Of a stretch of DNA of 64,000 nucleotides, positions 1 through 64,000 are shown one piece after another. Below the pieces are notes generated by a model. That model saw nothing but the letters and a program-made list of their open reading frames with translations, was not told the origin of the DNA and did not search any database. The stretch's first letter is position 1. Each line of letters begins with the position of its first letter. The DNA comes from Lumbricus terrestris (taxonomy: Eukaryota > Annelida > Clitellata > Crassiclitellata > Lumbricidae): assembly GCA_949752735.1 (NCBI GenBank), contig OX457043.1, positions 44,634,263 to 44,698,262 of the forward strand. The letters are read 5' to 3'. Position numbers and translations under genes: made by a program.

Positions 1-1
1 T

Positions 2-2017
2 CGCGGTGCCATTCGTAACTCACTAGAACCGATGGATGAAGCGCCAGTCGAAGTGGCAAGGATTGACGAGAGAGGTCGAGGTTCACTTCATCGGCTGATC
101 ATCTCACTCGTTTCAAATTATGCATTTGAAGATAGACATACATGTATAACGGCTGTCAAAAGAATGCTAGACCATTACAGACTCGATCAAATGGTTCACA
201 GAGTTCTTCTAAACCCAGAGAATTTCAGGGAGTCAGTCAATGCAGCAGACGATAAAGGAAGAACTCCTCTTCACTACGCTGCCATGCCGCCATATTTCAG
301 AAGCGAGAAAGAACGCGTTCTAGGCCTAACGAGGATTTTATTAGAAATTACTTCTAGTGTTAACGCAGTTGATAGGTATGGAAAAACTCCTTTGCATTAC
401 GCTGAAATGGATTATCAGTATAAGCTTCTCATCCAGCACGGAGCGGATGAAAGCATAAAAGACAAAAACGGACACACACCTAGAGATCTTAGGCAGCTAC
501 GAGAATTGGTGACAACCAACACAAACAATGGAAGTAATTTATCAATTGGAAAGAAGGCGCTTTACACGTCCACGCATATCAAGGGCTTACTCAACAGGGG
601 TCATGTGACAGAATTATCGAAGAGAAAGCTGGTTGCAATTATTAAAATACAGTCTCAATCACCTCGCCCATACGAATCGTCAGAAGAATCAATTTGGAAG
701 GTCTGGAAGAAAAACGACTTTCTTAGCCTCAACAGACGAATAAGCCAACTAAAAGCACCAGTTCAGCGCTTCATTAATCGTTTGGCCGATGGTATAAACA
801 AACGAGACGGGCGATTTGAGTGCCAGCCGATGTTAGTCGGAAGTGCAGATGAAGAAACAAAAGTTGTCATTTCAGCAGACTTCGATTTTAACTTCAGACT
901 GATTAAATTTAGTCATCTTTGTAACGCATTCCCACATCCATTGGGTCCAAATGGATACTTTCAACTGAGACGGAAAAGTGACAATGCAAATGGGAGGCAG
1001 AACAATCGGGAGTTTGACTGTTTCTTCAACTTAGATCAGTATTTGCTGACTAACGAAGTCAATTCTAGATTCCAGATTATTTTAGAAGACGTCTTACATG
1101 ATCCAAATTTCTGGCAAGACGAACATCTTTTCGAACGGAATTTGACATATCAGGATATAAACAAATCTGAAAAACCAGCAGCTGGTCTGTGTAAGACTGT
1201 GCATCTAAGGATGATTAATCCTATTGAAGATGGCGACGGTGGCTTTCTTTTTGTCAATTTATCAATTGACATAGTTGCTTGTGTTCATGTGGAAGATTCT
1301 TGTTTTGTAGATCAATTGCCAGTTGACATAAACCCAGCTGGGAAGTTAGACGGGTGTACACTGGTCTTTGATCGACCACGTTTTGATCCATCCAATCCAC
1401 ATAGACCTCACTCTGTCTTTTCCGATACATTTTCAAAAATTTCGTTTGCTCCATTAGAGAGTCGAATCATAAGAGAAAGCTCGTCGTTAGTTAAGGCAGC
1501 ATATATCGTTTGCAAATTTATACTTTACCGTAATCGAAAGGCTACTTACGAATTGAAAACATCTCTTCTCTTTTGCACGGAGGCTCTAAAGATCCGAGAG
1601 GGATTTGAATGGAAGGATGGAAATAAAATAACGCAAAATAATCTGGCCTTTTTGGTTGAGAGGCTCATGTTTTGCGCCTGTAAGTTTTATCAGCATGACG
1701 TTTATCCATGTTACTTCATGCCATCATTCAAACAGCGTGTAGTGCCACTAGATGAATTCTGTAAGTACCGGTACTTCAAACTGGACGATGTAGACACTTC
1801 TTTGGGGTCTATGATTCCTTTCAGATACTCTGCAATCTTTGATATTTACCTTGACTTATGTCCTGATGACACAATGATCAAGATACCTATAATCCAAAAC
1901 AAATACAGGTACGACTTAAATGAGGGAAATTATATTGCGAATCAAGACCCAACGTGGGAATTATTTGATCGGAAAGAATTTATCAGAAAGTTAGCATCAC
2001 GTAGTCCCAGCTGTTGA
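2..2017 (+). CDS. Ankyrin-Mab21/cGAS-like nucleotidyltransferase fusion, copy 1 (5' end outside window)
   Basis: The reading frame is open from the first bases of the window. The leading residues match the middle of copy 2 (RGAIRN... then DEAP.EVAR), so the ATG at 32 is internal and the true start lies upstream. What is visible is the last ankyrin repeats (GRTPLHYAAM, GKTPLHYAEM, about residues 77-165 counted from the ATG at 32), a linker, then a Mab-21/cGAS-like nucleotidyltransferase. Its G-S pair is residues 270-271, the metal-binding D-F-D is 283 and 285, and the third acid in LSIDIVAC is 413. The Mab-21 C-terminal helices follow, with YELKTSLLF and YPCYFMP. By family the domain would make a nucleotide second messenger in the cytosol; activity is inferred. 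It ends in SRSPSC with TGA, shorter than copy 2. Same strand as copy 2, 5 kb upstream of it. Confidence 0.9.
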   Translation, partial: RGAIRNSLEPMDEAPVEVARIDERGRGSLHRLIISLVSNYAFEDRHTCITAVKRMLDHYRLDQMVHRVLLNPENFRESVNAADDKGRTPLHYAAMPPYFRSEKERVLGLTRILLEITSSVNAVDRYGKTPLHYAEMDYQYKLLIQHGADESIKDKNGHTPRDLRQLRELVTTNTNNGSNLSIGKKALYTSTHIKGLLNRGHVTELSKRKLVAIIKIQSQSPRPYESSEESIWKVWKKNDFLSLNRRISQLKAPVQRFINRLADGINKRDGRFECQPMLVGSADEETKVVISADFDFNFRLIKFSHLCNAFPHPLGPNGYFQLRRKSDNANGRQNNREFDCFFNLDQYLLTNEVNSRFQIILEDVLHDPNFWQDEHLFERNLTYQDINKSEKPAAGLCKTVHLRMINPIEDGDGGFLFVNLSIDIVACVHVEDSCFVDQLPVDINPAGKLDGCTLVFDRPRFDPSNPHRPHSVFSDTFSKISFAPLESRIIRESSSLVKAAYIVCKFILYRNRKATYELKTSLLFCTEALKIREGFEWKDGNKITQNNLAFLVERLMFCACKFYQHDVYPCYFMPSFKQRVVPLDEFCKYRYFKLDDVDTSLGSMIPFRYSAIFDIYLDLCPDDTMIKIPIIQNKYRYDLNEGNYIANQDPTWELFDRKEFIRKLASRSPSC

Positions 2018-2418
2018 ACTGAAAGCCAGTATTGCGCAAAAGTAACCGACCTTTTGGGTCGACAGGCTATCAGTATCGAAAGTGCAAGTTTAATGACAAA
2101 GATTAAGAAGCTGAGTCGCCGCCGTCACTTTTCCTTGTAGGCTGCATGTTCAATGGATATAATATTATGATATATGATATCTGAAGTGATAAATGGCAAT
2201 GACAACTCTATTTGCATCTTACTTGATTTATCAGAAATTTTCGAATCAGCTAACCAAACTATAGATGCGGAATGTTGGTTGCTATGGGATTAGGGGTTTA
2301 GCCAATAAATGTTTTTTTCTGCTTATTTGACCAATGGAATTTAGTTTGTAGGCCTATATCTTTAAAGCGAAAGACTGTCTTTCTTACTCTACTACAATAA
2401 TTTGCGGTGTCACTGAAA
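2018..2418 (+). other. 3' flank of copy 1, homologous to the 3' flank of copy 2
   Basis: Non-coding. From about 2170 it aligns with 12255 onward downstream of copy 2 (shared stretches such as GACAACTCTATTTGCATC and ATGTTTTTTTCTGCTTAT). The duplication therefore included 3' flanking or UTR sequence. An AATAAA hexamer occurs near 2303, a possible polyadenylation signal. Confidence 0.75.
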
Positions 2419-3290
2419 CAGCGTTTAATCTAGTCCCGCGCTTTGGGGTGGGGTGGGAATTCGGGTTTTGAGGGGGCGGGTCAAGCGTCTGTTTTGGGCA
2501 GACTTTAGGTCAGTCGGTCAAAATCTTAGAAAAGTTTACCATTTTCGCTGCTGAAAAAACTGATGACCCTTTTAGTCTTTCAGTCAAAATCTCTTTTTTA
2601 ATCTTTCTGTTCGACCTAAAATTTATCAATGTCAACGTACTATTTTCATGTCAAGACAAGTCAAGTCAAGTTTATTGATCCCATCATCAACGTACAACGT
2701 ACAAGAAATTATGATCACTCACATAGTTTAATAAAGTTACATACATACATTGGTGCATTGAGAGCAATTTGCTAGGAAATTAAGTTATGTGAGCCAGCAG
2801 ATTTATCAAACAAATAGCAATCACAGCAAAGGATTGGGAACAACAGGCCCACCAAATGGAGAAAGTCCCGCTAAGGGGGGGACCTATTTAACTAGGTAGC
2901 ATTGAAAAATTAAAGATGACATAGGCTTTCAGAGCGATAGACCTGGGAACACACACTTTAGTGACAACAATAACTGTTATAGAAAGAACAAGAGTAAAAT
3001 AACAAACTTAACTAACTCAACCAATAATTATGATACATGCTCTAGTGTGTGTGCTCTTAAAGTGCGCTTAAAGCAAGATAAACTATTAGAGGGACGGATG
3101 TTGAGAGGTAGGTTGTTCCATAGCAGTGTGCCTTGAAACTTAATAGATAGTTTACTGATATTAGTTCTTGTGAAAATTAAAATTTGTAGTCAGATTTGTT
3201 TCTTGTGCCAGCCTTGAGCTGATCTTCATGTATGCTTGTACACACGATAGGTCGATTGCTTTTTGGGGTGGGGCAATTGTAACGCATTGC
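2419..3290. mobile_element. Dispersed TIR-like repeat (CAGTGTTTAATCTAGTCC family), copy A, interrupted by a LINE
   Basis: It starts CAGCGTTTAATCTAGTCC. The body (GCTGAAAAAACTGATGACCC, AATCTCTTTTTTAATCTTTC) matches copies at 12496-13166 and 32133-32640. It is at the orthologous position downstream of copy 1, as copy B is downstream of copy 2, so it predates the gene duplication. The right end is eroded and its limit is approximate. Confidence 0.65.
2652..3224 (-). mobile_element. 5'-truncated LINE (CR1/L2-like), 3' end with RT C-terminal tail
   Basis: On the minus strand about 45 codons (near 3170 to the stop at 3028-3030) encode the usual C-terminal tail of non-LTR reverse transcriptases (LLWNNLPLNIRP, then FKRTLR). 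A 3' UTR follows and ends in a short TCAAG/CTTGA repeat at 2652-2672. The flanks carry TTCATGT at 2645-2651 and 3225-3231, a probable TSD. It sits inside the repeat at 2419-3290; the copy-2 counterpart lacks it, so it inserted after the duplication. The 3' UTR resembles that of the LINE at 54651-58140 (TTTATT near the tail, CCCGCTA motif). Confidence 0.75.
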
Positions 3291-3877
3291 TAAATGTGAT
3301 CACGTAATCATTGTCAAAATATATAATATGACATTAGCAAATTTAAACTTGGCCTCTATGTATCGTCACTGCCATATTAGATTGTTACCATTAACTCTCA
3401 ATAATTACTCTAAACTGGGCTCGTCCATCCACAACCATTAGGCTATACACTCGAACTACGTGTATGCTAATTACCAACTATAGAGTTGAAACAAAACGTT
3501 TTTCTATATATGAAATGTCAAGCGGTGCGGAATGCTCCGCTTTCAGACTAAACCTAAAATACCTTCCACTGATCGGTTTTAAAGAGCGCTAAAATTGCAT
3601 TTTATTAATTTAAATAAGTATCTGAGCTATATTTGACTACAATATAATTCGTTGAGGGGTGGGGGAGTGGGATGAGAAATTTCACGGGGTGTTGTGGGGT
3701 GGGGTTGGGGTGTGTGGTGTGGTTGTGACCGGGAGCGGGTCGAATCCTAAATTTCCCGGGCAACGCCGGGTACCCCATGCAGCTAGTGAACAATAAATAT
3801 TAATTGTCAGATCAGGACTACACCGCATAGCATGGTGAGGATTGCCACGGTTCGTAATCGCAATCTCAACATTTATA

Positions 3878-4012
3878 AGGTGCTACTCGAAAGCTAAGCG
3901 CGGGGCACTAGCTTATTCACGAGCGCTGCGTCGAATCAAAAGGGTTGTCCGTGAGATCTCGAGTTAGTCCGTGGTGGTCCTGGTTGAGAATGATGGGTTG
4001 TTAGGGGTTCAA
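3878..4012. repeat. Dispersed repeat (CTCGAAAGCYAAGCGCGGGGCA family), copy 1
   Basis: Shares the series CTCGAAAGC, GGGGCACTAGCTTATTCACGAGCGCT, GGGTTGTCCGTGAGA and GTCCGTGGTGGTCC with 5148-5335 and, in part, with 33098-33150. Three copies in one window show an interspersed element; the class is unknown. Within the 5148 copy the GTTGTCCGTGAGAGTAGTCCGTGGTGGTCC segment is itself partly duplicated. Confidence 0.65.
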
Positions 4013-4937
4013 TCCGACTAATGATCCTTGTCTTTCTTAGTTCCCCATAGAAAAGCTTCATTGCGCATCCCAACTCCACCTACATGTAAATCAACAATAT
4101 CTGACCATTCCTGAAATTTCTTATACAATTCTCATCCTGCTGGATATATAGACGACATACATGTAAATGAGGACATAATCATCATTTGGACTAATACCAG
4201 GGCAGCACTGCCGCAACAGTGGAGATGGTAAAATTTTCCAGGGGCCAGGACGTAGCAGCCAACCTTTTGTCCACTTTCCAACCCTGGGTCGAGTGTCCCT
4301 CATGCCCCTATGGGCGGGCGCCCATGATCATGTCAGTTGATCGAATAACACATAAAATACACTATAGTTATGCAAGATTTGAAGGCAGACTAAGACTGCG
4401 CTTAATAGACGATGTAAATGAGAACATAGCATATCGCATGGCTTGACACCAAGAGCATCAATGGACTTGACAAATGACTGAGAACAGCGGACATAATTTA
4501 TTCGTACCTCTCGCCGCCAAAATGCCTGGCGTCAAGAACTGGTCAAGATGATTGTGTTAAGCTACACTGGACAGCGCTGCCATCTGGTGAATGTCATCGT
4601 AGTGCACGTACGGGGCGTCCTCTGGCGAATATCTGATCGAAACAGTCAGATACAGGCTCATACTGTTTTTTAATTTCGAAATTATATAGCGCCACTTTCG
4701 GATAAACTCATCGCTGAGTTACAGGAAGCGATCGAATATTTGGCATTGGCATTCTTCAGTGATCAACCAGTACAATATCAAGTTGTTCGTGTTCTAGCTT
4801 GAAGCAAAAATGTTTTGAAACCTTTTAAATACCTATAGAACTAATTGATCAATGTGCTTCATACGATTTTGTCGTCAGTTGGCGCTTGTGTTCGGTCATC
4901 ATATAACGTCCCTTAGCCGATATGCAATGATCGTTGT

Positions 4938-5006
4938 AGCCACAGCAGCAGCAGCATCAGCAGCATCAGCATCAGCAGCAGCTGCAACAGTAGTAGGAGT
5001 AGTAGT

Positions 5007-5038
<32 letters not shown>

Positions 5039-5132
5039 CAGCAGCAGCAGCAGCAGCAGCAGTAGGAGTAGTAGTAGTAGTAGTAGCAGCAGCAGCAGTA
5101 GTAGTAGTAGCAGCAGCAGTAGTATTAGTAGT
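4938..5132. repeat. GCA/GTA trinucleotide microsatellite
   Basis: Interrupted (GCA)n and (GTA)n runs. All apparent poly-Ala/Val or poly-Thr/Ala frames here are translations of the repeat, without flanking coding signal. Confidence 0.9.
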
Positions 5133-5147
5133 TATCGTAAACTCTAG

Positions 5148-5335
5148 ATTTCTAAAGCGCCACTCGAAAGCCAAGTGCGGGGCACCAGCTTATTCACGAG
5201 CGCTACGTTGAGTGAGAGTAGTCCGTGGTGGTCCGGGTCTAGGTGCCAAAGGATCAGGATCAAATGCGTTGAGTTAGAAGGGTTGTCCGTGAGAGTAGTC
5301 CGTGGTGGTCCGGGTCGAGTTACCATAGGATCAGA
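5148..5335. repeat. Dispersed repeat, copy 2
   Basis: Second copy of the element at 3878-4012, directly after the trinucleotide array. It starts near TTTCTAAAGCGCCACTCGAAAGCC. The third copy at 33098-33150 has the same GGCGCCACTCGAAAG start. Confidence 0.65.
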
Positions 5336-6286
5336 GGGGCGGAACAGCTATTAAGGCGGGTGTCGTCTGGGCCGGGAATTGGAGGGTGGAGGATGAGATG
5401 AGACAGGATAAGAGTTCGTGAAAAGGAGTGTCTTAAGTTTCGAATGAAAAGCCCGAGGTGCAATGGATAGCCTGAGGAAGGTTGTGGTGTGTGATTAGTA
5501 ATGATGGTGGAGGAACTGAAAAGGATCGGGGAGGGACTGGTGAGCGCGGTAAATTTTTTTGCCTATTTTGATAGGAGGGCTATTGAAATTGCCTCTGCTC
5601 ATAGGCGGAGACTTGTTCATGGTTTTATTGGACGAATTCGAGGTCAAAGGACGATCGCCGAACAGGGAAGGACCGAAGGGGCTTGGGAAGGGGATGTACT
5701 CCTAACCAGTGTAATCCCTCAGGCTTTAAGAAACTGTCAGAAGAGTGATTCAACGGTCATCGTTTCCGGCCGATTGTGCAAAAAGTGCAATATTATTGGT
5801 ATAATAATTATTAGTTAAAATCCCTGTTGGTATACGCACACTCACGCAGCCATGACGCCTACAGTAACTGCGCGCGATCATTGTTGCCTATTCACCGCTG
5901 GCCGTTTTGCTGGAAATTCCCAGCGTCGGTTTTCTCTGATCCTTTAATGTAACAGAAGCTACGGAGTCACTGATGCGTATCTTTACAAATTACTATGCTG
6001 ATATTTAGTAAGCTGTCAAGTTTATTTAATTACATACAGTGTTTCTTTTGATTTGTTCAGCAAGTTGTCGTTCGTATCCGTGTACGAGGACGGTCTACTA
6101 AGATGGTGAACAAAACTAAATTCTGTTGATTTATGTCTGTAGCGTATAGAGTTTTCGCGAAGGTTAGCTTACAATATTCGATGAGGAATCATGCAGGCTT
6201 AACCTACGCCCATTTGCATGCCTACCTGTACGCCATTTTGTATTTTGCGCATTATAATAGTATTTATTTATCTATTGCTCTATTTC

Positions 6287-6487
6287 TATAGCGCCCTTTC
6301 GATCTCTTTACTGAGAGGCACTCCCGACTACAGCACGGACACTGCGTCGGAATTTCCCGCCGAAGCGCCCGATAAATTGCCAGTGAAGGACTTGCTTAAG
6401 GTCCCTAAGCGGCGGTTTTATGTGAATTCGAACCTGCAAACTCCGGCTGCAAGGCAACGAGCATACCCGATTCACCACCGCTCCCTA
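6287..6487 (-). mobile_element. tRNA-derived SINE, copy 1 (diverged)
   Basis: On the minus strand it runs from a tRNA-like head (GGTGGTGAATCGGG, then the B-box-like GGTTCGAATTC) through a body shared with 38868-39075 and 42960-43163 (AAGTCCTTCACTGGCAAT, GGGCGCTATAG). All three copies lie on the minus strand. It is not a functional tRNA: the body is too long and the head too diverged. Confidence 0.75.
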
Positions 6488-7019
6488 CTGCTTGCCTTAA
6501 AGTAGATTATTTTCGCGACGCAGTGATGATAAATCTCAAAGAAGGTAAGGCGTGTATGTGCGATCAGCCTGACACGACATCTGAAGGTTACAGTTCAACC
6601 GACAGATGTATCGAAACTCTGAATCATGCACCTAGCTGTTAGTGTGGTATTGATAGAATAGCGTGTAAAAGTTGAATGCTTACAATAGGCCTACTTAGCA
6701 TTGATAATTGTTCGCCTTCTTCTTCTTCTTTCCGACTTCACCTCATTCTCTTTCCCCTTCGTATTCGCTACATCATCCATCTCATCGTTCTCCTTCTAGG
6801 ACCTCATATCGATGTATATAGCTTTTGAGTTTGCTAATGCACATGCATAAATTTATCTAGTTCACAGATTAATAGCAACCAGAAAACGTGTCCATATAAA
6901 TTATGATCAACATCTGTATCTTCTGAATGGCGCGCTGAACTGAACAAAAATGGATTGCAAATTAACAAGAAAGACTTTGTTTGAGTCTGGAGTCACGCAA
7001 ATCGTAGCTGATATCAACA
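6488..7019 (+). other. 5' flank of copy 2, with a short overlapping upstream ORF
   Basis: AT-rich, no clear TATA box. An ATG at 6950 opens a 36-codon frame that runs through the main start at 7020 in another frame and stops about 40 bp inside the gene. If it is in the mRNA it could damp translation. A 5' non-coding exon is possible but not visible with confidence. Confidence 0.4.
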
Positions 7020-10000
7020 ATGGAAGAGCAGTTTGCTGTAGAAAACAGCCATACAGATGATACTTTACCACTTTTTGATTATTATGTAACGATGAGTACG
7101 GAATCAATTGAATACTCATACAAACGTGAAATTGAGGAGCTGTATAAAATATGTTTGGAGGATGAGGAAGAAAAGGTGGAGGAGAAAGTAGGACAAGAGA
7201 AGGAAAAGGAAAAAGTAAAAGATGTAGTAGAAGAAGACATTGGGGTAGTCTGTGAGAACGATGGAGAACAAGGCTTTAGTCGGCTTTACCTTGCAGTAGA
7301 GGATCATGACACAAAGACGGTTAGAACATTGCTGAGGTCATCGGTGAATTTGAATGAGCTGGACCCAAACAAAGACATTCGTTCGCAAATGTATGCTACT
7401 GTAAAAAAGCTACTAAATAAGAATGCAGGTGTTGCTTCGCGAAAAACATTCGACCGAACCTCGCTTCCGAAAATTCCAGAAAATGGTCACTTAAGATTTG
7501 CAAAAGGATCGCTGAAAAGCAACGCAGATACCAATACCGTCACCATCTCTGTCAAAAGCTTAATTTCCTCTGTCATATGTCCCACCTCTCTTCCTATCAC
7601 TGCTGAAATGGATTGCGCGGAAATTGTCAAAGCACTAACAGATTATGTCGGTGGAATCAATGCAGTAAATAAAAATGGCGACACCGCTCTTCATGTTGCA
7701 GCAAGAAATGACCGAAACGCTTTGGTAAAAATTTTGCTCAAGCAATCAGAGAAAAGGAAAGTGCGTTTGTGTTTGAAACTTGATCTAAATGAAGCTCTTC
7801 CAAATGAATTGGAACTTTCGAAACAACCCAGTAGAAACAAAGTTGATGTTGATCAGATTCCGCACAATTCCGCAGCACACGATGGTAATTTTGAAATCTT
7901 AAACACTCCATTAAGTCATGATTTGGGCGTCAAGGCAGTCTCCACAGAGCAAGCGACACCACTCCAAGTCCAACTTACAGCTGGACGAGAGCATGCAGAA
8001 ATTGTACAGAACTTGATATTAAACGGTGCGAATGTGAATGCCTGTAACAGCGCAAAGATGACTCCACTTCATTTAGCCTGCCAAAATGGTCACAGTTCAA
8101 TTGTTGAGATTTTACTGGACAATCATTCTACTGTTGACGCTACAAAACAAACATTGAAAACGCCATTTTATCTTGCAGCTGAGAATGGTCATGCATATGT
8201 CGTCGATGTGTTACTGCGCCGAGGAATTTGTGATTTTGTGACACTTGATCGTATTGGGACTCCATTGCACGTTGCTGTGAAGAACCGTAACATAGAAGTT
8301 GTTAAGGTTATATTGAAACACAGCTGCGGGATGTATGACAAATTAGCGACAGAAGAGCAGAAATGTAAAGAAAATGCCAATGTCTTTACCGAAACGACTA
8401 ACATCATGCCAATTGAACTCGCGAAACCTTATGGCCGGCGGTTCTCTGCCGGATTAGTTTGGACAGAAAGACGCATACCTCTGGAGATAATGCTAGATTT
8501 TTGTGAATGTACTGCGCTTGAGCATGCAGTGGAATCGAACCAACCGAAAATGGTTAAGATATTGCTCAGTGACGATCGATATCCATATTCAGAGGAACAT
8601 CTTGGAGACAACTTTCGTTGCATGATAGACACAATCACTGCAATAGATGAGCGATATAGATTCATCTCTGAAATGAAAAGCAGGAACACTATCGACATCA
8701 TGGAAGTTCTATGTTACGATATAAAGCATGAGATGATGTGCAAGAACATCAAAGAGATCGCATGTGCTCTTATGACTTCGAAGAACTTTAATGTAAACCA
8801 CCAAAACGAGTATATGAAGACATTACTTCACGAAGTCATACTGCAATGTAGAAATTGTTCTAATCGATATCTTGTAAAAAAATCCAGAATTCTGCTTTTG
8901 CAGATTCAAACCCTAAACGACGTGTTGCAATTGCTATTGGAGAACGGCGCAGATTTCAACATGAAAAATAGTTTTGGAGAAACACCTTTGATATTTGCTA
9001 CCGATGGAGGTTGTGCTCGTGCCATTCAAATTTTGTTTAACTGGGAGCAGAAATCAGGATTGAAACTCGACCTTGATGCAAGAGACGAATATGGGGCAAC
9101 TGCTTTGATTAAAGCAGCTGAAACACGTCATGTCTCATTAATGCGGTTACTTCTTAGCCATAAAGCTTCCGTCAATCTGAATGACTATTACGGATTTACT
9201 GCCTTGCACGCAGCTGTCTATGAGCCAAATAGGAACTGGTTTGATTTACATTTCTTCTGCAGCGGGCTTCTTAAGCAGAAACGTGATGATTACATATCTG
9301 AGTATCGTGAGATTTTCCGATGGTTAGAGCAAACCGTGGATCCATTTAAAACGAAGGGGCAGCTGGAAGAAAAACTTAGAAATGACATGATAACCATTTC
9401 ATGTAAAGAGGAAATCGTTAAATTATTGCTTGCTATTGACGAATTGGATGTTAATGCCATTGACTGCAGAGGAAACACGCCACTTGATTTGGCAGTTCAG
9501 TCTTCCAGACGAATTACTTCGCAGACCTTCAAAGCACTTGAGGATCGCGGTGCTATTCGTAACTTACTAAAACCGGTGGACGAAGCACCATGGGAAGTGG
9601 CAAGGGTTGACAAGGGAGGAAGAGGTCCACTTCATCGACTGGTCATCTCCCGCATTTCAGATTCCACAGTTGAAGATATGAAGCCTATAATGAATGCAGA
9701 CATTAGAAAACTAGACTCTGAAGCAATGGATCTAATGGTTCATGGATTTATCCTAAAACGAGATAATTTCAGGCAGTCAGCCAATGCAATAGACAATAAA
9801 GGGAGAACTCCTCTTCACTATGCTGCGCCAGGCAGAAGCGTTGAAGGTAGCGTTGTATGCCTTTGGAGGGTTTTATTAGAAATTACTTCCAACGTTAACG
9901 CTGTTGATATGTACGGCAAAACCCCTTTACATTACGCAGAAATGAATTTTCAGTACGAGTTTCTCGTCCAGCATGGAGCTGATGAAAGCATAAAAGACAT

Positions 10001-11591
10001 AAACGGACATACACCTAAAGATCTTAGGCAGCTGCGAGAATCAGTGACTATAAACACAGACAACGCAGAGAAATTGCAATTCGCAGGGGACGCGCTTTAC
10101 ACATCAACAGACGTCGTACGTGTGCTAAACGCTAATCATGTGACAGACTTATCGAAGCTAAAACTAAAACTACCTTTGGCGGTTCGAAGATATCCTCAAC
10201 CCACGCGCCCTAAAAAATCGTCAGAAAAAGAAATTTGGAAGGTCTGGAACGAAACAGACTTTCTTTGCCTCAACAGACGCGTAAGCAAACTGAAGCCACC
10301 AATTCAACTCTTCATTGATCGTTTGGCCGACGGTATAAAAGAAAAGGACTGGCGATTTGAGTGTCAACCGATTTTAGTGGGAAGTGCAGATGAAGAAACA
10401 AAAGCTGTCATTTCAGCAGACTTTGATTTCAACTTCAAACTAATTAAATTTAGTCAACTTTGTGATGTGTTTCCACATCCACAGGGTCCGAATGGATATT
10501 TTCAACTGAGACAAAAGAGTGGATACACAAGAAGGAGGCAGAGTGATGGCGACTTTGACTGCTTCTTCAACCTGGATGAGTGCTTACTGACTAAAGAAGT
10601 CAATTCTAGATTCCAGATTATTTTAGAAGACGTCTTGCAAGATCATAATTTCTGGCAACATGAACATATTTTCGAATGGAACTATACAGCCTCATTAGAG
10701 CCAGCTGGTCTGTGTAAGACTGTGAGGCTAAGAATGATTAATCCCATTGAGGACGGCGAGAGTGACTTTCTTTTTGTTGATTTATCAATTGACATAGTTG
10801 CTTGTATTCAAATGGAGAATTCAAGTTTAGAAGACCCACAGTCAGTTGACATAAACCCAGCAGGGAAGGTAGGCTGTTGTACTTTGGTCTTTGATCGGCC
10901 ACGTTTTGATCCATCCAAGCCACATAGACCTCATTCTGTCTTTTCCGATACATATTGCAGAATTTCGTTTGCTCCATTAGAAAGTCGAATCATTAGAGAG
11001 AGTTCATCTTTAATAAAGGCAGCATACATTGTTTGCAAACTTATGCTTTGCAATCTTTCAGGGACTACTTATCAATTGAAGACGTCCCTTCTCTTTTGCA
11101 TGGAGGCTCTAAAGATCCGAGAGGAATTTGAGAAAAAGGTTGAAGACAAAATTACGCCAAGGGACCTGGTCTTCTGGGTCGAGAGGGTCATGTTTTGCTT
11201 TATCGAGTTTTCTCGACATGACGTTTATCCATGTTACTTCATGCCGTCATTCAGGCAGCGAGTTGTAGAACTGAATCAATCGCATCTGCGAATCGAAGCG
11301 GACGATGTAGACTCTTCCTCGGGGTCTGAGATTTATTTAAGATACTCTACGTTCTTGGACATGTATCTTGATTTATGTCCACACGATGCAATGGTCGATT
11401 TTCCTATAATTCAAGACTGGTTCTACTTAAAAGAAGGAAGTTTTCTTGCGAATCAAGACTCGAGGTGGGAGAAATTTTATTGGGAAGAATTTATCAGAAA
11501 GTTAGCATCACGTAGGCTAGTCTCAACGTTTGAACAAAAAGATGAAGAGAATATTGCGCAAGAGGAATTGACATCGATCGAGCGGCAGTAG
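7020..11591 (+). CDS. Ankyrin-Mab21/cGAS-like nucleotidyltransferase fusion, copy 2 (full length, single coding exon)
   Basis: 1523 residues. Order: acidic, Glu/Lys-rich probable coiled coil (about 35-75); degenerate first ankyrin unit (84-116); ankyrin repeats near 216-246 and 325-437 (TPLHLACQNGH, TPLHVAVKN); a second array at 632-738 (ETPLIFATDGG, YGFTALHAAV); more repeats at 806-830 and 920-1009 (GRTPLHYAA, GKTPLHYAE, GHTPKDL). A spine helix follows (about 1085-1115), then the nucleotidyltransferase: G1121-S1122, D1134-F-D1136, third acid D1258 (SIDIVACI). Mab-21 C-terminal elements are at about 1317 (FAPLESRIIRESS), 1348 (TYQLKTSLLF) and 1400 (YPCYFMP). From GS to the acids the spacing is 12 and 14, as in cGAS. 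No cGAS-type zinc thumb is seen. Expected role is a cytosolic second-messenger synthase; an inactive Mab-21 scaffold is the alternative. The start is the first ATG in this frame. Confidence 0.93.
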   Translation: MEEQFAVENSHTDDTLPLFDYYVTMSTESIEYSYKREIEELYKICLEDEEEKVEEKVGQEKEKEKVKDVVEEDIGVVCENDGEQGFSRLYLAVEDHDTKTVRTLLRSSVNLNELDPNKDIRSQMYATVKKLLNKNAGVASRKTFDRTSLPKIPENGHLRFAKGSLKSNADTNTVTISVKSLISSVICPTSLPITAEMDCAEIVKALTDYVGGINAVNKNGDTALHVAARNDRNALVKILLKQSEKRKVRLCLKLDLNEALPNELELSKQPSRNKVDVDQIPHNSAAHDGNFEILNTPLSHDLGVKAVSTEQATPLQVQLTAGREHAEIVQNLILNGANVNACNSAKMTPLHLACQNGHSSIVEILLDNHSTVDATKQTLKTPFYLAAENGHAYVVDVLLRRGICDFVTLDRIGTPLHVAVKNRNIEVVKVILKHSCGMYDKLATEEQKCKENANVFTETTNIMPIELAKPYGRRFSAGLVWTERRIPLEIMLDFCECTALEHAVESNQPKMVKILLSDDRYPYSEEHLGDNFRCMIDTITAIDERYRFISEMKSRNTIDIMEVLCYDIKHEMMCKNIKEIACALMTSKNFNVNHQNEYMKTLLHEVILQCRNCSNRYLVKKSRILLLQIQTLNDVLQLLLENGADFNMKNSFGETPLIFATDGGCARAIQILFNWEQKSGLKLDLDARDEYGATALIKAAETRHVSLMRLLLSHKASVNLNDYYGFTALHAAVYEPNRNWFDLHFFCSGLLKQKRDDYISEYREIFRWLEQTVDPFKTKGQLEEKLRNDMITISCKEEIVKLLLAIDELDVNAIDCRGNTPLDLAVQSSRRITSQTFKALEDRGAIRNLLKPVDEAPWEVARVDKGGRGPLHRLVISRISDSTVEDMKPIMNADIRKLDSEAMDLMVHGFILKRDNFRQSANAIDNKGRTPLHYAAPGRSVEGSVVCLWRVLLEITSNVNAVDMYGKTPLHYAEMNFQYEFLVQHGADESIKDINGHTPKDLRQLRESVTINTDNAEKLQFAGDALYTSTDVVRVLNANHVTDLSKLKLKLPLAVRRYPQPTRPKKSSEKEIWKVWNETDFLCLNRRVSKLKPPIQLFIDRLADGIKEKDWRFECQPILVGSADEETKAVISADFDFNFKLIKFSQLCDVFPHPQGPNGYFQLRQKSGYTRRRQSDGDFDCFFNLDECLLTKEVNSRFQIILEDVLQDHNFWQHEHIFEWNYTASLEPAGLCKTVRLRMINPIEDGESDFLFVDLSIDIVACIQMENSSLEDPQSVDINPAGKVGCCTLVFDRPRFDPSKPHRPHSVFSDTYCRISFAPLESRIIRESSSLIKAAYIVCKLMLCNLSGTTYQLKTSLLFCMEALKIREEFEKKVEDKITPRDLVFWVERVMFCFIEFSRHDVYPCYFMPSFRQRVVELNQSHLRIEADDVDSSSGSEIYLRYSTFLDMYLDLCPHDAMVDFPIIQDWFYLKEGSFLANQDSRWEKFYWEEFIRKLASRRLVSTFEQKDEENIAQEELTSIERQ

Positions 11592-12172
11592 TGAGCTATC
11601 ATTGCTTTAAGCAACAATCGTGACGTCATAGGGGTCCAGGTCAAAGGTCAAGGACATTTTAATCAGTTCACTTTAATTAGGTCATGTTAATCAGGTCATA
11701 TTAATGGGGTCATGCAAATTAGGTCATATTAATTAGGTCACAGTAATTCTATTATATTAATTGATAATAATTAGAATTTAATAGAGCAATTAGTAAACCC
11801 GAATAAGCATCCGCAAGGCCCACTCCGACCAGAAATGACTCATCGGAAGCGCCGCGGGGTATTATGGGAGCGGTACTGGCTTCCACTTCTCGGCCTCCTC
11901 CCCTCCATTCCTTCAAACTTCAATTCCTCACTCTTAATCTGAACCCTAATTAGCAGCGCAAGCCTCACTCCGACCGGAAATTAATAAATTCTAATTATTA
12001 TACATTAATATAATATAATTATTATGACCTAATTAATATGTCCTAATTAGCATGACCTAATTGATATGACCGAATTAACATTGACTAATTAATGTGACCT
12101 GATCAAGATGACCTTGACCGTGACCTGGACCCCGATGACGTCACGATTGATGCCTAAAGCAATGATAGCTCA
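11592..12172. mobile_element. 581-bp palindromic MITE abutting the stop codon of copy 2
   Basis: Terminal inverted repeats of about 170 bp: TGAGCTATCATTGCTTTA at 11592 and its complement ending at 12172, continuing through CAATCGTGACGTCAT and GGTCCAGGTCA. The interior is GC-richer (CGACCRGAAATKA motifs) and non-coding. The left end directly follows the TAG of copy 2, so the insertion may have changed the gene's 3' end. Each arm holds TGACGTCA and a run of AGGTCA half-sites. A clean TSD is not evident (TA or TAG at most), so the superfamily is uncertain. Confidence 0.85.
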
Positions 12173-12495
12173 TTACTAGCGGCGTTAAGAATTATTACAA
12201 GTTTAAGAACAGAAGATTAGAAGGCAGTGTGGCTGGTGTTACTTTTTCTTGCACATGTTCAATGCAAGATAGCTGAAGCGATAAATGACAGTGACAACTC
12301 TATTTGCATCCTCCTTGATTTATCAGAATTGTTCGGTTCGCAGACCAAAGGGGTATCGCACTGTCGCTATGGGGTTAGAGGTATCGCAGATGAATGTTTT
12401 TTTCTGCTTATATTGACCAATAGCATTCATTTTATAGGACTATCGTTTATTTTAAAGACTATCTTTCCTATCCTAATAAAATTTGTGATGTCAGG
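12173..12495 (+). other. Displaced 3' flank of copy 2
   Basis: Continues the flank homologous to that of copy 1, pushed downstream by the MITE. Contains AATAAAA near 12475, a possible polyadenylation signal. The short reading frame here is conserved flank, not a supported gene. Confidence 0.6.
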
Positions 12496-13166
12496 CAATG
12501 TCTAATCTAGTCCTCTGCGTTGGGGGGCAGTGGCGGCGCCAGGATCTCAGTTTTGGGGATGAGTTCTCGCGGAGGAAATTTTCCATTTTCATTCGCGAAA
12601 ATGTCTGACGAGTTTTTTTAGTCATTATTTTGGTCGAAATCTCGTGGTGTGTTTAAATTTTTAGGGGCTAATCATTTATTTATTTCATTTTAACATGTAA
12701 AAAACTGGATGGCCTTTTTAAGGGGGGTTTTGCACCCTGTGGCGCAGCTACTGGCTGGGGGAAATTCTGGTTCCTTGGGGTCGGGTTGGAGAGGGAACAA
12801 GTTCTTTTTGGTAGGTCGGTTTAAATCTCAGAAAAGCATACCAATTTCGCAGCTGAAAAAACTGACGACCCTTTTGTCGTACGGGCAAAATCTCTTTTTA
12901 AAGTCTTTCTTTCTGTTCAACCTAAAATTTACCAATATCAACCGTACCATATTCATGCATGTCCAACTGTCCATGTATGCTTGTATATACAAGATCGGTC
13001 CATTTGTCTGTTTGGGAGAAACTGTAACATTTAGTTCTTCAGGAAGGGACAATGATTCTTATATAGGCTACATGTATAACACAACACATCGCAATTTTTC
13101 AGGGAGAAAATTCTTTTCTCGGGTGAACGCCCCACGCCACCCTTGATACGTTTAGATTAAACACTG
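12496..13166. mobile_element. CAGTGTTTAATCTAGTCC-family repeat, copy B
   Basis: Left end CAATGTCTAATCTAGTCC; right end TTTAGATTAAACACTG at 13151-13166, the inverted complement. The body matches 2419-3290 and 32133-32640 (AAAAAACTGACGACCC, CCAACTGTCCATGTAT). It is at the orthologous position to copy A and is split by a hAT-type MITE. Confidence 0.7.
12528..12753. mobile_element. hAT-type MITE (CAGTGGCGGCGCC family), nested
   Basis: Starts CAGTGGCGGCGCCAGGATCTCAG, nearly the same as the element at 16027. Its right end is a decayed complement (GGCGCAGCTACTG). The flanking octamers TTGGGGGG and GCTGGGGG match at 6 of 8 positions. Interior AAAATGTCTGACGAGTTTTTTTAGTCAT is one monomer of the minisatellite found in its relatives. 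Absent from the copy-1 flank, so inserted after duplication. Confidence 0.65.
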
Positions 13167-13974
13167 CCCTTTTACGTTTCCATTCTTGGTCCAATTGTAT
13201 CTTCAATATAATTTATGTCAGCGACTCGGCCGCTTCTTCATCTGCCCTTAAACTGCGTATTCTTTATATTCTTTATATTAAACAACCACTGCCTGCCTCA
13301 ATTACAAATCGATTATAAGCCAATTTTACCGAACCGATTATGAATTTTCAGCAGAGATGGCACCAGACATTTTCTGTGACCAAGGCTTATTACTAGGGCA
13401 GTCATATACAAGTAACTATATATATATATATATATTATATTATATTATATACAAGTAACCAATTCAGAGGACATTAATTTTTAGTCCCTACTAAATTCTC
13501 GGTAGAGCACATTATTTTCCGGCAGCCTTGTGGCAGGCCAACGACCAGGGAAAAAACTTTCATTCAGATTAGTCTACAGGCATGCCACTCGAGCGGTGGT
13601 TTTACTTAATGCATGAAAAAACTTCAGAAGATCAACTTCCGCTCGAAAATTAGGGCAAAACTATAGTATCGGGGACCGGCATATGCATGGTATCTTTGGA
13701 CAGCGCTTTCTAATGACGACACCAACCTTAACTCTAATTATAACCGACACTCGCAACGCCTAACCTGATCCTGATGTTTTCGTTATGCCAACATCGGGCC
13801 TACAAGTTTTTCAATTCAGAACATTTATTAGGAAAGACGAGAAAAACTTCTACGCATGTTACTAGAATTCTGTTAAGAATTAATCTTTGTCTGAATAGCG
13901 ATTAGAGTTTAGGCGTATATCCACGAAGCCAATAATTATGCATTCTCGAAACTCTCTTCGTTTATGGTTTCAAT
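13167..13974. other. Intergenic, no gene seen
   Basis: Unique AT-rich sequence with a short (TA)n/(TTATA)n stretch near 13418-13450. No open frame with recognisable features. Confidence 0.6.
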
Positions 13975-14954
13975 GGTGCGCTGACAAAACGGCGCAGGAC
14001 AAAACGGCGCCGACATAACAGCGCCGACAAAACGGCGCGGTAACAAAACGGCGCGGTAACAAAACGGCGCCGACATAACGGCGCAAACTGAACTAAAAAA
14101 ATGGTTTTTAGTAGTTTAATAGCAGAAGCAGCAAAAATAAATACCAATCCAACTTCCATTTAAATTTCTATTATTTTTAATCAATCCAGCTCCAATTTAA
14201 GCCAGAATGTTTTCTTCAATCCAGCTTCCATTTAAGCAAGAATATTTTCTTCAATCCAGCTTCCATTTAAGCAAGAATATTTTCTTCAATCCAGCTTCCA
14301 TTTAAGCAAGAATATTTTCTTCAATCCAGCTTCCATTTAAGCAAGAATATTTTCTTCACGCCAGCTTCCATTTAAGCAAGAATATTTTCTTCAATCCAGC
14401 TTCCATTTAAGCAAGAATATTTTCTTCACTCCAGCTTCCATTTAAGCAAAAATATTTTCTTCAATCCAGTTTCCAGTTAGGCAAGACTATTTTCTTCAAT
14501 CCAGCTTCCTTTTAAGCAAGAATATTTTATTCAATCCAGCTTCCATTTAAGCAAGACTGTTTCCATTCATCCAGCTTCCATTTAAGCAAGATTATTTTCT
14601 TCAATCCAGCTTCAATTTAATCGAAATTTTTTCCATCAATATGGATTCTATTTAAGAAAAAATTATTTTGTATCAATCCGACTTCTATTTTAAACGCATA
14701 GATGTATTCTGACTTGGGTGTGCCCCTAGTTGCCGGAATCCGTAACGACATCTCATAATCTTGAATTCGTAGTGGGTTTGCTCTTGAATAAGCAAACAAT
14801 CACTAGACGGGTATCATAATCTTTGTACTGCGCAATATTGTCGGCGCCGTTTTGTCGGGGTAGCCTGCTTTGAATTGCGCCGTTATGTCGGCGCCGTTTT
14901 GTCGGCGCCGTTATGTCGGCGCCGTTTTGTCCTGCGCCGTTTTGTTACGGCGCC
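13975..14954. mobile_element. Mutator/foldback-like non-autonomous DNA transposon with internal 35-bp tandem array
   Basis: A 9-bp TSD GGTTTCAAT lies at 13966-13974 and 14955-14963. Ends pair as GGTGCGCTGACAAAACGGCG and the complement GGCGCCGTAACAAAACGGCG, with about 64 bp of near-identical inverted repeat made of reiterated GACAAAACGGCGCC / GACATAACGGCGCC units. The centre (about 14165-14660) is a tandem array of a 35-bp unit (TCCAGCTTCCATTTAAGCAA plus GAATATTTTCTTCAA), about 13 to 14 copies, diverging rightward. The 9-bp TSD and repeated termini fit Mutator-like or foldback elements. No transposase is encoded. Confidence 0.88.
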
Positions 14955-14963
14955 GGTTTCAAT

Positions 14964-16018
14964 AGTACCATGCTGAGATTTTAGTGAATTTAGTGGGTGC
15001 ATCCCTCAGCCTGGCTGCGTTACTTACTACCCATGGATCTAGATATTAGGCTATAATTATGTAGGAACTGCTTGATACCATGGACACTGCCTCACGGATT
15101 TCGCTTTCGACAAAGGCAGCCAACTTTATATTCTGACAACTTATTGTCCTGGACACATGCACAATTATTCAATATAATATTATGCCACTATACACATTAT
15201 GCCGATTTGAACTGTCCAAAATCACTGTATAGGCTAGGCCTAAGTTATAATAATGCAACGAATGTTATATCAGTGGGCAGCCTATTATGTAGAATCTACA
15301 TCCTACTGAAAACAGTCTCTATAAATCACAGAAAACTCATAAAATGCCAAGCGCTCTATTATTTTAGATGAAATTATAATCAACTCCAAGAGCAAAACGT
15401 TGATTGAATTCCACCAACCTGCCAGACTTATACGAACCCTGCAGGAGCGAAGTGCATACATGTGCTGTAAGCTTGTGCTTGATATATTGCGGATGTCATT
15501 TCTTAATTTAGTCAATTACCCGGTACTTCAATTAATGCTGATAACAACGTCTGTTTATAGTTCAATTCAGCTCTATTACATCTATAAACACGAGTCACAC
15601 GACGCTTAGAGATAAAAGTCTGGCTATAAGGGTCAGGAACATCGTTAAAGAGTGCACACCATTCCATAGACGATATAAATCACTAATTTAACTGTATAGG
15701 TCTACTCTGTTGTTCAGGGTTATGCATGGTTATTAAAATTACATAGGAAAACTTTGTTCCGATACTGTGATACATAGTCTCCGGAGGGGAGATATAACGA
15801 TATTGCTTCATCCAGAGAAGACCATGTTTCGGTCGAGACTTTATACAATGATATCGGCTCCTTCGAGCTTAGTAAGCTTAATCGAAAACAAGGACAGCAG
15901 TTGAAGCGGATATAGCCTATAATAGGCCTACAATAAATTCCGGGACAATTTGGTACCACAATTATTATTGCCGATTCCGAGACTATCCAGGCGATTCTGA
16001 GACGGTTGGCAGTCCAAT
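14964..16018. other. Intergenic, no gene seen
   Basis: AT-rich unique sequence. Short frames overlap on both strands with no domain, signal or splice support. Confidence 0.55.
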
Positions 16019-16026
16019 AGTCTGTT

Positions 16027-16294
16027 CAGTGGCGGCGCCGGGATTTCAGTTTGGGGGGGGCTGAAGCCTCGCGGAGGAAATTTCCCATTTTTCATCCGCC
16101 GAAATTTCTGACGACCTTTTTAAGTCATCAGGCCGAAATCTCATGAACATTTCCCATTTTCACCCGCCAAAATTTCTGACGACCTTGTTTAGTCATCGGC
16201 CGAAATCTCATAAACATTTCCCACATTTTCATCCGCCGAAATTTCTGACGACATTCTTTTAGCCCCCCCTAGGTCCCCCCTAGCGCCGCCACTG
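16027..16294. mobile_element. hAT-type MITE, 268 bp, with internal minisatellite
   Basis: Perfect 8-bp TSD AGTCTGTT at 16019-16026 and 16295-16302. Termini CAGTGGCGGCGCCGGG and CTAGCGCCGCCACTG. Inside are three units of about 70 bp (TCCGCCGAAATTTCTGACGAC, then TTTTTAAGTCATC..GCCGAAATCTCA..AACATTTCCCA). The same monomer recurs as the long array at 52060-53560. Confidence 0.93.
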
Positions 16295-16975
16295 AGTCTG
16301 TTCATAAAATGGTTCTTAAGATTTGGTCGTGCTGAGAACTTAAGAAACAGATGTTAGTTGGCATTACTCCGACTTATTTATTACTGGTCACTGTTGGTGT
16401 CGTCGACACCATGGGTCGCGCGCGAAGGTGCCGTATAACCTGCCAAAAATTTCTTAACATTTTTAATATCTTCTTTACATTTTAATTTCTTCGTTTTGCT
16501 GAAAATAATTTCCATGACCGTGGCGCGACATTATACTGAAATTTTGTATAGCTGCCGCCACTACCGTCGCTGTGTTATGTTATGTATGTTATCAATTTTT
16601 TTAATCGAAAAAGTAATAGCCTCGAAGCCATTTCTCCACTGTAACTTCAGCGGCGATTAGTATTTTAGTTACATATGAAAAATTGATAACAAACCACGAA
16701 GTGGGATGACGAATGAAAATCTTCAGACCAACAAGAAGCGGGATGATTTTTCTGATATTTTTGGTGCAATAAATGCGATGATTGATGCAATTTACAGTTT
16801 GGAGGGGAGTAATGTTGAGGAGGGGGTAATTTGAAACCTTTACACCGGGGCGTCTCTGAGTATCGAGCTTGAAGGGGTGCTATAGAAACGGAGAAATAAA
16901 GAAAACGAAACTGTTTGAGAGAATGCTTGTTGCTGTTTAACGACACCATGTCTTATCAAGGATGATTATATAGTG

Positions 16976-17119
16976 TCGCCCTCCTTCTTTATCCAGACTT
17001 GGAACTGGCACTGCCAGAGTGCAAACAGTGACGAAGTTTGTTTCAGAAAGGACTCGAACCCGTGCTATAATGAGGATGCAACTTGCAAGGCGATCGCTCT
17101 AACCATTAATTTGTCACCG
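16976..17119 (-). mobile_element. tRNA-derived SINE-like sequence
   Basis: On the minus strand: TGGTTAGAGCGATCGCC (A-box-like) and GGGTTCGAGTCC (B box) spaced as in a tRNA, followed by a tail with CCAAGTCTGGATAAAGAAGGAGG. A similar tail is at about 26377-26420. The tRNA part lacks a convincing complete cloverleaf, so I call it a SINE head, not a tRNA gene. Confidence 0.55.
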
Positions 17120-17549
17120 TGTTACACTGTTACGCTTACGATTAGGTCTACAGACCTACAATCTACGTCTGTAGGATATATGCATCGCTCAATCATCAGC
17201 AATAGAACCTATCCTTTTGGCCTTCAACACGTCTAAAAGGATACATTATACTTAGTGTTTATTACACATTCGCAGACATTATTATAGAGACAATCAATAT
17301 ATTCTGTAGGACATACATAGAGACAATGTGTATAATTTTATCATGTCCCAATAATAGGCCCTATATCAATGCGAGTTAGGCTATATGTTCATTTACACCA
17401 AACTACAAACAGGCCATGCAAGTTTTTGCGTAAATAATGTATAGGCCTACATATCATTGTACAAGCTTGTACATTTTATATAATTATATTCGTATAATTA
17501 TAGACTCGTATCGTACATAGGCACGAAGAGGCAGGTACGCACACATAAA

Positions 17550-17740
17550 CTGTGTGTTTGTGCATGTGTGTGCTCGTGAATGTTTGCATGCGCATGTTTC
17601 TACGCGCGTGTCCGTGTGTGTGTGTGTGTCCGTGTGAGTGTGTGTGTGTCCGTGTGAGTGTGTGTGTGTGTGAGTGTGAGTGTGGGTGTGGGTGTAGGTG
17701 TAGGTGCGTGGGTGTATGTGCGTGTGTGTTCTGTTTACAG
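17550..17740. repeat. (GT)n-rich microsatellite
   Basis: TGTGTG runs with interspersed GA, GG and CGTG units; His-Thr or Cys-Val frames here are repeat translations. Confidence 0.9.
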
Positions 17741-17965
17741 TGACCATCGCCTTTCTCGAATATCTCATTACCATCTACTCTCTTGCATTCATTGATACGC
17801 TGTAATTCCCACCGGGCAAACAACGTCTGTATAAACATCAACACAAAGGAAATCCATTCTGGGCAAATAGATTTATATACAATTATAGCATACACACAGC
17901 TGTGTATATATTTAAGCTCCAATATAATATTTATAGTCTATACAGCAGACTACTAGAAGGGAAAC

Positions 17966-18103
17966 CTAGCGGCTACATTGTAGCTTGGCAGCGCGTCTGA
18001 GCGTTATCGGAATATTTGACAAGTCACTTGCGGGTAGACTATAGTTGTGCGCTGAAACTATGACTAGGAATCCGAGGGCAAAGAGCTCTACATAGGCTTT
18101 CAT
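17966..18103 (-). CDS. Candidate small secreted peptide (45 aa)
   Basis: From the ATG at 18103 the frame begins MKAYVELFALGFLVIVSA, a good signal-peptide pattern: short basic start, hydrophobic core, small residues at a likely cleavage before His-Asn. About 27 residues follow, with an Arg-Arg pair and one Cys, then a stop. The frame is open further upstream, but the upstream residues do not improve it. I recognise no family. A neuropeptide-like precursor or a chance frame are both possible; no promoter or poly(A) signal supports it clearly. Confidence 0.25.
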   Translation of the reverse strand: MKAYVELFALGFLVIVSAHNYSLPASDLSNIPITLRRAAKLQCSR

Positions 18104-20079
18104 GTTTAAACAAGAGCTGTATGAAATGAACAGCTGCTGACCAGTGGCTATTTTAATTAATAGGTAACTAGGTGCATAGACTAGGCTAATTAATTTAAAT
18201 TTCGACGATTGGTGGTTACAGAGCAAGAGCGTGTCGGCGCGTGTTCGCATTGAACGATTCAAGAAATGTGACGATAATGTGGGGCGGATTCTATGGCATC
18301 TTCTGTGTCTTCTATGCTGCTTCCGACGAAGAAGAATTTGAGTCTTGATGCGAAAGGAAATCGACGACTTCTTGCATATTGAGTTTCCGGTACAAGGGAG
18401 AAAAGTTCGGCAGAAAGACTAGATCACTGCAGTCATTTATTTAAGGTAAGATCTTGAATCAATTATTCTAATAATTGATTACAACTGAATGTGTACACTG
18501 TACAGCGGAGTTGTTGGCGAAGATCTTTAATATTTGTAGGTTTTAAGATCTTGTAGGCTAGATTTGCGTAAAATCCACAGCAAGTTATTTAAGAGGTTTC
18601 TGTCCCTGTACAGGAAATCAGAAATGAGGCAAAACTCACGTCGGGAAGGGTAAGGTCGGCCCCTGAGGGAGGGAAGGCCGGTCCGGGAGGTAAACCCGGA
18701 GAAGGACAGGGATCGAGCATAGCTATTTAGGGGGGGGGGTGTAGAAGTTCTGCGTCATGGAAACTTTGAAAGAGTGCACGATTGCCTCTATCAGTCCTTT
18801 GGGGGGTTAATTGTGGTTTGCACGCCAGTTAATTTGAAACATGTACCGCGTGCATTGAGGACAAGGCCTTCTCATGGGCGCTCACGGATATTTTTGCGGG
18901 AGCTATGGGCTGCGAAGATAGTCACGTTAAAATGTTTGCTAGCAAGAGCTTGGAAAATGCCAAGTAGGAAATTCGGAACAATAATTAGTGTCTGTGTGCA
19001 TTTTTCATGGAGGTTTCTGAATGTAATTTTCTCAATTCCACTTTATGTATCATAAGTATCGTTGGTGCCTTAGTGCGAAGAAGTATGTTTGAAATCAAGC
19101 AGTAGTAGCCTATAGTTAAGCGCTGTTATATACATGTATCAATTTTCCAGTATATGGTCAAGTGTCCACTTTGCCTTTTGTGCAGGTGCACTTGGGCCTG
19201 CTTCATTCTTATGGCTGCTGATTATCTAACTTACAAAAGTTTTTGATTGACCCTGTTATTGATTGATTCGTATGCAGTTACTGATTAATTGATTGCTGAT
19301 TTCATGCATATAATTATATATACAATAATATATAATTATATATTGCATTACGTGCATATAATTATGTACGTTGTATATATAATTGTATAAAAATTATATA
19401 TATATATAATTATGTAAGTATCTATTTATTTAGGCAAGCACGAATAGCAGGCCTATGTGCATGAAAGAGTGTATGGCAACTATGCATGTCTACGTATTTT
19501 TGGATGTATGCATGTTTGTTCGCATGCTTGTATGTATGTGTGTATAGGTACTTTTGTATGTTCTATGTGATCGCAAATTCGCAATCATGAATTTATATAG
19601 AGCTACTTCAAGAGAAGCTTTTCATAGGAGCTCCAGGCCTGTCAGCACCAAACCACAATCAAAAAGAGTGGCTTAACTATGCGTGTGTGTATGCATTGCA
19701 TAATACCATGCTATACATGTATTTTTATGCAAGTAAATAAGTATGCACATGCATACATGCATATATGTACATGTACGCATTTTTACATTTATGTACGTGA
19801 TAAAATGAGCTTAGCATACTAGAACCCAACGCTTAAAATCAATCGCAACATATGTAAGTAAGTATGGGTGTATATCAGATAACTTGCAGATCTTCCTATT
19901 GCAACGGCGTCGTGTAGTCGTCTCTTGTGATTGGTTGTCTCGTTACTGCAGGCGATGTTTGCGTCGTTGATAAGTTCGTTGCCAGCAAACGATGCTTTGG
20001 CTCATCGTGAATAATTAAGAGACCGATATTAGATACCACTTACAGCCACGAGCATGATCTAATTCTCCTCTCCTCCACC
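18104..20079. other. Intergenic, no supported gene
   Basis: At 18240-18446 a GC-richer stretch ends in TTTAAG|GTAAGATC, a good donor pattern, so it could be a 5' non-coding exon. The rest is AT-rich with TATA/ATAT runs near 19310-19410 and a G-rich tract at 18730. No domain-bearing frame. Confidence 0.4.
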
Positions 20080-20705
20080 TACTCCTCTTTATCTTCTTCC
20101 CTCTCTCTTTTCCTCCTCTTCCTCCTCCTCCTCCTCGTCCTCCTTCACCTGCTCCTCCTCCTCGTCTTCCTCCTCCTCCTCCTCCTTTTCTTCCTCTTTC
20201 TCCTCCTCCTCCTCCTCCTCCTCCTATTCTTCCTCCTCATCTTTCTCCTCATCTTCCGCTTCCTCCTCGATATCGGCTTCACTTGAATTCGTGGCGCTTG
20301 ACTTACTGCATCCGCTCTCTAAATGTGCTATTTATTTCATCGAGCTGCGGTGTAATGAATGTGATTTTTATATGCATACTATAGCCTACTGCGTTCTGCT
20401 TTACGTCCCTCCGTGTCTTTGTTTATCGCTGAGTGTCTATCTATGTCCAAGTCCTCCTCTCTGCCTGTCTGGTCCTTTCTGCTGTCTGCGTGTCTGTCTC
20501 TCTTCCGTCTCTCTCTTTCTGTCTCTGTGTGTCTGTCTCTTGTGTCTGTCTCTTTGTCTCTCTGTCTCTGTCTGATGTGACTCTCTGTCTGTCTGTCTGT
20601 CTATCTGTCTCTCTGTCTCTGTCTGTCTGTGACTCTCTGTCTGTCTGTCTATCTGTCTCTCTGTCTCTGGCTGTCTCTGACTCTCTGTCTGTCTGTCTCT
20701 GTTTT

Positions 20706-20753
<48 letters not shown>

Positions 20754-20775
20754 CCCCTGTCTCTCTCTCTCCTGC
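20080..20775. repeat. Pyrimidine microsatellites: (TCC)n then (TCTG)n/(TC)n
   Basis: TCC/TCT-rich block at 20080-20270 and TCTG/TC block at about 20430-20775, separated by unique sequence. Cys/Leu/Ser frames are repeat translations. Confidence 0.9.
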
Positions 20776-21769
20776 TGCATGCTGCTAAGAGCTTGTCTGC
20801 ACCAATCTACCCTAAACCGTTTTCCATTTCTAATGAGGTCATGCATCCTCCACCAGAAAAGGCGCAACCTCTGAATCCCTAATCATCTTCGGTCGAGCAA
20901 CAGTCACGCAACGGACTCATGCATCGCTCGGCATCTGAACCTTTACACAATAACAGCAGCAAATGCTTCTCGGTCGGTAGTGGCGCTGTTGCTATCTTGC
21001 ACTTGCTTGTCAGACGGCATTTCGTTTCGCTGCTACTGTACGCTTATGGAATGTTAATAAAGTTATTGTATACAATACTACCAAATATTATGCTATGCTA
21101 CACAATGCTAAACAATGCTGCTAAAGGCTTATACAACGCTGTTTAGTGTAATGAAACGATATAATATGCTATGCTACGATATGCAAAACAATGCTAATAA
21201 TGTTATAAAATTCTAACGATTTAATATTATATATATAATGCTGTACTATACCATGCTATGCTTTGCTATGCAATGCAAAACAATACATTGAAATACTATG
21301 CAACGCTACATAATGTAATGCATGTAATGCTATGCTATGCTATAGGCCTACGATGTTAAAAACAATGTCAATACAGCATTGTACAATGCAAACTGATATA
21401 TGCTCCGTCATTAGACCTTATAAGCGGTTGAATCAATTTCCTAAATGTCGTTGAGATTAATAGGCGCTGCATAAATGCTAAGATGCTCATGCAGAGTAGC
21501 AGAAGATCTTATAATGGTCGCAAGAACTGCCTCTCTCACTATACATGCGTTACATAAATCTGTAGTTTATCGCTCGTGTTTCTCTGTTAAAACACCATTA
21601 AAAAATCTGCAGACAAGTATAATTTTAATTCGACATTTAGGCTACATAATATTAAATAGCGTCAACCACTTCAAGGGGAAAATAATCAGCGTTCTCATTG
21701 CAAGCCCGGATAAATTCTGATAATTACACCACTTTATACGACTTGTTGTTGTTGTTGGTGTTGTTGCAG
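20776..21769. other. Intergenic, weakly repetitive ATGCTA-rich DNA
   Basis: From about 21045 to 21400 the words ATGCTA, CAATGCTA and TACAATGC recur irregularly, as in a decayed short-period repeat. No gene supported. A T/G-rich acceptor tract closes the region at 21745-21769. Confidence 0.5.
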
Positions 21770-22056
21770 TGATCAAAACGGGTTCAATGGCCGTTGTCGA
21801 GGAACTGTTCGCTGTTTGGCTGTTGCCGAAATCCGGCACCAGCAGACGCCGCCATTACGACGCCGGTGGCAGCGCCCCTTGGTGGCAGGGAGGAAGACGA
21901 GGAGCGAGGGAGGGCGATACCTCCTGCTCGAGCGCAGTGGACAGACCGCGCTACATGAAGAACACGTTCGTTTCACAGCAGAAGACTGCGACCAGGAACA
22001 GAATGACAATATACCAGATGGCCAACCCCGACCCATCGCAGAGGACAACCCCCTGC
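21770..22056 (+). CDS. Candidate internal coding exon, product unknown
   Basis: A pyrimidine/G tract ending TTGTTGCAG precedes position 21770, and CCCTGC|GTGAGTAC gives a strong donor after 22056. The 287 bp are GC-rich compared with the flanks and open in two forward frames. One (from 21771) reads DQNGFNGRCRG at the start and IPDGQPRPIAEDNPL at the end; the other can start at the ATG at 21788. I recognise neither product. A hAT MITE sits 27 bp past the donor, in the presumed intron. No partner exon is identified. Confidence 0.35.
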
Positions 22057-22083
22057 GTGAGTACTAGAACTAAGTTGTGTGGT

Positions 22084-22343
22084 CAGTGGCGTTACCAGGA
22101 ATTTATTATGGAGGATTTGGGGGTTTTATGGCCTGACCGGATGCCCTTCTTGACACCAACCCAGCAGTATTACAGTAAATAAAAGGGAATAAAGTAACAA
22201 AGGGAATAAAGTGAGAAAAACAATCGTTACTACAAGCAATTGTTTTGTTTTTTCTTATTTAAGTGGATAAATAACATTTAAAAGAACTTTTTTCTAAGCC
22301 AATAGGGGTTTTTCACCCCGAAACCCCCTTGGCTACGCCACTG
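22084..22343. mobile_element. hAT-type MITE, 260 bp
   Basis: Perfect 8-bp TSD TGTGTGGT at 22076-22083 and 22344-22351. Ends CAGTGGCGTTACCAGG and CCTTGGCTACGCCACTG, with C-rich/G-rich subterminal runs (TTTGGGGGTTTT against CACCCCGAAACCCC). No coding capacity. Confidence 0.93.
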
Positions 22344-22631
22344 TGTGTGGTTATAATCGTGAATAATGGTGGAGGCACAGTGTGAGAGTTGACGAAAAAT
22401 ATATGTGGGGGCCAGACTATGATCCACATGGAAATTGTGTGTCTAAGTAAGTGAGTTAGCAAGTAGGTATATTCTTTACTGTATACCAGCCGCAGTCTGC
22501 ATTCAAGTCTACAGCCTCGTATACACAAAAATAACAATGGTCAATATGAATGAAGCATTCTAGCTCTGTATGTACCGTATTTTTTGAATAAAATGTAGGC
22601 CTTCTATGTCTGTATAATTTTATGTATGCAT

Positions 22632-25167
22632 TAGGGTGCCCGTTAAAAAATATTTTCTGAATTTCTTATGTGGTACCCTCTCATTTTGTTGTCTGTCATG
22701 AGAGAAGTTCCAGGTAATTTTTTAAGAATTTTGGATGCATGTTTAGAGGGAGCTCAACATATGTGAAGTTAGCGAAATATTATCCGACAGCATGCTATTC
22801 TGACTTATTTCACAGTTATTTATCATTCAAATATTTTCAATGCAAAATCAATACAGCACTGTCAAATGCTAATCAAAACTGAACTATTCAGAATACTAAT
22901 AACAATACTGCCACAACAAAGTACATTGCAGCATTTATTTTCGTTTTTAAGCTGTAAGTCACTTGGGTCTAGTTGTCAGTGTATTTTGTTGTTGTATCAT
23001 CACCGACAAGTAGTGACTTTCTCGCTTTTGGGCACTTGGCTCTGTGGCTTGAGAAATTGTTTCTGTTGATCACTTGTTGTAATGGAGGTGTTGAAGTCAT
23101 ATATCAGCTACACAGCTCACTCTACTCTGCCATTTACCACTGCCAGACTAGACTGTTAACATATTTCTTGTTTAGCTCGAAATCTTCACACCACAAACCC
23201 CACTTTGTCTGCCCATATTGGAAGCTGGGGTGTCTAGGCACATGGCTCTGACTAGATTTTCTATTCCCCACTCTTGCATCATTGAAACAGCAGCATTGCT
23301 AGTTGCTTCCCCCTACCATCCAGAAGCTTTGCCACGTCAAGAGGCTGCTCCACATGCAAACCTGATACCAAGACTGCGTCAACCTGCTCATTGCCTGCAA
23401 TATCTGGTAACATCTTGCCATCCCAATGTACAACTAGAGGTACGGACGGTTCGAAAATGGCTTTTCCAGCCTGAGCGGTATGTTGACGAAACTTTAGTCT
23501 TGCTGTTCTGATGGATTCAGGATTGACGTTGAAACTAGACATGTCATGTCCAAGGTTCTATGCAGTCTCAGCCAGAATAAGTGTTGCTGTGCAGCTGCTG
23601 ACATTGGCTCGATGAAGTGCAGCACTTAATTCTGCTGTTACAACAGGCACCGACCCTCGTTTGGTAGCTCTATGTGAGCAGCGTGGTTCTAGATAAGACT
23701 CAACTTTAGCAGCCATAGTGGCCAATTCTTCTTCTGAAGTCAATTCGTCATCTTTCTGAACTGTGATATTCGCTCTCTTTCTGTCATCTTCTTTACTTCT
23801 GAGATAATGCTCACACTTCAGTCTCTTTAACTTTCTGCCCTCTGTTCTAGCAAGAGCTGTGTCTACACCACCCATTTAACCTATGCGTGTACAGTGTTGG
23901 TCATCCAAGAAAAACCTGCCTTCAGCAATGGTGGTCATTGACATAGCATCTGTATGTGACATGTCAAAAGTTTTTCCAAATCTCCGATCATAGTACTTTC
24001 ATTAGCTCAGTTCTGCGATGCATGTTCTTATTCAGTTTCTCCCATCTATAAAACATGTCCTCCAACTTTTCAATGGCATTCCTATCAAGTGTTGTTGGGA
24101 TACGGGCCATTGACCAAATGTGAAGAACTTCATGTACAACAGACCTTGAACTGCCTCTGACTGTCTTAGCAAGAATCTTGTGCCGATGGAAAAAGACAGA
24201 CAACACCTGATTGTAAGTTGGAAGCTTGCTTCCACATGTATTTCTTCTGATACCGTATCAATCAACCAAATGTCAGCGGAACTATACATGTGACTGTTAC
24301 AAGTCGTGAAGCAGCTAATTCTGACATACTTTCTATTGGTAATTAACTAATCAATCTAAGATTTTAAATTCAAAAAACTGAAAGCACTACCAGTGATTTA
24401 GATATACTGCAGCTGCTTTAGTATGACAACTATAACATTGACACACTAAATACAACAGTTACTGCATCATTGCCCCAATTGCGCAGAACAGTGTGCACAC
24501 TAAATAAAAAAAGGATTGCATAGTTTTTAACAAAAGGAACATGTTGCAGCTAAATGAAAGTGATGGTGCAGATTTCAGAATGCTAATTGCACAATTAATA
24601 GATATAGCAATTTTACTCTGTTTGTACATTGTATAGACATTGACCATAATAAGCTAAAACCTACTAACAGTAACCTTTTGTGAATATTACATTTTTCTGT
24701 TCTCTTTAAGTGTAATTTCTTTACAACTTAGTGCTTCTTGTGGTTTTGTAGCGGGTCCAGTTATTTTTAAATTAAGATTAAAACCTTAGCTGTTTGTTGT
24801 GATTTTGTAATGACAAGGACTCATTTTTATACATGAACTAGCTGAAAGAATCCAAGGATAAACTGTTGACTGAGAGAGCAGCAGTAATATTAAACACATT
24901 AATAAGTCTAAATAGAATAATAACAACATAGTAGGCCTAAGTAACATGTGCAATGTGAATCAAAATGCTGTAAACAACGAAACTGGAAAGGGTACGAAAG
25001 ATTGCGATATAGCATAAACTTTAGTCATGTTGAGCTCCCAGTAAATATTAACATAAAATTCTGCAATTTCACTCTGTTATTTCACAGACCAGGTGTAACA
25101 ACTTCAGAGGGTACCGTGTAGAAAATTACGAATTTAAAATTTTCTCATTGGCTTAACGGGCGCCCTA
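22632..25167. mobile_element. 2.5-kb DNA transposon with 8-bp TSD and decayed ORF
   Basis: TSD GTATGCAT at 22624-22631 and 25168-25175. Termini TAGGGTGCCCGTTAA and, at the other end, TTAACGGGCGCCCTA. Farther in, GTGGTACCCTCTCA pairs with TGAGAGGGTACC-like sequence (AGAGGGTACCGTGT near 25107). The interior carries minus-strand coding remnants. The 8-bp TSD fits hAT or P-like elements; I cannot assign the superfamily from motifs alone. Confidence 0.88.
23279..24290 (-). pseudogene. Decayed transposase-like ORF inside the 2.5-kb transposon
   Basis: Minus-strand segments 23875-23558 and 23542-23279 are in the same frame, split by one TAG. They hold a basic, charged region (GRKLKRLKCEHYLRSKEDDR) followed by PLVVHWDGKMLPDIAG, a motif I associate with uncharacterised transposon-derived proteins of invertebrates. 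The Asp in HWDGK could be the first acid of an RNase-H-like fold (inference). Upstream pieces (24206-23988 and 24289-24032, with ARIPTTLDRNAIEKLEDMF) continue it in shifted frames. Stops and frameshifts make it non-functional. Its position inside TIRs with a TSD shows it belongs to the element. Confidence 0.65.
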
Positions 25168-25589
25168 GTATGCATGCAATGCATGCATATGTATATATGC
25201 ATGTATGTTTGTACGTATGTTTGATTGCAGAGGTATAGGTTTCCTCCTCTATCCCCTATGCAGTTTACGATATTTAGAGTAGGCCTATGTATGACACATA
25301 AATTCGCGTTCGCCACTAGAGGGAACTACTGAGCAAGGCATAGTATATCTATAGTTTCAAGCGCCGACCGAACCACAGTAAGGCAGTGTAGGCTTCCATA
25401 CTGTGGTCGTCGTAGCTAATGACTTTTATCGAAACTATTCGCAGAAAATTTATGTGTGCCTACGTGTATGTCGAAAACAAACTATGCACATGCGTGTTGT
25501 TGTTGTAAACATGTTGTCGTTGATTATTGTGGCGGTGGTGGTGATGTTGATAGTGTACTGAAAAAGAAAATAATGATGATGATATTGAT

Positions 25590-25613
25590 TGTGGCCATGA
25601 TAATGGTGATATT

Positions 25614-25697
<84 letters not shown>

Positions 25698-25790
25698 CGT
25701 AATGAAGATGATGATGTTGATGATGACGACGACGATAATGATGATGATGATTATGATGATAATGATGATCATGATGACATTGTCATTTGC
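25590..25790. repeat. GAT/GCT trinucleotide microsatellite
   Basis: (TTG/CTG)n followed by (ATG)n with interruptions; poly-Met/Ile frames are artefacts. Confidence 0.9.
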
Positions 25791-25819
25791 ACGTTACAAG
25801 CAATATGCTGACAACGACG

Positions 25820-25937
25820 GCCAGAGTTCAATCTATTCCCTCTGCATTGGGGGGGGGGGAGAATTCGGGTTCATGGGGAAAATACATCCTGGGGGAACTT
25901 TGAACCCCGCCCCCGAGACGTCTAGATTAAACACTGA
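25820..25937. mobile_element. CAGTGTTTAATCTAGTCC-family repeat, short copy D
   Basis: CAGAGTTCAATCTATTCCC at 25822 and TCTAGATTAAACACTG ending 25936 are inverted complements. ACAACGACG flanks both sides (25811-25819 and 25938-25946), a likely 9-bp TSD. The small size suggests an internal deletion. Confidence 0.7.
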
Positions 25938-28900
25938 ACAACGACGATCACACATCAAGAGAAGATTCTATCCCTATACAATGCGGGCGCAACTTGAGCA
26001 CGGTGAAAAATAGGGGGGGGGGTAAATAAGAAATGAGTCAAAACTCATATCGTGTGGGGAAGACCTGCATGCAGCCCGGGATGGGAAGGATATAAAAATT
26101 TAGCCCGGTTGTTTTGGGGAAGCCAGAACCATCTGCAAAACTTCAGTTACAGCAATTCTTATGAACAGCAGTAAATGCAATGTAATTGGGAGTGGGAGTA
26201 TAATATGGATTGTGGCAATATAATTATTTGCATGGTCGTTTGTTAATGGTAGAGTTACTCTGCAATGCACCATCAGAAGTCAACCGATTTGATGATTATA
26301 GGTGGACAATAGTTGCTGTTTGACACTGTGTCATCTAAGCTATAGGTTACCATGAATATAGGGTATATATAGCCTTCCTCCCTTCTCCAGGCTTGGGATT
26401 GGCGCTACCACGGGTAGGATGATGACGTGGTTATAGAATCGGATCGATATTTATATGGGCGTATGATCTACACTGACATCTAAAGGTGCTATTCGTAAAT
26501 AACAACTCAGCAGGAGAGAAAGAAGAGGGACAAAATCGAGAGCGAAAGAGTGAGAGTCAGAGACACACAAATAAGCAGAGACGGACAGAAAAAGAGGCAG
26601 CGAGAGATAGAAAGCCAAAGAGACAGAGAGAGACAGAGAGCCTCTTGAGATTTTTACATCAGAGTGAATCCAGGGCCCATAAAACGATCAGGTGATCGCG
26701 ATTTGCAAAGCACAGCCTGTCACATTAAGAAGCTATATGCAAATAGTTAAGCACATCATAATTTATATATATATATATATAATTGTGTGCATACTTACAC
26801 AAGTGTTTGTGACTGTGCATTTATTTATTCAAATCACCGCCATTTCCATGACCAAAAAATGGTCTGATTGGCTTGTTGAGATTTGAATTTGACTGCAATA
26901 ATTCGATTGAAAAACGAGGACGCTCTTGTGAACTTCCTGGGCATCATCATCACTCATTAGTCTGCTTTGACAGGACAGGTTCAAGTTTTTTCTACTGAAA
27001 CTATAAAAGCCACAAGTGAGCCGAGTGGAGGGCTGGAGGTACTTGTTTTAAGATCGACCCACACGAACTAACATGAGTCAAGAGTGTTACCAATGGGGGA
27101 CCACTTCGTACGATCTGACGGCTCGCGACGCTGCGCATGTATATTGTAGGCCTATAAGCTTAGTCAAAGACAGTTCAACGCACTGGCGAGGTTAGAGGAA
27201 TCAGCTGACTGGCCTGTGAACTAGCAAAGGATCATTCGGTTTCGGTTAATTTACACTATGGGCGTATGGTTAAAGCACTGTAGAAAGGATCAATTACCGG
27301 TACTGCAACTGAAAGTTTTACCCACAAAAATACACGAGTTGGATAAGATAACCGATATAGTTCAGGTCGAAAATATAGTAGTTAGATAAGCTAACAAAAT
27401 AATTATTGTGAAAAAAGGATGTGTGTGAAACGGTAAATTCACCGACTGCTAAGCAATACAGTTAGGCGCACGGAGCAGTTGAACTATGGTATAGAGTTTG
27501 CCTTCAAAAGGAACTATAGGTAGGCGTGAGTTTGGAAGAATTTGACTTTACAATGGTTTATTGGCAAGGTAAAATTTGACAAGCGTGTTGAAAGTGGTGG
27601 CACTACCTGTTTGGAAAAACATTAGGCAATTGTTGAGGCGATCTGTCTATACTATAACAGAATAGGGATCATCTGAAAGGAACATCTAGAGGAGCATCTC
27701 AAAGGAACATTTTGCCGAAAGCATCTGCGGTCCCAGAGAGATGAAATGAGAAACATTGTCCGATGCAGTAACCCGTACAGAGTCAGAAACATTGAAACTT
27801 CTGTCCATAAGGTGTAACTGTGCCAGACGTTGTTTGTGTTTGATCCAACCGCCGCATCTAAATGAAGTCTTCGCCTGCGTTGAATGAATGAGACGGAAAC
27901 CGACATGTGGTCTATGCGACGAATCGAAGCGAGACCGGTTCGTCGAAATGAAAATCTAATCGGCGAGAACGGAATCTTCCAACCTCCCACGTCGACTCCT
28001 AATTGTGGCTAATTAGGCAACATACTATTCACGTACTGACCTCTCGCTCTGTGCTCTCTCTCCATCGGCGTTGAACAGATGCATAGCGCTCATACCTCGC
28101 ATCCTTCGGATTGAAATAACTTCACTGCTCGGGGAATTTCGCGAATACCAAGTTAGTGTGACGCAGGGCTGTATGCAGGGGAGGAGACCCTACGGCCATC
28201 ATATAACGAACGCTGATCCAACCGAACAGAACTAGAACTGTCCACAAAGACTGTGATGGATGGTTTAACGAACAGTGTTGAAACTCGCGGCATTGGGAAC
28301 AGTAAACACTAAACAACCAGGGATCTTCGACTATAGGTACTTTGCTCTGAAAGACTTTCTGCGGATAGCTCCATTTGCGGAAAACGTTGTGTATCATTTT
28401 GCCCATTCGATAGGCCTGCGAATCTTTTACAAAGATTTTGTGGGGAACACGAAAGCAGGAAAACTTGTTGGAATTTATGTTCTGGACATTTGCTGCAGTT
28501 AACAACGGTTACTAGCTTTAAAGTTGCGACAGAACATTATTAGAGGCGGAAATCGAGATATTTTAAGAAGCCACTTAACAAGTACATCTATTGCGTTACG
28601 CCAAGTCAGTGGAGCAGATACGGTATAGTTAACAGTTACGAGAGTTTAATAAGTTACAATAACACCAAGTCAGGAAGTTGCAAAGTTATCCGAGTGGGAA
28701 ATAGGCTAAACTAGCCAGTCAGTTACAAAATTACCTGCGTTGCAATATGCATAGCCGGGGATTCACGAAGTTGTCCCAGTGATCAGTCTGTGTGGTAGTC
28801 ATTTAGAATTGTCGGAATTGTGCATGAAAACGGGCGACCAAATAAATATTGAGAACGCCTACAGAATCGGTTAAAATCGGTGACTAAGAACGGATTTTCC

Positions 28901-28943
28901 TCAAGTGCCAATCGAAGTCAGTTCCAAGGCTTCCGGGAGCTAG
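25938..28943 (+). other. Intergenic and probable 5' region of the two-exon gene
   Basis: Contains a G-rich tract (26012), a SINE-tail-like piece (about 26377-26420), a purine-rich stretch (26510-26640) and a (TA)n (26762-26782). From about 27650 base composition is more balanced, as expected of a promoter or 5' UTR, but I see no TATA box and no domain-bearing frame. Overlapping frames on both strands at 28122-28505 look like chance. Confidence 0.4.
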
Positions 28944-29141
28944 ATGAAATTTCGAAGTGGACTGGAGTTTTGTCGGAAAGGAAAAGGATCATACTTTACT
29001 CTTCCGCAGCTCAGCGAAGGACGCATGCACAGGAGAAGCAACTCGCTCGACTACATGCCTGCCCCTCTGATGCTTCCGGCCATAGGGGAGGGCAAACTCG
29101 CCCATTTCGAGCAGTGTACGGACGTCAGGGGTGGCGATGGG
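28944..29141 (+). CDS. Exon 1 of a two-exon gene, product unknown
   Basis: ATG at 28944, directly after an in-frame TAG (28941), opens 66 codons with biased, protein-like composition (GRMHRRSNSLDYMPAP, LMLPAIGEGKLAHFEQC). It ends GATGGG|GTGAGA at 29141, a good donor, phase 0. Phase and sense match the acceptor at 36363; the joined residues read GGDG-DLDWRDTG. RRSNSLDY looks like a basophilic kinase site (RRxS), so regulation by phosphorylation is conceivable. No known family recognised. The two-exon model is an inference from splice signals and reading frame. Confidence 0.6.
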
Positions 29142-29403
29142 GTGAGATAATATATGATATTGTATTGCCTAACTGACGTTGATAACTTGTGGGACAATAC
29201 GAGAAACTGCGTTCTAAAGTAAGACGACAGTGTGATGTACTTTGTGTATGTATGCATGTTTGTATGTATGTATGTATCAGAGCCGTTTTAAGGAATTTTG
29301 GGGCCAAGGCACAAACCCTAATCCTAAACGTATAGCCATGTGTCTAACCTAGTCCCCCTCCTCTGGGGAATCAAGGTTTCTGAGGGACTGAGAACGAGTA
29401 TTA

Positions 29404-29735
29404 CTATGTATGTATTATGCATGTATTGCACGTATGCATGTAGTTATGTATACTATATGTATTATGCATGTATGTATGTATGCACGTATGCATGCATGTA
29501 TGTATGTATGTAAGTACGTACGTATGCATGCATGCATGTATGTATGCATGTATGTATGTATGTATGTATGTATGTATGTATGTATGCATGTATGTATGTA
29601 TGTATGTATGTATGTATGTATGTATGTATGTATGTATGTATGTATGTATGTATGAATGTATGTACATTTGTATATGATGTATGTACATACGTACGTATGT
29701 ATGCATGTGTATGTGTTTATGCACGCATGTAAGCC
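29404..29735. repeat. (ATGT)n array 1
   Basis: TATG/CATG tetranucleotide repeats with GCATG and ACGT variants. Confidence 0.95.
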
Positions 29736-30126
29736 CATGTATGTATTATTTTCATTTATGTAGGTAGGCAACTAGATATGTGTGTGTATATATATACGTT
29801 CATGTAGGCTATGTTGAAGAATGTGAGCCAAGACATGTTTCATAAGCAAATTAGGTAATTATATGAGGTTCAGTAAGCAAACGTGGGTTGGGTTTAAGAA
29901 GCAAATTGAGGTTAAGTAAAGTGCGACAAGGTAACATAGTAAAATGTAAAGAATGGCAATTAACCTAGAACAAATTAAAAAGCACGGTAAGAGTTCAAGT
30001 TAATTGAATCAAGACTGCCAGGTTACTGTTTGAATAATTAATGGCGTGGTAAGGTGATTTAAAACCAATCCAGGCGGAAGAAAAGTATTTGGAACAGCAG
30101 CGAATCCTCACCATCTGGCTATAGCA

Positions 30127-30470
30127 TATATGCATGTGTGCATGTATGTATGTATGTATGTATGTATGTATGTATGTATGTATGTATGTATGTATGTATG
30201 TATGTATGTATGTATGTATGTATGTATGTATGTATGTATGTATGTATGTATGTATGTATGTATGTATGCATGTATGCATGTATGCATGTATGCATGTATG
30301 TATGCATGTATGTATATATGTATGTATGTACGTACGTACGTACGTACGTACGTACGTACGTATTTATGTATGTATGTATGTATGTATGTATGTATGTATG
30401 TATGTATGTATGCGTGTATGCATGTATGCATGTATGTATGTATGTATGCATGTATGCATGTATGTATAAT

Positions 30471-30502
<32 letters not shown>

Positions 30503-30541
30503 TGTATGTATGTATGCATGTATGTATGTATGTATGTATGC
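30127..30541. repeat. (ATGT)n array 2
   Basis: About 400 bp of ATGT with an inner (ACGT)n block at 30328-30361 and ATGC variants. Met-Tyr-Val-Cys or His-Thr-Tyr-Ile frames on each strand are translations of the repeat. Confidence 0.95.
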
Positions 30542-30679
30542 AGTGTGAGAATTGTGGAAAAATAACTGGGGGGTTGGCCTATGATAAATTTGGAATTGGG
30601 GTGTGAAAAACAGAGTTTACTATAGGGCACTAAGAAAGACTGGGGGGGTTGAACCCCAACCCCCCGGCAATTCTCACCC

Positions 30680-30689
30680 TGTATGTATG

Positions 30690-30725
<36 letters not shown>

Positions 30726-30775
30726 TGTGTGTATGTATGTATGTATGTATGTATGTATGCATATATATGCATGTA
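30680..30775. repeat. (ATGT)n array 3
   Basis: Shorter tetranucleotide array preceded by a C/G-rich segment (30635-30675) that looks like an inserted repeat end. Confidence 0.9.
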
Positions 30776-31795
30776 CATGCACATTATATGGCGTCCCTAT
30801 CAATGGCTCGAACATTAATCGACGGCGCTCAAGACCATCATTAGAGCCTTAAACAATGAAGAGTATCAAACCTGTATAACCTCATCGCTGATAATGTAAC
30901 CACCACTTCACCAAACGATCATGTTTCACACTTGATTACAACGAGTCCTCTGGTTTTTGGACATGGTCTTTCTCACCGGTGTTCGCGAGTGAGATAAGAA
31001 ATGGCTCTGTATTCTTTTGCAGCTATCTATTAATTGATCAGTTGATTGATGCTTTTGGATAAGAGTCTATAGGCGATCTGGACTGTTTCTTGAACATCAA
31101 CTATGTACACTTAGTTATGGCAAGAACAACGTATAGGGGATTAGAAGCTATATCAGCTGTTCCAATGTTTCGACATCGTCGGTATGCTTGGGCGCCAGTA
31201 TAGATACTTTGCAAGAGGAGACAAACACAACGGTCTCGGTTAAATATTTTGACAAGAGCTAAAAAAAATTGCAGAGCATGAAAGGCTGTCTAAGGCCCTT
31301 TTTTTATAAAGGTCTCTATATGTAAATTTCTCAGTTTCACTTTGGGTTTCATGCGTACTTTAATTGTAAGAAATTTGCCCACAACCATAGGTTATTGTAT
31401 GTCTAGGTGACAATTTTCTAGGGGGGGCGTTCAAATGTCCCTATTGGTCACATTGTCGGGCGCCCATGTCTGCAAGGTGTCCTGTCGTCTTTTATTGTTT
31501 ATATTTTGTTTACTGTGATTGCTGAACTGCATGCTTCTTAAAACACACAACTACCGCTTTGAGATCTGTTGGACTAATGTAGGCGATTTTGCTCTATGCG
31601 TCAAAATCTGTCAATTACGGAACACTATAATAATTATATCCCTGTATTCGTGCATCTTGCATGCTCTCCAACAATATTGCACTTTAGTTTCCTAAAAAAA
31701 TTCTTTTAATTTCTTTAATTGATCAATATTAACGAGACAGTTCTATAGCAATATATATGCAGACATATATACATGTATATATATTTGAGCTTTGT

Positions 31796-31796
<1 letters not shown>

Positions 31797-31843
<47 letters not shown>
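31797..31843. repeat. (AT)n microsatellite
   Basis: Uninterrupted AT dinucleotide run of about 45 bp. Confidence 0.95.
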
Positions 31844-31847
<4 letters not shown>

Positions 31848-32132
31848 CCTACATGTTGCAATTCTTCTTTTGGTGACTATCAGATAACTGTCTGATAATT
31901 AGCGCGAATGACTGTTAAATTGGGAATGCTGTCACTTTCTTCTCAGATTGAGAAATCTGCTGCATTAATACAATAAACCTATTAAATTTGTTTAATTACG
32001 TTCTTTGATCGCTTCTTTGCTATCATGTGCGCTCCAGTCATACTTTGGACAGTAGGTGTTGAAAATGCATTCTATACAAACTTCATAAACCACAAAACTC
32101 GAAATTTACAAAATTTAATATGTAGGTATGTA

Positions 32133-32640
32133 TCAGAGTTTGATCTAGTCCATGCATTGCATGGGGATCGGGCTTCTGGTGCGGGGGGGGGTTTGGGGCG
32201 ACAGAATGTCCGTTTTAGCCGGACATTTTGAGTGGACGACTGAGCAATGACCCTCTGAATTCACTGAATTAAAATGAGATTCAGAAGGTCATGACCGAGC
32301 CACCGACGACACCTTCACTGGAAAAATTTCTGAAGACTTTTTTTTATATTAGTCTTTTGTTCAGAATCTGTGAAAAATGATATACCATTTTAGCTGCTTA
32401 AATAACGGAGTTAACCAGCATGTCCAATTGTCCATGTATAATACATGTACATGTGCAGAAGGCCGGTCGATTTTTCTGGGACGTAAATTGTTATATATTC
32501 GGTTTTTCTTGGGGAGGATGGTAGGTATAGGTAGATACGTATAGGTTATTTACATGCATGAAACACCTCGCGATTTTTCCTGGGGAAATTCATTCCTGGG
32601 AAACTTTTCCCTAGCGACGTGTAGATTAGGCTAAACACTG
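32133..32640. mobile_element. CAGTGTTTAATCTAGTCC-family repeat, copy C
   Basis: Left end CAGAGTTTGATCTAGTCC and right end GTAGATTAGGCTAAACACTG. Interior shares CATGTCCAATTGTCCATGTAT and GGTCGATTTTTCTGGG-type sequence with copies A and B. No clear TSD. Confidence 0.65.
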
Positions 32641-32903
32641 GCCTACTATGTCTTGTTTCGTTCGCTTTATCGGTCTCTCAGTGCATCGCTGGCTAGTCTA
32701 GACAGCGTTGTTAATATTGCTCACTAAGTCTTGTCTTTTCACTAGTCAAGTGTCCGCAAGCACGCACGCAAGGCTTAGATAAGTCTACTTATGCAGCGAG
32801 GACTTTGCATCGCAAAGAGAACTTATTTATTATGACGACACATGACAACAGAGTGTAAACTGTAAACGCTTCTCTTCTGCCCGGCTTAATACAGCGGCCA
32901 TTT

Positions 32904-32940
32904 TTAAAATGACGTCAGTTCTGCTCTGACGTCATTTTAA
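32904..32940. promoter_or_regulatory. Perfect 15-bp palindrome arms with two CRE (TGACGTCA) sites
   Basis: Arms 32904-32918 and 32926-32940 are exact inverted complements around a 7-bp loop. Each arm contains the full CREB/ATF consensus TGACGTCA (32910-32917, 32927-32934). It could be a regulatory site in the intron or the core of a small foldback repeat. Confidence 0.5.
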
Positions 32941-33097
32941 GTTCATTAAGAAGTTCGTCGAATGGCCAATTTCTGGGGTGGAGTCGTGTACCGGTTGAGT
33001 CAAACGCTGCACTTCTGAGAGTATGCGTACTTCTCACCCAGTATTTACCAAATAACAAAATGCATAATATAACGGTAATCGTAATCTAAAATTGCTA

Positions 33098-33150
33098 AGG
33101 CGCCACTCGAAAGTCAAGCATAGGGCACTACCTTATTCATGAGCACTGTA
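33098..33150. repeat. Dispersed repeat, copy 3 (fragment)
   Basis: GGCGCCACTCGAAAGTCAAGC, then GGGCACTACCTTATTCATGAGC, matching the elements at 3878 and 5148. Confidence 0.6.
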
Positions 33151-33379
33151 GGCTACATCTTGTTCTGTCGTATACCCTGCTACATAGGCCTACGTCAATA
33201 TAATATAATAGTTAGTAAAATATTCAATTGATTTCTCATATGTAGATAGACTATGCACCATAACGTGTAGGCCTACGCCTATTCTCATGGATAGGATCAT
33301 TTTAGCATCATTTAGCATCATTAGCATAATTTAGCATCATTTTAGATGATCATTATCACAGATGATGATGAGATGATTA

Positions 33380-33635
33380 ATGTCTGGTAGGGAAATGTCC
33401 GGGATGATGATGTCCGGGACTTCAGATAATTTCATGGGAATAATGTCCGGGGAAATAATGTTGGCGTGGGATAAAGTCCGGGGAAACTATGTGTCCGCGG
33501 AGATAATGTCCGGGGAAATAATGTCCGGGGAAGTAATGTCCAGGGAAATAATGTCCTGGGAAATAATGTCCGGGGGAATATAATGTACGTGGAGATAATG
33601 TCCGAAGAAATAATGTCCGGGGTTAATGTCCGTTT
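33380..33635. repeat. Minisatellite, about 16-bp unit (GGGGAAATAATGTCC)
   Basis: Around ten degenerate direct copies, followed at once by unique sequence. The Met-Ser-Gly-Glu frame translates it. Confidence 0.85.
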
Positions 33636-33757
33636 ACCCCTATTAACAGTCGAGCAAGTACAGTAAACGCAGACTTTCCTTTCGATGTCCTGATATGACG
33701 TCCAGCAGGAGAGGTTAAAAAACCAATCTTCGAATGGACTTCCATGCAGAAAGTACC

Positions 33758-33930
33758 CTCTGTCACCTCTGTCAACTCTGTCAACTCTGTCACCTCTGTC
33801 AACTCTGTCAACTCTGTCACCTCTGTCAACTCTGTCACCTCTGTCAACTCTGTCAACTCTGTCAACTCTGTCACCTCTGTCAACTCTGTCACCTCTGTCA
33901 ACTCTGTCACCTCTGTCAACTCTGTCAACC
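33758..33930. repeat. 9-bp minisatellite (TGTCAACTC / TGTCACCTC)
   Basis: About 19 near-perfect copies of two 9-bp variants in irregular order. The length is a multiple of three, so all frames are open (Leu-Thr-Glu-Val, Cys-Gln-Leu, Ser-Val-Asn). Confidence 0.93.
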
Positions 33931-34275
33931 CTTCAGCTTCAGCTGATGGCGCTGCATAAATTCTCCCATCAACTGCAGAGTGGATGGATTTACATAACAC
34001 CAGAATATTTTATTCTCCAGGTTGTTTTCCAGGTCATTTATCAACCACCAATGTTGTTCTAGTCTGTTTACACATATCACGTGTAGGTAAACACTTACAC
34101 GTGCCAATTATATATAGGACCATTATAATTATATAATATATAGTCACCTTTACACATACATATATAATTGCATATATACATATATAATATATCTGTGTAT
34201 ATACATACGCATACACATATATCGATTTACTTAGATGCTGTTTACACACTTCCGCAAGCGTCGGCATGACTCACG

Positions 34276-34604
<329 letters not shown>

Positions 34605-34850
34605 ATGGCTTTTGGGTTGTCGTTGTGTGTGTCTGTATGTGTACCTGTACTTGTCTGTGCATTTGTGCATACCGGACGTTGCTAACCGTCTTTATTGGGG
34701 CCACTGACCAGAGTTTGGCGGGAGTGTGAGGCATGCAGGTGCGTGTGACGAACTTCATTTCACGCTCAACTAATTAGCAGGAGAGTCGTTCAGAGGAGCC
34801 TTTTGTCTGGCAACGATTACTCAGCAGATTTAGAATCATTTATATTCCTG

Positions 34851-35180
34851 TGTCCCTCCCTCCCTCCCTCCCTTCCTCCCTCCCTCCCTCCCTCTGTGCC
34901 GTCTGACTGGCTCCTTGACCGGATTCCTCCCTCCATGCCATCTCATATTCCGTTCTCCCTCCAGGCACGTGTTTTCCAGGAAAACTTAACAACTGCTGTA
35001 CTTCCAGCTAGAATAACGATAATATTGACAATGGCCTTTAAGTGGTGGCGGTGTTCTTGATGGTGCGATGATGACGACGATGATGATGATCAATCAATCA
35101 GTCAATCAATAAATCAATCAGTCAGTCAATCAATCAATCAATCAATCAATAAACCAACCAATCAATCAATCAATCAATAG
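34851..35180. repeat. (TCCC)n, then (AATC)n, and a SINE-tail fragment
   Basis: TCCC repeats at 34851-34895; AATC repeats at about 35088-35178; directly after these (35184-35232) TATAAAGCGCCCTTCTAGG..AGAGGCGCTC is the 3' tail of the SINE family found at 38868. Confidence 0.85.
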
Positions 35181-35667
35181 TAACTTATAAAGCGCCCTTC
35201 TAGGTACTCACTCAGAGGCGCTCAATGATCACTCAGCAATGATGATGACGACGACGACATAACAGTCTGTTGCCATGATATTTGTTGCTATTGATAGGAA
35301 ATTATATTTGCACTCTTAATAATAACATAGACTTTTATTTATTCAGCTTTGATGGTGCGATATAATTATTATTCTTCACGTATAATATTATGCGCACTGA
35401 TGTCGATGTGAGTCTCCAATAATATAACACGCAGTGTTTGTCGCGCAGTGACGTATGAAAGTCAAATCTGCTGTCAATTGCAAGAGACTTCACTTAAAAA
35501 CAAACGGCTCTTGATAAGCACAGTGCATACATCATACGCAATGGTGTGTTTGCGTACGTATGTATTATACGCTTGTATTTATGTTTGATAATAGGTTACC
35601 CAAGTACTTCCTCATTATCAATTGTAGTATGCATACTTACACACATACATGTACATATACATTATGT

Positions 35668-35735
35668 AGACACACACACACACACACACACGGATGCATG
35701 CATACATACAGAGAGAGACAGACAGACAGACAGAA
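35668..35735. repeat. (CA)n and (GACA)n microsatellite
   Basis: CACACA run followed by GATGCATGCATACATACA and GAGA/GACA units. Confidence 0.9.
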
Positions 35736-36362
35736 ATTTCTAATAATTATGAGTGCAATGTTGAGACGGTTTGTTGTTGACCGTTAGTTAAATAGTCTGT
35801 TGCCATGATATTTGTTGATTTTCCTCTCTGCTCAGTTAGCTTATCAGTCGAGTATTGAGACGCTTTAATATTCATTTGATCGCCGTTTATTTCTGAACGA
35901 CGTCATCATCCGCGAACAGACGACAGTTTGTCAAGAGCGGACTTCAACTGGTGTCAAGTGATGAACCTCCGATCAATAGAGGAGCAATTATAGACGCGAG
36001 TGACTGAGGTGAACTAGGGAGGCACTATGCATGCATGTGACAAACCAGATGCATGGGATGTTTTATGTGACATGTCATAAATTAAGGAGATGATCTCGGT
36101 GTTTTCATATTTGAAATGAGCGGCGGGTGATTACCACGTACGTTGTCATGCACCACAATTATTGACCTCGTAACTTTCATTAACCGTTCTCTCTGTGGTG
36201 GCAGTTATCTGCTTTGGAAGATTCTGGTAGCGAAATATCGCACCATGCATTCTGATAGCGATATCTTTCTCTATCTTACGCTATCACTGTTAACCAATAC
36301 ATTATTGACTGCCTCTGTTACTACTGTCGGAGATGCTAACACGTCACTTTTGATCGTTTCAG

Positions 36363-37658
36363 GATTTGGATTGGAGGGACACAGGCAGCGGTGGATCTCG
36401 GTCCTTCCCTCGTCCACGGGGCTCATCCCCGACGACGACTGGCAGGACCCACAGCAGCCCACAGCGCCAGCTGCATCGCCACAGCGACCCATCTCCTCCA
36501 GACCAGCATCGCCAGATGACAGAGACGGTCATCACCCTTCTGCCGTCCCACCTCAACGCTGCCGCAGCCACCGCCTCATCCCCTCCGGACGACCGACCAC
36601 GTCGCGCCTACTTCCACCTTCGCAGCGACGACACGGGCGAACGCAGCGGCTCCAACCAATCCCTCAGCGACTGGAGGGACACGACCGGTGGGGCTGGGGC
36701 AGCTGCTGGTGGGGAGCTACCCCGGCTGGCGACGCAGAGTCGCCACGGGTCCTCGGCCGATAGCAACGCCAGGCACTCGAGTGGCGTCTTCGTACTCCCG
36801 ACGGAGCCCATTCATATTGATTCCCCGAGGTTCAGGGATCACAGGGACCGACTGGGTAGAGGGTCCCAGCAGTGGTCTCCCATATCCAAAGATTCAGTCG
36901 ACATCGCTAGAGAGAACAGTAGCGTTGCCAGGCTGGGTCCGACGGAATCAAACGTCGAACCAACGTCGTCACGTGTTCTGCAGACTGACCGCCAGGAACT
37001 GCAGGAGACCTCGACAAGTAGGGGACTATGGACGTCGCGACAGCGAACGAGTTTAAGGTCCGATGTTCGCCCTGGTGATCAGGGGAACACGTTGCGAGAA
37101 GGGTACAGACAGGAGAGGACGTTCATCGGGGTTACCACAAAGGTGAACCCGCTGACGAGGATGAACCAGATCCTCTCCAAGTCCAACACGAACCTCTCAA
37201 GGTCCGACTTGCTCTTGGCCGCCGCCGCCACAAGACGAGGTAATAACACGTCCAACCTGCAGAGGCACTGCTCCGAAATGAACCTCCAAAACCGTCTAAC
37301 CGGATATGACGGTGGTCACCGGGGTCCAACCCAGCACCATCCAAACACTTCCGCTCACAGACCGGGTGCACTGACAACACTCCCCAACCGTAAGATGCTC
37401 ATTAAGTCACAGTCGCAACCGGTGTTTCGACCCGGAAACGACCGATATAGACTGCCTATCAACCGGAAGTCGATTCCGATGATAAAGAACGATAACAAGA
37501 ACACACCGGAAGCGGAAGAGAAGACGAAAGAAGAGCGGATTATCGAGTGGCTGTTGGACATCGATGGGTATGCAGATCCACCGGATTCTCCGATCATATT
37601 CGAAGATGGACCTCTGCAGTCGGACACTGCGATTCACGTCGTATATGAGGGAGACTGA
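36363..37658 (+). CDS. Terminal exon of a two-exon gene; disordered Ser/Arg/Pro-rich protein of unknown function
   Basis: The acceptor TTGATCGTTTCAG precedes GAT at 36363 (phase 0), and 432 codons run to TGA at 37658. GC content and codon use differ sharply from the AT-rich surroundings. The N-terminal part is rich in Ser, Pro, Arg and Gly (probably disordered). A more ordered stretch contains NPLTRMNQILSKSNTNLSRSDLL and RHCSEMNLQNR, with several basophilic kinase-type sites. The C-terminus is acidic (EERIIEWLLDIDGYADPPDS, IHVVYEGD). Joined to 28944-29141 it makes about 498 residues. I do not recognise the family and see no enzyme motif, signal peptide or membrane segment. A frame starting at 36143 overlaps it in another phase and is a shadow. 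Confidence 0.7.
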   Translation, partial: DLDWRDTGSGGSRSFPRPRGSSPTTTGRTHSSPQRQLHRHSDPSPPDQHRQMTETVITLLPSHLNAAAATASSPPDDRPRRAYFHLRSDDTGERSGSNQSLSDWRDTTGGAGAAAGGELPRLATQSRHGSSADSNARHSSGVFVLPTEPIHIDSPRFRDHRDRLGRGSQQWSPISKDSVDIARENSSVARLGPTESNVEPTSSRVLQTDRQELQETSTSRGLWTSRQRTSLRSDVRPGDQGNTLREGYRQERTFIGVTTKVNPLTRMNQILSKSNTNLSRSDLLLAAAATRRGNNTSNLQRHCSEMNLQNRLTGYDGGHRGPTQHHPNTSAHRPGALTTLPNRKMLIKSQSQPVFRPGNDRYRLPINRKSIPMIKNDNKNTPEAEEKTKEERIIEWLLDIDGYADPPDSPIIFEDGPLQSDTAIHVVYEGD

Positions 37659-37960
37659 GACCATTCACATAACATACTCCTTCCTGTTATGGCTACTGGT
37701 ACTTTTACTTCAACATATACTACCATTAAATATGTGATACACGTCGTCTATGAGGGAGACTGACGACCATTCATAGGGTACATACTCTTCACAGCTAGAG
37801 CAAATTCTACTTTGCTGAAGCTTCTATCCATATTATATGCACCATGGTGAGAATTTCCGGAGGGCTTATCTTTGGGTCCTCAGTTAAGTCTAGGACCATC
37901 AACAAAGTATGTTCTTCCCTGCTATGGCTACTTTACTTTACTGTGTGCGAGGGTGGGAAG
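37629..37960 (+). repeat. Imperfect tandem duplication of the gene's 3' end
   Basis: The last codons and following bases (CACGTCGTATATGAGGGAGACTGA, then CCATTCACAT) recur at about 37740-37785, about 106 bp on. CCTGTTATGGCTACTGGTACTTTTACTT recurs near 37915. The stop at 37658 precedes the extra copy, so the duplication is in the 3' UTR. AATAAA is not evident close by. Confidence 0.65.
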
Positions 37961-38867
37961 TGCCGAAGGGTTGGAGCCTCAGTGCCTCGTTTTTCAATGA
38001 AGTCTTCTTTGCACACCCCAGGTCCAGGAGGATCACGATAATGGTCTGACCCACCCCAGCTATTTTTGTACAATTCTCATGCTGACATGCATACACAACT
38101 ACTCCTTCAATTACTGGTACTAATTGAAGTCTGTCACCATAACTCTCATCACGGATATCTACCATATACTAGTATGCTTCTTTTGCCACTATTGCCATTG
38201 CATTTGCTGCTACTTCAAATGTTGCTGCTATTAATATCACTTCCAGTATCGGCAGTATTGATAGTAGTGTTAGTTACTGTGGTATTAGTAGTGGAAAATG
38301 TAGAAGGCATATTAACTATTCCCACCAGCATTTCGGTATCCCAGCTTGTCATCACTACATACACTAGTAAATTTTAGTTAATTTAGAAATATTTTTACAA
38401 CACTGTTGAAGTGCTTTTTATATTAATCACGTAGAAAAATTACTATATGCAGTCCTGACAAACAATTGACGAACAATTTCATTGGTTTTATTTTTTACAA
38501 ATACACTATATCTGAATGTTCGCACAGTGTTACTGTGTGTCCAGTGCTTAAAGTACAAAAAAGAAGTGCCTATAGACGCCCGTCGCTTCTCCAAGCTTTG
38601 CTGACCAAATAAGTGGCAGGACAGCGTTGAGATTTGAACATAAGTGCCTGGACGTCGTCTATGGCCGTCCAGTCACACTTTAAGCCTTGTGTCGCTATAT
38701 TTTCTGTTACGATGATATCGCGTGTGAAGCGCCATACCAGTCGTAAAATACCGACGAAGCATTGAAAGCATCTACTATTTCTAAATTGCAAGCGCATCTG
38801 AGAAATTTCTCTGGAAGGGGCGCTATAGGCCTATAATTATTTACGAATTGTTTCTTTGTTTTTATGG
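37961..38867. other. Intergenic, no gene seen
   Basis: Unique sequence with pyrimidine-rich and TTGCTGCT-like patches near 38170-38240. No supported gene. Confidence 0.5.
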
Positions 38868-39075
38868 GCACTTGTTATAGCGCCTCTTCAAGCTCTCTAC
38901 CCAGAGGCGCTCCCGACTGCAGACAGTGCAGAGCGGACACTGCATCGGAGTTTCACGCTGAAGCGCTGAGCAATTGCGAGTGAAGGACTTGCCCAAGGTC
39001 CCTATGCGGCGACCTGAGGTGGATTCGAACCTCGAACCTTCAAGGCAACGACGCCACCACTACACCATCACGCCT
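38868..39075 (-). mobile_element. tRNA-derived SINE, copy 2
   Basis: Minus strand: head GGTGTAGTGGTGGCG (A-box-like) and GAGGTTCGAATCCACC (B box), body AGGGACCTTGGGCAAGTCCTTCACTCGCAATTGCTCAGCGCTT, tail GGGTAGAGAGCTTGAAGAGGCGCTATAACAAGTGC. About 90% similar to 42960-43163. Confidence 0.85.
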
Positions 39076-40014
39076 CACAATTGCAATGTGGTTACATAAG
39101 TTACAGATTGTGTTACACGTAAGTACAGAATAGATGCGGTGGAGCAACGGTATGCTCTGTGCCTGTCACTACAGGAGGGTCGCATGCGGTTATCTAAAGT
39201 CTCTGGGTAGGTATACCCTTCGACAAGCTGTTCACCTAGTCACCCATAATTAATTGTCTGTGCGTGAGGCGACAGAACTGGAGTCACCTAGCGCAGTTTC
39301 TGGTATACGATAACACGGCGCTACAACACTTCATGTGCTGAGTTGAACCTACTTGGCTGGCATAAAGTCAATTCACTTGCCTTCTGCATGGAAGGAACTC
39401 GTCGTCATCATCTTCATCATCATCTTCATCATCATCTTCATCGTTATCATTGCTGCATTACGATGAAACGCATTTTCATCCATCGGATGTAGGCTATAAA
39501 CCTAGGCCTACGCTTCACAAACTGGACGCACTTGATGCTCAACTGAGAAATATCTGTTTATAGGAATGTTTGTCTAAATGTAGGAAGTTTCTGTTTCAGC
39601 GGATTGATCTTCTAGATGTCGACCTGATTACTAATTATAATAATAATAATAATGATTATAATGATTAACTCTAACAATAACAGCAATAATGTAACGCCCC
39701 ACTCTCTCGCAAGAGGGCCACCTATCGGCCTATTTCCCACCTCACTTTCAGTTACCAGGGCCCTGGGGGAAATAGCCTCAGTGACTCCCCTGTGAGAGGT
39801 AGCGCACTGTTGTGTAGGCCTAGACACTGTGAACCTATGGTCAAAGGGAGCAGAGGAACCATGCAGATTTAAGGGGCCTCGTTTGGCTCACCAGGGATTC
39901 GGTTGCAACATAGCTCTCTTCCCTCGGGTATTTCCATATTGAACTAGGGATCAATGTCACTTATTGGCATTAATTATGTGACTGAATTTAGCAATCTTCT
40001 TTGAACTAAGACTC
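39076..40014. other. Intergenic, no gene seen
   Basis: Holds a CATCAT/CTTCAT microsatellite (39405-39450) and an AATAAT run (39636-39655). No gene supported. Confidence 0.55.
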
Positions 40015-40025
40015 CAATGAATATC

Positions 40026-41625
40026 ATGTCATGTCATGTCATTCCGCCATCGTCGCTCTGCGACGGTTGGCTGCACGAAGGGATGAACATTTTCCACAGT
40101 TGTCTATCTCCTGCCATGTTCAATAACCTCCTCCCCGAAAGTCCAGTCCATTTCAAGATGTCAAAGCTCGAGGGTACGTACCGTACGTATTCTATTTTTT
40201 GAAAGGTACGTACGTATTTTAACGTACCCTATTTTAGGGTACGTAAACAATAATAAAATACGCTAGCCTCGTCATTACTCATTATAAGAATGTTCAATTT
40301 AATTTAAGCAAACACTCACAACCCAGTATACGGAGTAATAAATTGCTGCAATGCTATATTGTAGATACATGTTTATCCAGCATACATTGCACTTAATGCA
40401 CTAATGTCAGTGAGTCGTCTCAGTTCTGCTGCAGCACTTCAACGATGTGTTCTTATGCGATTGCCTGATCCAACCCAGAACTGCTTGTCGAAAAAATTGC
40501 ATTCAATCAAATAATAATATTGTTGTTCGCATTTTTCAAAACTTTCACACGTGCGTCTATTCCTTCTCACGTTCTCTGGGCATCGCTGACTCGCTGACTG
40601 ATGCGTAGGCCATAAGCTTATAGATATACGGTACTGCAACTGTCGAGTTACACCAATTTGCAAACCAGCGACGTGCACTTAGCTCTCATCAGAAATACAG
40701 TACAGTTTGCATTAAATTAATATTATTATAACCAAAGAATTTATCGAATTAAATTTACTGCTATACGCTACCGGAAGTACCGGTTTCAATGACGCACAGG
40801 CCTATTGTAACAGTTGACGTCAGATTATATGTTGGCTATGGGTCGCCGAGTAAACTATGAATTTTCGTGTAGGGTACGTACCATACGCGTATTCTATTTT
40901 TTGAAAGGTACGTACGTATTTTAACGTATTCTATTTTAGGGTACGCGTACCCTCGAGCTTTGCAAGATGTTGTCTATCCATGCCATTCTTGGTGTTCCTC
41001 TTTCCCTTTCTCCCTCCATCAGTCCCGTCATCAGGTTGTTTTCTATGCTTTCCTTTTGCTGTCTCATCACGTGTCCGAAGTATCGTAACTTTCTTGTTTT
41101 TACGTGGGTCAACAGTTCTTGCTTTGTTCCTGCTATGAAGTACACCTGTTCGTTGGTCAATTTTTTTGTCCATGGGACTCTTAATGTTTTTCTAAGACAT
41201 TTGTTCTCGAATGCTTGTATGCGTCTTTCCTCCTCTTTCTTTAAAGTCCATGCCTCACACCCGTATGTCGCCACTGGAAACACCAATGCCTTCAGTAGTC
41301 TCGTCTTTGTTCTGTTGCTGACAGCTTTATTTTTCCAAATCTTCGTCATATTTACCAGACCCTTCATTCCCATCGCAAGTCTTGATTTTACTTCTCCCGT
41401 GCAATTTGCATCCTTTGTAACCCGGCATCCCAAATAAACAAATGAATCCACTTGATCCAGCTGCCCTGCGCTCACTTCTGTTGTCAAAATCTCATCAGTG
41501 GTTGTCATGACCTTCGTCTTACCTACATTTATCTTCAGGTTGAACTGTTCTGCTGCCTTCTCTACTCGGTTCACTATTTCTTGAAGTTCTTCCGGAGATG
41601 TAGCAATCAGAACAATAATCATCAG
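40026..41625 (-). mobile_element. 5'-truncated RTE-type LINE, split by a hAT MITE
   Basis: 11-bp TSD CAATGAATATC at 40015-40025 and 41626-41636. The minus strand encodes the C-terminal part of an RTE/BovB-like reverse transcriptase: a GCTGATGAT (ADD) start with one extra T, then VYLGCRVTKDANCTGEVKSR, VATYGCEAWTLKKEEERRI, YFGHVMRQ and MAWIDNIL. The frame resumes beyond the MITE (KWTGLSGRRLLNMAGDRQLW) and ends near 40043. The 3' tail is a short ATGAC repeat at 40026-40043. Truncation falls at the catalytic Asp pair, so it is dead. Confidence 0.9.
40162..40962. mobile_element. hAT-type MITE, 801 bp, nested in the RTE LINE
   Basis: 8-bp TSD CAAGATGT at 40154-40161 and 40963-40970. Terminal inverted repeat CAAAGCTCGAGGGTACG (17 bp, perfect). 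Subterminal GGTACGTACGTATTTTAACGTA repeats occur near both ends. Interior is AT-rich with no transposase. Removing it restores the LINE reading frame across the junction, which confirms the boundaries. Confidence 0.93.
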
Positions 41626-41636
41626 CAATGAATATC

Positions 41637-42959
41637 TAAACACCGTAAATTAAAAAATTTAAAGGCATGTACTTTGTGTTGTGCAGCGAGACATTGATTG
41701 CTTGTCTTGTAATCGCTTTTACATGGAGTTCTTGCTGCGACAGAGATTATGGAAATTTAAGTGTGTAGTATTAATTAGTTAAGATGTACACATGTAGCTT
41801 ACAGTAACAGGTAACCAGGCCCGGCCTTAGGGCAAGGCGAGCGAGGCGGCCGCCTTGGGCCCCGCGCTTCCAGGGCCCCGCGCTGCTGGCTATAATATTT
41901 TTTCTTTGCCGAGGTAGACATTGGTTACGTCGCATAACAACTATGTTTGCAGTCAATTTGCCACGTGAATGTTATAGGGTGAATTTGAAATAACGAGACT
42001 TCGCTAAAGCGAGTCACATTTAGCCCAGTGTTGCAACCTTGACCTACATGTAGAATTTCTCCAGAAAACAGTAATTAGCTCATTTTGCCTCAAATTTACA
42101 CAATGTGGCAGGGGAATGTCACTTAAGATGGGACTGTTCATAAGATGGGACCGGTATTGCTACCGGTATACGGCAAAGGAAGCCACATTCTAGAATTTCG
42201 AAAAAGTATCACGTATATAGACTGTACATAATATATATATATAGCAACTATTAATACCTGCGGTGCTTCTGTCCAAATTTTTTTATATTTTAAGTTTTTC
42301 ATGTTTATTGATGTAATTTCACATTTTTAAATTTTCACAATCTGACATTATGGAAATTATTGTCCAATCTTATGGATATAGTTGCTGAAGTTGGGACATA
42401 AATTATATTATTAGGCCCAGTAATTATTTTTAATGCCGATAATATCGCATTCTTGGAAAAAAAATTGTTCTGTAGAATCAGTTAGCAATTTATTTATCAT
42501 ACAGGACAACATAAGCCGCAATAGCCTAAACTCCCTGACAAATATGACACTATAACTAATAAAATAACAACAACGCACAAGAGTTTAGACGGAAAAGAGT
42601 AAGAGGAAAAACTGTTGCACAGAGTAAGAATTATAAGGAACATCACAAATTAGTATAGTAGGTAAGAGAGTCATTAAACCATGCAATCTTCAGCAACCAG
42701 AAAACCATTTTTTGTTGCACCTTGCATCCATTAAATCTCAAGATTATTGATTAATATTGTATGGTCAACACTCTCGAATGCTTCCTTTTTAAATTAAAAC
42801 AAACCAAATAGAGTAGCTATTGAAATTCATAGCAATGGCCTATGATCATTAGGGCCATAAACGTATAGTAATGACTTACGACAGTGCTTGTCCGCGTCTT
42901 AGCTCCTACAGCAATCATGCAGTCAGCTGTACTACATGTATGTATGTATGCATGTATGT
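41637..42959. other. Intergenic, no gene seen
   Basis: Mostly unique AT-rich DNA. At 41817 CAGGCCCGGCCTTAGGGC plus GGGCCCCGCGCTTCCAGGGCCCCGCG resembles one end of another hAT-like element; the partner end was not found. Confidence 0.5.
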
Positions 42960-43163
42960 GCACTTGTTATAGCGCCCCTTCAAGCTCACTCTACTCAGAG
43001 GCGCTCCCAAATGCAGAGCGGACACTGCATCGGAGTTTCACGCCGAAGCGCTGAGCAATTGCGAGTGAAGGACTTGCCCAAGGTCCCTACGCGGCGAAGT
43101 GGATTCGAACCTCGAACCTTCCGGCTTCAAGGTGACGACGCCACCACTACACCACCGCGCCCC
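42960..43163 (-). mobile_element. tRNA-derived SINE, copy 3
   Basis: Minus strand head GGGGCGCGGTGGTGTAGTGG, B box GAGGTTCGAATCCAC, same body and GGGGCGCTATAACAAGTGC tail as 38868-39075. It lies directly 3' of copy 3 of the ankyrin-nucleotidyltransferase family. Confidence 0.88.
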
Positions 43164-43296
43164 ACGATATACATGTATTTGCCGTGTGAATAATGGTATG
43201 AAGCACCACGAACAATCATAAATCTGATATCACTCTATTAAGCAAATCTTTAGCATATCGACTCAGATGTTCGAACCCATTGGAATTATTTTATCT

Positions 43297-43407
43297 TCAT
43301 CTGTTGCTGGTGCTACGCGGTTTCAACTTTCTAATGAATTCTTCACTGTTAAATTCTTCCCAATTTGCGTCTCGATTCGCAACACGAATTCCTTCGTATA
43401 AGTTGCA
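43297..43407 (-). other. Conserved coding tail beyond the stop of copy 3
   Basis: After the TGA at 43408-43410 the same frame stays open for 36 codons to another TGA (43297-43299). It encodes residues aligned with the end of copies 1, 2 and 4 (NWEEFNSEEFIRKLKPR against RWEKFYWEEFIRKLASR). This is the ancestral C-terminus, cut off by a nonsense mutation or reached by readthrough. Confidence 0.8.
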
Positions 43408-46400
43408 TCAAAAATTGTAACCCGGCTTTATGGGTATATCGATCGTTTTGTCATATGGGCAGAGGTTAAGGTAAATATCAAAGGCCGCAGAGTAGAGGAA
43501 AGGATAATTAGACCCTGGATATCTGGCGAAGTCTACCCCATGTTTGCGATTATAACTAGCATTAAGTATTACAACTCGCTGTTTGAATAATGGCATGAAG
43601 TAACATGGATATACGTCATGTTGATAAAACTCAGTGAAGCGAAACATGAGCCTCTCGACCCAGAAGGCAAGTTCCTTTGGCGTTATTTTGTCTCCATACT
43701 TTCGTTCACATCTCTCTCGGATCTTGAGAGCATCCATGCAAAGGAAAAGGGACGTCTTCAATTGATAAGTAGTTTTCTTTTCATTGAAAAGTATCCTTTT
43801 GCAAACAATATATGCTGCCTTCATTATAGACGAGCTTTCTCTTATGATTCGACTCTCCAATGGTGCAAAAGAAATTCTGGCAAATGTATCGGAAAAGCTA
43901 AAGAGAGAACCACGGGGCTTGGATGGATCAAAATGTGGTCGATCAAACACCAATGTACAACCGGTTACATTTTCGGCTGGGACAAATGCCAGTTGGTCTC
44001 CTAAACACGACACGTCCATTTGGACACAAGCAACTACGTCAATCGACACATTGACAAAAATAAAGCCACCTTCTCCGTCTTCAATGGGATTAATCATGAT
44101 TAGCCGCACAGTCTTACACAGACCAGCTGGCTTTTCGTATATGCTATGATCTACATTTGTCAAGTTCCATTCGAAAAAATGTTCGTCTTGCCAGAAATGT
44201 GAACTACGCAAGACGTCTTCTAATAAAATCTGGAATCTAGAACTGACTTCGTTAGTCAGCAAACACTGATCTAAGTTGAAGAAACAATCAAACTCCCCAT
44301 CACTCTGTCTGGTTTTTGTATAATCACTCTTTCGTCTCAATTGAAAGTATCCATTTGGACCCAGTGGATGTGGGCATGCGTCACAAACCTGACTTAATTT
44401 AGTCAGCTTGAAATTAAAATCGAAGTCTGCTGAAATGACAGTTTTTGTTCCTTCATCGGCACTTCCCACTAAAATCGGTTGACACTCAAATCGTTCGTCC
44501 TTTTCCTTTATACCATCGGCCAAACGCTTAATGAAGCGTTGAATTGATGGCTTCAGTTTGTCTAAGCGTCTGTTGAGGTTAAAAAAATCTCTATGTGTCC
44601 AAATATTCCAAATTATTGCTTCTTCTGACGATTCCTTTGGACGAGGTGATTGGGAATATATTCGAACCGTTTCAACTAATTTTGGCTTCGATAATTCTGT
44701 CACATGATCCTCTTCAAGTGCACACACAATTTGGAGTGGCACATAAAGCTGCTCATTCCCTGCAAAGTGCAATTTCTTTGCGTTGTCGGTGTCGATGTCG
44801 ACCGATTCTCGTAGCTTTCTAAGATCTTCGGGTGTAAGTCCGAAGTTGTCTTTTATGCTTTCAATGGCTCCTCCGAATTTGATGAGAAGCTTATACTGAT
44901 AATTACTTTCTGCGTAATGTAAAGGTGCTTTACCGTATACATCAACTGCATTAACGCCGGAACCAACATTCAATTGCACTTTCAATAGATTTTCGCTTGA
45001 CGATGACATAACAGCGTGGTGAAGTGGAGTTCTTCCTTTATCATCAGTTGCATTGACTGACTGCCTGAAATTCTCTGATTTTAGCATAAATTCTTGAAAC
45101 ATAAAATCGAACCATTCATCTTGTTTATCTCTTTCAGCCGCCTTCATATCGCCAACTGCGCCATTTAATATTTTGCGGTTCATCAGTCGATGAAGTGGAC
45201 CTCGACCTCTCTCGTCAACCCTTGCCATTTCCAATGGTGCTTCGTCCATCGGTTCTATTGAGTTACGAATGGCACCGCGATTTTCAAGTACTTTGAAGGT
45301 TTCCAAGGTAATTCCTTTGGAAGATTTTACTGCCAGATCAAGTGGCGTGTTTCCTCTGAAATCTCTGGCGTTTACATTTAATTCGTTAATAGCCAACAAT
45401 AATTTAACCATTTCTTGTTTAAATCGAGGGGTTTTCTCTTTATATTTAAGATTTTTCTCCAGCTTGGAACTTGCCTCATTTGCCCAAAAGTACTCATTCG
45501 CACGAGGCATCTCACGACACTCATCGATATAATTATATTTCCGCTCAAGAAGTCCCTTGCAGAAGAAATGCAAATCAAACCACTTCCTATTTGGCCCAAA
45601 GACAGCTGCATGCAAGGCAGTAAATCCATAATAGTCATGCAGATCGACAGAAAGTTTATGGCTTAAAAGCAACCGCATAACTGAGACATGATGTCTTTCT
45701 GCGGCTTTAATCAAAGCAGTTGCGCCATATTGATCTCTTGCATCAAGGTCGAGTTTCAATCCTGATTTCTGCTCCCACTCAAACAACTTTTGAATGGCGT
45801 GAGAACATCCTTGTTGAGAAGCAATTATTAAAGGCGTTTCGCCAGAAGCATTTTTCACGTTGAAGTCTGCACCTTTTTCCAATAGCAACTGCAACAAATC
45901 GTCTACAGTTTTAATCATCAACCGTCGCGGCCTTGACTTCTTTGTCAGATATTCGTCGGAACATTCTTGGCATTTCTCTCTTATATGGTGCAGAAGTGTA
46001 TTCAATTGGAAATTTTGGTAGTTGGCGCTAAAGTTGCTCGAATTCACAAGAAGTTGCGCTATTTCTTTGATGCTTTTGCATTTCATTCTGATTTGTATAT
46101 CGTAACAAAGAAATTCCATGATGCCCATGATGTTCATGTCTTTCATTTTTGAGATGACCTCATGCCAGCTCTTCGGAGTCTTGCTTGTCTCATCTATCAG
46201 ACAACAAAAGCACTTTGTTAGATGTTTCTCTGAATACACGCATCGCTCTTCACTGAGAAACATCTTAACCATTTTCGGCTGGATCGTTGTCACTGCGATT
46301 TCAAGCGCAGCGCGTTGTTCTGATTCCAGCATTGTCTCCAGGGATGTGTCTACTTCTTTCCAAACTATTCCGGCAAAGACGCTTCGGCCATCGGATTTCG

Positions 46401-48078
46401 TTAATTCCATTTCTATGATACCCCTCTTTTCAGCCAATTTGTTTACATTTTCTTGAAGTTTCTGCTCATCTTTTGTTAATACGAGAGAAATCCTGCAGCT
46501 GTGTTTTAAAATAACCTCAACAACTTTTGTGTGATGCTTTCTGGTAGCAATGCATAATGGTCCCACATTAAAGCGATCTCGTACAAAATCACAAATTCCT
46601 CGGCGCAGTAAAACATCCACGACATCTGCATGACCATTCTCGGCTGCAATATAAAACGATGTATTCCAGATTTGTTCATTAACGCCAACCAGAGCATGGT
46701 TGTCCAATAAAATGTCCACAATCAAACTGTGACCATATTTGCTGGCTAAATGAAGTGGAGTCATATTGTCTTTGTTTCGTGCATTAACATTCGCTCCGTG
46801 AAATATCAAGCTCTCTACAATATGCTCGGCTGTTAGTTGGGCACGCAGTGGTTTAGTGTGCAATGTAGAGACTAGGCCTACTTTCATGCTCGGATGATTA
46901 TTTAAAAAGGATTTCGACGTTTCAAAATTACTACCTTGGGTTGCGACAGTGTGTGGAACATGACCAGCATCAACTCTTTTTCTATTGAATTGTTGCGAAA
47001 GTTCCATTTCGCCTGAAAAAACTTGGTTTGCCGCAAGTTTCAAACCAGAACGCGCATCCCTTTCCGCGTATTGCTCAACTGAAAGATGGCCACCGATTGG
47101 TGTCGCATGCCATGTGGAGTCTGCATTGACGCTCGAATTACGCCTTAATTCGGTTTTTGAGATGTCAAAATTACCCTCTTGTATTGCGACATGGTGTGGA
47201 ATGTGACCAACATCAACTTTATTTCTATTGGATTGTTTCGAAAGTTCCAATTCATCTAGATGAACTCGGCATTCCGCAAGTTTCAAAAGCGAACTCGCTT
47301 CCCTTACCGTAGATTGATTGAACAAAATCTTTACCAAAGCATTGGGGTCATTTCTTGCAGCAAGGTGGAGAGCAGTATCGCCATTTTCATCAACTTCATT
47401 AATCCCACCGACATATTTTATCAGCACTTGGACAATTTCGACGCAACCCATTTCAGGAGCGATAAGAAGAGGGTCAGGACATGAGCCACTGTTAGCAGCG
47501 CTGTTTTTCAGCAATGTGTGCTTTATTCCTAAGTGGCCGTTTTGGGGCGCCTTAGAAAGCGAAGTCTGGAGAAATGCATTTCTAGGATCGACACTTGTTT
47601 TCCTATTTAGTAGCTCTTTTACAATCGCATATAATCGTGGAATATTGTTCCTATTCGCCTCCAGCTCATTCACATCCACCGATGACTTCAGCAATCTTCT
47701 AACAGTCTCTTTGTCCCGAAGATCACATGCAAGGTAAAGCTGACTAAATTCCTGTTCTTCGTCTTTCTCACTTTCTTCCTGTGTGTTCTCCGACCATTGT
47801 TTTGCATATCCTTCTTCCTCTTCGTTCTCCTCTTCTTCCTCTTTCTTCTGAACCGCTTCATGTAATTTTTGCATTTCCGCAGGGGTGTATAATTGTTCCC
47901 AAATGTCGATTTGAGATTCTTGTGAGTCAACGCTCATCTTTTCTCTATCATATACAATGTACTTGTCTTCAGATTGACGGTGCAATTCAACAGTTGATGA
48001 TCGTCCGTTATTGATATCAGCTGCGTTTTGTGTGTCTCCAGACACAACCGCAGTCTTTTGGGTTGACTTGTTACTCAT
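43408..48078 (-). CDS. Ankyrin-Mab21/cGAS-like nucleotidyltransferase fusion, copy 3 (full length, single coding exon)
   Basis: 1556 residues, opposite strand to copies 1 and 2. The N-terminus (about 1-75) differs from copy 2 and is followed by a Glu-rich probable coiled coil (about 80-110) and QEFSQLYLACDLRDKETVRRLL, the degenerate first ankyrin unit. Ankyrin arrays follow (GDTALHLAARN, NMTPLHLASKYGH, ETPLIIASQQG, YGFTALHAAV, GRTPLHHAV). It carries an extra stretch of about 70 residues relative to copy 2, in which a VDxGHxPHxVA motif is tandemly repeated. Nucleotidyltransferase: G1205-S1206, D1218-F-D1220, D1347 in VSIDVVACV. Mab-21 C-terminal YQLKTSLFL and YPCYFMP are present. A TTTTGTATTTCACAG acceptor-like site 80 bp upstream suggests a 5' UTR intron. 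The stop removes about 36 conserved residues. Confidence 0.92.
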   Translation of the reverse strand: MSNKSTQKTAVVSGDTQNAADINNGRSSTVELHRQSEDKYIVYDREKMSVDSQESQIDIWEQLYTPAEMQKLHEAVQKKEEEEENEEEEGYAKQWSENTQEESEKDEEQEFSQLYLACDLRDKETVRRLLKSSVDVNELEANRNNIPRLYAIVKELLNRKTSVDPRNAFLQTSLSKAPQNGHLGIKHTLLKNSAANSGSCPDPLLIAPEMGCVEIVQVLIKYVGGINEVDENGDTALHLAARNDPNALVKILFNQSTVREASSLLKLAECRVHLDELELSKQSNRNKVDVGHIPHHVAIQEGNFDISKTELRRNSSVNADSTWHATPIGGHLSVEQYAERDARSGLKLAANQVFSGEMELSQQFNRKRVDAGHVPHTVATQGSNFETSKSFLNNHPSMKVGLVSTLHTKPLRAQLTAEHIVESLIFHGANVNARNKDNMTPLHLASKYGHSLIVDILLDNHALVGVNEQIWNTSFYIAAENGHADVVDVLLRRGICDFVRDRFNVGPLCIATRKHHTKVVEVILKHSCRISLVLTKDEQKLQENVNKLAEKRGIIEMELTKSDGRSVFAGIVWKEVDTSLETMLESEQRAALEIAVTTIQPKMVKMFLSEERCVYSEKHLTKCFCCLIDETSKTPKSWHEVISKMKDMNIMGIMEFLCYDIQIRMKCKSIKEIAQLLVNSSNFSANYQNFQLNTLLHHIREKCQECSDEYLTKKSRPRRLMIKTVDDLLQLLLEKGADFNVKNASGETPLIIASQQGCSHAIQKLFEWEQKSGLKLDLDARDQYGATALIKAAERHHVSVMRLLLSHKLSVDLHDYYGFTALHAAVFGPNRKWFDLHFFCKGLLERKYNYIDECREMPRANEYFWANEASSKLEKNLKYKEKTPRFKQEMVKLLLAINELNVNARDFRGNTPLDLAVKSSKGITLETFKVLENRGAIRNSIEPMDEAPLEMARVDERGRGPLHRLMNRKILNGAVGDMKAAERDKQDEWFDFMFQEFMLKSENFRQSVNATDDKGRTPLHHAVMSSSSENLLKVQLNVGSGVNAVDVYGKAPLHYAESNYQYKLLIKFGGAIESIKDNFGLTPEDLRKLRESVDIDTDNAKKLHFAGNEQLYVPLQIVCALEEDHVTELSKPKLVETVRIYSQSPRPKESSEEAIIWNIWTHRDFFNLNRRLDKLKPSIQRFIKRLADGIKEKDERFECQPILVGSADEGTKTVISADFDFNFKLTKLSQVCDACPHPLGPNGYFQLRRKSDYTKTRQSDGEFDCFFNLDQCLLTNEVSSRFQILLEDVLRSSHFWQDEHFFEWNLTNVDHSIYEKPAGLCKTVRLIMINPIEDGEGGFIFVNVSIDVVACVQMDVSCLGDQLAFVPAENVTGCTLVFDRPHFDPSKPRGSLFSFSDTFARISFAPLESRIIRESSSIMKAAYIVCKRILFNEKKTTYQLKTSLFLCMDALKIRERCERKYGDKITPKELAFWVERLMFRFTEFYQHDVYPCYFMPLFKQRVVILNASYNRKHGVDFARYPGSNYPFLYSAAFDIYLNLCPYDKTIDIPIKPGYNF

Positions 48079-48483
48079 TGTTGTACTGTTCAGTGTAATC
48101 TACCACTAGGAAATGCTGCTGTTAATCGCCTGAACAAGTATTACGGGTTGTTCTTCATCTGTGAAATACAAAACACGAGTAGGGTCAATAATTCGTCAAA
48201 TTTAACCAACAAATTAACGTTGGCCTATACATTTGCTGTATTGAATTGAATAAGCTTAGACAACTTGAAGTGGAATCCCTATGACGTCTGGGTTTTGATA
48301 CTAGTCTCAAGTCTGCTTTACTGACTGTTGATCGTTGTGTCAATAAACCTTACACAGCGAACCAACGCGAAGACATAACGAATAGACGGATAATATGCCA
48401 CGACCGTTTTGCAACATTTTCTCCTTTCATTACTTTAAGGGGGATGCAGTTAAAGATGACAATGTAACGCATCTAAACCAAAA
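48079..48483 (-). other. 5' flank of copy 3
   Basis: On the minus strand TTTTGTATTTCACAG|ATGAAGAAC (boundary at 48159/48160) looks like an acceptor, giving an 81-bp 5' UTR piece before the ATG at 48078. No TATA box recognised. Confidence 0.4.
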
Positions 48484-48546
48484 TTTAGCCTCAACAGACG
48501 CTTAGGCAGACATAAACCAGCGATTGAAAGCTTCGTTGATGGTATT
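48484..48546 (+). pseudogene. Relic of another ankyrin-nucleotidyltransferase copy (21 codons)
   Basis: Reads FSLNRRLGRHKPAIESFVDGI in frame on the plus strand, aligned with the spine-helix region of the family (copy 1 FLSLNRRISQLKAPVQRFI..., copy 3 NLNRRLDKLKPSIQRFI...). RLADGI is shortened. It lies 0.4 kb upstream of copy 3, in opposite orientation. No further homology was found on either side, so it is a remnant of a deleted fifth copy. Confidence 0.6.
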
Positions 48547-48761
48547 GACATTCTGTTGGTGAAAGACGCGGACTGATCTCCCGTCAAGTTTCTTATAATT
48601 CAATTCTCGACCCCATAATTATAATAATTATTTAGATCACTTTTTATGATGTCCAAATTTTTTTAAATCAGACGCAGTCACTTCTGGATAACATAAATTC
48701 ACAAGCTTGATTATTAGGTCTATGCGTCCATTTTGGTCAAACTGATGGAAGACAATTTCAT

Positions 48762-49469
48762 TAATATGGACAAGACGAAGGTCATGACAACGACAGATAC
48801 ATTATGTAAAGTTCAGATCAACCAAGAAGATTTGGAACAGGTAGACAATTACATGTATCTGGGTTCAAGGATTGAAAGAACTGGCGATTGCGGGTCGGAG
48901 ATTAGAACAAGACTGGCAAAGGGGTATGCAGTAGCTACAGATCTCCAGAAGATATGGAAAAGTCACGACATAGCAAATGAAACAAAGATAAAGCTTTGGA
49001 GGTCGTTGGTGTGGCCGGTGGCATTGTATGGTTGCGAAAGCTGGACATTGAGGAAGGAGGAGGAGAGGAGAATAGAAGCGTTCGAGAAGAAATGTCTTAG
49101 ATTGATCATGAGAATATCATGGATGGAAAAACGAACAAACGAATGGGTGATGGAGGCCGCTGGTGTGAAGAGGAACATGCTAAGAACAGTTAAAGAAAGA
49201 AAAATGATATACTTCGGTCACATCATGAGAAAGGAGGGAACATGCATAGAGAAAGACATCATGCACGGCACAATTCCTGGAGGTAGAGGAAGAGGAAGGC
49301 CAAGAACGAATTGGCTGGACAACATAAAGACATGGACACATTGGACAGGCTTACAAATGGGAGAAATGCTAAGAATGACGGAGGACAGGAATCATTGGAG
49401 GAACATCGTGCATGATGCGGCCGAACCTCGTACCGAGGATGGCTAGGAACGGAACGGAACGGAACGGGG
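48762..49469 (+). mobile_element. 5'-truncated RTE-type LINE with 36-bp TSD
   Basis: A perfect 36-bp direct repeat flanks it (48726-48761 and 49470-49505). It encodes the RTE/BovB-like C-terminus: MDKTKVMTTTD, YMYLGSRIERTGDCGSEIRT, VALYGCESWTLRKEEERRIE, YFGHIMRKEG, RTNWLDNIKTW, ending EPRTEDG with TAG at 49446, then a (GGAAC)n tail. An upstream in-frame ATG at 48733 lies in the TSD, so it is host DNA. Same subfamily type as 40026-41625 but on the other strand. Confidence 0.93.
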
Positions 49470-49505
49470 GTCCATTTTGGTCAAACTGATGGAAGACAAT
49501 TTCAT

Positions 49506-50509
49506 ACGCTCATTTATCATTTAAAGAATTTATATAGCGCCCCTTCAAGAGTCCACCCAGAGGCGCTCCCAGTCCAACCACGATGATACAAATAAGTCAT
49601 AAGAAGCATGTAAAGCGTTGATGAGTATTTTCTAACGGTTGGCCATAGGTTTACCACACAAAAGAGAGCGCGAAGCTGACGGTAGAGGTACCAACACGAT
49701 GGACCAAATGCTTCCGATAGAGGCAGAGCGAAGGGCTCTGCGAGCTACGACAACAAATATTGGACAGCACATAGATAGGCCAAAGCATAACCAAGGAGAA
49801 CAATTCAAACGAGAGCTTCAATTCAGTACTGGGAGACAAGGAGCCAGCGTAGGCCGTAGGGTGCCATCTAACTGACGAATTTGGTATTAACAGCCACGAG
49901 TCGGCTGATTGACGTGCATTGAGAAATTAATATCATTGTCCAGCGTAACATCTAAATCCCGGACAGAATCCAAAAAGGTAACATGACGAAATGCTTCACC
50001 CACTGCACAACGATCCACACTCGCCAGTCGCCTACGTCCACCCAGCCAGATGGATTGATTCTTGGTAGTGTCAATAGGCCTAATAATAATTTTCGTTTAT
50101 TCAATTATCCGGATAACCTTACAGCGTACAGTTATGCAGCACGAAGAATTCACAAGAACGCAAATCACAGAAGACATAGATTACAAAATTGCAGCCATGC
50201 CAAGCGTAAGCAATAATTGTGTACTAGAGCTGCCATAATTATAGGGAATGAAGGAAGGGCGAAACCCAGAGATCCCCATGGGATTCGAACCGCGTACCGT
50301 AAGCACTTCAAACGAGAATGTTATCTCTTATTATACTAACCCCACTCTGTAGTAGGAGGCGGTTAGAGGCCAAACAGTTAGCCAGCTTATGCATAGTTTT
50401 AAATAATGTTGCTAAATCATCACTACGTTACAATGTGTAGAGTTAAAGATCTATAAAGGGCGCTCACAGCTCATATAATCATTGTTTATCACATATTATT
50501 TTACTAGCT
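49506..50509. other. Intergenic, with SINE-related fragments
   Basis: 49528-49575 is the SINE/LINE tail motif (TTTATATAGCGCCCCTTCAAG...CAGAGGCGCTCCC). 50262-50343 on the minus strand has A-box-like GTTAGTATAATAAGAG and B box GCGGTTCGAATCCC, a tRNA-derived head without a good cloverleaf. No gene supported. Confidence 0.5.
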
Positions 50510-51330
50510 GTGGTACTGTCCGGAAAATTTAGGATTGGCCCCGCTCCAGGTCAATTCCTTACTTTCCCACTTCGACCTCCTAACCGGAACGCCTCCTGTG
50601 ATATTTCCGTTTACGGGCAAATTGCTTTTCTCTCCACCCACCAACAATACCCTGCCTCCACCCTGCGGCTCCCTAAACGCCCGATCACCACCCCACCTCA
50701 CACAACCCCACTCGACCACACGAAAACCTCCAACCTCATCACGCTCCGACTTCCTAACTGGTACACCTCTCGTGATATTTGCGTTTACGGGCAAATTGTA
50801 TCTTCCCCCTCCCACAATACCCTGCGTCCACCCACCCCTGCGGGGCGTGGTGTGTCTTGTGTCTGGCGAGGTGACTCCCTGCCATAGTACTTATGGCTGT
50901 CTAGCTGCAGCGTTTCATGGCAAAAGAAACTACAAAAGTATGGCAGCGGAATGGAAATTTATACCGAAATTAGGGTTTTCGCCCCTTCCCACATTGGCCC
51001 CTGTGGTGGTAGAGATTCGCCAACCCTTCGACCAGGTGACCCATGCCCACGCCGACACAGTAGTGAAGGTTTGGAGTGAAAAGCTGAAAAACTGCTGAAA
51101 TGCATTTCGATCAAACAGCGAAAATTTGGGTTTTCGCCTCCCCCACCCTGGCCCCCATGGTGGTAGAGATTCGCCAACCACTCCACTGGGCGTCCCAAGC
51201 CCACACCGACACAGTGTACTATAGTGAAGGTTTTTAGTGAAAAGCTCAAAAACTGTGAAAATGCATCCCGGTCAAACACATACACACCCACATACAAACA
51301 AACACAGAATCTTCTCCTTATTTATATAGA
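50510..51330. repeat. Repetitive element with internal direct duplications
   Basis: Two direct repeats in the left half (CGACYTCCTAACYGGWACRCCT, GATATTTSCGTTTACGGGCAAATTG) and two in the right half (GGGTTTTCGCC..CCCAC..TGGCCCC, GGTGGTAGAGATTCGCCAACC, GTGAAAAGCT.AAAAACTG). It ends CACATACAAACAAACACAGAATC...TTATTTATATAGATTA, a common invertebrate repeat terminus. Frames on both strands are shadows. Confidence 0.6.
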
Positions 51331-51669
51331 TTAATAATTCATTGGCTCCCTAGCCAAAATCATACTCTGACAGGCCTAAAGGGCCTACCATAGTATGACA
51401 CATTTGCTGATTCTCGCATCGCGCGAGAATTGACTCGCTGGCAGTGGTATGCATGAACATCCCAGATGACCCATCGGAGTTGACGATTATATCGCCGCCG
51501 TCTTCAGTTCTTTCTGCATCGACCACCGGTCTGCTACTTTCAATGTTCGATCGCTGACGAATAAACATGTTTCAATGGCTGATCTCGTCACGGCACACAG
51601 TCTGGACGTCCAGGTGGTCACGGAGTCGTGACATCTCTCCTCAGCAGACGTGTTGCTGTTGCCTCCGGG

Positions 51670-53560
51670 CAGTGGCGGATCTAGAACGTTTCGAAGGGGG
51701 GGGCCAAAAAATTTTGGGCTGGAGTCGGAAAATTGTTTGTTGATCTTTGGCTTAAAAATCTGATTAACTATTTTAGTCGTTTTTGGCGGAAACCAGAGTT
51801 TAATTTAGCCCCCACCTCTGGGGGGATTGAGGTTTCCGGAGGGTTTCGATAATTGGCCGTCTAAAGACAATCATGAGGCGCGCAGCGCCGAGAGTGGTAG
51901 GGGAGGGGTGTGGAGAGGGGATATGCCCTCCCCACCAGAAACATTTTGAATTTTCACATTGCAATGGTAGCATTTTAAGCTGTTATCTTAACAAAATAGC
52001 TGTACTTTTCAGTGCTTATAAGAGTGCCATAAGGTCTCAATAAATATAGTCTTTACTCAAAAACTTCTTTCCCGAAAACTCGATGTTCTTTTTTAAGTAA
52101 TCCGCCGGAAATCTTCAAAAAGATTGTTCAATTTTCCTTCCCAAAAAAACTGATGACATTTTTTGATCATCCGTGCGAAATCTTAAAAAAGGTGATTAAT
52201 TTCTCGCCTAAAAAGAGTGATGACTTTTTAGTCTTCCGTGCGAAATTTTCACAAAAAGTTGTTTAATTTCTCATCTCGAAAAACTGAATACTTTTTGTAG
52301 TCATCTGTGCTAAATCTTAAAAGAGGTGTTTAATTTTTCGTCTAAAAAGAGTGATTTTTTTATTCTTCCGTGCGAAATTTTCAAAAAAAGGTGTGCAATT
52401 TAGCATCCCAATAAACTGATGACTTTTTGTAGTCATCCGTGCGAAATCATAAAAAAGGTGTTTAATTTTTCGTCTAAAAAGAGTGATGACTTTTTAGTCT
52501 TCCGTACGAAATTTTCAAAAAAGGTGTTCAATTTAGCATCGCAAAAACTGATAACTTTTTGTAGTCATCCGTGCGAAATCTTAAAAAAGGTGTTTAATTT
52601 TTCGTCTAAAAAGAGTGATGACTTTTTATTCTTCCTTGCGAAATTTTCAAAAAAGGTGTTTAATTTCGCATCCCAAAAAACTGATGACTTTTTGTCGTCA
52701 TCCGTGCTAAATCTTTAAAAAAGGTGTTTAATTTTCGTCTAAAAAGAGTGATGACTTTTTATTCTTCCGTGCGAAATTTTAAAAAACGGTGTTCAATTTA
52801 GCATCCCAAAAAACTGATTTTTTGTAGTCATCCGTTTGAAATCATAAAAAAGGTGTTTAATTTTTCGTCTAAAAAGAGTGATGACTTTTTACTCTTCTGT
52901 GCGAAATTTTCAAAAAAAGGTGTTCAATTTAGCATCGCAAAAACTGATAACTTTTTGTAGTCATCCGTGCGAAATCTTAAAAAGGTGTTTAATTTTTCGT
53001 CTAAAAAGAGTGATGACGTTTTAGTCTTCCGTGCGAAATTTTCAAAAAAGGTGTTTAGTTTCGCATCCCAGAAAACTAATGACTTTTTGTAGTCATCCGT
53101 GCTAAATCTTAAAAAAGGTGTTTAATTTTTCGTCTAAAAAGAGTGATGACTTTTTATTCTTCCTTGCGAAATTTTCAAAAAAGGTGTTTAATTTCGCATC
53201 CCAAAAAACTGATGACTTTTGTAGTCATCCGTGCTAAATCTTTAAAAATGGTGTTTAATTTTCGTCTAAAAAGAGCTTTGACTTTTTATTCTTCCGTGCG
53301 AAATTTTCAAAAAAGGTGTTCAATTTAGCATCCCAAAAAACTGATTTTTTGTAGTCATCCGTGCGAAATCTTAAAAAAGGTGTTTAATTTTTCGTCCAAA
53401 AAGAGCGATGACTTTTTATTATTCCGTGCGAAATTTAAAAAAGGTGTTCAATTTCGCTTCCCAAAAAACTTATGAATTTTTAGTGAACCGTCCGAAATCT
53501 TCAAAAAGGTGTTCAATTTTCCTTCTAAAAAACTGATGACTTTTTAAGACTAGAAAAAAT
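51670..53560. mobile_element. hAT-type MITE left end followed by a 1.5-kb minisatellite
   Basis: 51670 begins CAGTGGCGGATCTAGAACG, a hAT-like terminus. From about 52060 there is an array of about 67-bp monomers in alternating A/B form (about 133-bp higher-order unit): CTGATGACTTTTTGTAGTCATCCGTGCGAAATC...GGTGTTTAATTTTTCGTC and GTGATGACTTTTTATTCTTCCGTGCGAAATTTTC...GCATCCC. About 22 monomers. They are homologous to the three monomers in the MITE at 16027. No right terminus or TSD was found. Confidence 0.8.
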
Positions 53561-54084
53561 AAAATACTTCCCACTACTGAATGAAATATAGTAAGATATA
53601 AATAAAAACAAGGAGTAAACATGTGTTATCATTCACCGCATTTTCTTGCACAAGTAGACTACACTCAAAACTTAACATGTTTCGCCCTGAAATTTTTTGG
53701 CATCTGCAAAAAATAAATTACATCCCAAACACTGTTGTTCGTGTTAACTTGATTTGTAATTAATAGTTAGTTGTACTTAGTTATAATTGTGTTTATTGTT
53801 CAGTCCTATTTGTTTTTGGCTTTGGACACTCTCACTGTAAAATTTTAAACTTTCATCTTTATAAATTACTCATGATCTCAGTGCTCAGAGAGGTGGTTTA
53901 AGACTGATACACCACTCTGTATTTTTAGAAGAATGGTAGAAGCGAACTTTAAATTTGAAAACTAGAATGGCAAAACGTTTTTAGCTATCGCAATATAACG
54001 AATGAATCATATAAAACGTTTAAGAATGTTTTCTTTTAAGTTGCTGTAGTGTAGTAACTAGAGCTGAAATTGCTATTGCATATT

Positions 54085-54171
54085 TTACCAATTTCTGAAG
54101 GTCCAGGCGACCCCTGGCAAATCGTCAGGCGACCCCGGTGGGGGTCGCGACCCACAGGTTGAGAACCGCTG
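54085..54171. mobile_element. Terminal fragment of another hAT-like element
   Basis: Complement reads CAGCGGTTCTCAACCTGTGGGTCGCGACCCCCACCGGGGTCGCCTG, the well-known CAGnGGTTCTCAACC hAT terminus. The opposite end was not found in the window. Confidence 0.65.
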
Positions 54172-54290
54172 ATATAGAGGAACTCGTTTTAACTTCCGGA
54201 AATGTACCGGATTAATTGCATTAGGGGATCCGTCAAATGCTGGAACAATTAGCGACTCGAGTCGTGACTGTCACATTGCAAGATGACATT

Positions 54291-54490
54291 NNNNNNNNNN
54301 NNNNNNNNNNNNNNNNNNNNNNNNNNNNNNNNNNNNNNNNNNNNNNNNNNNNNNNNNNNNNNNNNNNNNNNNNNNNNNNNNNNNNNNNNNNNNNNNNNNN
54401 NNNNNNNNNNNNNNNNNNNNNNNNNNNNNNNNNNNNNNNNNNNNNNNNNNNNNNNNNNNNNNNNNNNNNNNNNNNNNNNNNNNNNNNNNN
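54291..54490. other. Assembly gap (200 N)
   Basis: Exactly 200 Ns. Sequence continuity across it cannot be assumed; frames through it are meaningless. Confidence 1.
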
Positions 54491-54650
54491 TAGACCTATG
54501 CTTGACATCAATATGCAATTGGGTGGGCCAAAAAGTTACCGAAGAGGTTTTTGGCTAATTTGTGGCCAATTGCAAGAATTTTAATTCACATTTTACAAGT
54601 TTGAAGATAACTGACATTATAGACACAACAGACTTAATTCACTAACACAT

Positions 54651-57600
54651 TCAAATCAAATCAAATCAAATCAAATCCGTTTATTCATAGAGATCAATGC
54701 ATGAGAAAAAACAATTGACAATAAAACGCACTGACGAGAGAAAAGAGTAAACACAAAGTAAGTTATAAACAAAGTATCAGCAGTTATAGAATTAAATGAT
54801 CCCTGTGAAAGGGAGACCTAGAAAGGGAATGACCCCGCTAGCCTAGGCACCCACTAACAGGAAAAAAGAAAGAAAATTATCATGACAGCTGAGGATGAAA
54901 ATTATTATTAAGCAAAATAAAGAAAAGAAAACAGAAAGAAACAGAAGGAGAAGAAGACAAATAGTAATTAATTCAAAGTAGGACTTTCATCAAAGACAGA
55001 GATGAGGAAGTGATGCAATAGGGACACAGCATAAAATATAGAGTGGGAGTATAAGTGGTATATAAATTGGAAATGCCAAGCTATGATGATCAGACTATAG
55101 GAAGATCAAAGTGGTGACATATATAACATGGTAAAACAAGAACCATTAATTAACAATAAGATATTTTTTAAAGTTTTTTTTAAAAAGGCCAATGGATTGA
55201 GAAGAGAGTAAGTAGGCCGGGAGTTCATTCCATAATTTAGGACCCAGATATTTAATAGATAATTGTTTGATTTTTAAGCGCGCATACTCACTACGGTAAC
55301 ATTTAGCATATCTGGTGGCATCGTTATGAATTTTGGAGCCAACAGTGAAGTAGCTTGAGAAAGAATTTGGCAATAAATTATGATGAAAGCGAAACATAAA
55401 CAGGCCAATTTGGAATTTATTTATGTTCGGGAGAGAAAGTAACATATGGTTAAAATACAGGGGGGCAGTAGAGGTCCTCCAGTGTACACCACAGATAATT
55501 CTTACAGCCCGTTTGTGTAGAGTGATCAGAAGTTTGAGTCGAGAGGAATAATTGGAACCCCAGGAAATATTACAATAGGACAAATAATGGTAAATGAGTG
55601 AATAGTAGAGATCAATAAGGATTTTATTGGGGATGCAGTGTTTAATTCTAAGTAAGACCCCAATATTTTTGGCAATTTTTTTAGAAATGGTTGAAATATG
55701 ATCACACCAAGTAAGATGCTCATCTATAATAACACCCAGAAATTTAGTAGACTTCGTTTGGGCGATTGGAATATTGTTAATTAAAAGAGATTTATTCATA
55801 TCTAAGACATATTTATTTTTTATATTAAATAACATAAAATTAGTTTTGTCGAGGTTAAGGGATAATCTATTGGTTTTGAACCATTCACCTATTAAATTGA
55901 GTTCATTATTTGCAATATTAAATAGGCAATCAAGAGAGTGGTGTGAAAGGAAAACATTAGTAGCCTATCATCAGCAAATAAAATAAATTTGAATATAGTA
56001 GAGGACATAGATAAATCATTAATATATAATAGAAAAAGAAGCGGTCCCAGAATTGACCCCTGGGGAACACCACATAAAACATTCAATGCCAGTGATTTAT
56101 GTCCATTAAAGCAAACATGTTGGGTTCTATCACTTAAATAATCCAAAAACCAATCATTACTAATCCCACGAAACCCGTAGTATTCAAGTTTTTTTACCAA
56201 TATTTTATGATCTACCGTGTCGAACGCCTTTGAGAGATCAAAAAAGATTCCCAAAGAGGTTTTTTTTTCATCCATAGAATCAATAATATTACATTGCAGG
56301 TCAAGCAAGGCCATATATGTAGAGAGGTTGCGTTGAAAGCCATACTGGGTAGAAGATAAGAGTTTAAATTTATTAAGGTAATCGATTACCCTGTTAGACA
56401 TAAGTTTTTCAAATATTTTAGAAAAGAAAGAAAGTACAGAAATTGGACGATAGTTGCTAATCAGCTTCTTATCACCATTTTTAAAGATAGGAGAAATTTT
56501 AGCAGATTTAAGTTCAGTTGGAACTAAGCCAGTAGAGAAGGAGGCATTAATTATAGTATTAAGGGGTGTAGCAATAGCATATATCGAGGATTTAGCAACC
56601 AAAGGACTGATGTCATCCGGGCTAGATAAAGAAGATCTTAGCAAATTAGAGACTTGGATAATCTCCAGTTCAGAGGCTGGAGCAATGCCAAAGGAACACA
56701 TGGGAGGAGGGGGCATGAAATGTTCAAAAGGGGTAGAGGCTTTAGGGATATTAGCTGCTAGTGAAGTGCCAATTGTAGCGAAATAACTATTAAAGGTATT
56801 TGCAATGAGGGTTGGGTCCTATTCCAGGCCAGATCCAATTAGAAAAGAGGTGGGAAGACATGATTCTTCATTGGTGTTAAGAATTTGCTTAATTACTTTC
56901 CAAGTTAAATTTAAGTTATTGCCACATTGGATAAAGCAATCAGAGTAGTAACGCGCTTCACATTCTTTTCTAACGGACTTAAATTTGTTACGATATTGAG
57001 TAAATAATTGTTTGTTCAATATGGTGGGGTTCAGCAAATATTGTTTATGGAGACGCGCCTTTTTCCTGCAAGAATTAAGAAGAGATTTAGTCATCCAAGG
57101 TTGCTTTAAACTATTTCGACCCTTATTTTTAACAGATATCAACGGAAAAGCTTTATCATATAATATTTTATATTTTTGAAAGAAGGCAGTATAAGCTTGG
57201 TTAGGACCATTAGTTGAACAAATATTACCTACAAAGTCCCAATCTGTTAGATTAAGAGAGTTAAGAAATAGAGACTTAGCCTCGGGTGGAAATTTACGAG
57301 ACTGGGTATAGGAGATAGGATTCCGGAGTGTGGGACAGAGATTGGTGTGGAGAAGTATAGGGAGATGATCAGAAATATCATTAATTAAAATACACGAGTC
57401 CTGGGAAGGGGACAAACAGTTGGTAAATATATTATCTATAAGAGTTGCAGTGGAGTCAGTGATTCTGGTGGGTCTAAGAATCGTTGGGAAAAATTTATAT
57501 GAGAACATGGCGTTTAGAAAGGCAGCAGACGGGGAGTGTTCATTATGTCGAAGAAGATTAATGTTAAAATCACCCATTAGAAAAACACGACTAGTAGATG

Positions 57601-58140
57601 TAGATAGATGTGATAGGGTAGCATCAAAGTCCACAAGAAAATCAGAAATTGGATTGCCAGGGGGGCGGTAGATGGAACCAATTATTATGTCCTTTGTTTT
57701 GTTTTGAGGTAATTTAATAAATAAACATTCAAAAGTATTCTTTATAGAATTTGACCAATCAGGGTCCAGAATTTCATATTCAATGTCCTTTCGGATAAGA
57801 AAACCTACACCACCACACATACCAACTGACCTAGCTTTATGAGAAAAGTTAAATCCCGGAATGGAAATGGTAGATGCCAGATCATTAGAAAGCCAAGTTT
57901 CGGTGAGCGCAAGGACTGAGGTGTTGGAATTAGTTAAGAGAAGCTGAATATCGGAAATTTTTTGATTCATACCACGGCAATTAAGATGGGTCAAACAGAA
58001 ATGATCATTGGTATTAAAGTTATTAAAAAATTCTGGCAGTTGAGATATGTCTTTATACAGACTAGAAAAAGCCGTCCTAGCATTGTAAAAATTTAAATCA
58101 GGATCAAGGTCATCATCTCTCAAAACTCTCATCTCTCAGA
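54651..58140 (-). mobile_element. Non-LTR retrotransposon (CR1/L2-like) with endonuclease-RT ORF, inactivated
   Basis: Minus strand. An apurinic-type endonuclease from about 58132 (HLNCRG, LTETWLS, YRPPGNP, MGDFNIN, SDHLPILLH) is followed by reverse transcriptase (FFDLSKAFDTVDH, GVPQGSILGPLLF, FADD), then the C-terminal domain (55835-55146, LWNELPAYL). Inactivating changes: an in-frame TAG at 56819-56821 between endonuclease and RT, and a small insertion just after the FADD codons near 55970 that shifts the frame. The 3' end carries a (TTTGA)n tail (54651-54677). No ORF1 is visible, so the 5' end is probably truncated near 58140. Confidence 0.92.
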
Positions 58141-59745
58141 ACAGAACCAAAGATTATATAATTTTTATTGAGGCCACCTCTCTGGGTTTTTTGACGATCC
58201 AAAACACAATGCAACAACTGTTAAAAAAGATTTTATTAATTACATCTTGAATACCTGGTAATTGTTTGTAGAAGTAACCAGCCTCGACGTCTTCCCACGT
58301 CTTGTGAATTACGCCGAGGCATTCTTACCCATAATGGCTAGGGGCCTGTAGGCATCAAGCCAAGCGAAATAATAAATATGCAATCAATAAGTGCCATTTA
58401 ATTTGCCATGAATTTGAAGTTTTTCGCTTTAAATGCTTTGCTGCCGAATAACTAAATGCATAATAATAGGCTTACCATATCATATTTTGCTTGATATTCT
58501 GCATAGTGTAATTGTTCAACACGGTCCTCCAAGCTTTAAACAGCCAAGGGCTTCACAATTCTAAATCTGTCTCGACACTTAGTAAGAGAAATCGATAGTC
58601 AACTGAGCTCAGAATGGGTTACAGATGGACCAAAGGTCAGACAAGGGATGATTGATTGTTCTTGGTAAGATTATTTGAGTTTGCACATCGGTCAACTGGC
58701 GATAACTTAACGTCAGTTACATGTACTTGCAGAAAGTCGAGTGGCCTATCGCACAACACGTGCGTCATTGAGCACAGAACGGCTGCATAGTCCTAGGCCT
58801 ACTTATTATTTAATTGACAGCCAGGTGTTTCTTAAACGAAGACATGTAAACATTTTGAGGGTTTTTAGTTTATTTTTCTGGGAAACTTTACCGAAAGTAG
58901 AATTTTGGCCTTCAGATCTTCCTGAAAATTTGCAGAATACAATTTTTAGTACCTTAACTGGGTTGCCATTTTGTTGGTCGAAGTCATAACAAAGAAAATA
59001 AAATGCACGCGTTCTCTTAAACGGCACGAAACCAGAATTCAAAGCATAGATGAACATCTTGGATTTGCAAAGTCATACAAGCTGAACTTTCATTTAAGCC
59101 TACCTCACGCTATCATCAAGGTCGGATTTACATATAGGCAGGGTCGGATTAAGGCATATTCGACATGTTCGGCCGAACAGGGGCCCCCACACTTTGGGGC
59201 CCCCACACATGCAATATGATTTTTCATCATTGCTAAGTATAATAGTAAAAATGAGTTTAAAATCTATGAAAAAATGTCAAATTATTCAAAAACTACTGAC
59301 TTTAACATTATGCAACTTTTGCACATGTGTGGGGGCCCTTATTGCAGTTTTCATTGCCAGGCAGATTGGTCTTAAAAGCAGTCAGAAATGCTTGTAAGAG
59401 CTAAGGCTTATACGTTTTATTGCTTATTTAAACACTTAATACATCATAAGTGCTATACTACGCATTATGAGATGGCGTGATAATAACATTACATCTCTGC
59501 AGGCTTTCTTCTCTGTTGTTAAAAACCTGGATCAACACAGAACACGAGTGGTACACAGTGGACGTAAAAGTGATGCCCCCTTTGAATGATCCAGCTGCGC
59601 GCGCGAAAACAGTAAAATCATTCGCAACACCAGCATGGCTATAATCAATTATATGTCGCTACGTATGAAACGATAAACGAAAGAGCAAGTGGTTGAATCT
59701 GTGTTAAGACTGCTTAGACCTCGTTCCACTTTCCAGCCATAGATC

Positions 59746-59747
<2 letters not shown>
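58141..59747. other. Intergenic, no gene seen
   Basis: AT-rich unique sequence. At 59139 CAGGGTCGGATTAAGGC with repeated GGGGCCCCCACAC looks like one end of a hAT-like repeat; no partner or TSD found. Confidence 0.5.
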
Positions 59748-59811
<64 letters not shown>

Positions 59812-60629
59812 TGTCGCGGGGGAGGGGGTGAAGGAGAGAAAAGAGCGCTGCCGCCGAGCCTGAATCCCACTGTCTGGGACCAGTGTCGCGGAAAAGGGGG
59901 AAGAAAGCCCGGCGAAGGACCTCACTCCACTATCGTCAGGATGGCCGTCCAGATGATCAGGTGGAGAGGGGTCTGTCCATATGCCGCGTGTCGTTTCAGG
60001 GGGTGGAAACGTAAGTTCGCCTTCGTGGTTTATCAAAGGTAGCAGCTCCCTCCGATCGAATCGCCCCGGCTCAACAGAATTAAGACGATGTCCAAACAGA
60101 AGACGCTTTATTCATGAAGTCACACCGCAGTCGTAAAGGTTCGTCACACGGCGGTCACACGGTCGTCACACGTCGTCGTTCCGTGTCGTCGCCTCACTCT
60201 TTCGACTGTCCCCTCGATCGCTCTGCCTCTGCCTTCGAATCACTCGACTGACTGTCGATCACTGGCCTCACGATGACTGTATCGGACTCGATGACTGGCT
60301 CGATGACTATGCCTCTCCCTCGGTCGATGACTGTTCAATCGATGACTGTTCGCTCGCTGACTGTCTCTCCCTCGGTCTCTCGATGACTGACGTTCCTTCA
60401 ATGACTAAAGACTGAGCTAACCTGAGCTCCTTATATATCCCTAAAGAGGCAAAGAGGCAAAGAGGCAAGAAGGCTAAAGAGGCAAAGAGGCTAGGCAAAC
60501 GAATGGCGGGAAACGAAAGAGGCAAGAAGGCAAAGAGGCTAGGCCAACGAATGGCGGGAAACGAAAGAGGCAAGAAGGCAAGAAGGCAAGGCCCTCCAGA
60601 AAATGGGTCGTCCCCAATTTTCGCCACAC

Positions 60630-60674
<45 letters not shown>

Positions 60675-61410
60675 ATAAATTTATTACGCGCGCAAGGTCA
60701 CACCAAAGTGGGAATCTGAGGCGCGGATAGTTAGCCGCCAGAGGAAGATGCAGTTAAAGGTCCATGTGCTTGAAAGCCAAAGAGAAATAGTGAGTTTTGA
60801 GCCGTTTTTTGAAGGTAGGGAGTGAATTTGAGCAACGAAGAGAGAGTGGAAGCAGATTCCATTCTTTGGGAGCAGAGGCATGGAATGCACGTGAGCCCAT
60901 AACAGTTCTGCATTGAGGCTCAACTAAAAGACCCATGCTTGATGATCGCAGGCAACGAGGAGAAATGTAAGGAGTAAGCAGTGACTGAAGGTAGGGAGGA
61001 GTTCCGGTAGAGAGGGATTTGTAGGTTAAACAGGCCAATTTAAATTTAATCCTGAACTCGACAGGAAGCCAATGCAGCTGATGAAGTAAAACTGAAGAAC
61101 TTGATCGTAGTGGGACACGCAGCACAACCCGAGCTAAGGAATTTTGGATGCGTTGCAGCCTATGCAGCTCATAGTCTGAAATGCCAACAAAAATCGCATT
61201 AGCATAATCAAGGCGAGAGGAAACAAGGGAGCAAGCTAAAGTCTTCGACATATCCTTAGTGAGAGCCGACCTAATGTGGCGTATTGCCCTAATGTGATAA
61301 AAGCAAGATCTAGCGCAGCAAACTGATCGGTTAGATTGATTAGTAGGCCCGATACTAATCAGATAGATTATTTCAATTGTAATTACATGTAGATAATTAT
61401 TGTAATGCAA
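59748..61410 (-). mobile_element. 5'-truncated CR1/L2-like LINE with (TTA)n tail, split by a solo LTR
   Basis: Minus strand 61410-60754 encodes the thumb and C-terminal region of a reverse transcriptase (SALTKDMSKTLACSLVSSRL, HRLQRIQNSLARVV, LHWLPVEFRIKFKL, FHASAPKEWNLLPLSLR), then a 3' UTR and a (TAA)n tail. The tail is broken by the LTR: part at 60633-60672, the rest at 59748-59807. The catalytic part is missing. Confidence 0.85.
59812..60628. mobile_element. Solo LTR (817 bp) nested in the LINE tail
   Basis: Begins TGTCGCGG and ends CGCCACA (TG...CA), with CTAT duplicated at 59808-59811 and 60629-60632. On the minus strand it has TATATAAGGAGCTC near 60432 (TATA-like) and AATAAAGCG near 60112 (poly(A) signal), so the LTR reads on the minus strand. 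It contains a degenerate GAGGCAAA/AAGAGGC array (60445-60590). No internal retroelement genes adjoin, so it is a recombination remnant. Confidence 0.8.
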
Positions 61411-61620
61411 TTTAGACAGTTTGGGAGATTCAGTAAGTTACGCAGCATGCGTCGGTGCTTGACCGCTTGGGTATACTGTCAGCTTGTTGCGTGAATGATG
61501 GTATAACAGGTAAAAGGAGAGGCTAACATACCCTTTTCATAAAGCAAAACAGGAGTATCTCGACCCCGAAGTTGACCTACAGTTCCTCTTGCATAGTTTT
61601 GTTACCATCTGCTAATCGAT

Positions 61621-64000
61621 TCAGTAGCTGGAATTACGTGCTGCTAACTTTTTAATGAATTCTTCTCGATCAAATTGGTCCCAGTTTGGGTCTTCATTCG
61701 CAATAAGACCTCCTTCCTTGAAGTCGGAGGTTTTCTCGTCTTGGAATATAGGTATATCCATCGTTGTGTCATCTGGACACAGGTTTAAGTAAATGTCAAA
61801 GGCCCTCGAGTATTTAAAAGAGATTCCGAACCCAAAAGAAGCGTCTCTATTGTAGTGTACCTTGCTTGCGTCAAAGTATTTAATCAGTTCTACAACTCGC
61901 AGTTTGAATGATGGCATGAAGTAACAGGGATAAACGTCATGTCGATGAAACTCGCTGAAGCAAAACATGAGCCTCTCGACCCAGAAGGAAGTTCCTTTTT
62001 CGTAATTCTGTCTTCTTCCTTTCTTTCACATCCCTCTCGATTTTTTAGAGCCTCTATGCAAAAGAAAAGAGACGTCTTCAATTGATAAGTAGTCTTCGGA
62101 TTTTCGTAAAGTAGGCTATCAGTTTGCAAACTGTATATGCTGCCTTTATTACAGACGGACTTTCTCTTATGATTCGACTCTCTAACGGTGCAAAAGAAAT
62201 TCTGGAATATGTATCTGAAAACATTGAAGGGGTACCACGTGGCTTCGATGGGTCAAAACGTGGTCGATCAAATACCAGTGTATAACCGTCTGCCTTCCCC
62301 GCTGGGTTTATGTCAATTGGCAGCTGGTCTCCAAAACACGATTCATCCACAAGAATACAAGCAACAACGTCAATCGATACCTTGACAAAAATAAAGTCAC
62401 CTTCTCCGTCGTCGATGGGATTAATCATTCTTAGCCGCAAAGTCTTACAGAGACCAGCTGGCTTTACGGATGTGCTATGATCTACATCTGTCAAGTTCCA
62501 TTCGAAAAGATGTTCATCTTGCCAGAAATTTTGATCTTGTAAGACGTGTCCTAAAATCATATGGAATCTAGAATTGACTTCGTTAGATATCAAACACTGA
62601 TCTGAGTTGAAGAAGCAGTCAAACTCCCCATCACTCTGTCTCCTTTCTGTGTGGTCACTCTTTCGTATGAGTTGAAAGTATCCCGTTGGACCCAGTGGAT
62701 GTGGGAATACGTCACAAAGCTGACTAAATTTAATCAGCCTGAAGTTAAAATCGAAGTCTGCTGAAATTACAACTCTTGTTTCTTCATCTGCACTTCCGAC
62801 TAGCCTCGTTTGGCATTCAAATCGCCCGTCCTTTTTCTTTATACCATCAGCCAAACGATCAATGAAGCGTTGAATTGGTGGCTTCAGTTTGCCTAAGCGT
62901 ATGCTGAGGCTAATAAATTTATTGTCGATTCAAATCTTCCAAATCGCTTCTTCTGACGATTCTTCTGGGCTAGGTGATTGAGAAAATATTCTAACCGTTT
63001 CAGGGAGTTTTCGCTTCGATAATTCTGTCACATAATCTGTATTAAGTGCACGCTTTTTAATCTCTGGACCCGCGTAGCGCCTTCTTTCCGATTGGTAATT
63101 TCTCTGCATAATCCGCGTTGATAGTCACCGATTCTCGCAGCTGCCTGAGACCTCGAGGTGTGTGTCCGTTCTTATCTTTTATTCTTTCATCAGCTCCGTA
63201 TTCGATGAGAAGATCATACTGAAAATTCATTTCTGCGTAATGTAAAGGGGTTTTCCCGTAAATATCAACTGCGTTAACGTTTTAACCAATTTTTAGTAAC
63301 ACCCTTGCTAGATCGCGATGATCCTCTCTGATGTAGTCTGGTGGCATTACAGCGTAGTGAAGTGGAGTTCTTCCTTTATCATCAGTTGCATTGGCTGACT
63401 CCCTGAAATTTTCTGGTTTTTGGAAAATTCCACGAACCATCAGATTGAATCTGTCACGGGTTTGTGTTCTTTCAGCTACCTTTGCATCCTTCACATTTTC
63501 GACTGCATAATTTGAAACGTGGGAGATGATCAGTCGATGAAGCGGACCTCGCCCTCTATCGTCAACCCGTCATTAGAATTGGCGACTCGTCCATCGATTT
63601 TTAGTAAGCTACAAATAACACCGCGATCCTTAAGGGATTCGAAAGTTTCCAAAGTAATTCGCTCGTAAAACTTTACGACCAGATCAAGTGGCGTGTTTCC
63701 TTCGAAGTCAATGGCATTTACATTTAATTCGTTATCAGCCAGCAATAATTTAACCATTTCCTCTTTTAATCGCATGGTTTTCTCGTCGTATTGAAAAGTT
63801 TCATCCAGCTGGCCAGTGGTTGTAAATTGATCCACGGTGAGTTGTCCCCATAAGAGCTGGCCCCGTCGGAAAGCCTTATTATACTTCTTACAATAATCAC
63901 GTTTCCCCTTAAAAAATCCCTTGCAGAAGAAATGCAAATCAAACCAGCTTCTATTTGGCTGATAGACAGCAGCGTGCAAGGCAGTGTATCCATAATAGTC
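61621..64000 (-). pseudogene. Ankyrin-Mab21/cGAS-like nucleotidyltransferase fusion, copy 4 (frameshifted; 5' end outside window)
   Basis: Minus-strand segments cover the family in order: ankyrin region from the window edge (GYTALHAAVYQPNRSWFDLHF, GNTPLDLVV) to about 63570; 63494-63282 (GRTPLHYAVM) ending at an in-frame TAA (63282-63284); linker (GKTPLHYAEMNFQY); nucleotidyltransferase 62900-62130 with GSADE, ADFDFNF and SIDVVAC all intact; C-terminal part 61968-61621 (YPCYFMP to RKLAARNSSY). At least three indels shift the frame: near 63600-63570, between the linker and the spine helix, and near 62100-61970. Decay looks recent because codons between breaks remain conserved. Gene conversion donor or unassembled alleles are alternatives. 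Confidence 0.85.

Follow-up and report, generated by a model that had tools for sequence, protein, structure and literature searches.

The window analysed here is a stretch of 64,000 nucleotides from chromosome 8 of the earthworm Lumbricus terrestris (contig C9, 56.59 Mb). At positions 7020..11591 of the forward strand it holds an uninterrupted reading frame of 1523 aa, which we call copy 2 and which is predicted to encode an ankyrin array joined to a cGAS-like nucleotidyltransferase (NTase). In 200 mononucleotide shuffles of its 4572 bases the longest stop-free frame had a mean length of 112 aa and a maximum of no more than 190 aa. The ankyrin-repeat region covers approximately residues 85-1005 (7272..10034, + strand, limits set by eye). 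A Pfam scan of the whole protein matched Ank_2 with an E-value of 7.3e-65 in six stretches within the first two thirds of the protein, and a pattern search found 11 core motifs of the TPLHxA type inside the region. NCBIfam matches to bacterial ankyrin effectors were far under the cut-offs and were set aside as generic ankyrin similarity. A reading of the sequence alone, without database searches (the sequence-only reading), had placed ankyrin repeats and a Mab-21/cGAS-like domain in one intact frame at this locus and had proposed an ankyrin profile search as a check; the open frame and the Ank_2 match are in agreement with it. It had also described coiled coil together with ankyrin repeats over more than 1000 residues; the ankyrin part of this description holds and the long coiled coil does not: the sole candidate, judged by eye, is a short charged stretch at about residues 48-76. 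An inverted repeat of approximately 197 bases (86%), with arms at 11587-11783 and 11982-12177, starts where copy 2 has its stop codon. This repeat may represent a foldback element by which the protein acquired its present C-terminus.

Three further copies lie in the window. Copy 1 (2..2017, + strand) is truncated at the window edge to its C-terminal 671 aa, with the last ankyrin repeats and the NTase. The genome just upstream consists of N, behind which the N-terminus of this copy lies, and a 2365-aa frame obtained for it was rejected as an artefact of the N run. Copy 3 (43408..48078, - strand) is an ankyrin-NTase frame of 1556 aa that ends about 50 residues before its relatives, with its stop at position 397 when counted along the 450-residue reference for the C-terminal part. 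Copy 4 (61621..64000, - strand) shows the same order of parts in the sequence comparison and is judged to be broken or misassembled, because it is split over several frames. The claim that the architecture of copy 2 recurs in all three copies thus applies to copy 3, if about 50 residues short, and to copy 1 as far as the window edge allows, and is not confirmed for the split frames of copy 4. The Mab-21 profile PF03281 remained under its cut-off in copy 1 (18.0 bits, E 0.0033) and copy 3 (21.4 bits, E 0.00029). In copy 4, of which the longest piece was scanned, no match to it appeared at E <= 10. The assignment of copies 1, 3 and 4 to the family is based on their identity to copy 2: identities between the window copies are 58-70%, where each comparison with copy 4 covers a single piece no longer than 283 aa. 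For copy 2 versus copy 3 we obtained a dN/dS of 0.55 in the ankyrin part and of 0.39 in the C-terminal part. Similarity is likewise seen in the non-coding DNA that follows copies 1 and 2 (2176-2456 with 12268-12533 and 2504-2650 with 12806-12957). This fits tandem duplication and disfavours retroposition or a mobile element as source of the copies.

Elsewhere the window contains a tandem array of about 11 units of approximately 132 bases (52108-53546) and an open frame of 430 aa (36366-37658, + strand) with no Pfam match at E <= 0.001. A non-LTR retrotransposon-like pair on the - strand (55892-58132) consists of an endonuclease frame (PF03372) followed by a reverse transcriptase (PF00078). The N run at approximately 54290-54500 is a gap or a withheld stretch.

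The C-terminal domain was searched for in a genome sequence of 331 contigs and 1,056,305,194 bases; the published assembly wcLumTerr1.1 is given as 361 scaffolds and 1,056,547,181 bases (PMC10799228). At least 94 places were found (95 rows; 94 of 206 candidates scored), namely 73 on C14 (chromosome 13), 17 on C9, two on C154 and one each on C13 and C7. Two clusters, at 21.9-26.6 Mb of C14 (71 places) and at 44.55-46.25 Mb of C9 (17 places), hold 88 of these at least 94 places. Frames of at least 1200 aa were present at 72 of the 94 listed places and shorter frames at 22. The match was free of internal stops at 75 of them and carried a stop at 19, and a frame of at least 1200 aa coincided with a stop-free match at 60; copy 1 is counted in the 72 and in the 60 with a frame inflated by N. 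Nine stop-bearing loci were inspected for the stop position: in four the best tblastn piece contains the stop, which in three cases lies at position 397 or later of 450, i.e. past the catalytic part.

For 46 loci, selected on overall similarity, compared by tblastn with no motif filter and including window copies 1-3, the motif-bearing frame carried ankyrin repeats in 39/46 and PF03281 at E <= 0.001 in 23/46 cases; the frame assigned to L049 in this count most likely belongs to a neighbouring copy. The family alignment (A4) has 39 rows, comprising 35 of 37 references, three window copies and P0003. The 37 references are those of 45 loci that matched, with at least 380 aa, a pattern requiring G-S and [DE]-[FV]-[DE]; two of them, L024 and L029, correspond to window copies 1 and 3. 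P0004 and P0006 were left out of alignments A3-A6, P0008 out of all alignments and copy 4 out of A4 and A6. P0004 was rejected as an alignment row since by eye it looks chimeric (assembly) after the NTase part. In a maximum-likelihood tree of the 39 domains the 13 rows from chromosome 8 form one clade (99/97), and the rows from C14 and other contigs form no single clade. As judged from these searches, copy 2 belongs to a large family of earthworm proteins in which ankyrin repeats are fused to a cGAS-like domain.

When PF03281 itself served as genome query, at least 150 matches were obtained, all 150 over the cut-off and with other architectures among them (150 of 637 candidates scored). At two loci, L059 and L060, ankyrin and PF03281 were both clearly over the cut-off in one frame, the latter with about 52 bits. 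These two score closer to the Mab-21 profile than the window copies and belong, with L062, to a divergent ankyrin-Mab-21 clade on C12 (chromosome 11) and C14 with the motifs E-F-D and S-[IL]-D-I-V-P-C. Other Mab-21 proteins are found at L006 (C4:74.998 Mb) and in large number on C2, C4, C9 (10-17 Mb), C11 and C15, many of them in frames of approximately 600-1000 aa that match the second half of PF03281 only. L006, the one member of this group that was read, matched both PF03281 and PF20266 and gave no ankyrin match. The genome sequence also includes COX1 on contig C331 (15,933 bases), readable by the invertebrate mitochondrial code, and a second COX1-like copy in two pieces (L065, L066) on the 44.7 kb contig C318, which could represent mitochondrial DNA copied into the nucleus or an assembly error.

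The NTase domain of copy 2 (10239..10994, + strand) is supported by the PF03281 match at residues 1126-1325 and by profile comparison with the PDB. Within the C-terminal 450 aa PF03281 scored 27.0 bits against a curated cut-off of 24.1 (E 5.7e-6), spanning profile positions 4-195 of 197; in the whole-protein scan it was absent at E <= 0.001. The Mab-21 profile search proposed beforehand thus came out in favour of the domain, which by this measure is real but distant. Among the 39 family domains 27 matched PF03281 at E <= 0.01, the best at 1.6e-14. Searching the PDB with the 39-row family profile returned 15 distinct sequences at E <= 10, all of them cGAS (n = 13, best 2.7e-7), cGAS-like receptor (0.069) or MB21D2 (0.13). 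Significance was reached with this profile only: a 4-row profile found cGAS alone, at an E-value of 0.18, and copy 2 as a single query found nothing in the PDB at E <= 10.

A C-terminal helical part that resembles the C-terminal lobe of cGAS (10962..11279, + strand, limits approximate) is marked by the motifs ISFAPLESRII, YQLKT and YFMPSF. The motifs of the helical part align with the cGAS lobe in the comparison of the family profile with the PDB, and PF20266 (Mab-21_C) was matched by 0/39 family domains at E <= 0.01. Using hhalign, the family aligned with Mab21L1/2-like proteins over 264 columns including the helical part, with an E-value of 5e-4 at a probability of only 31.6%; the reversed control gave 0.22. 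AlphaFold2 models were of low confidence (pLDDT 31.8 and 47.1), the second being too weak to place the active site. The structure comparison suggested in the sequence-only reading put the right superfamily at the top of the ranking, with no match attaining significance.

The putative active site begins with the stretch G-S...D-F-D at residues 1121-1136 (10380..10427, + strand; S1122, D1134 and D1136), which aligns with cGAS. The third acid, D1258 in S-I-D-I-V-A-C (10791..10793, + strand), aligns with ISVDIILAL of cGAS in a second stretch that is weak when taken alone (i-Evalue 0.9 with the 39-row profile). The G, the S, the second D, the third D and the K of YxLK were each found in 46/46 loci, and the first acid is D in 42/46 and E in 4/46. 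The mean entropy of the NTase columns was 1.05 bits (30 long rows). A site that looks complete in every locus, with G-S, [DE]-x-D and a third D, is what the description of the domain as apparently catalytic had implied. The genome also encodes canonical Mab-21 proteins (L001-L003), which we take to be Mab21L1/2-like. Among them, L001-L002 have G-H where the family has G-S, and in our reading the third acid appears to be missing from these proteins.

Catalytic cGAS-like receptors (cGLRs) were selected by Li et al. 2023 (PMC9980059) with a pattern of a G[S/G] activation loop and [E/D]h[E/D] with X50-90 before a third acid, along with a cGAS-like predicted fold and hand curation, as described in their main text. 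Copy 2 carries the first element at residues 1121-1122 and the others as D-F-D and D1258. In the four window copies 121-127 residues separate D-h-D from the third acid, a distance that falls outside X50-90. We consider X50-90 to be a search setting, because the mouse cGAS row of the PDB alignment, counted alike, itself has 93 residues; a strict application of the pattern could hence miss the family of the window. The cGLR superfamily has been described as the clade with a Mab21 domain, PF03281 (PMC10732462), whose curated cut-off copy 2 exceeds and copies 1 and 3 do not reach. We file the window protein under this superfamily and not as a proven fit to the catalytic-cGLR list of Li et al.

The conserved site bears on the question whether the domain could be a catalytically silent scaffold, in which the NTase fold binds a kinase or a nucleotide and acts by protein contacts. 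Such behaviour has a precedent in shrimp, where, by an account published in 2026, three Mab21 proteins bound neither dsDNA nor dsRNA and made no cGAMP, yet activated IKKepsilon (PMC12928593), and the third-acid spacing, longer than in cGAS, would be compatible with it. In a silent fold, however, the loss of some active-site residues would be expected, as seems to have happened in the canonical proteins L001-L003, whereas in the family these residues persist in 46/46 loci though the domain otherwise diverges. We therefore regard a silent scaffold as rather unlikely.

The charge of the domain provides information on its possible ligand. Isoelectric points calculated with Biopython for the cut domain, i.e. 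by a method different from that of Li et al., ranged from 5.19 to 8.37 across the family with a median of 5.97, and 0/39 domains exceeded 8.5. According to the main text of Li et al. 2023 (PMC9980059), cGLRs that sense dsDNA or dsRNA have a pI > 8.5 and non-nucleic-acid ligands are suggested for acidic ones. From the median of about 6.0 and the absence of values above 8.5 in the 39 domains we infer that the trigger is probably not a nucleic acid. The same values speak against a cGLR for nucleic acids, with a C-terminal domain that senses dsRNA or dsDNA and an ankyrin array that would only localise the enzyme or recruit partners; in addition, a zinc-thumb insertion was not seen in the alignment by eye. 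Even though, among the activities of cGLRs, the sensing of nucleic acids is characterised best (Li et al. 2023, PMC9980059), we hold this assignment to be unlikely for the family.

Exons of the STING ligand-binding domain were detected in the same genome, with 10 matches over the cut-off on C2, C5 and C14 (23/23 candidates scored); these matches are single exons and not assembled genes. Of the STING-type signalling that had been presumed for the locus, the ligand-binding domain of STING is thus represented in this animal.

Constraint was estimated from 401-435 row pairs (30 of 40 rows tried, frames >= 800 aa). The median dN/dS was 0.30 for the NTase, 0.36 for the helical lobe, 0.40 for linker and spine, 0.43-0.47 for the ankyrin repeats and 0.66 for the C-terminal tail. 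By these estimates every part of the family protein is under constraint, most strongly the enzyme. Within the ankyrin repeats the structural positions are kept and the others are variable, which is expected in any ankyrin family and carries little weight. That the copies have no host immune role, being a gene family of mobile or viral origin or an array in decay, would agree with their large number, with uninterrupted frames alongside broken ones such as copy 4 and with the internal stops at 19/94 listed places, but is highly improbable in view of the dN/dS values well below 1, the similar non-coding flanks of copies 1 and 2 in the self-comparison of the window (as in tandem duplication), the single clade of the 13 chromosome-8 rows, the 60/94 listed places with a long frame and a stop-free match (copy 1 inflated by N) and, with respect to decay, the three of four located stops, among nine stop-bearing loci, that lie past the catalytic part.

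With a probability of roughly 0.6, we favour the reading that the family consists of ankyrin-fused cGAS-like receptors whose NTase makes a nucleotide signal for STING in response to a trigger other than nucleic acid. The ligand, for example a protein of a pathogen or a host protein in a disturbed state, would bind either to the ankyrin array or to an acidic face of the enzyme domain. Its binding would release the C-terminal NTase, which would then join nucleotides into a cyclic dinucleotide. This product would bind an earthworm STING protein and thereby elicit an immune response, and the many tandem copies would constitute a repertoire of specificities acting on one common output. A family of this very large size may be a set of immune sensors. 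More tentatively, and with less than even odds, the dozens of ankyrin-cGLRs could act as NLR-like cytosolic receptors, in which diversified arrays sense non-nucleic-acid cues and one conserved enzyme signals to several STINGs. If the enzymes are active, the family would amount to a large natural collection of ankyrin-fused cGLRs, mostly acidic, in an animal that is easy to keep. The published suggestion of non-nucleic-acid ligands for some cGLRs would then become directly testable, as would the idea that an appended repeat array can be the sensor for a cGAS-type enzyme.

Compared to cGAS, the family shares the NTase core with G-S, the acidic triad and the C-terminal helical lobe, and cGAS chains are its best PDB matches. 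It differs from cGAS by a low sequence identity, a lower pI, the third-acid gap of 121-127 residues versus 93 in mouse, and a long ankyrin array in the place where cGAS has its N-terminal tail. With respect to Cv-cGLR1 of Crassostrea virginica (PDB 8gjw), the low-confidence model of the family domain allows a ranking of the superfamily only. Oyster DED-TRADD-N proteins with Mab-21/cGAS domain and TPRs are likewise long multi-domain, immune-type proteins with a cGAS-like domain in an expanded family, but have other partner domains, and no ankyrin array is named in the text consulted (PMC8195603). A search of the literature, covering titles and the openings of abstracts of mostly open-access papers, found none on annelid ankyrin-cGLRs. 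The words "annelid", "earthworm" and "Lumbricus" do not occur in the main text of Li et al. (PMC9980059), with whose supplementary list an overlap is possible. According to that text, modules of ankyrin repeats occur in cGLRs of animals, among them the coral Stylophora pistillata, some coral cGLRs are joined to ankyrin repeats and death domains, bivalve genomes hold more than 200 cGLRs, and 87% of cGLRs are single-domain proteins (PMC9980059). The earthworm family resembles these ANK-cGLR fusions in that a single protein carries both ankyrin repeats and a cGAS-like NTase, in the lineage-specific expansion of cGLRs and in the presence of what appear to be several STING genes. It differs from them as far as that text goes, since appended domains are a minority there, whereas in the earthworm the fusion itself occurs in dozens of copies and has a longer spacing from D-h-D to the third acid. 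The ankyrin-cGAS-like architecture has thus been known in kind since 2023 and the fusion is not unprecedented; what looks new in the earthworm family is its scale, the mostly acidic enzyme domain and the longer NTase spacing.
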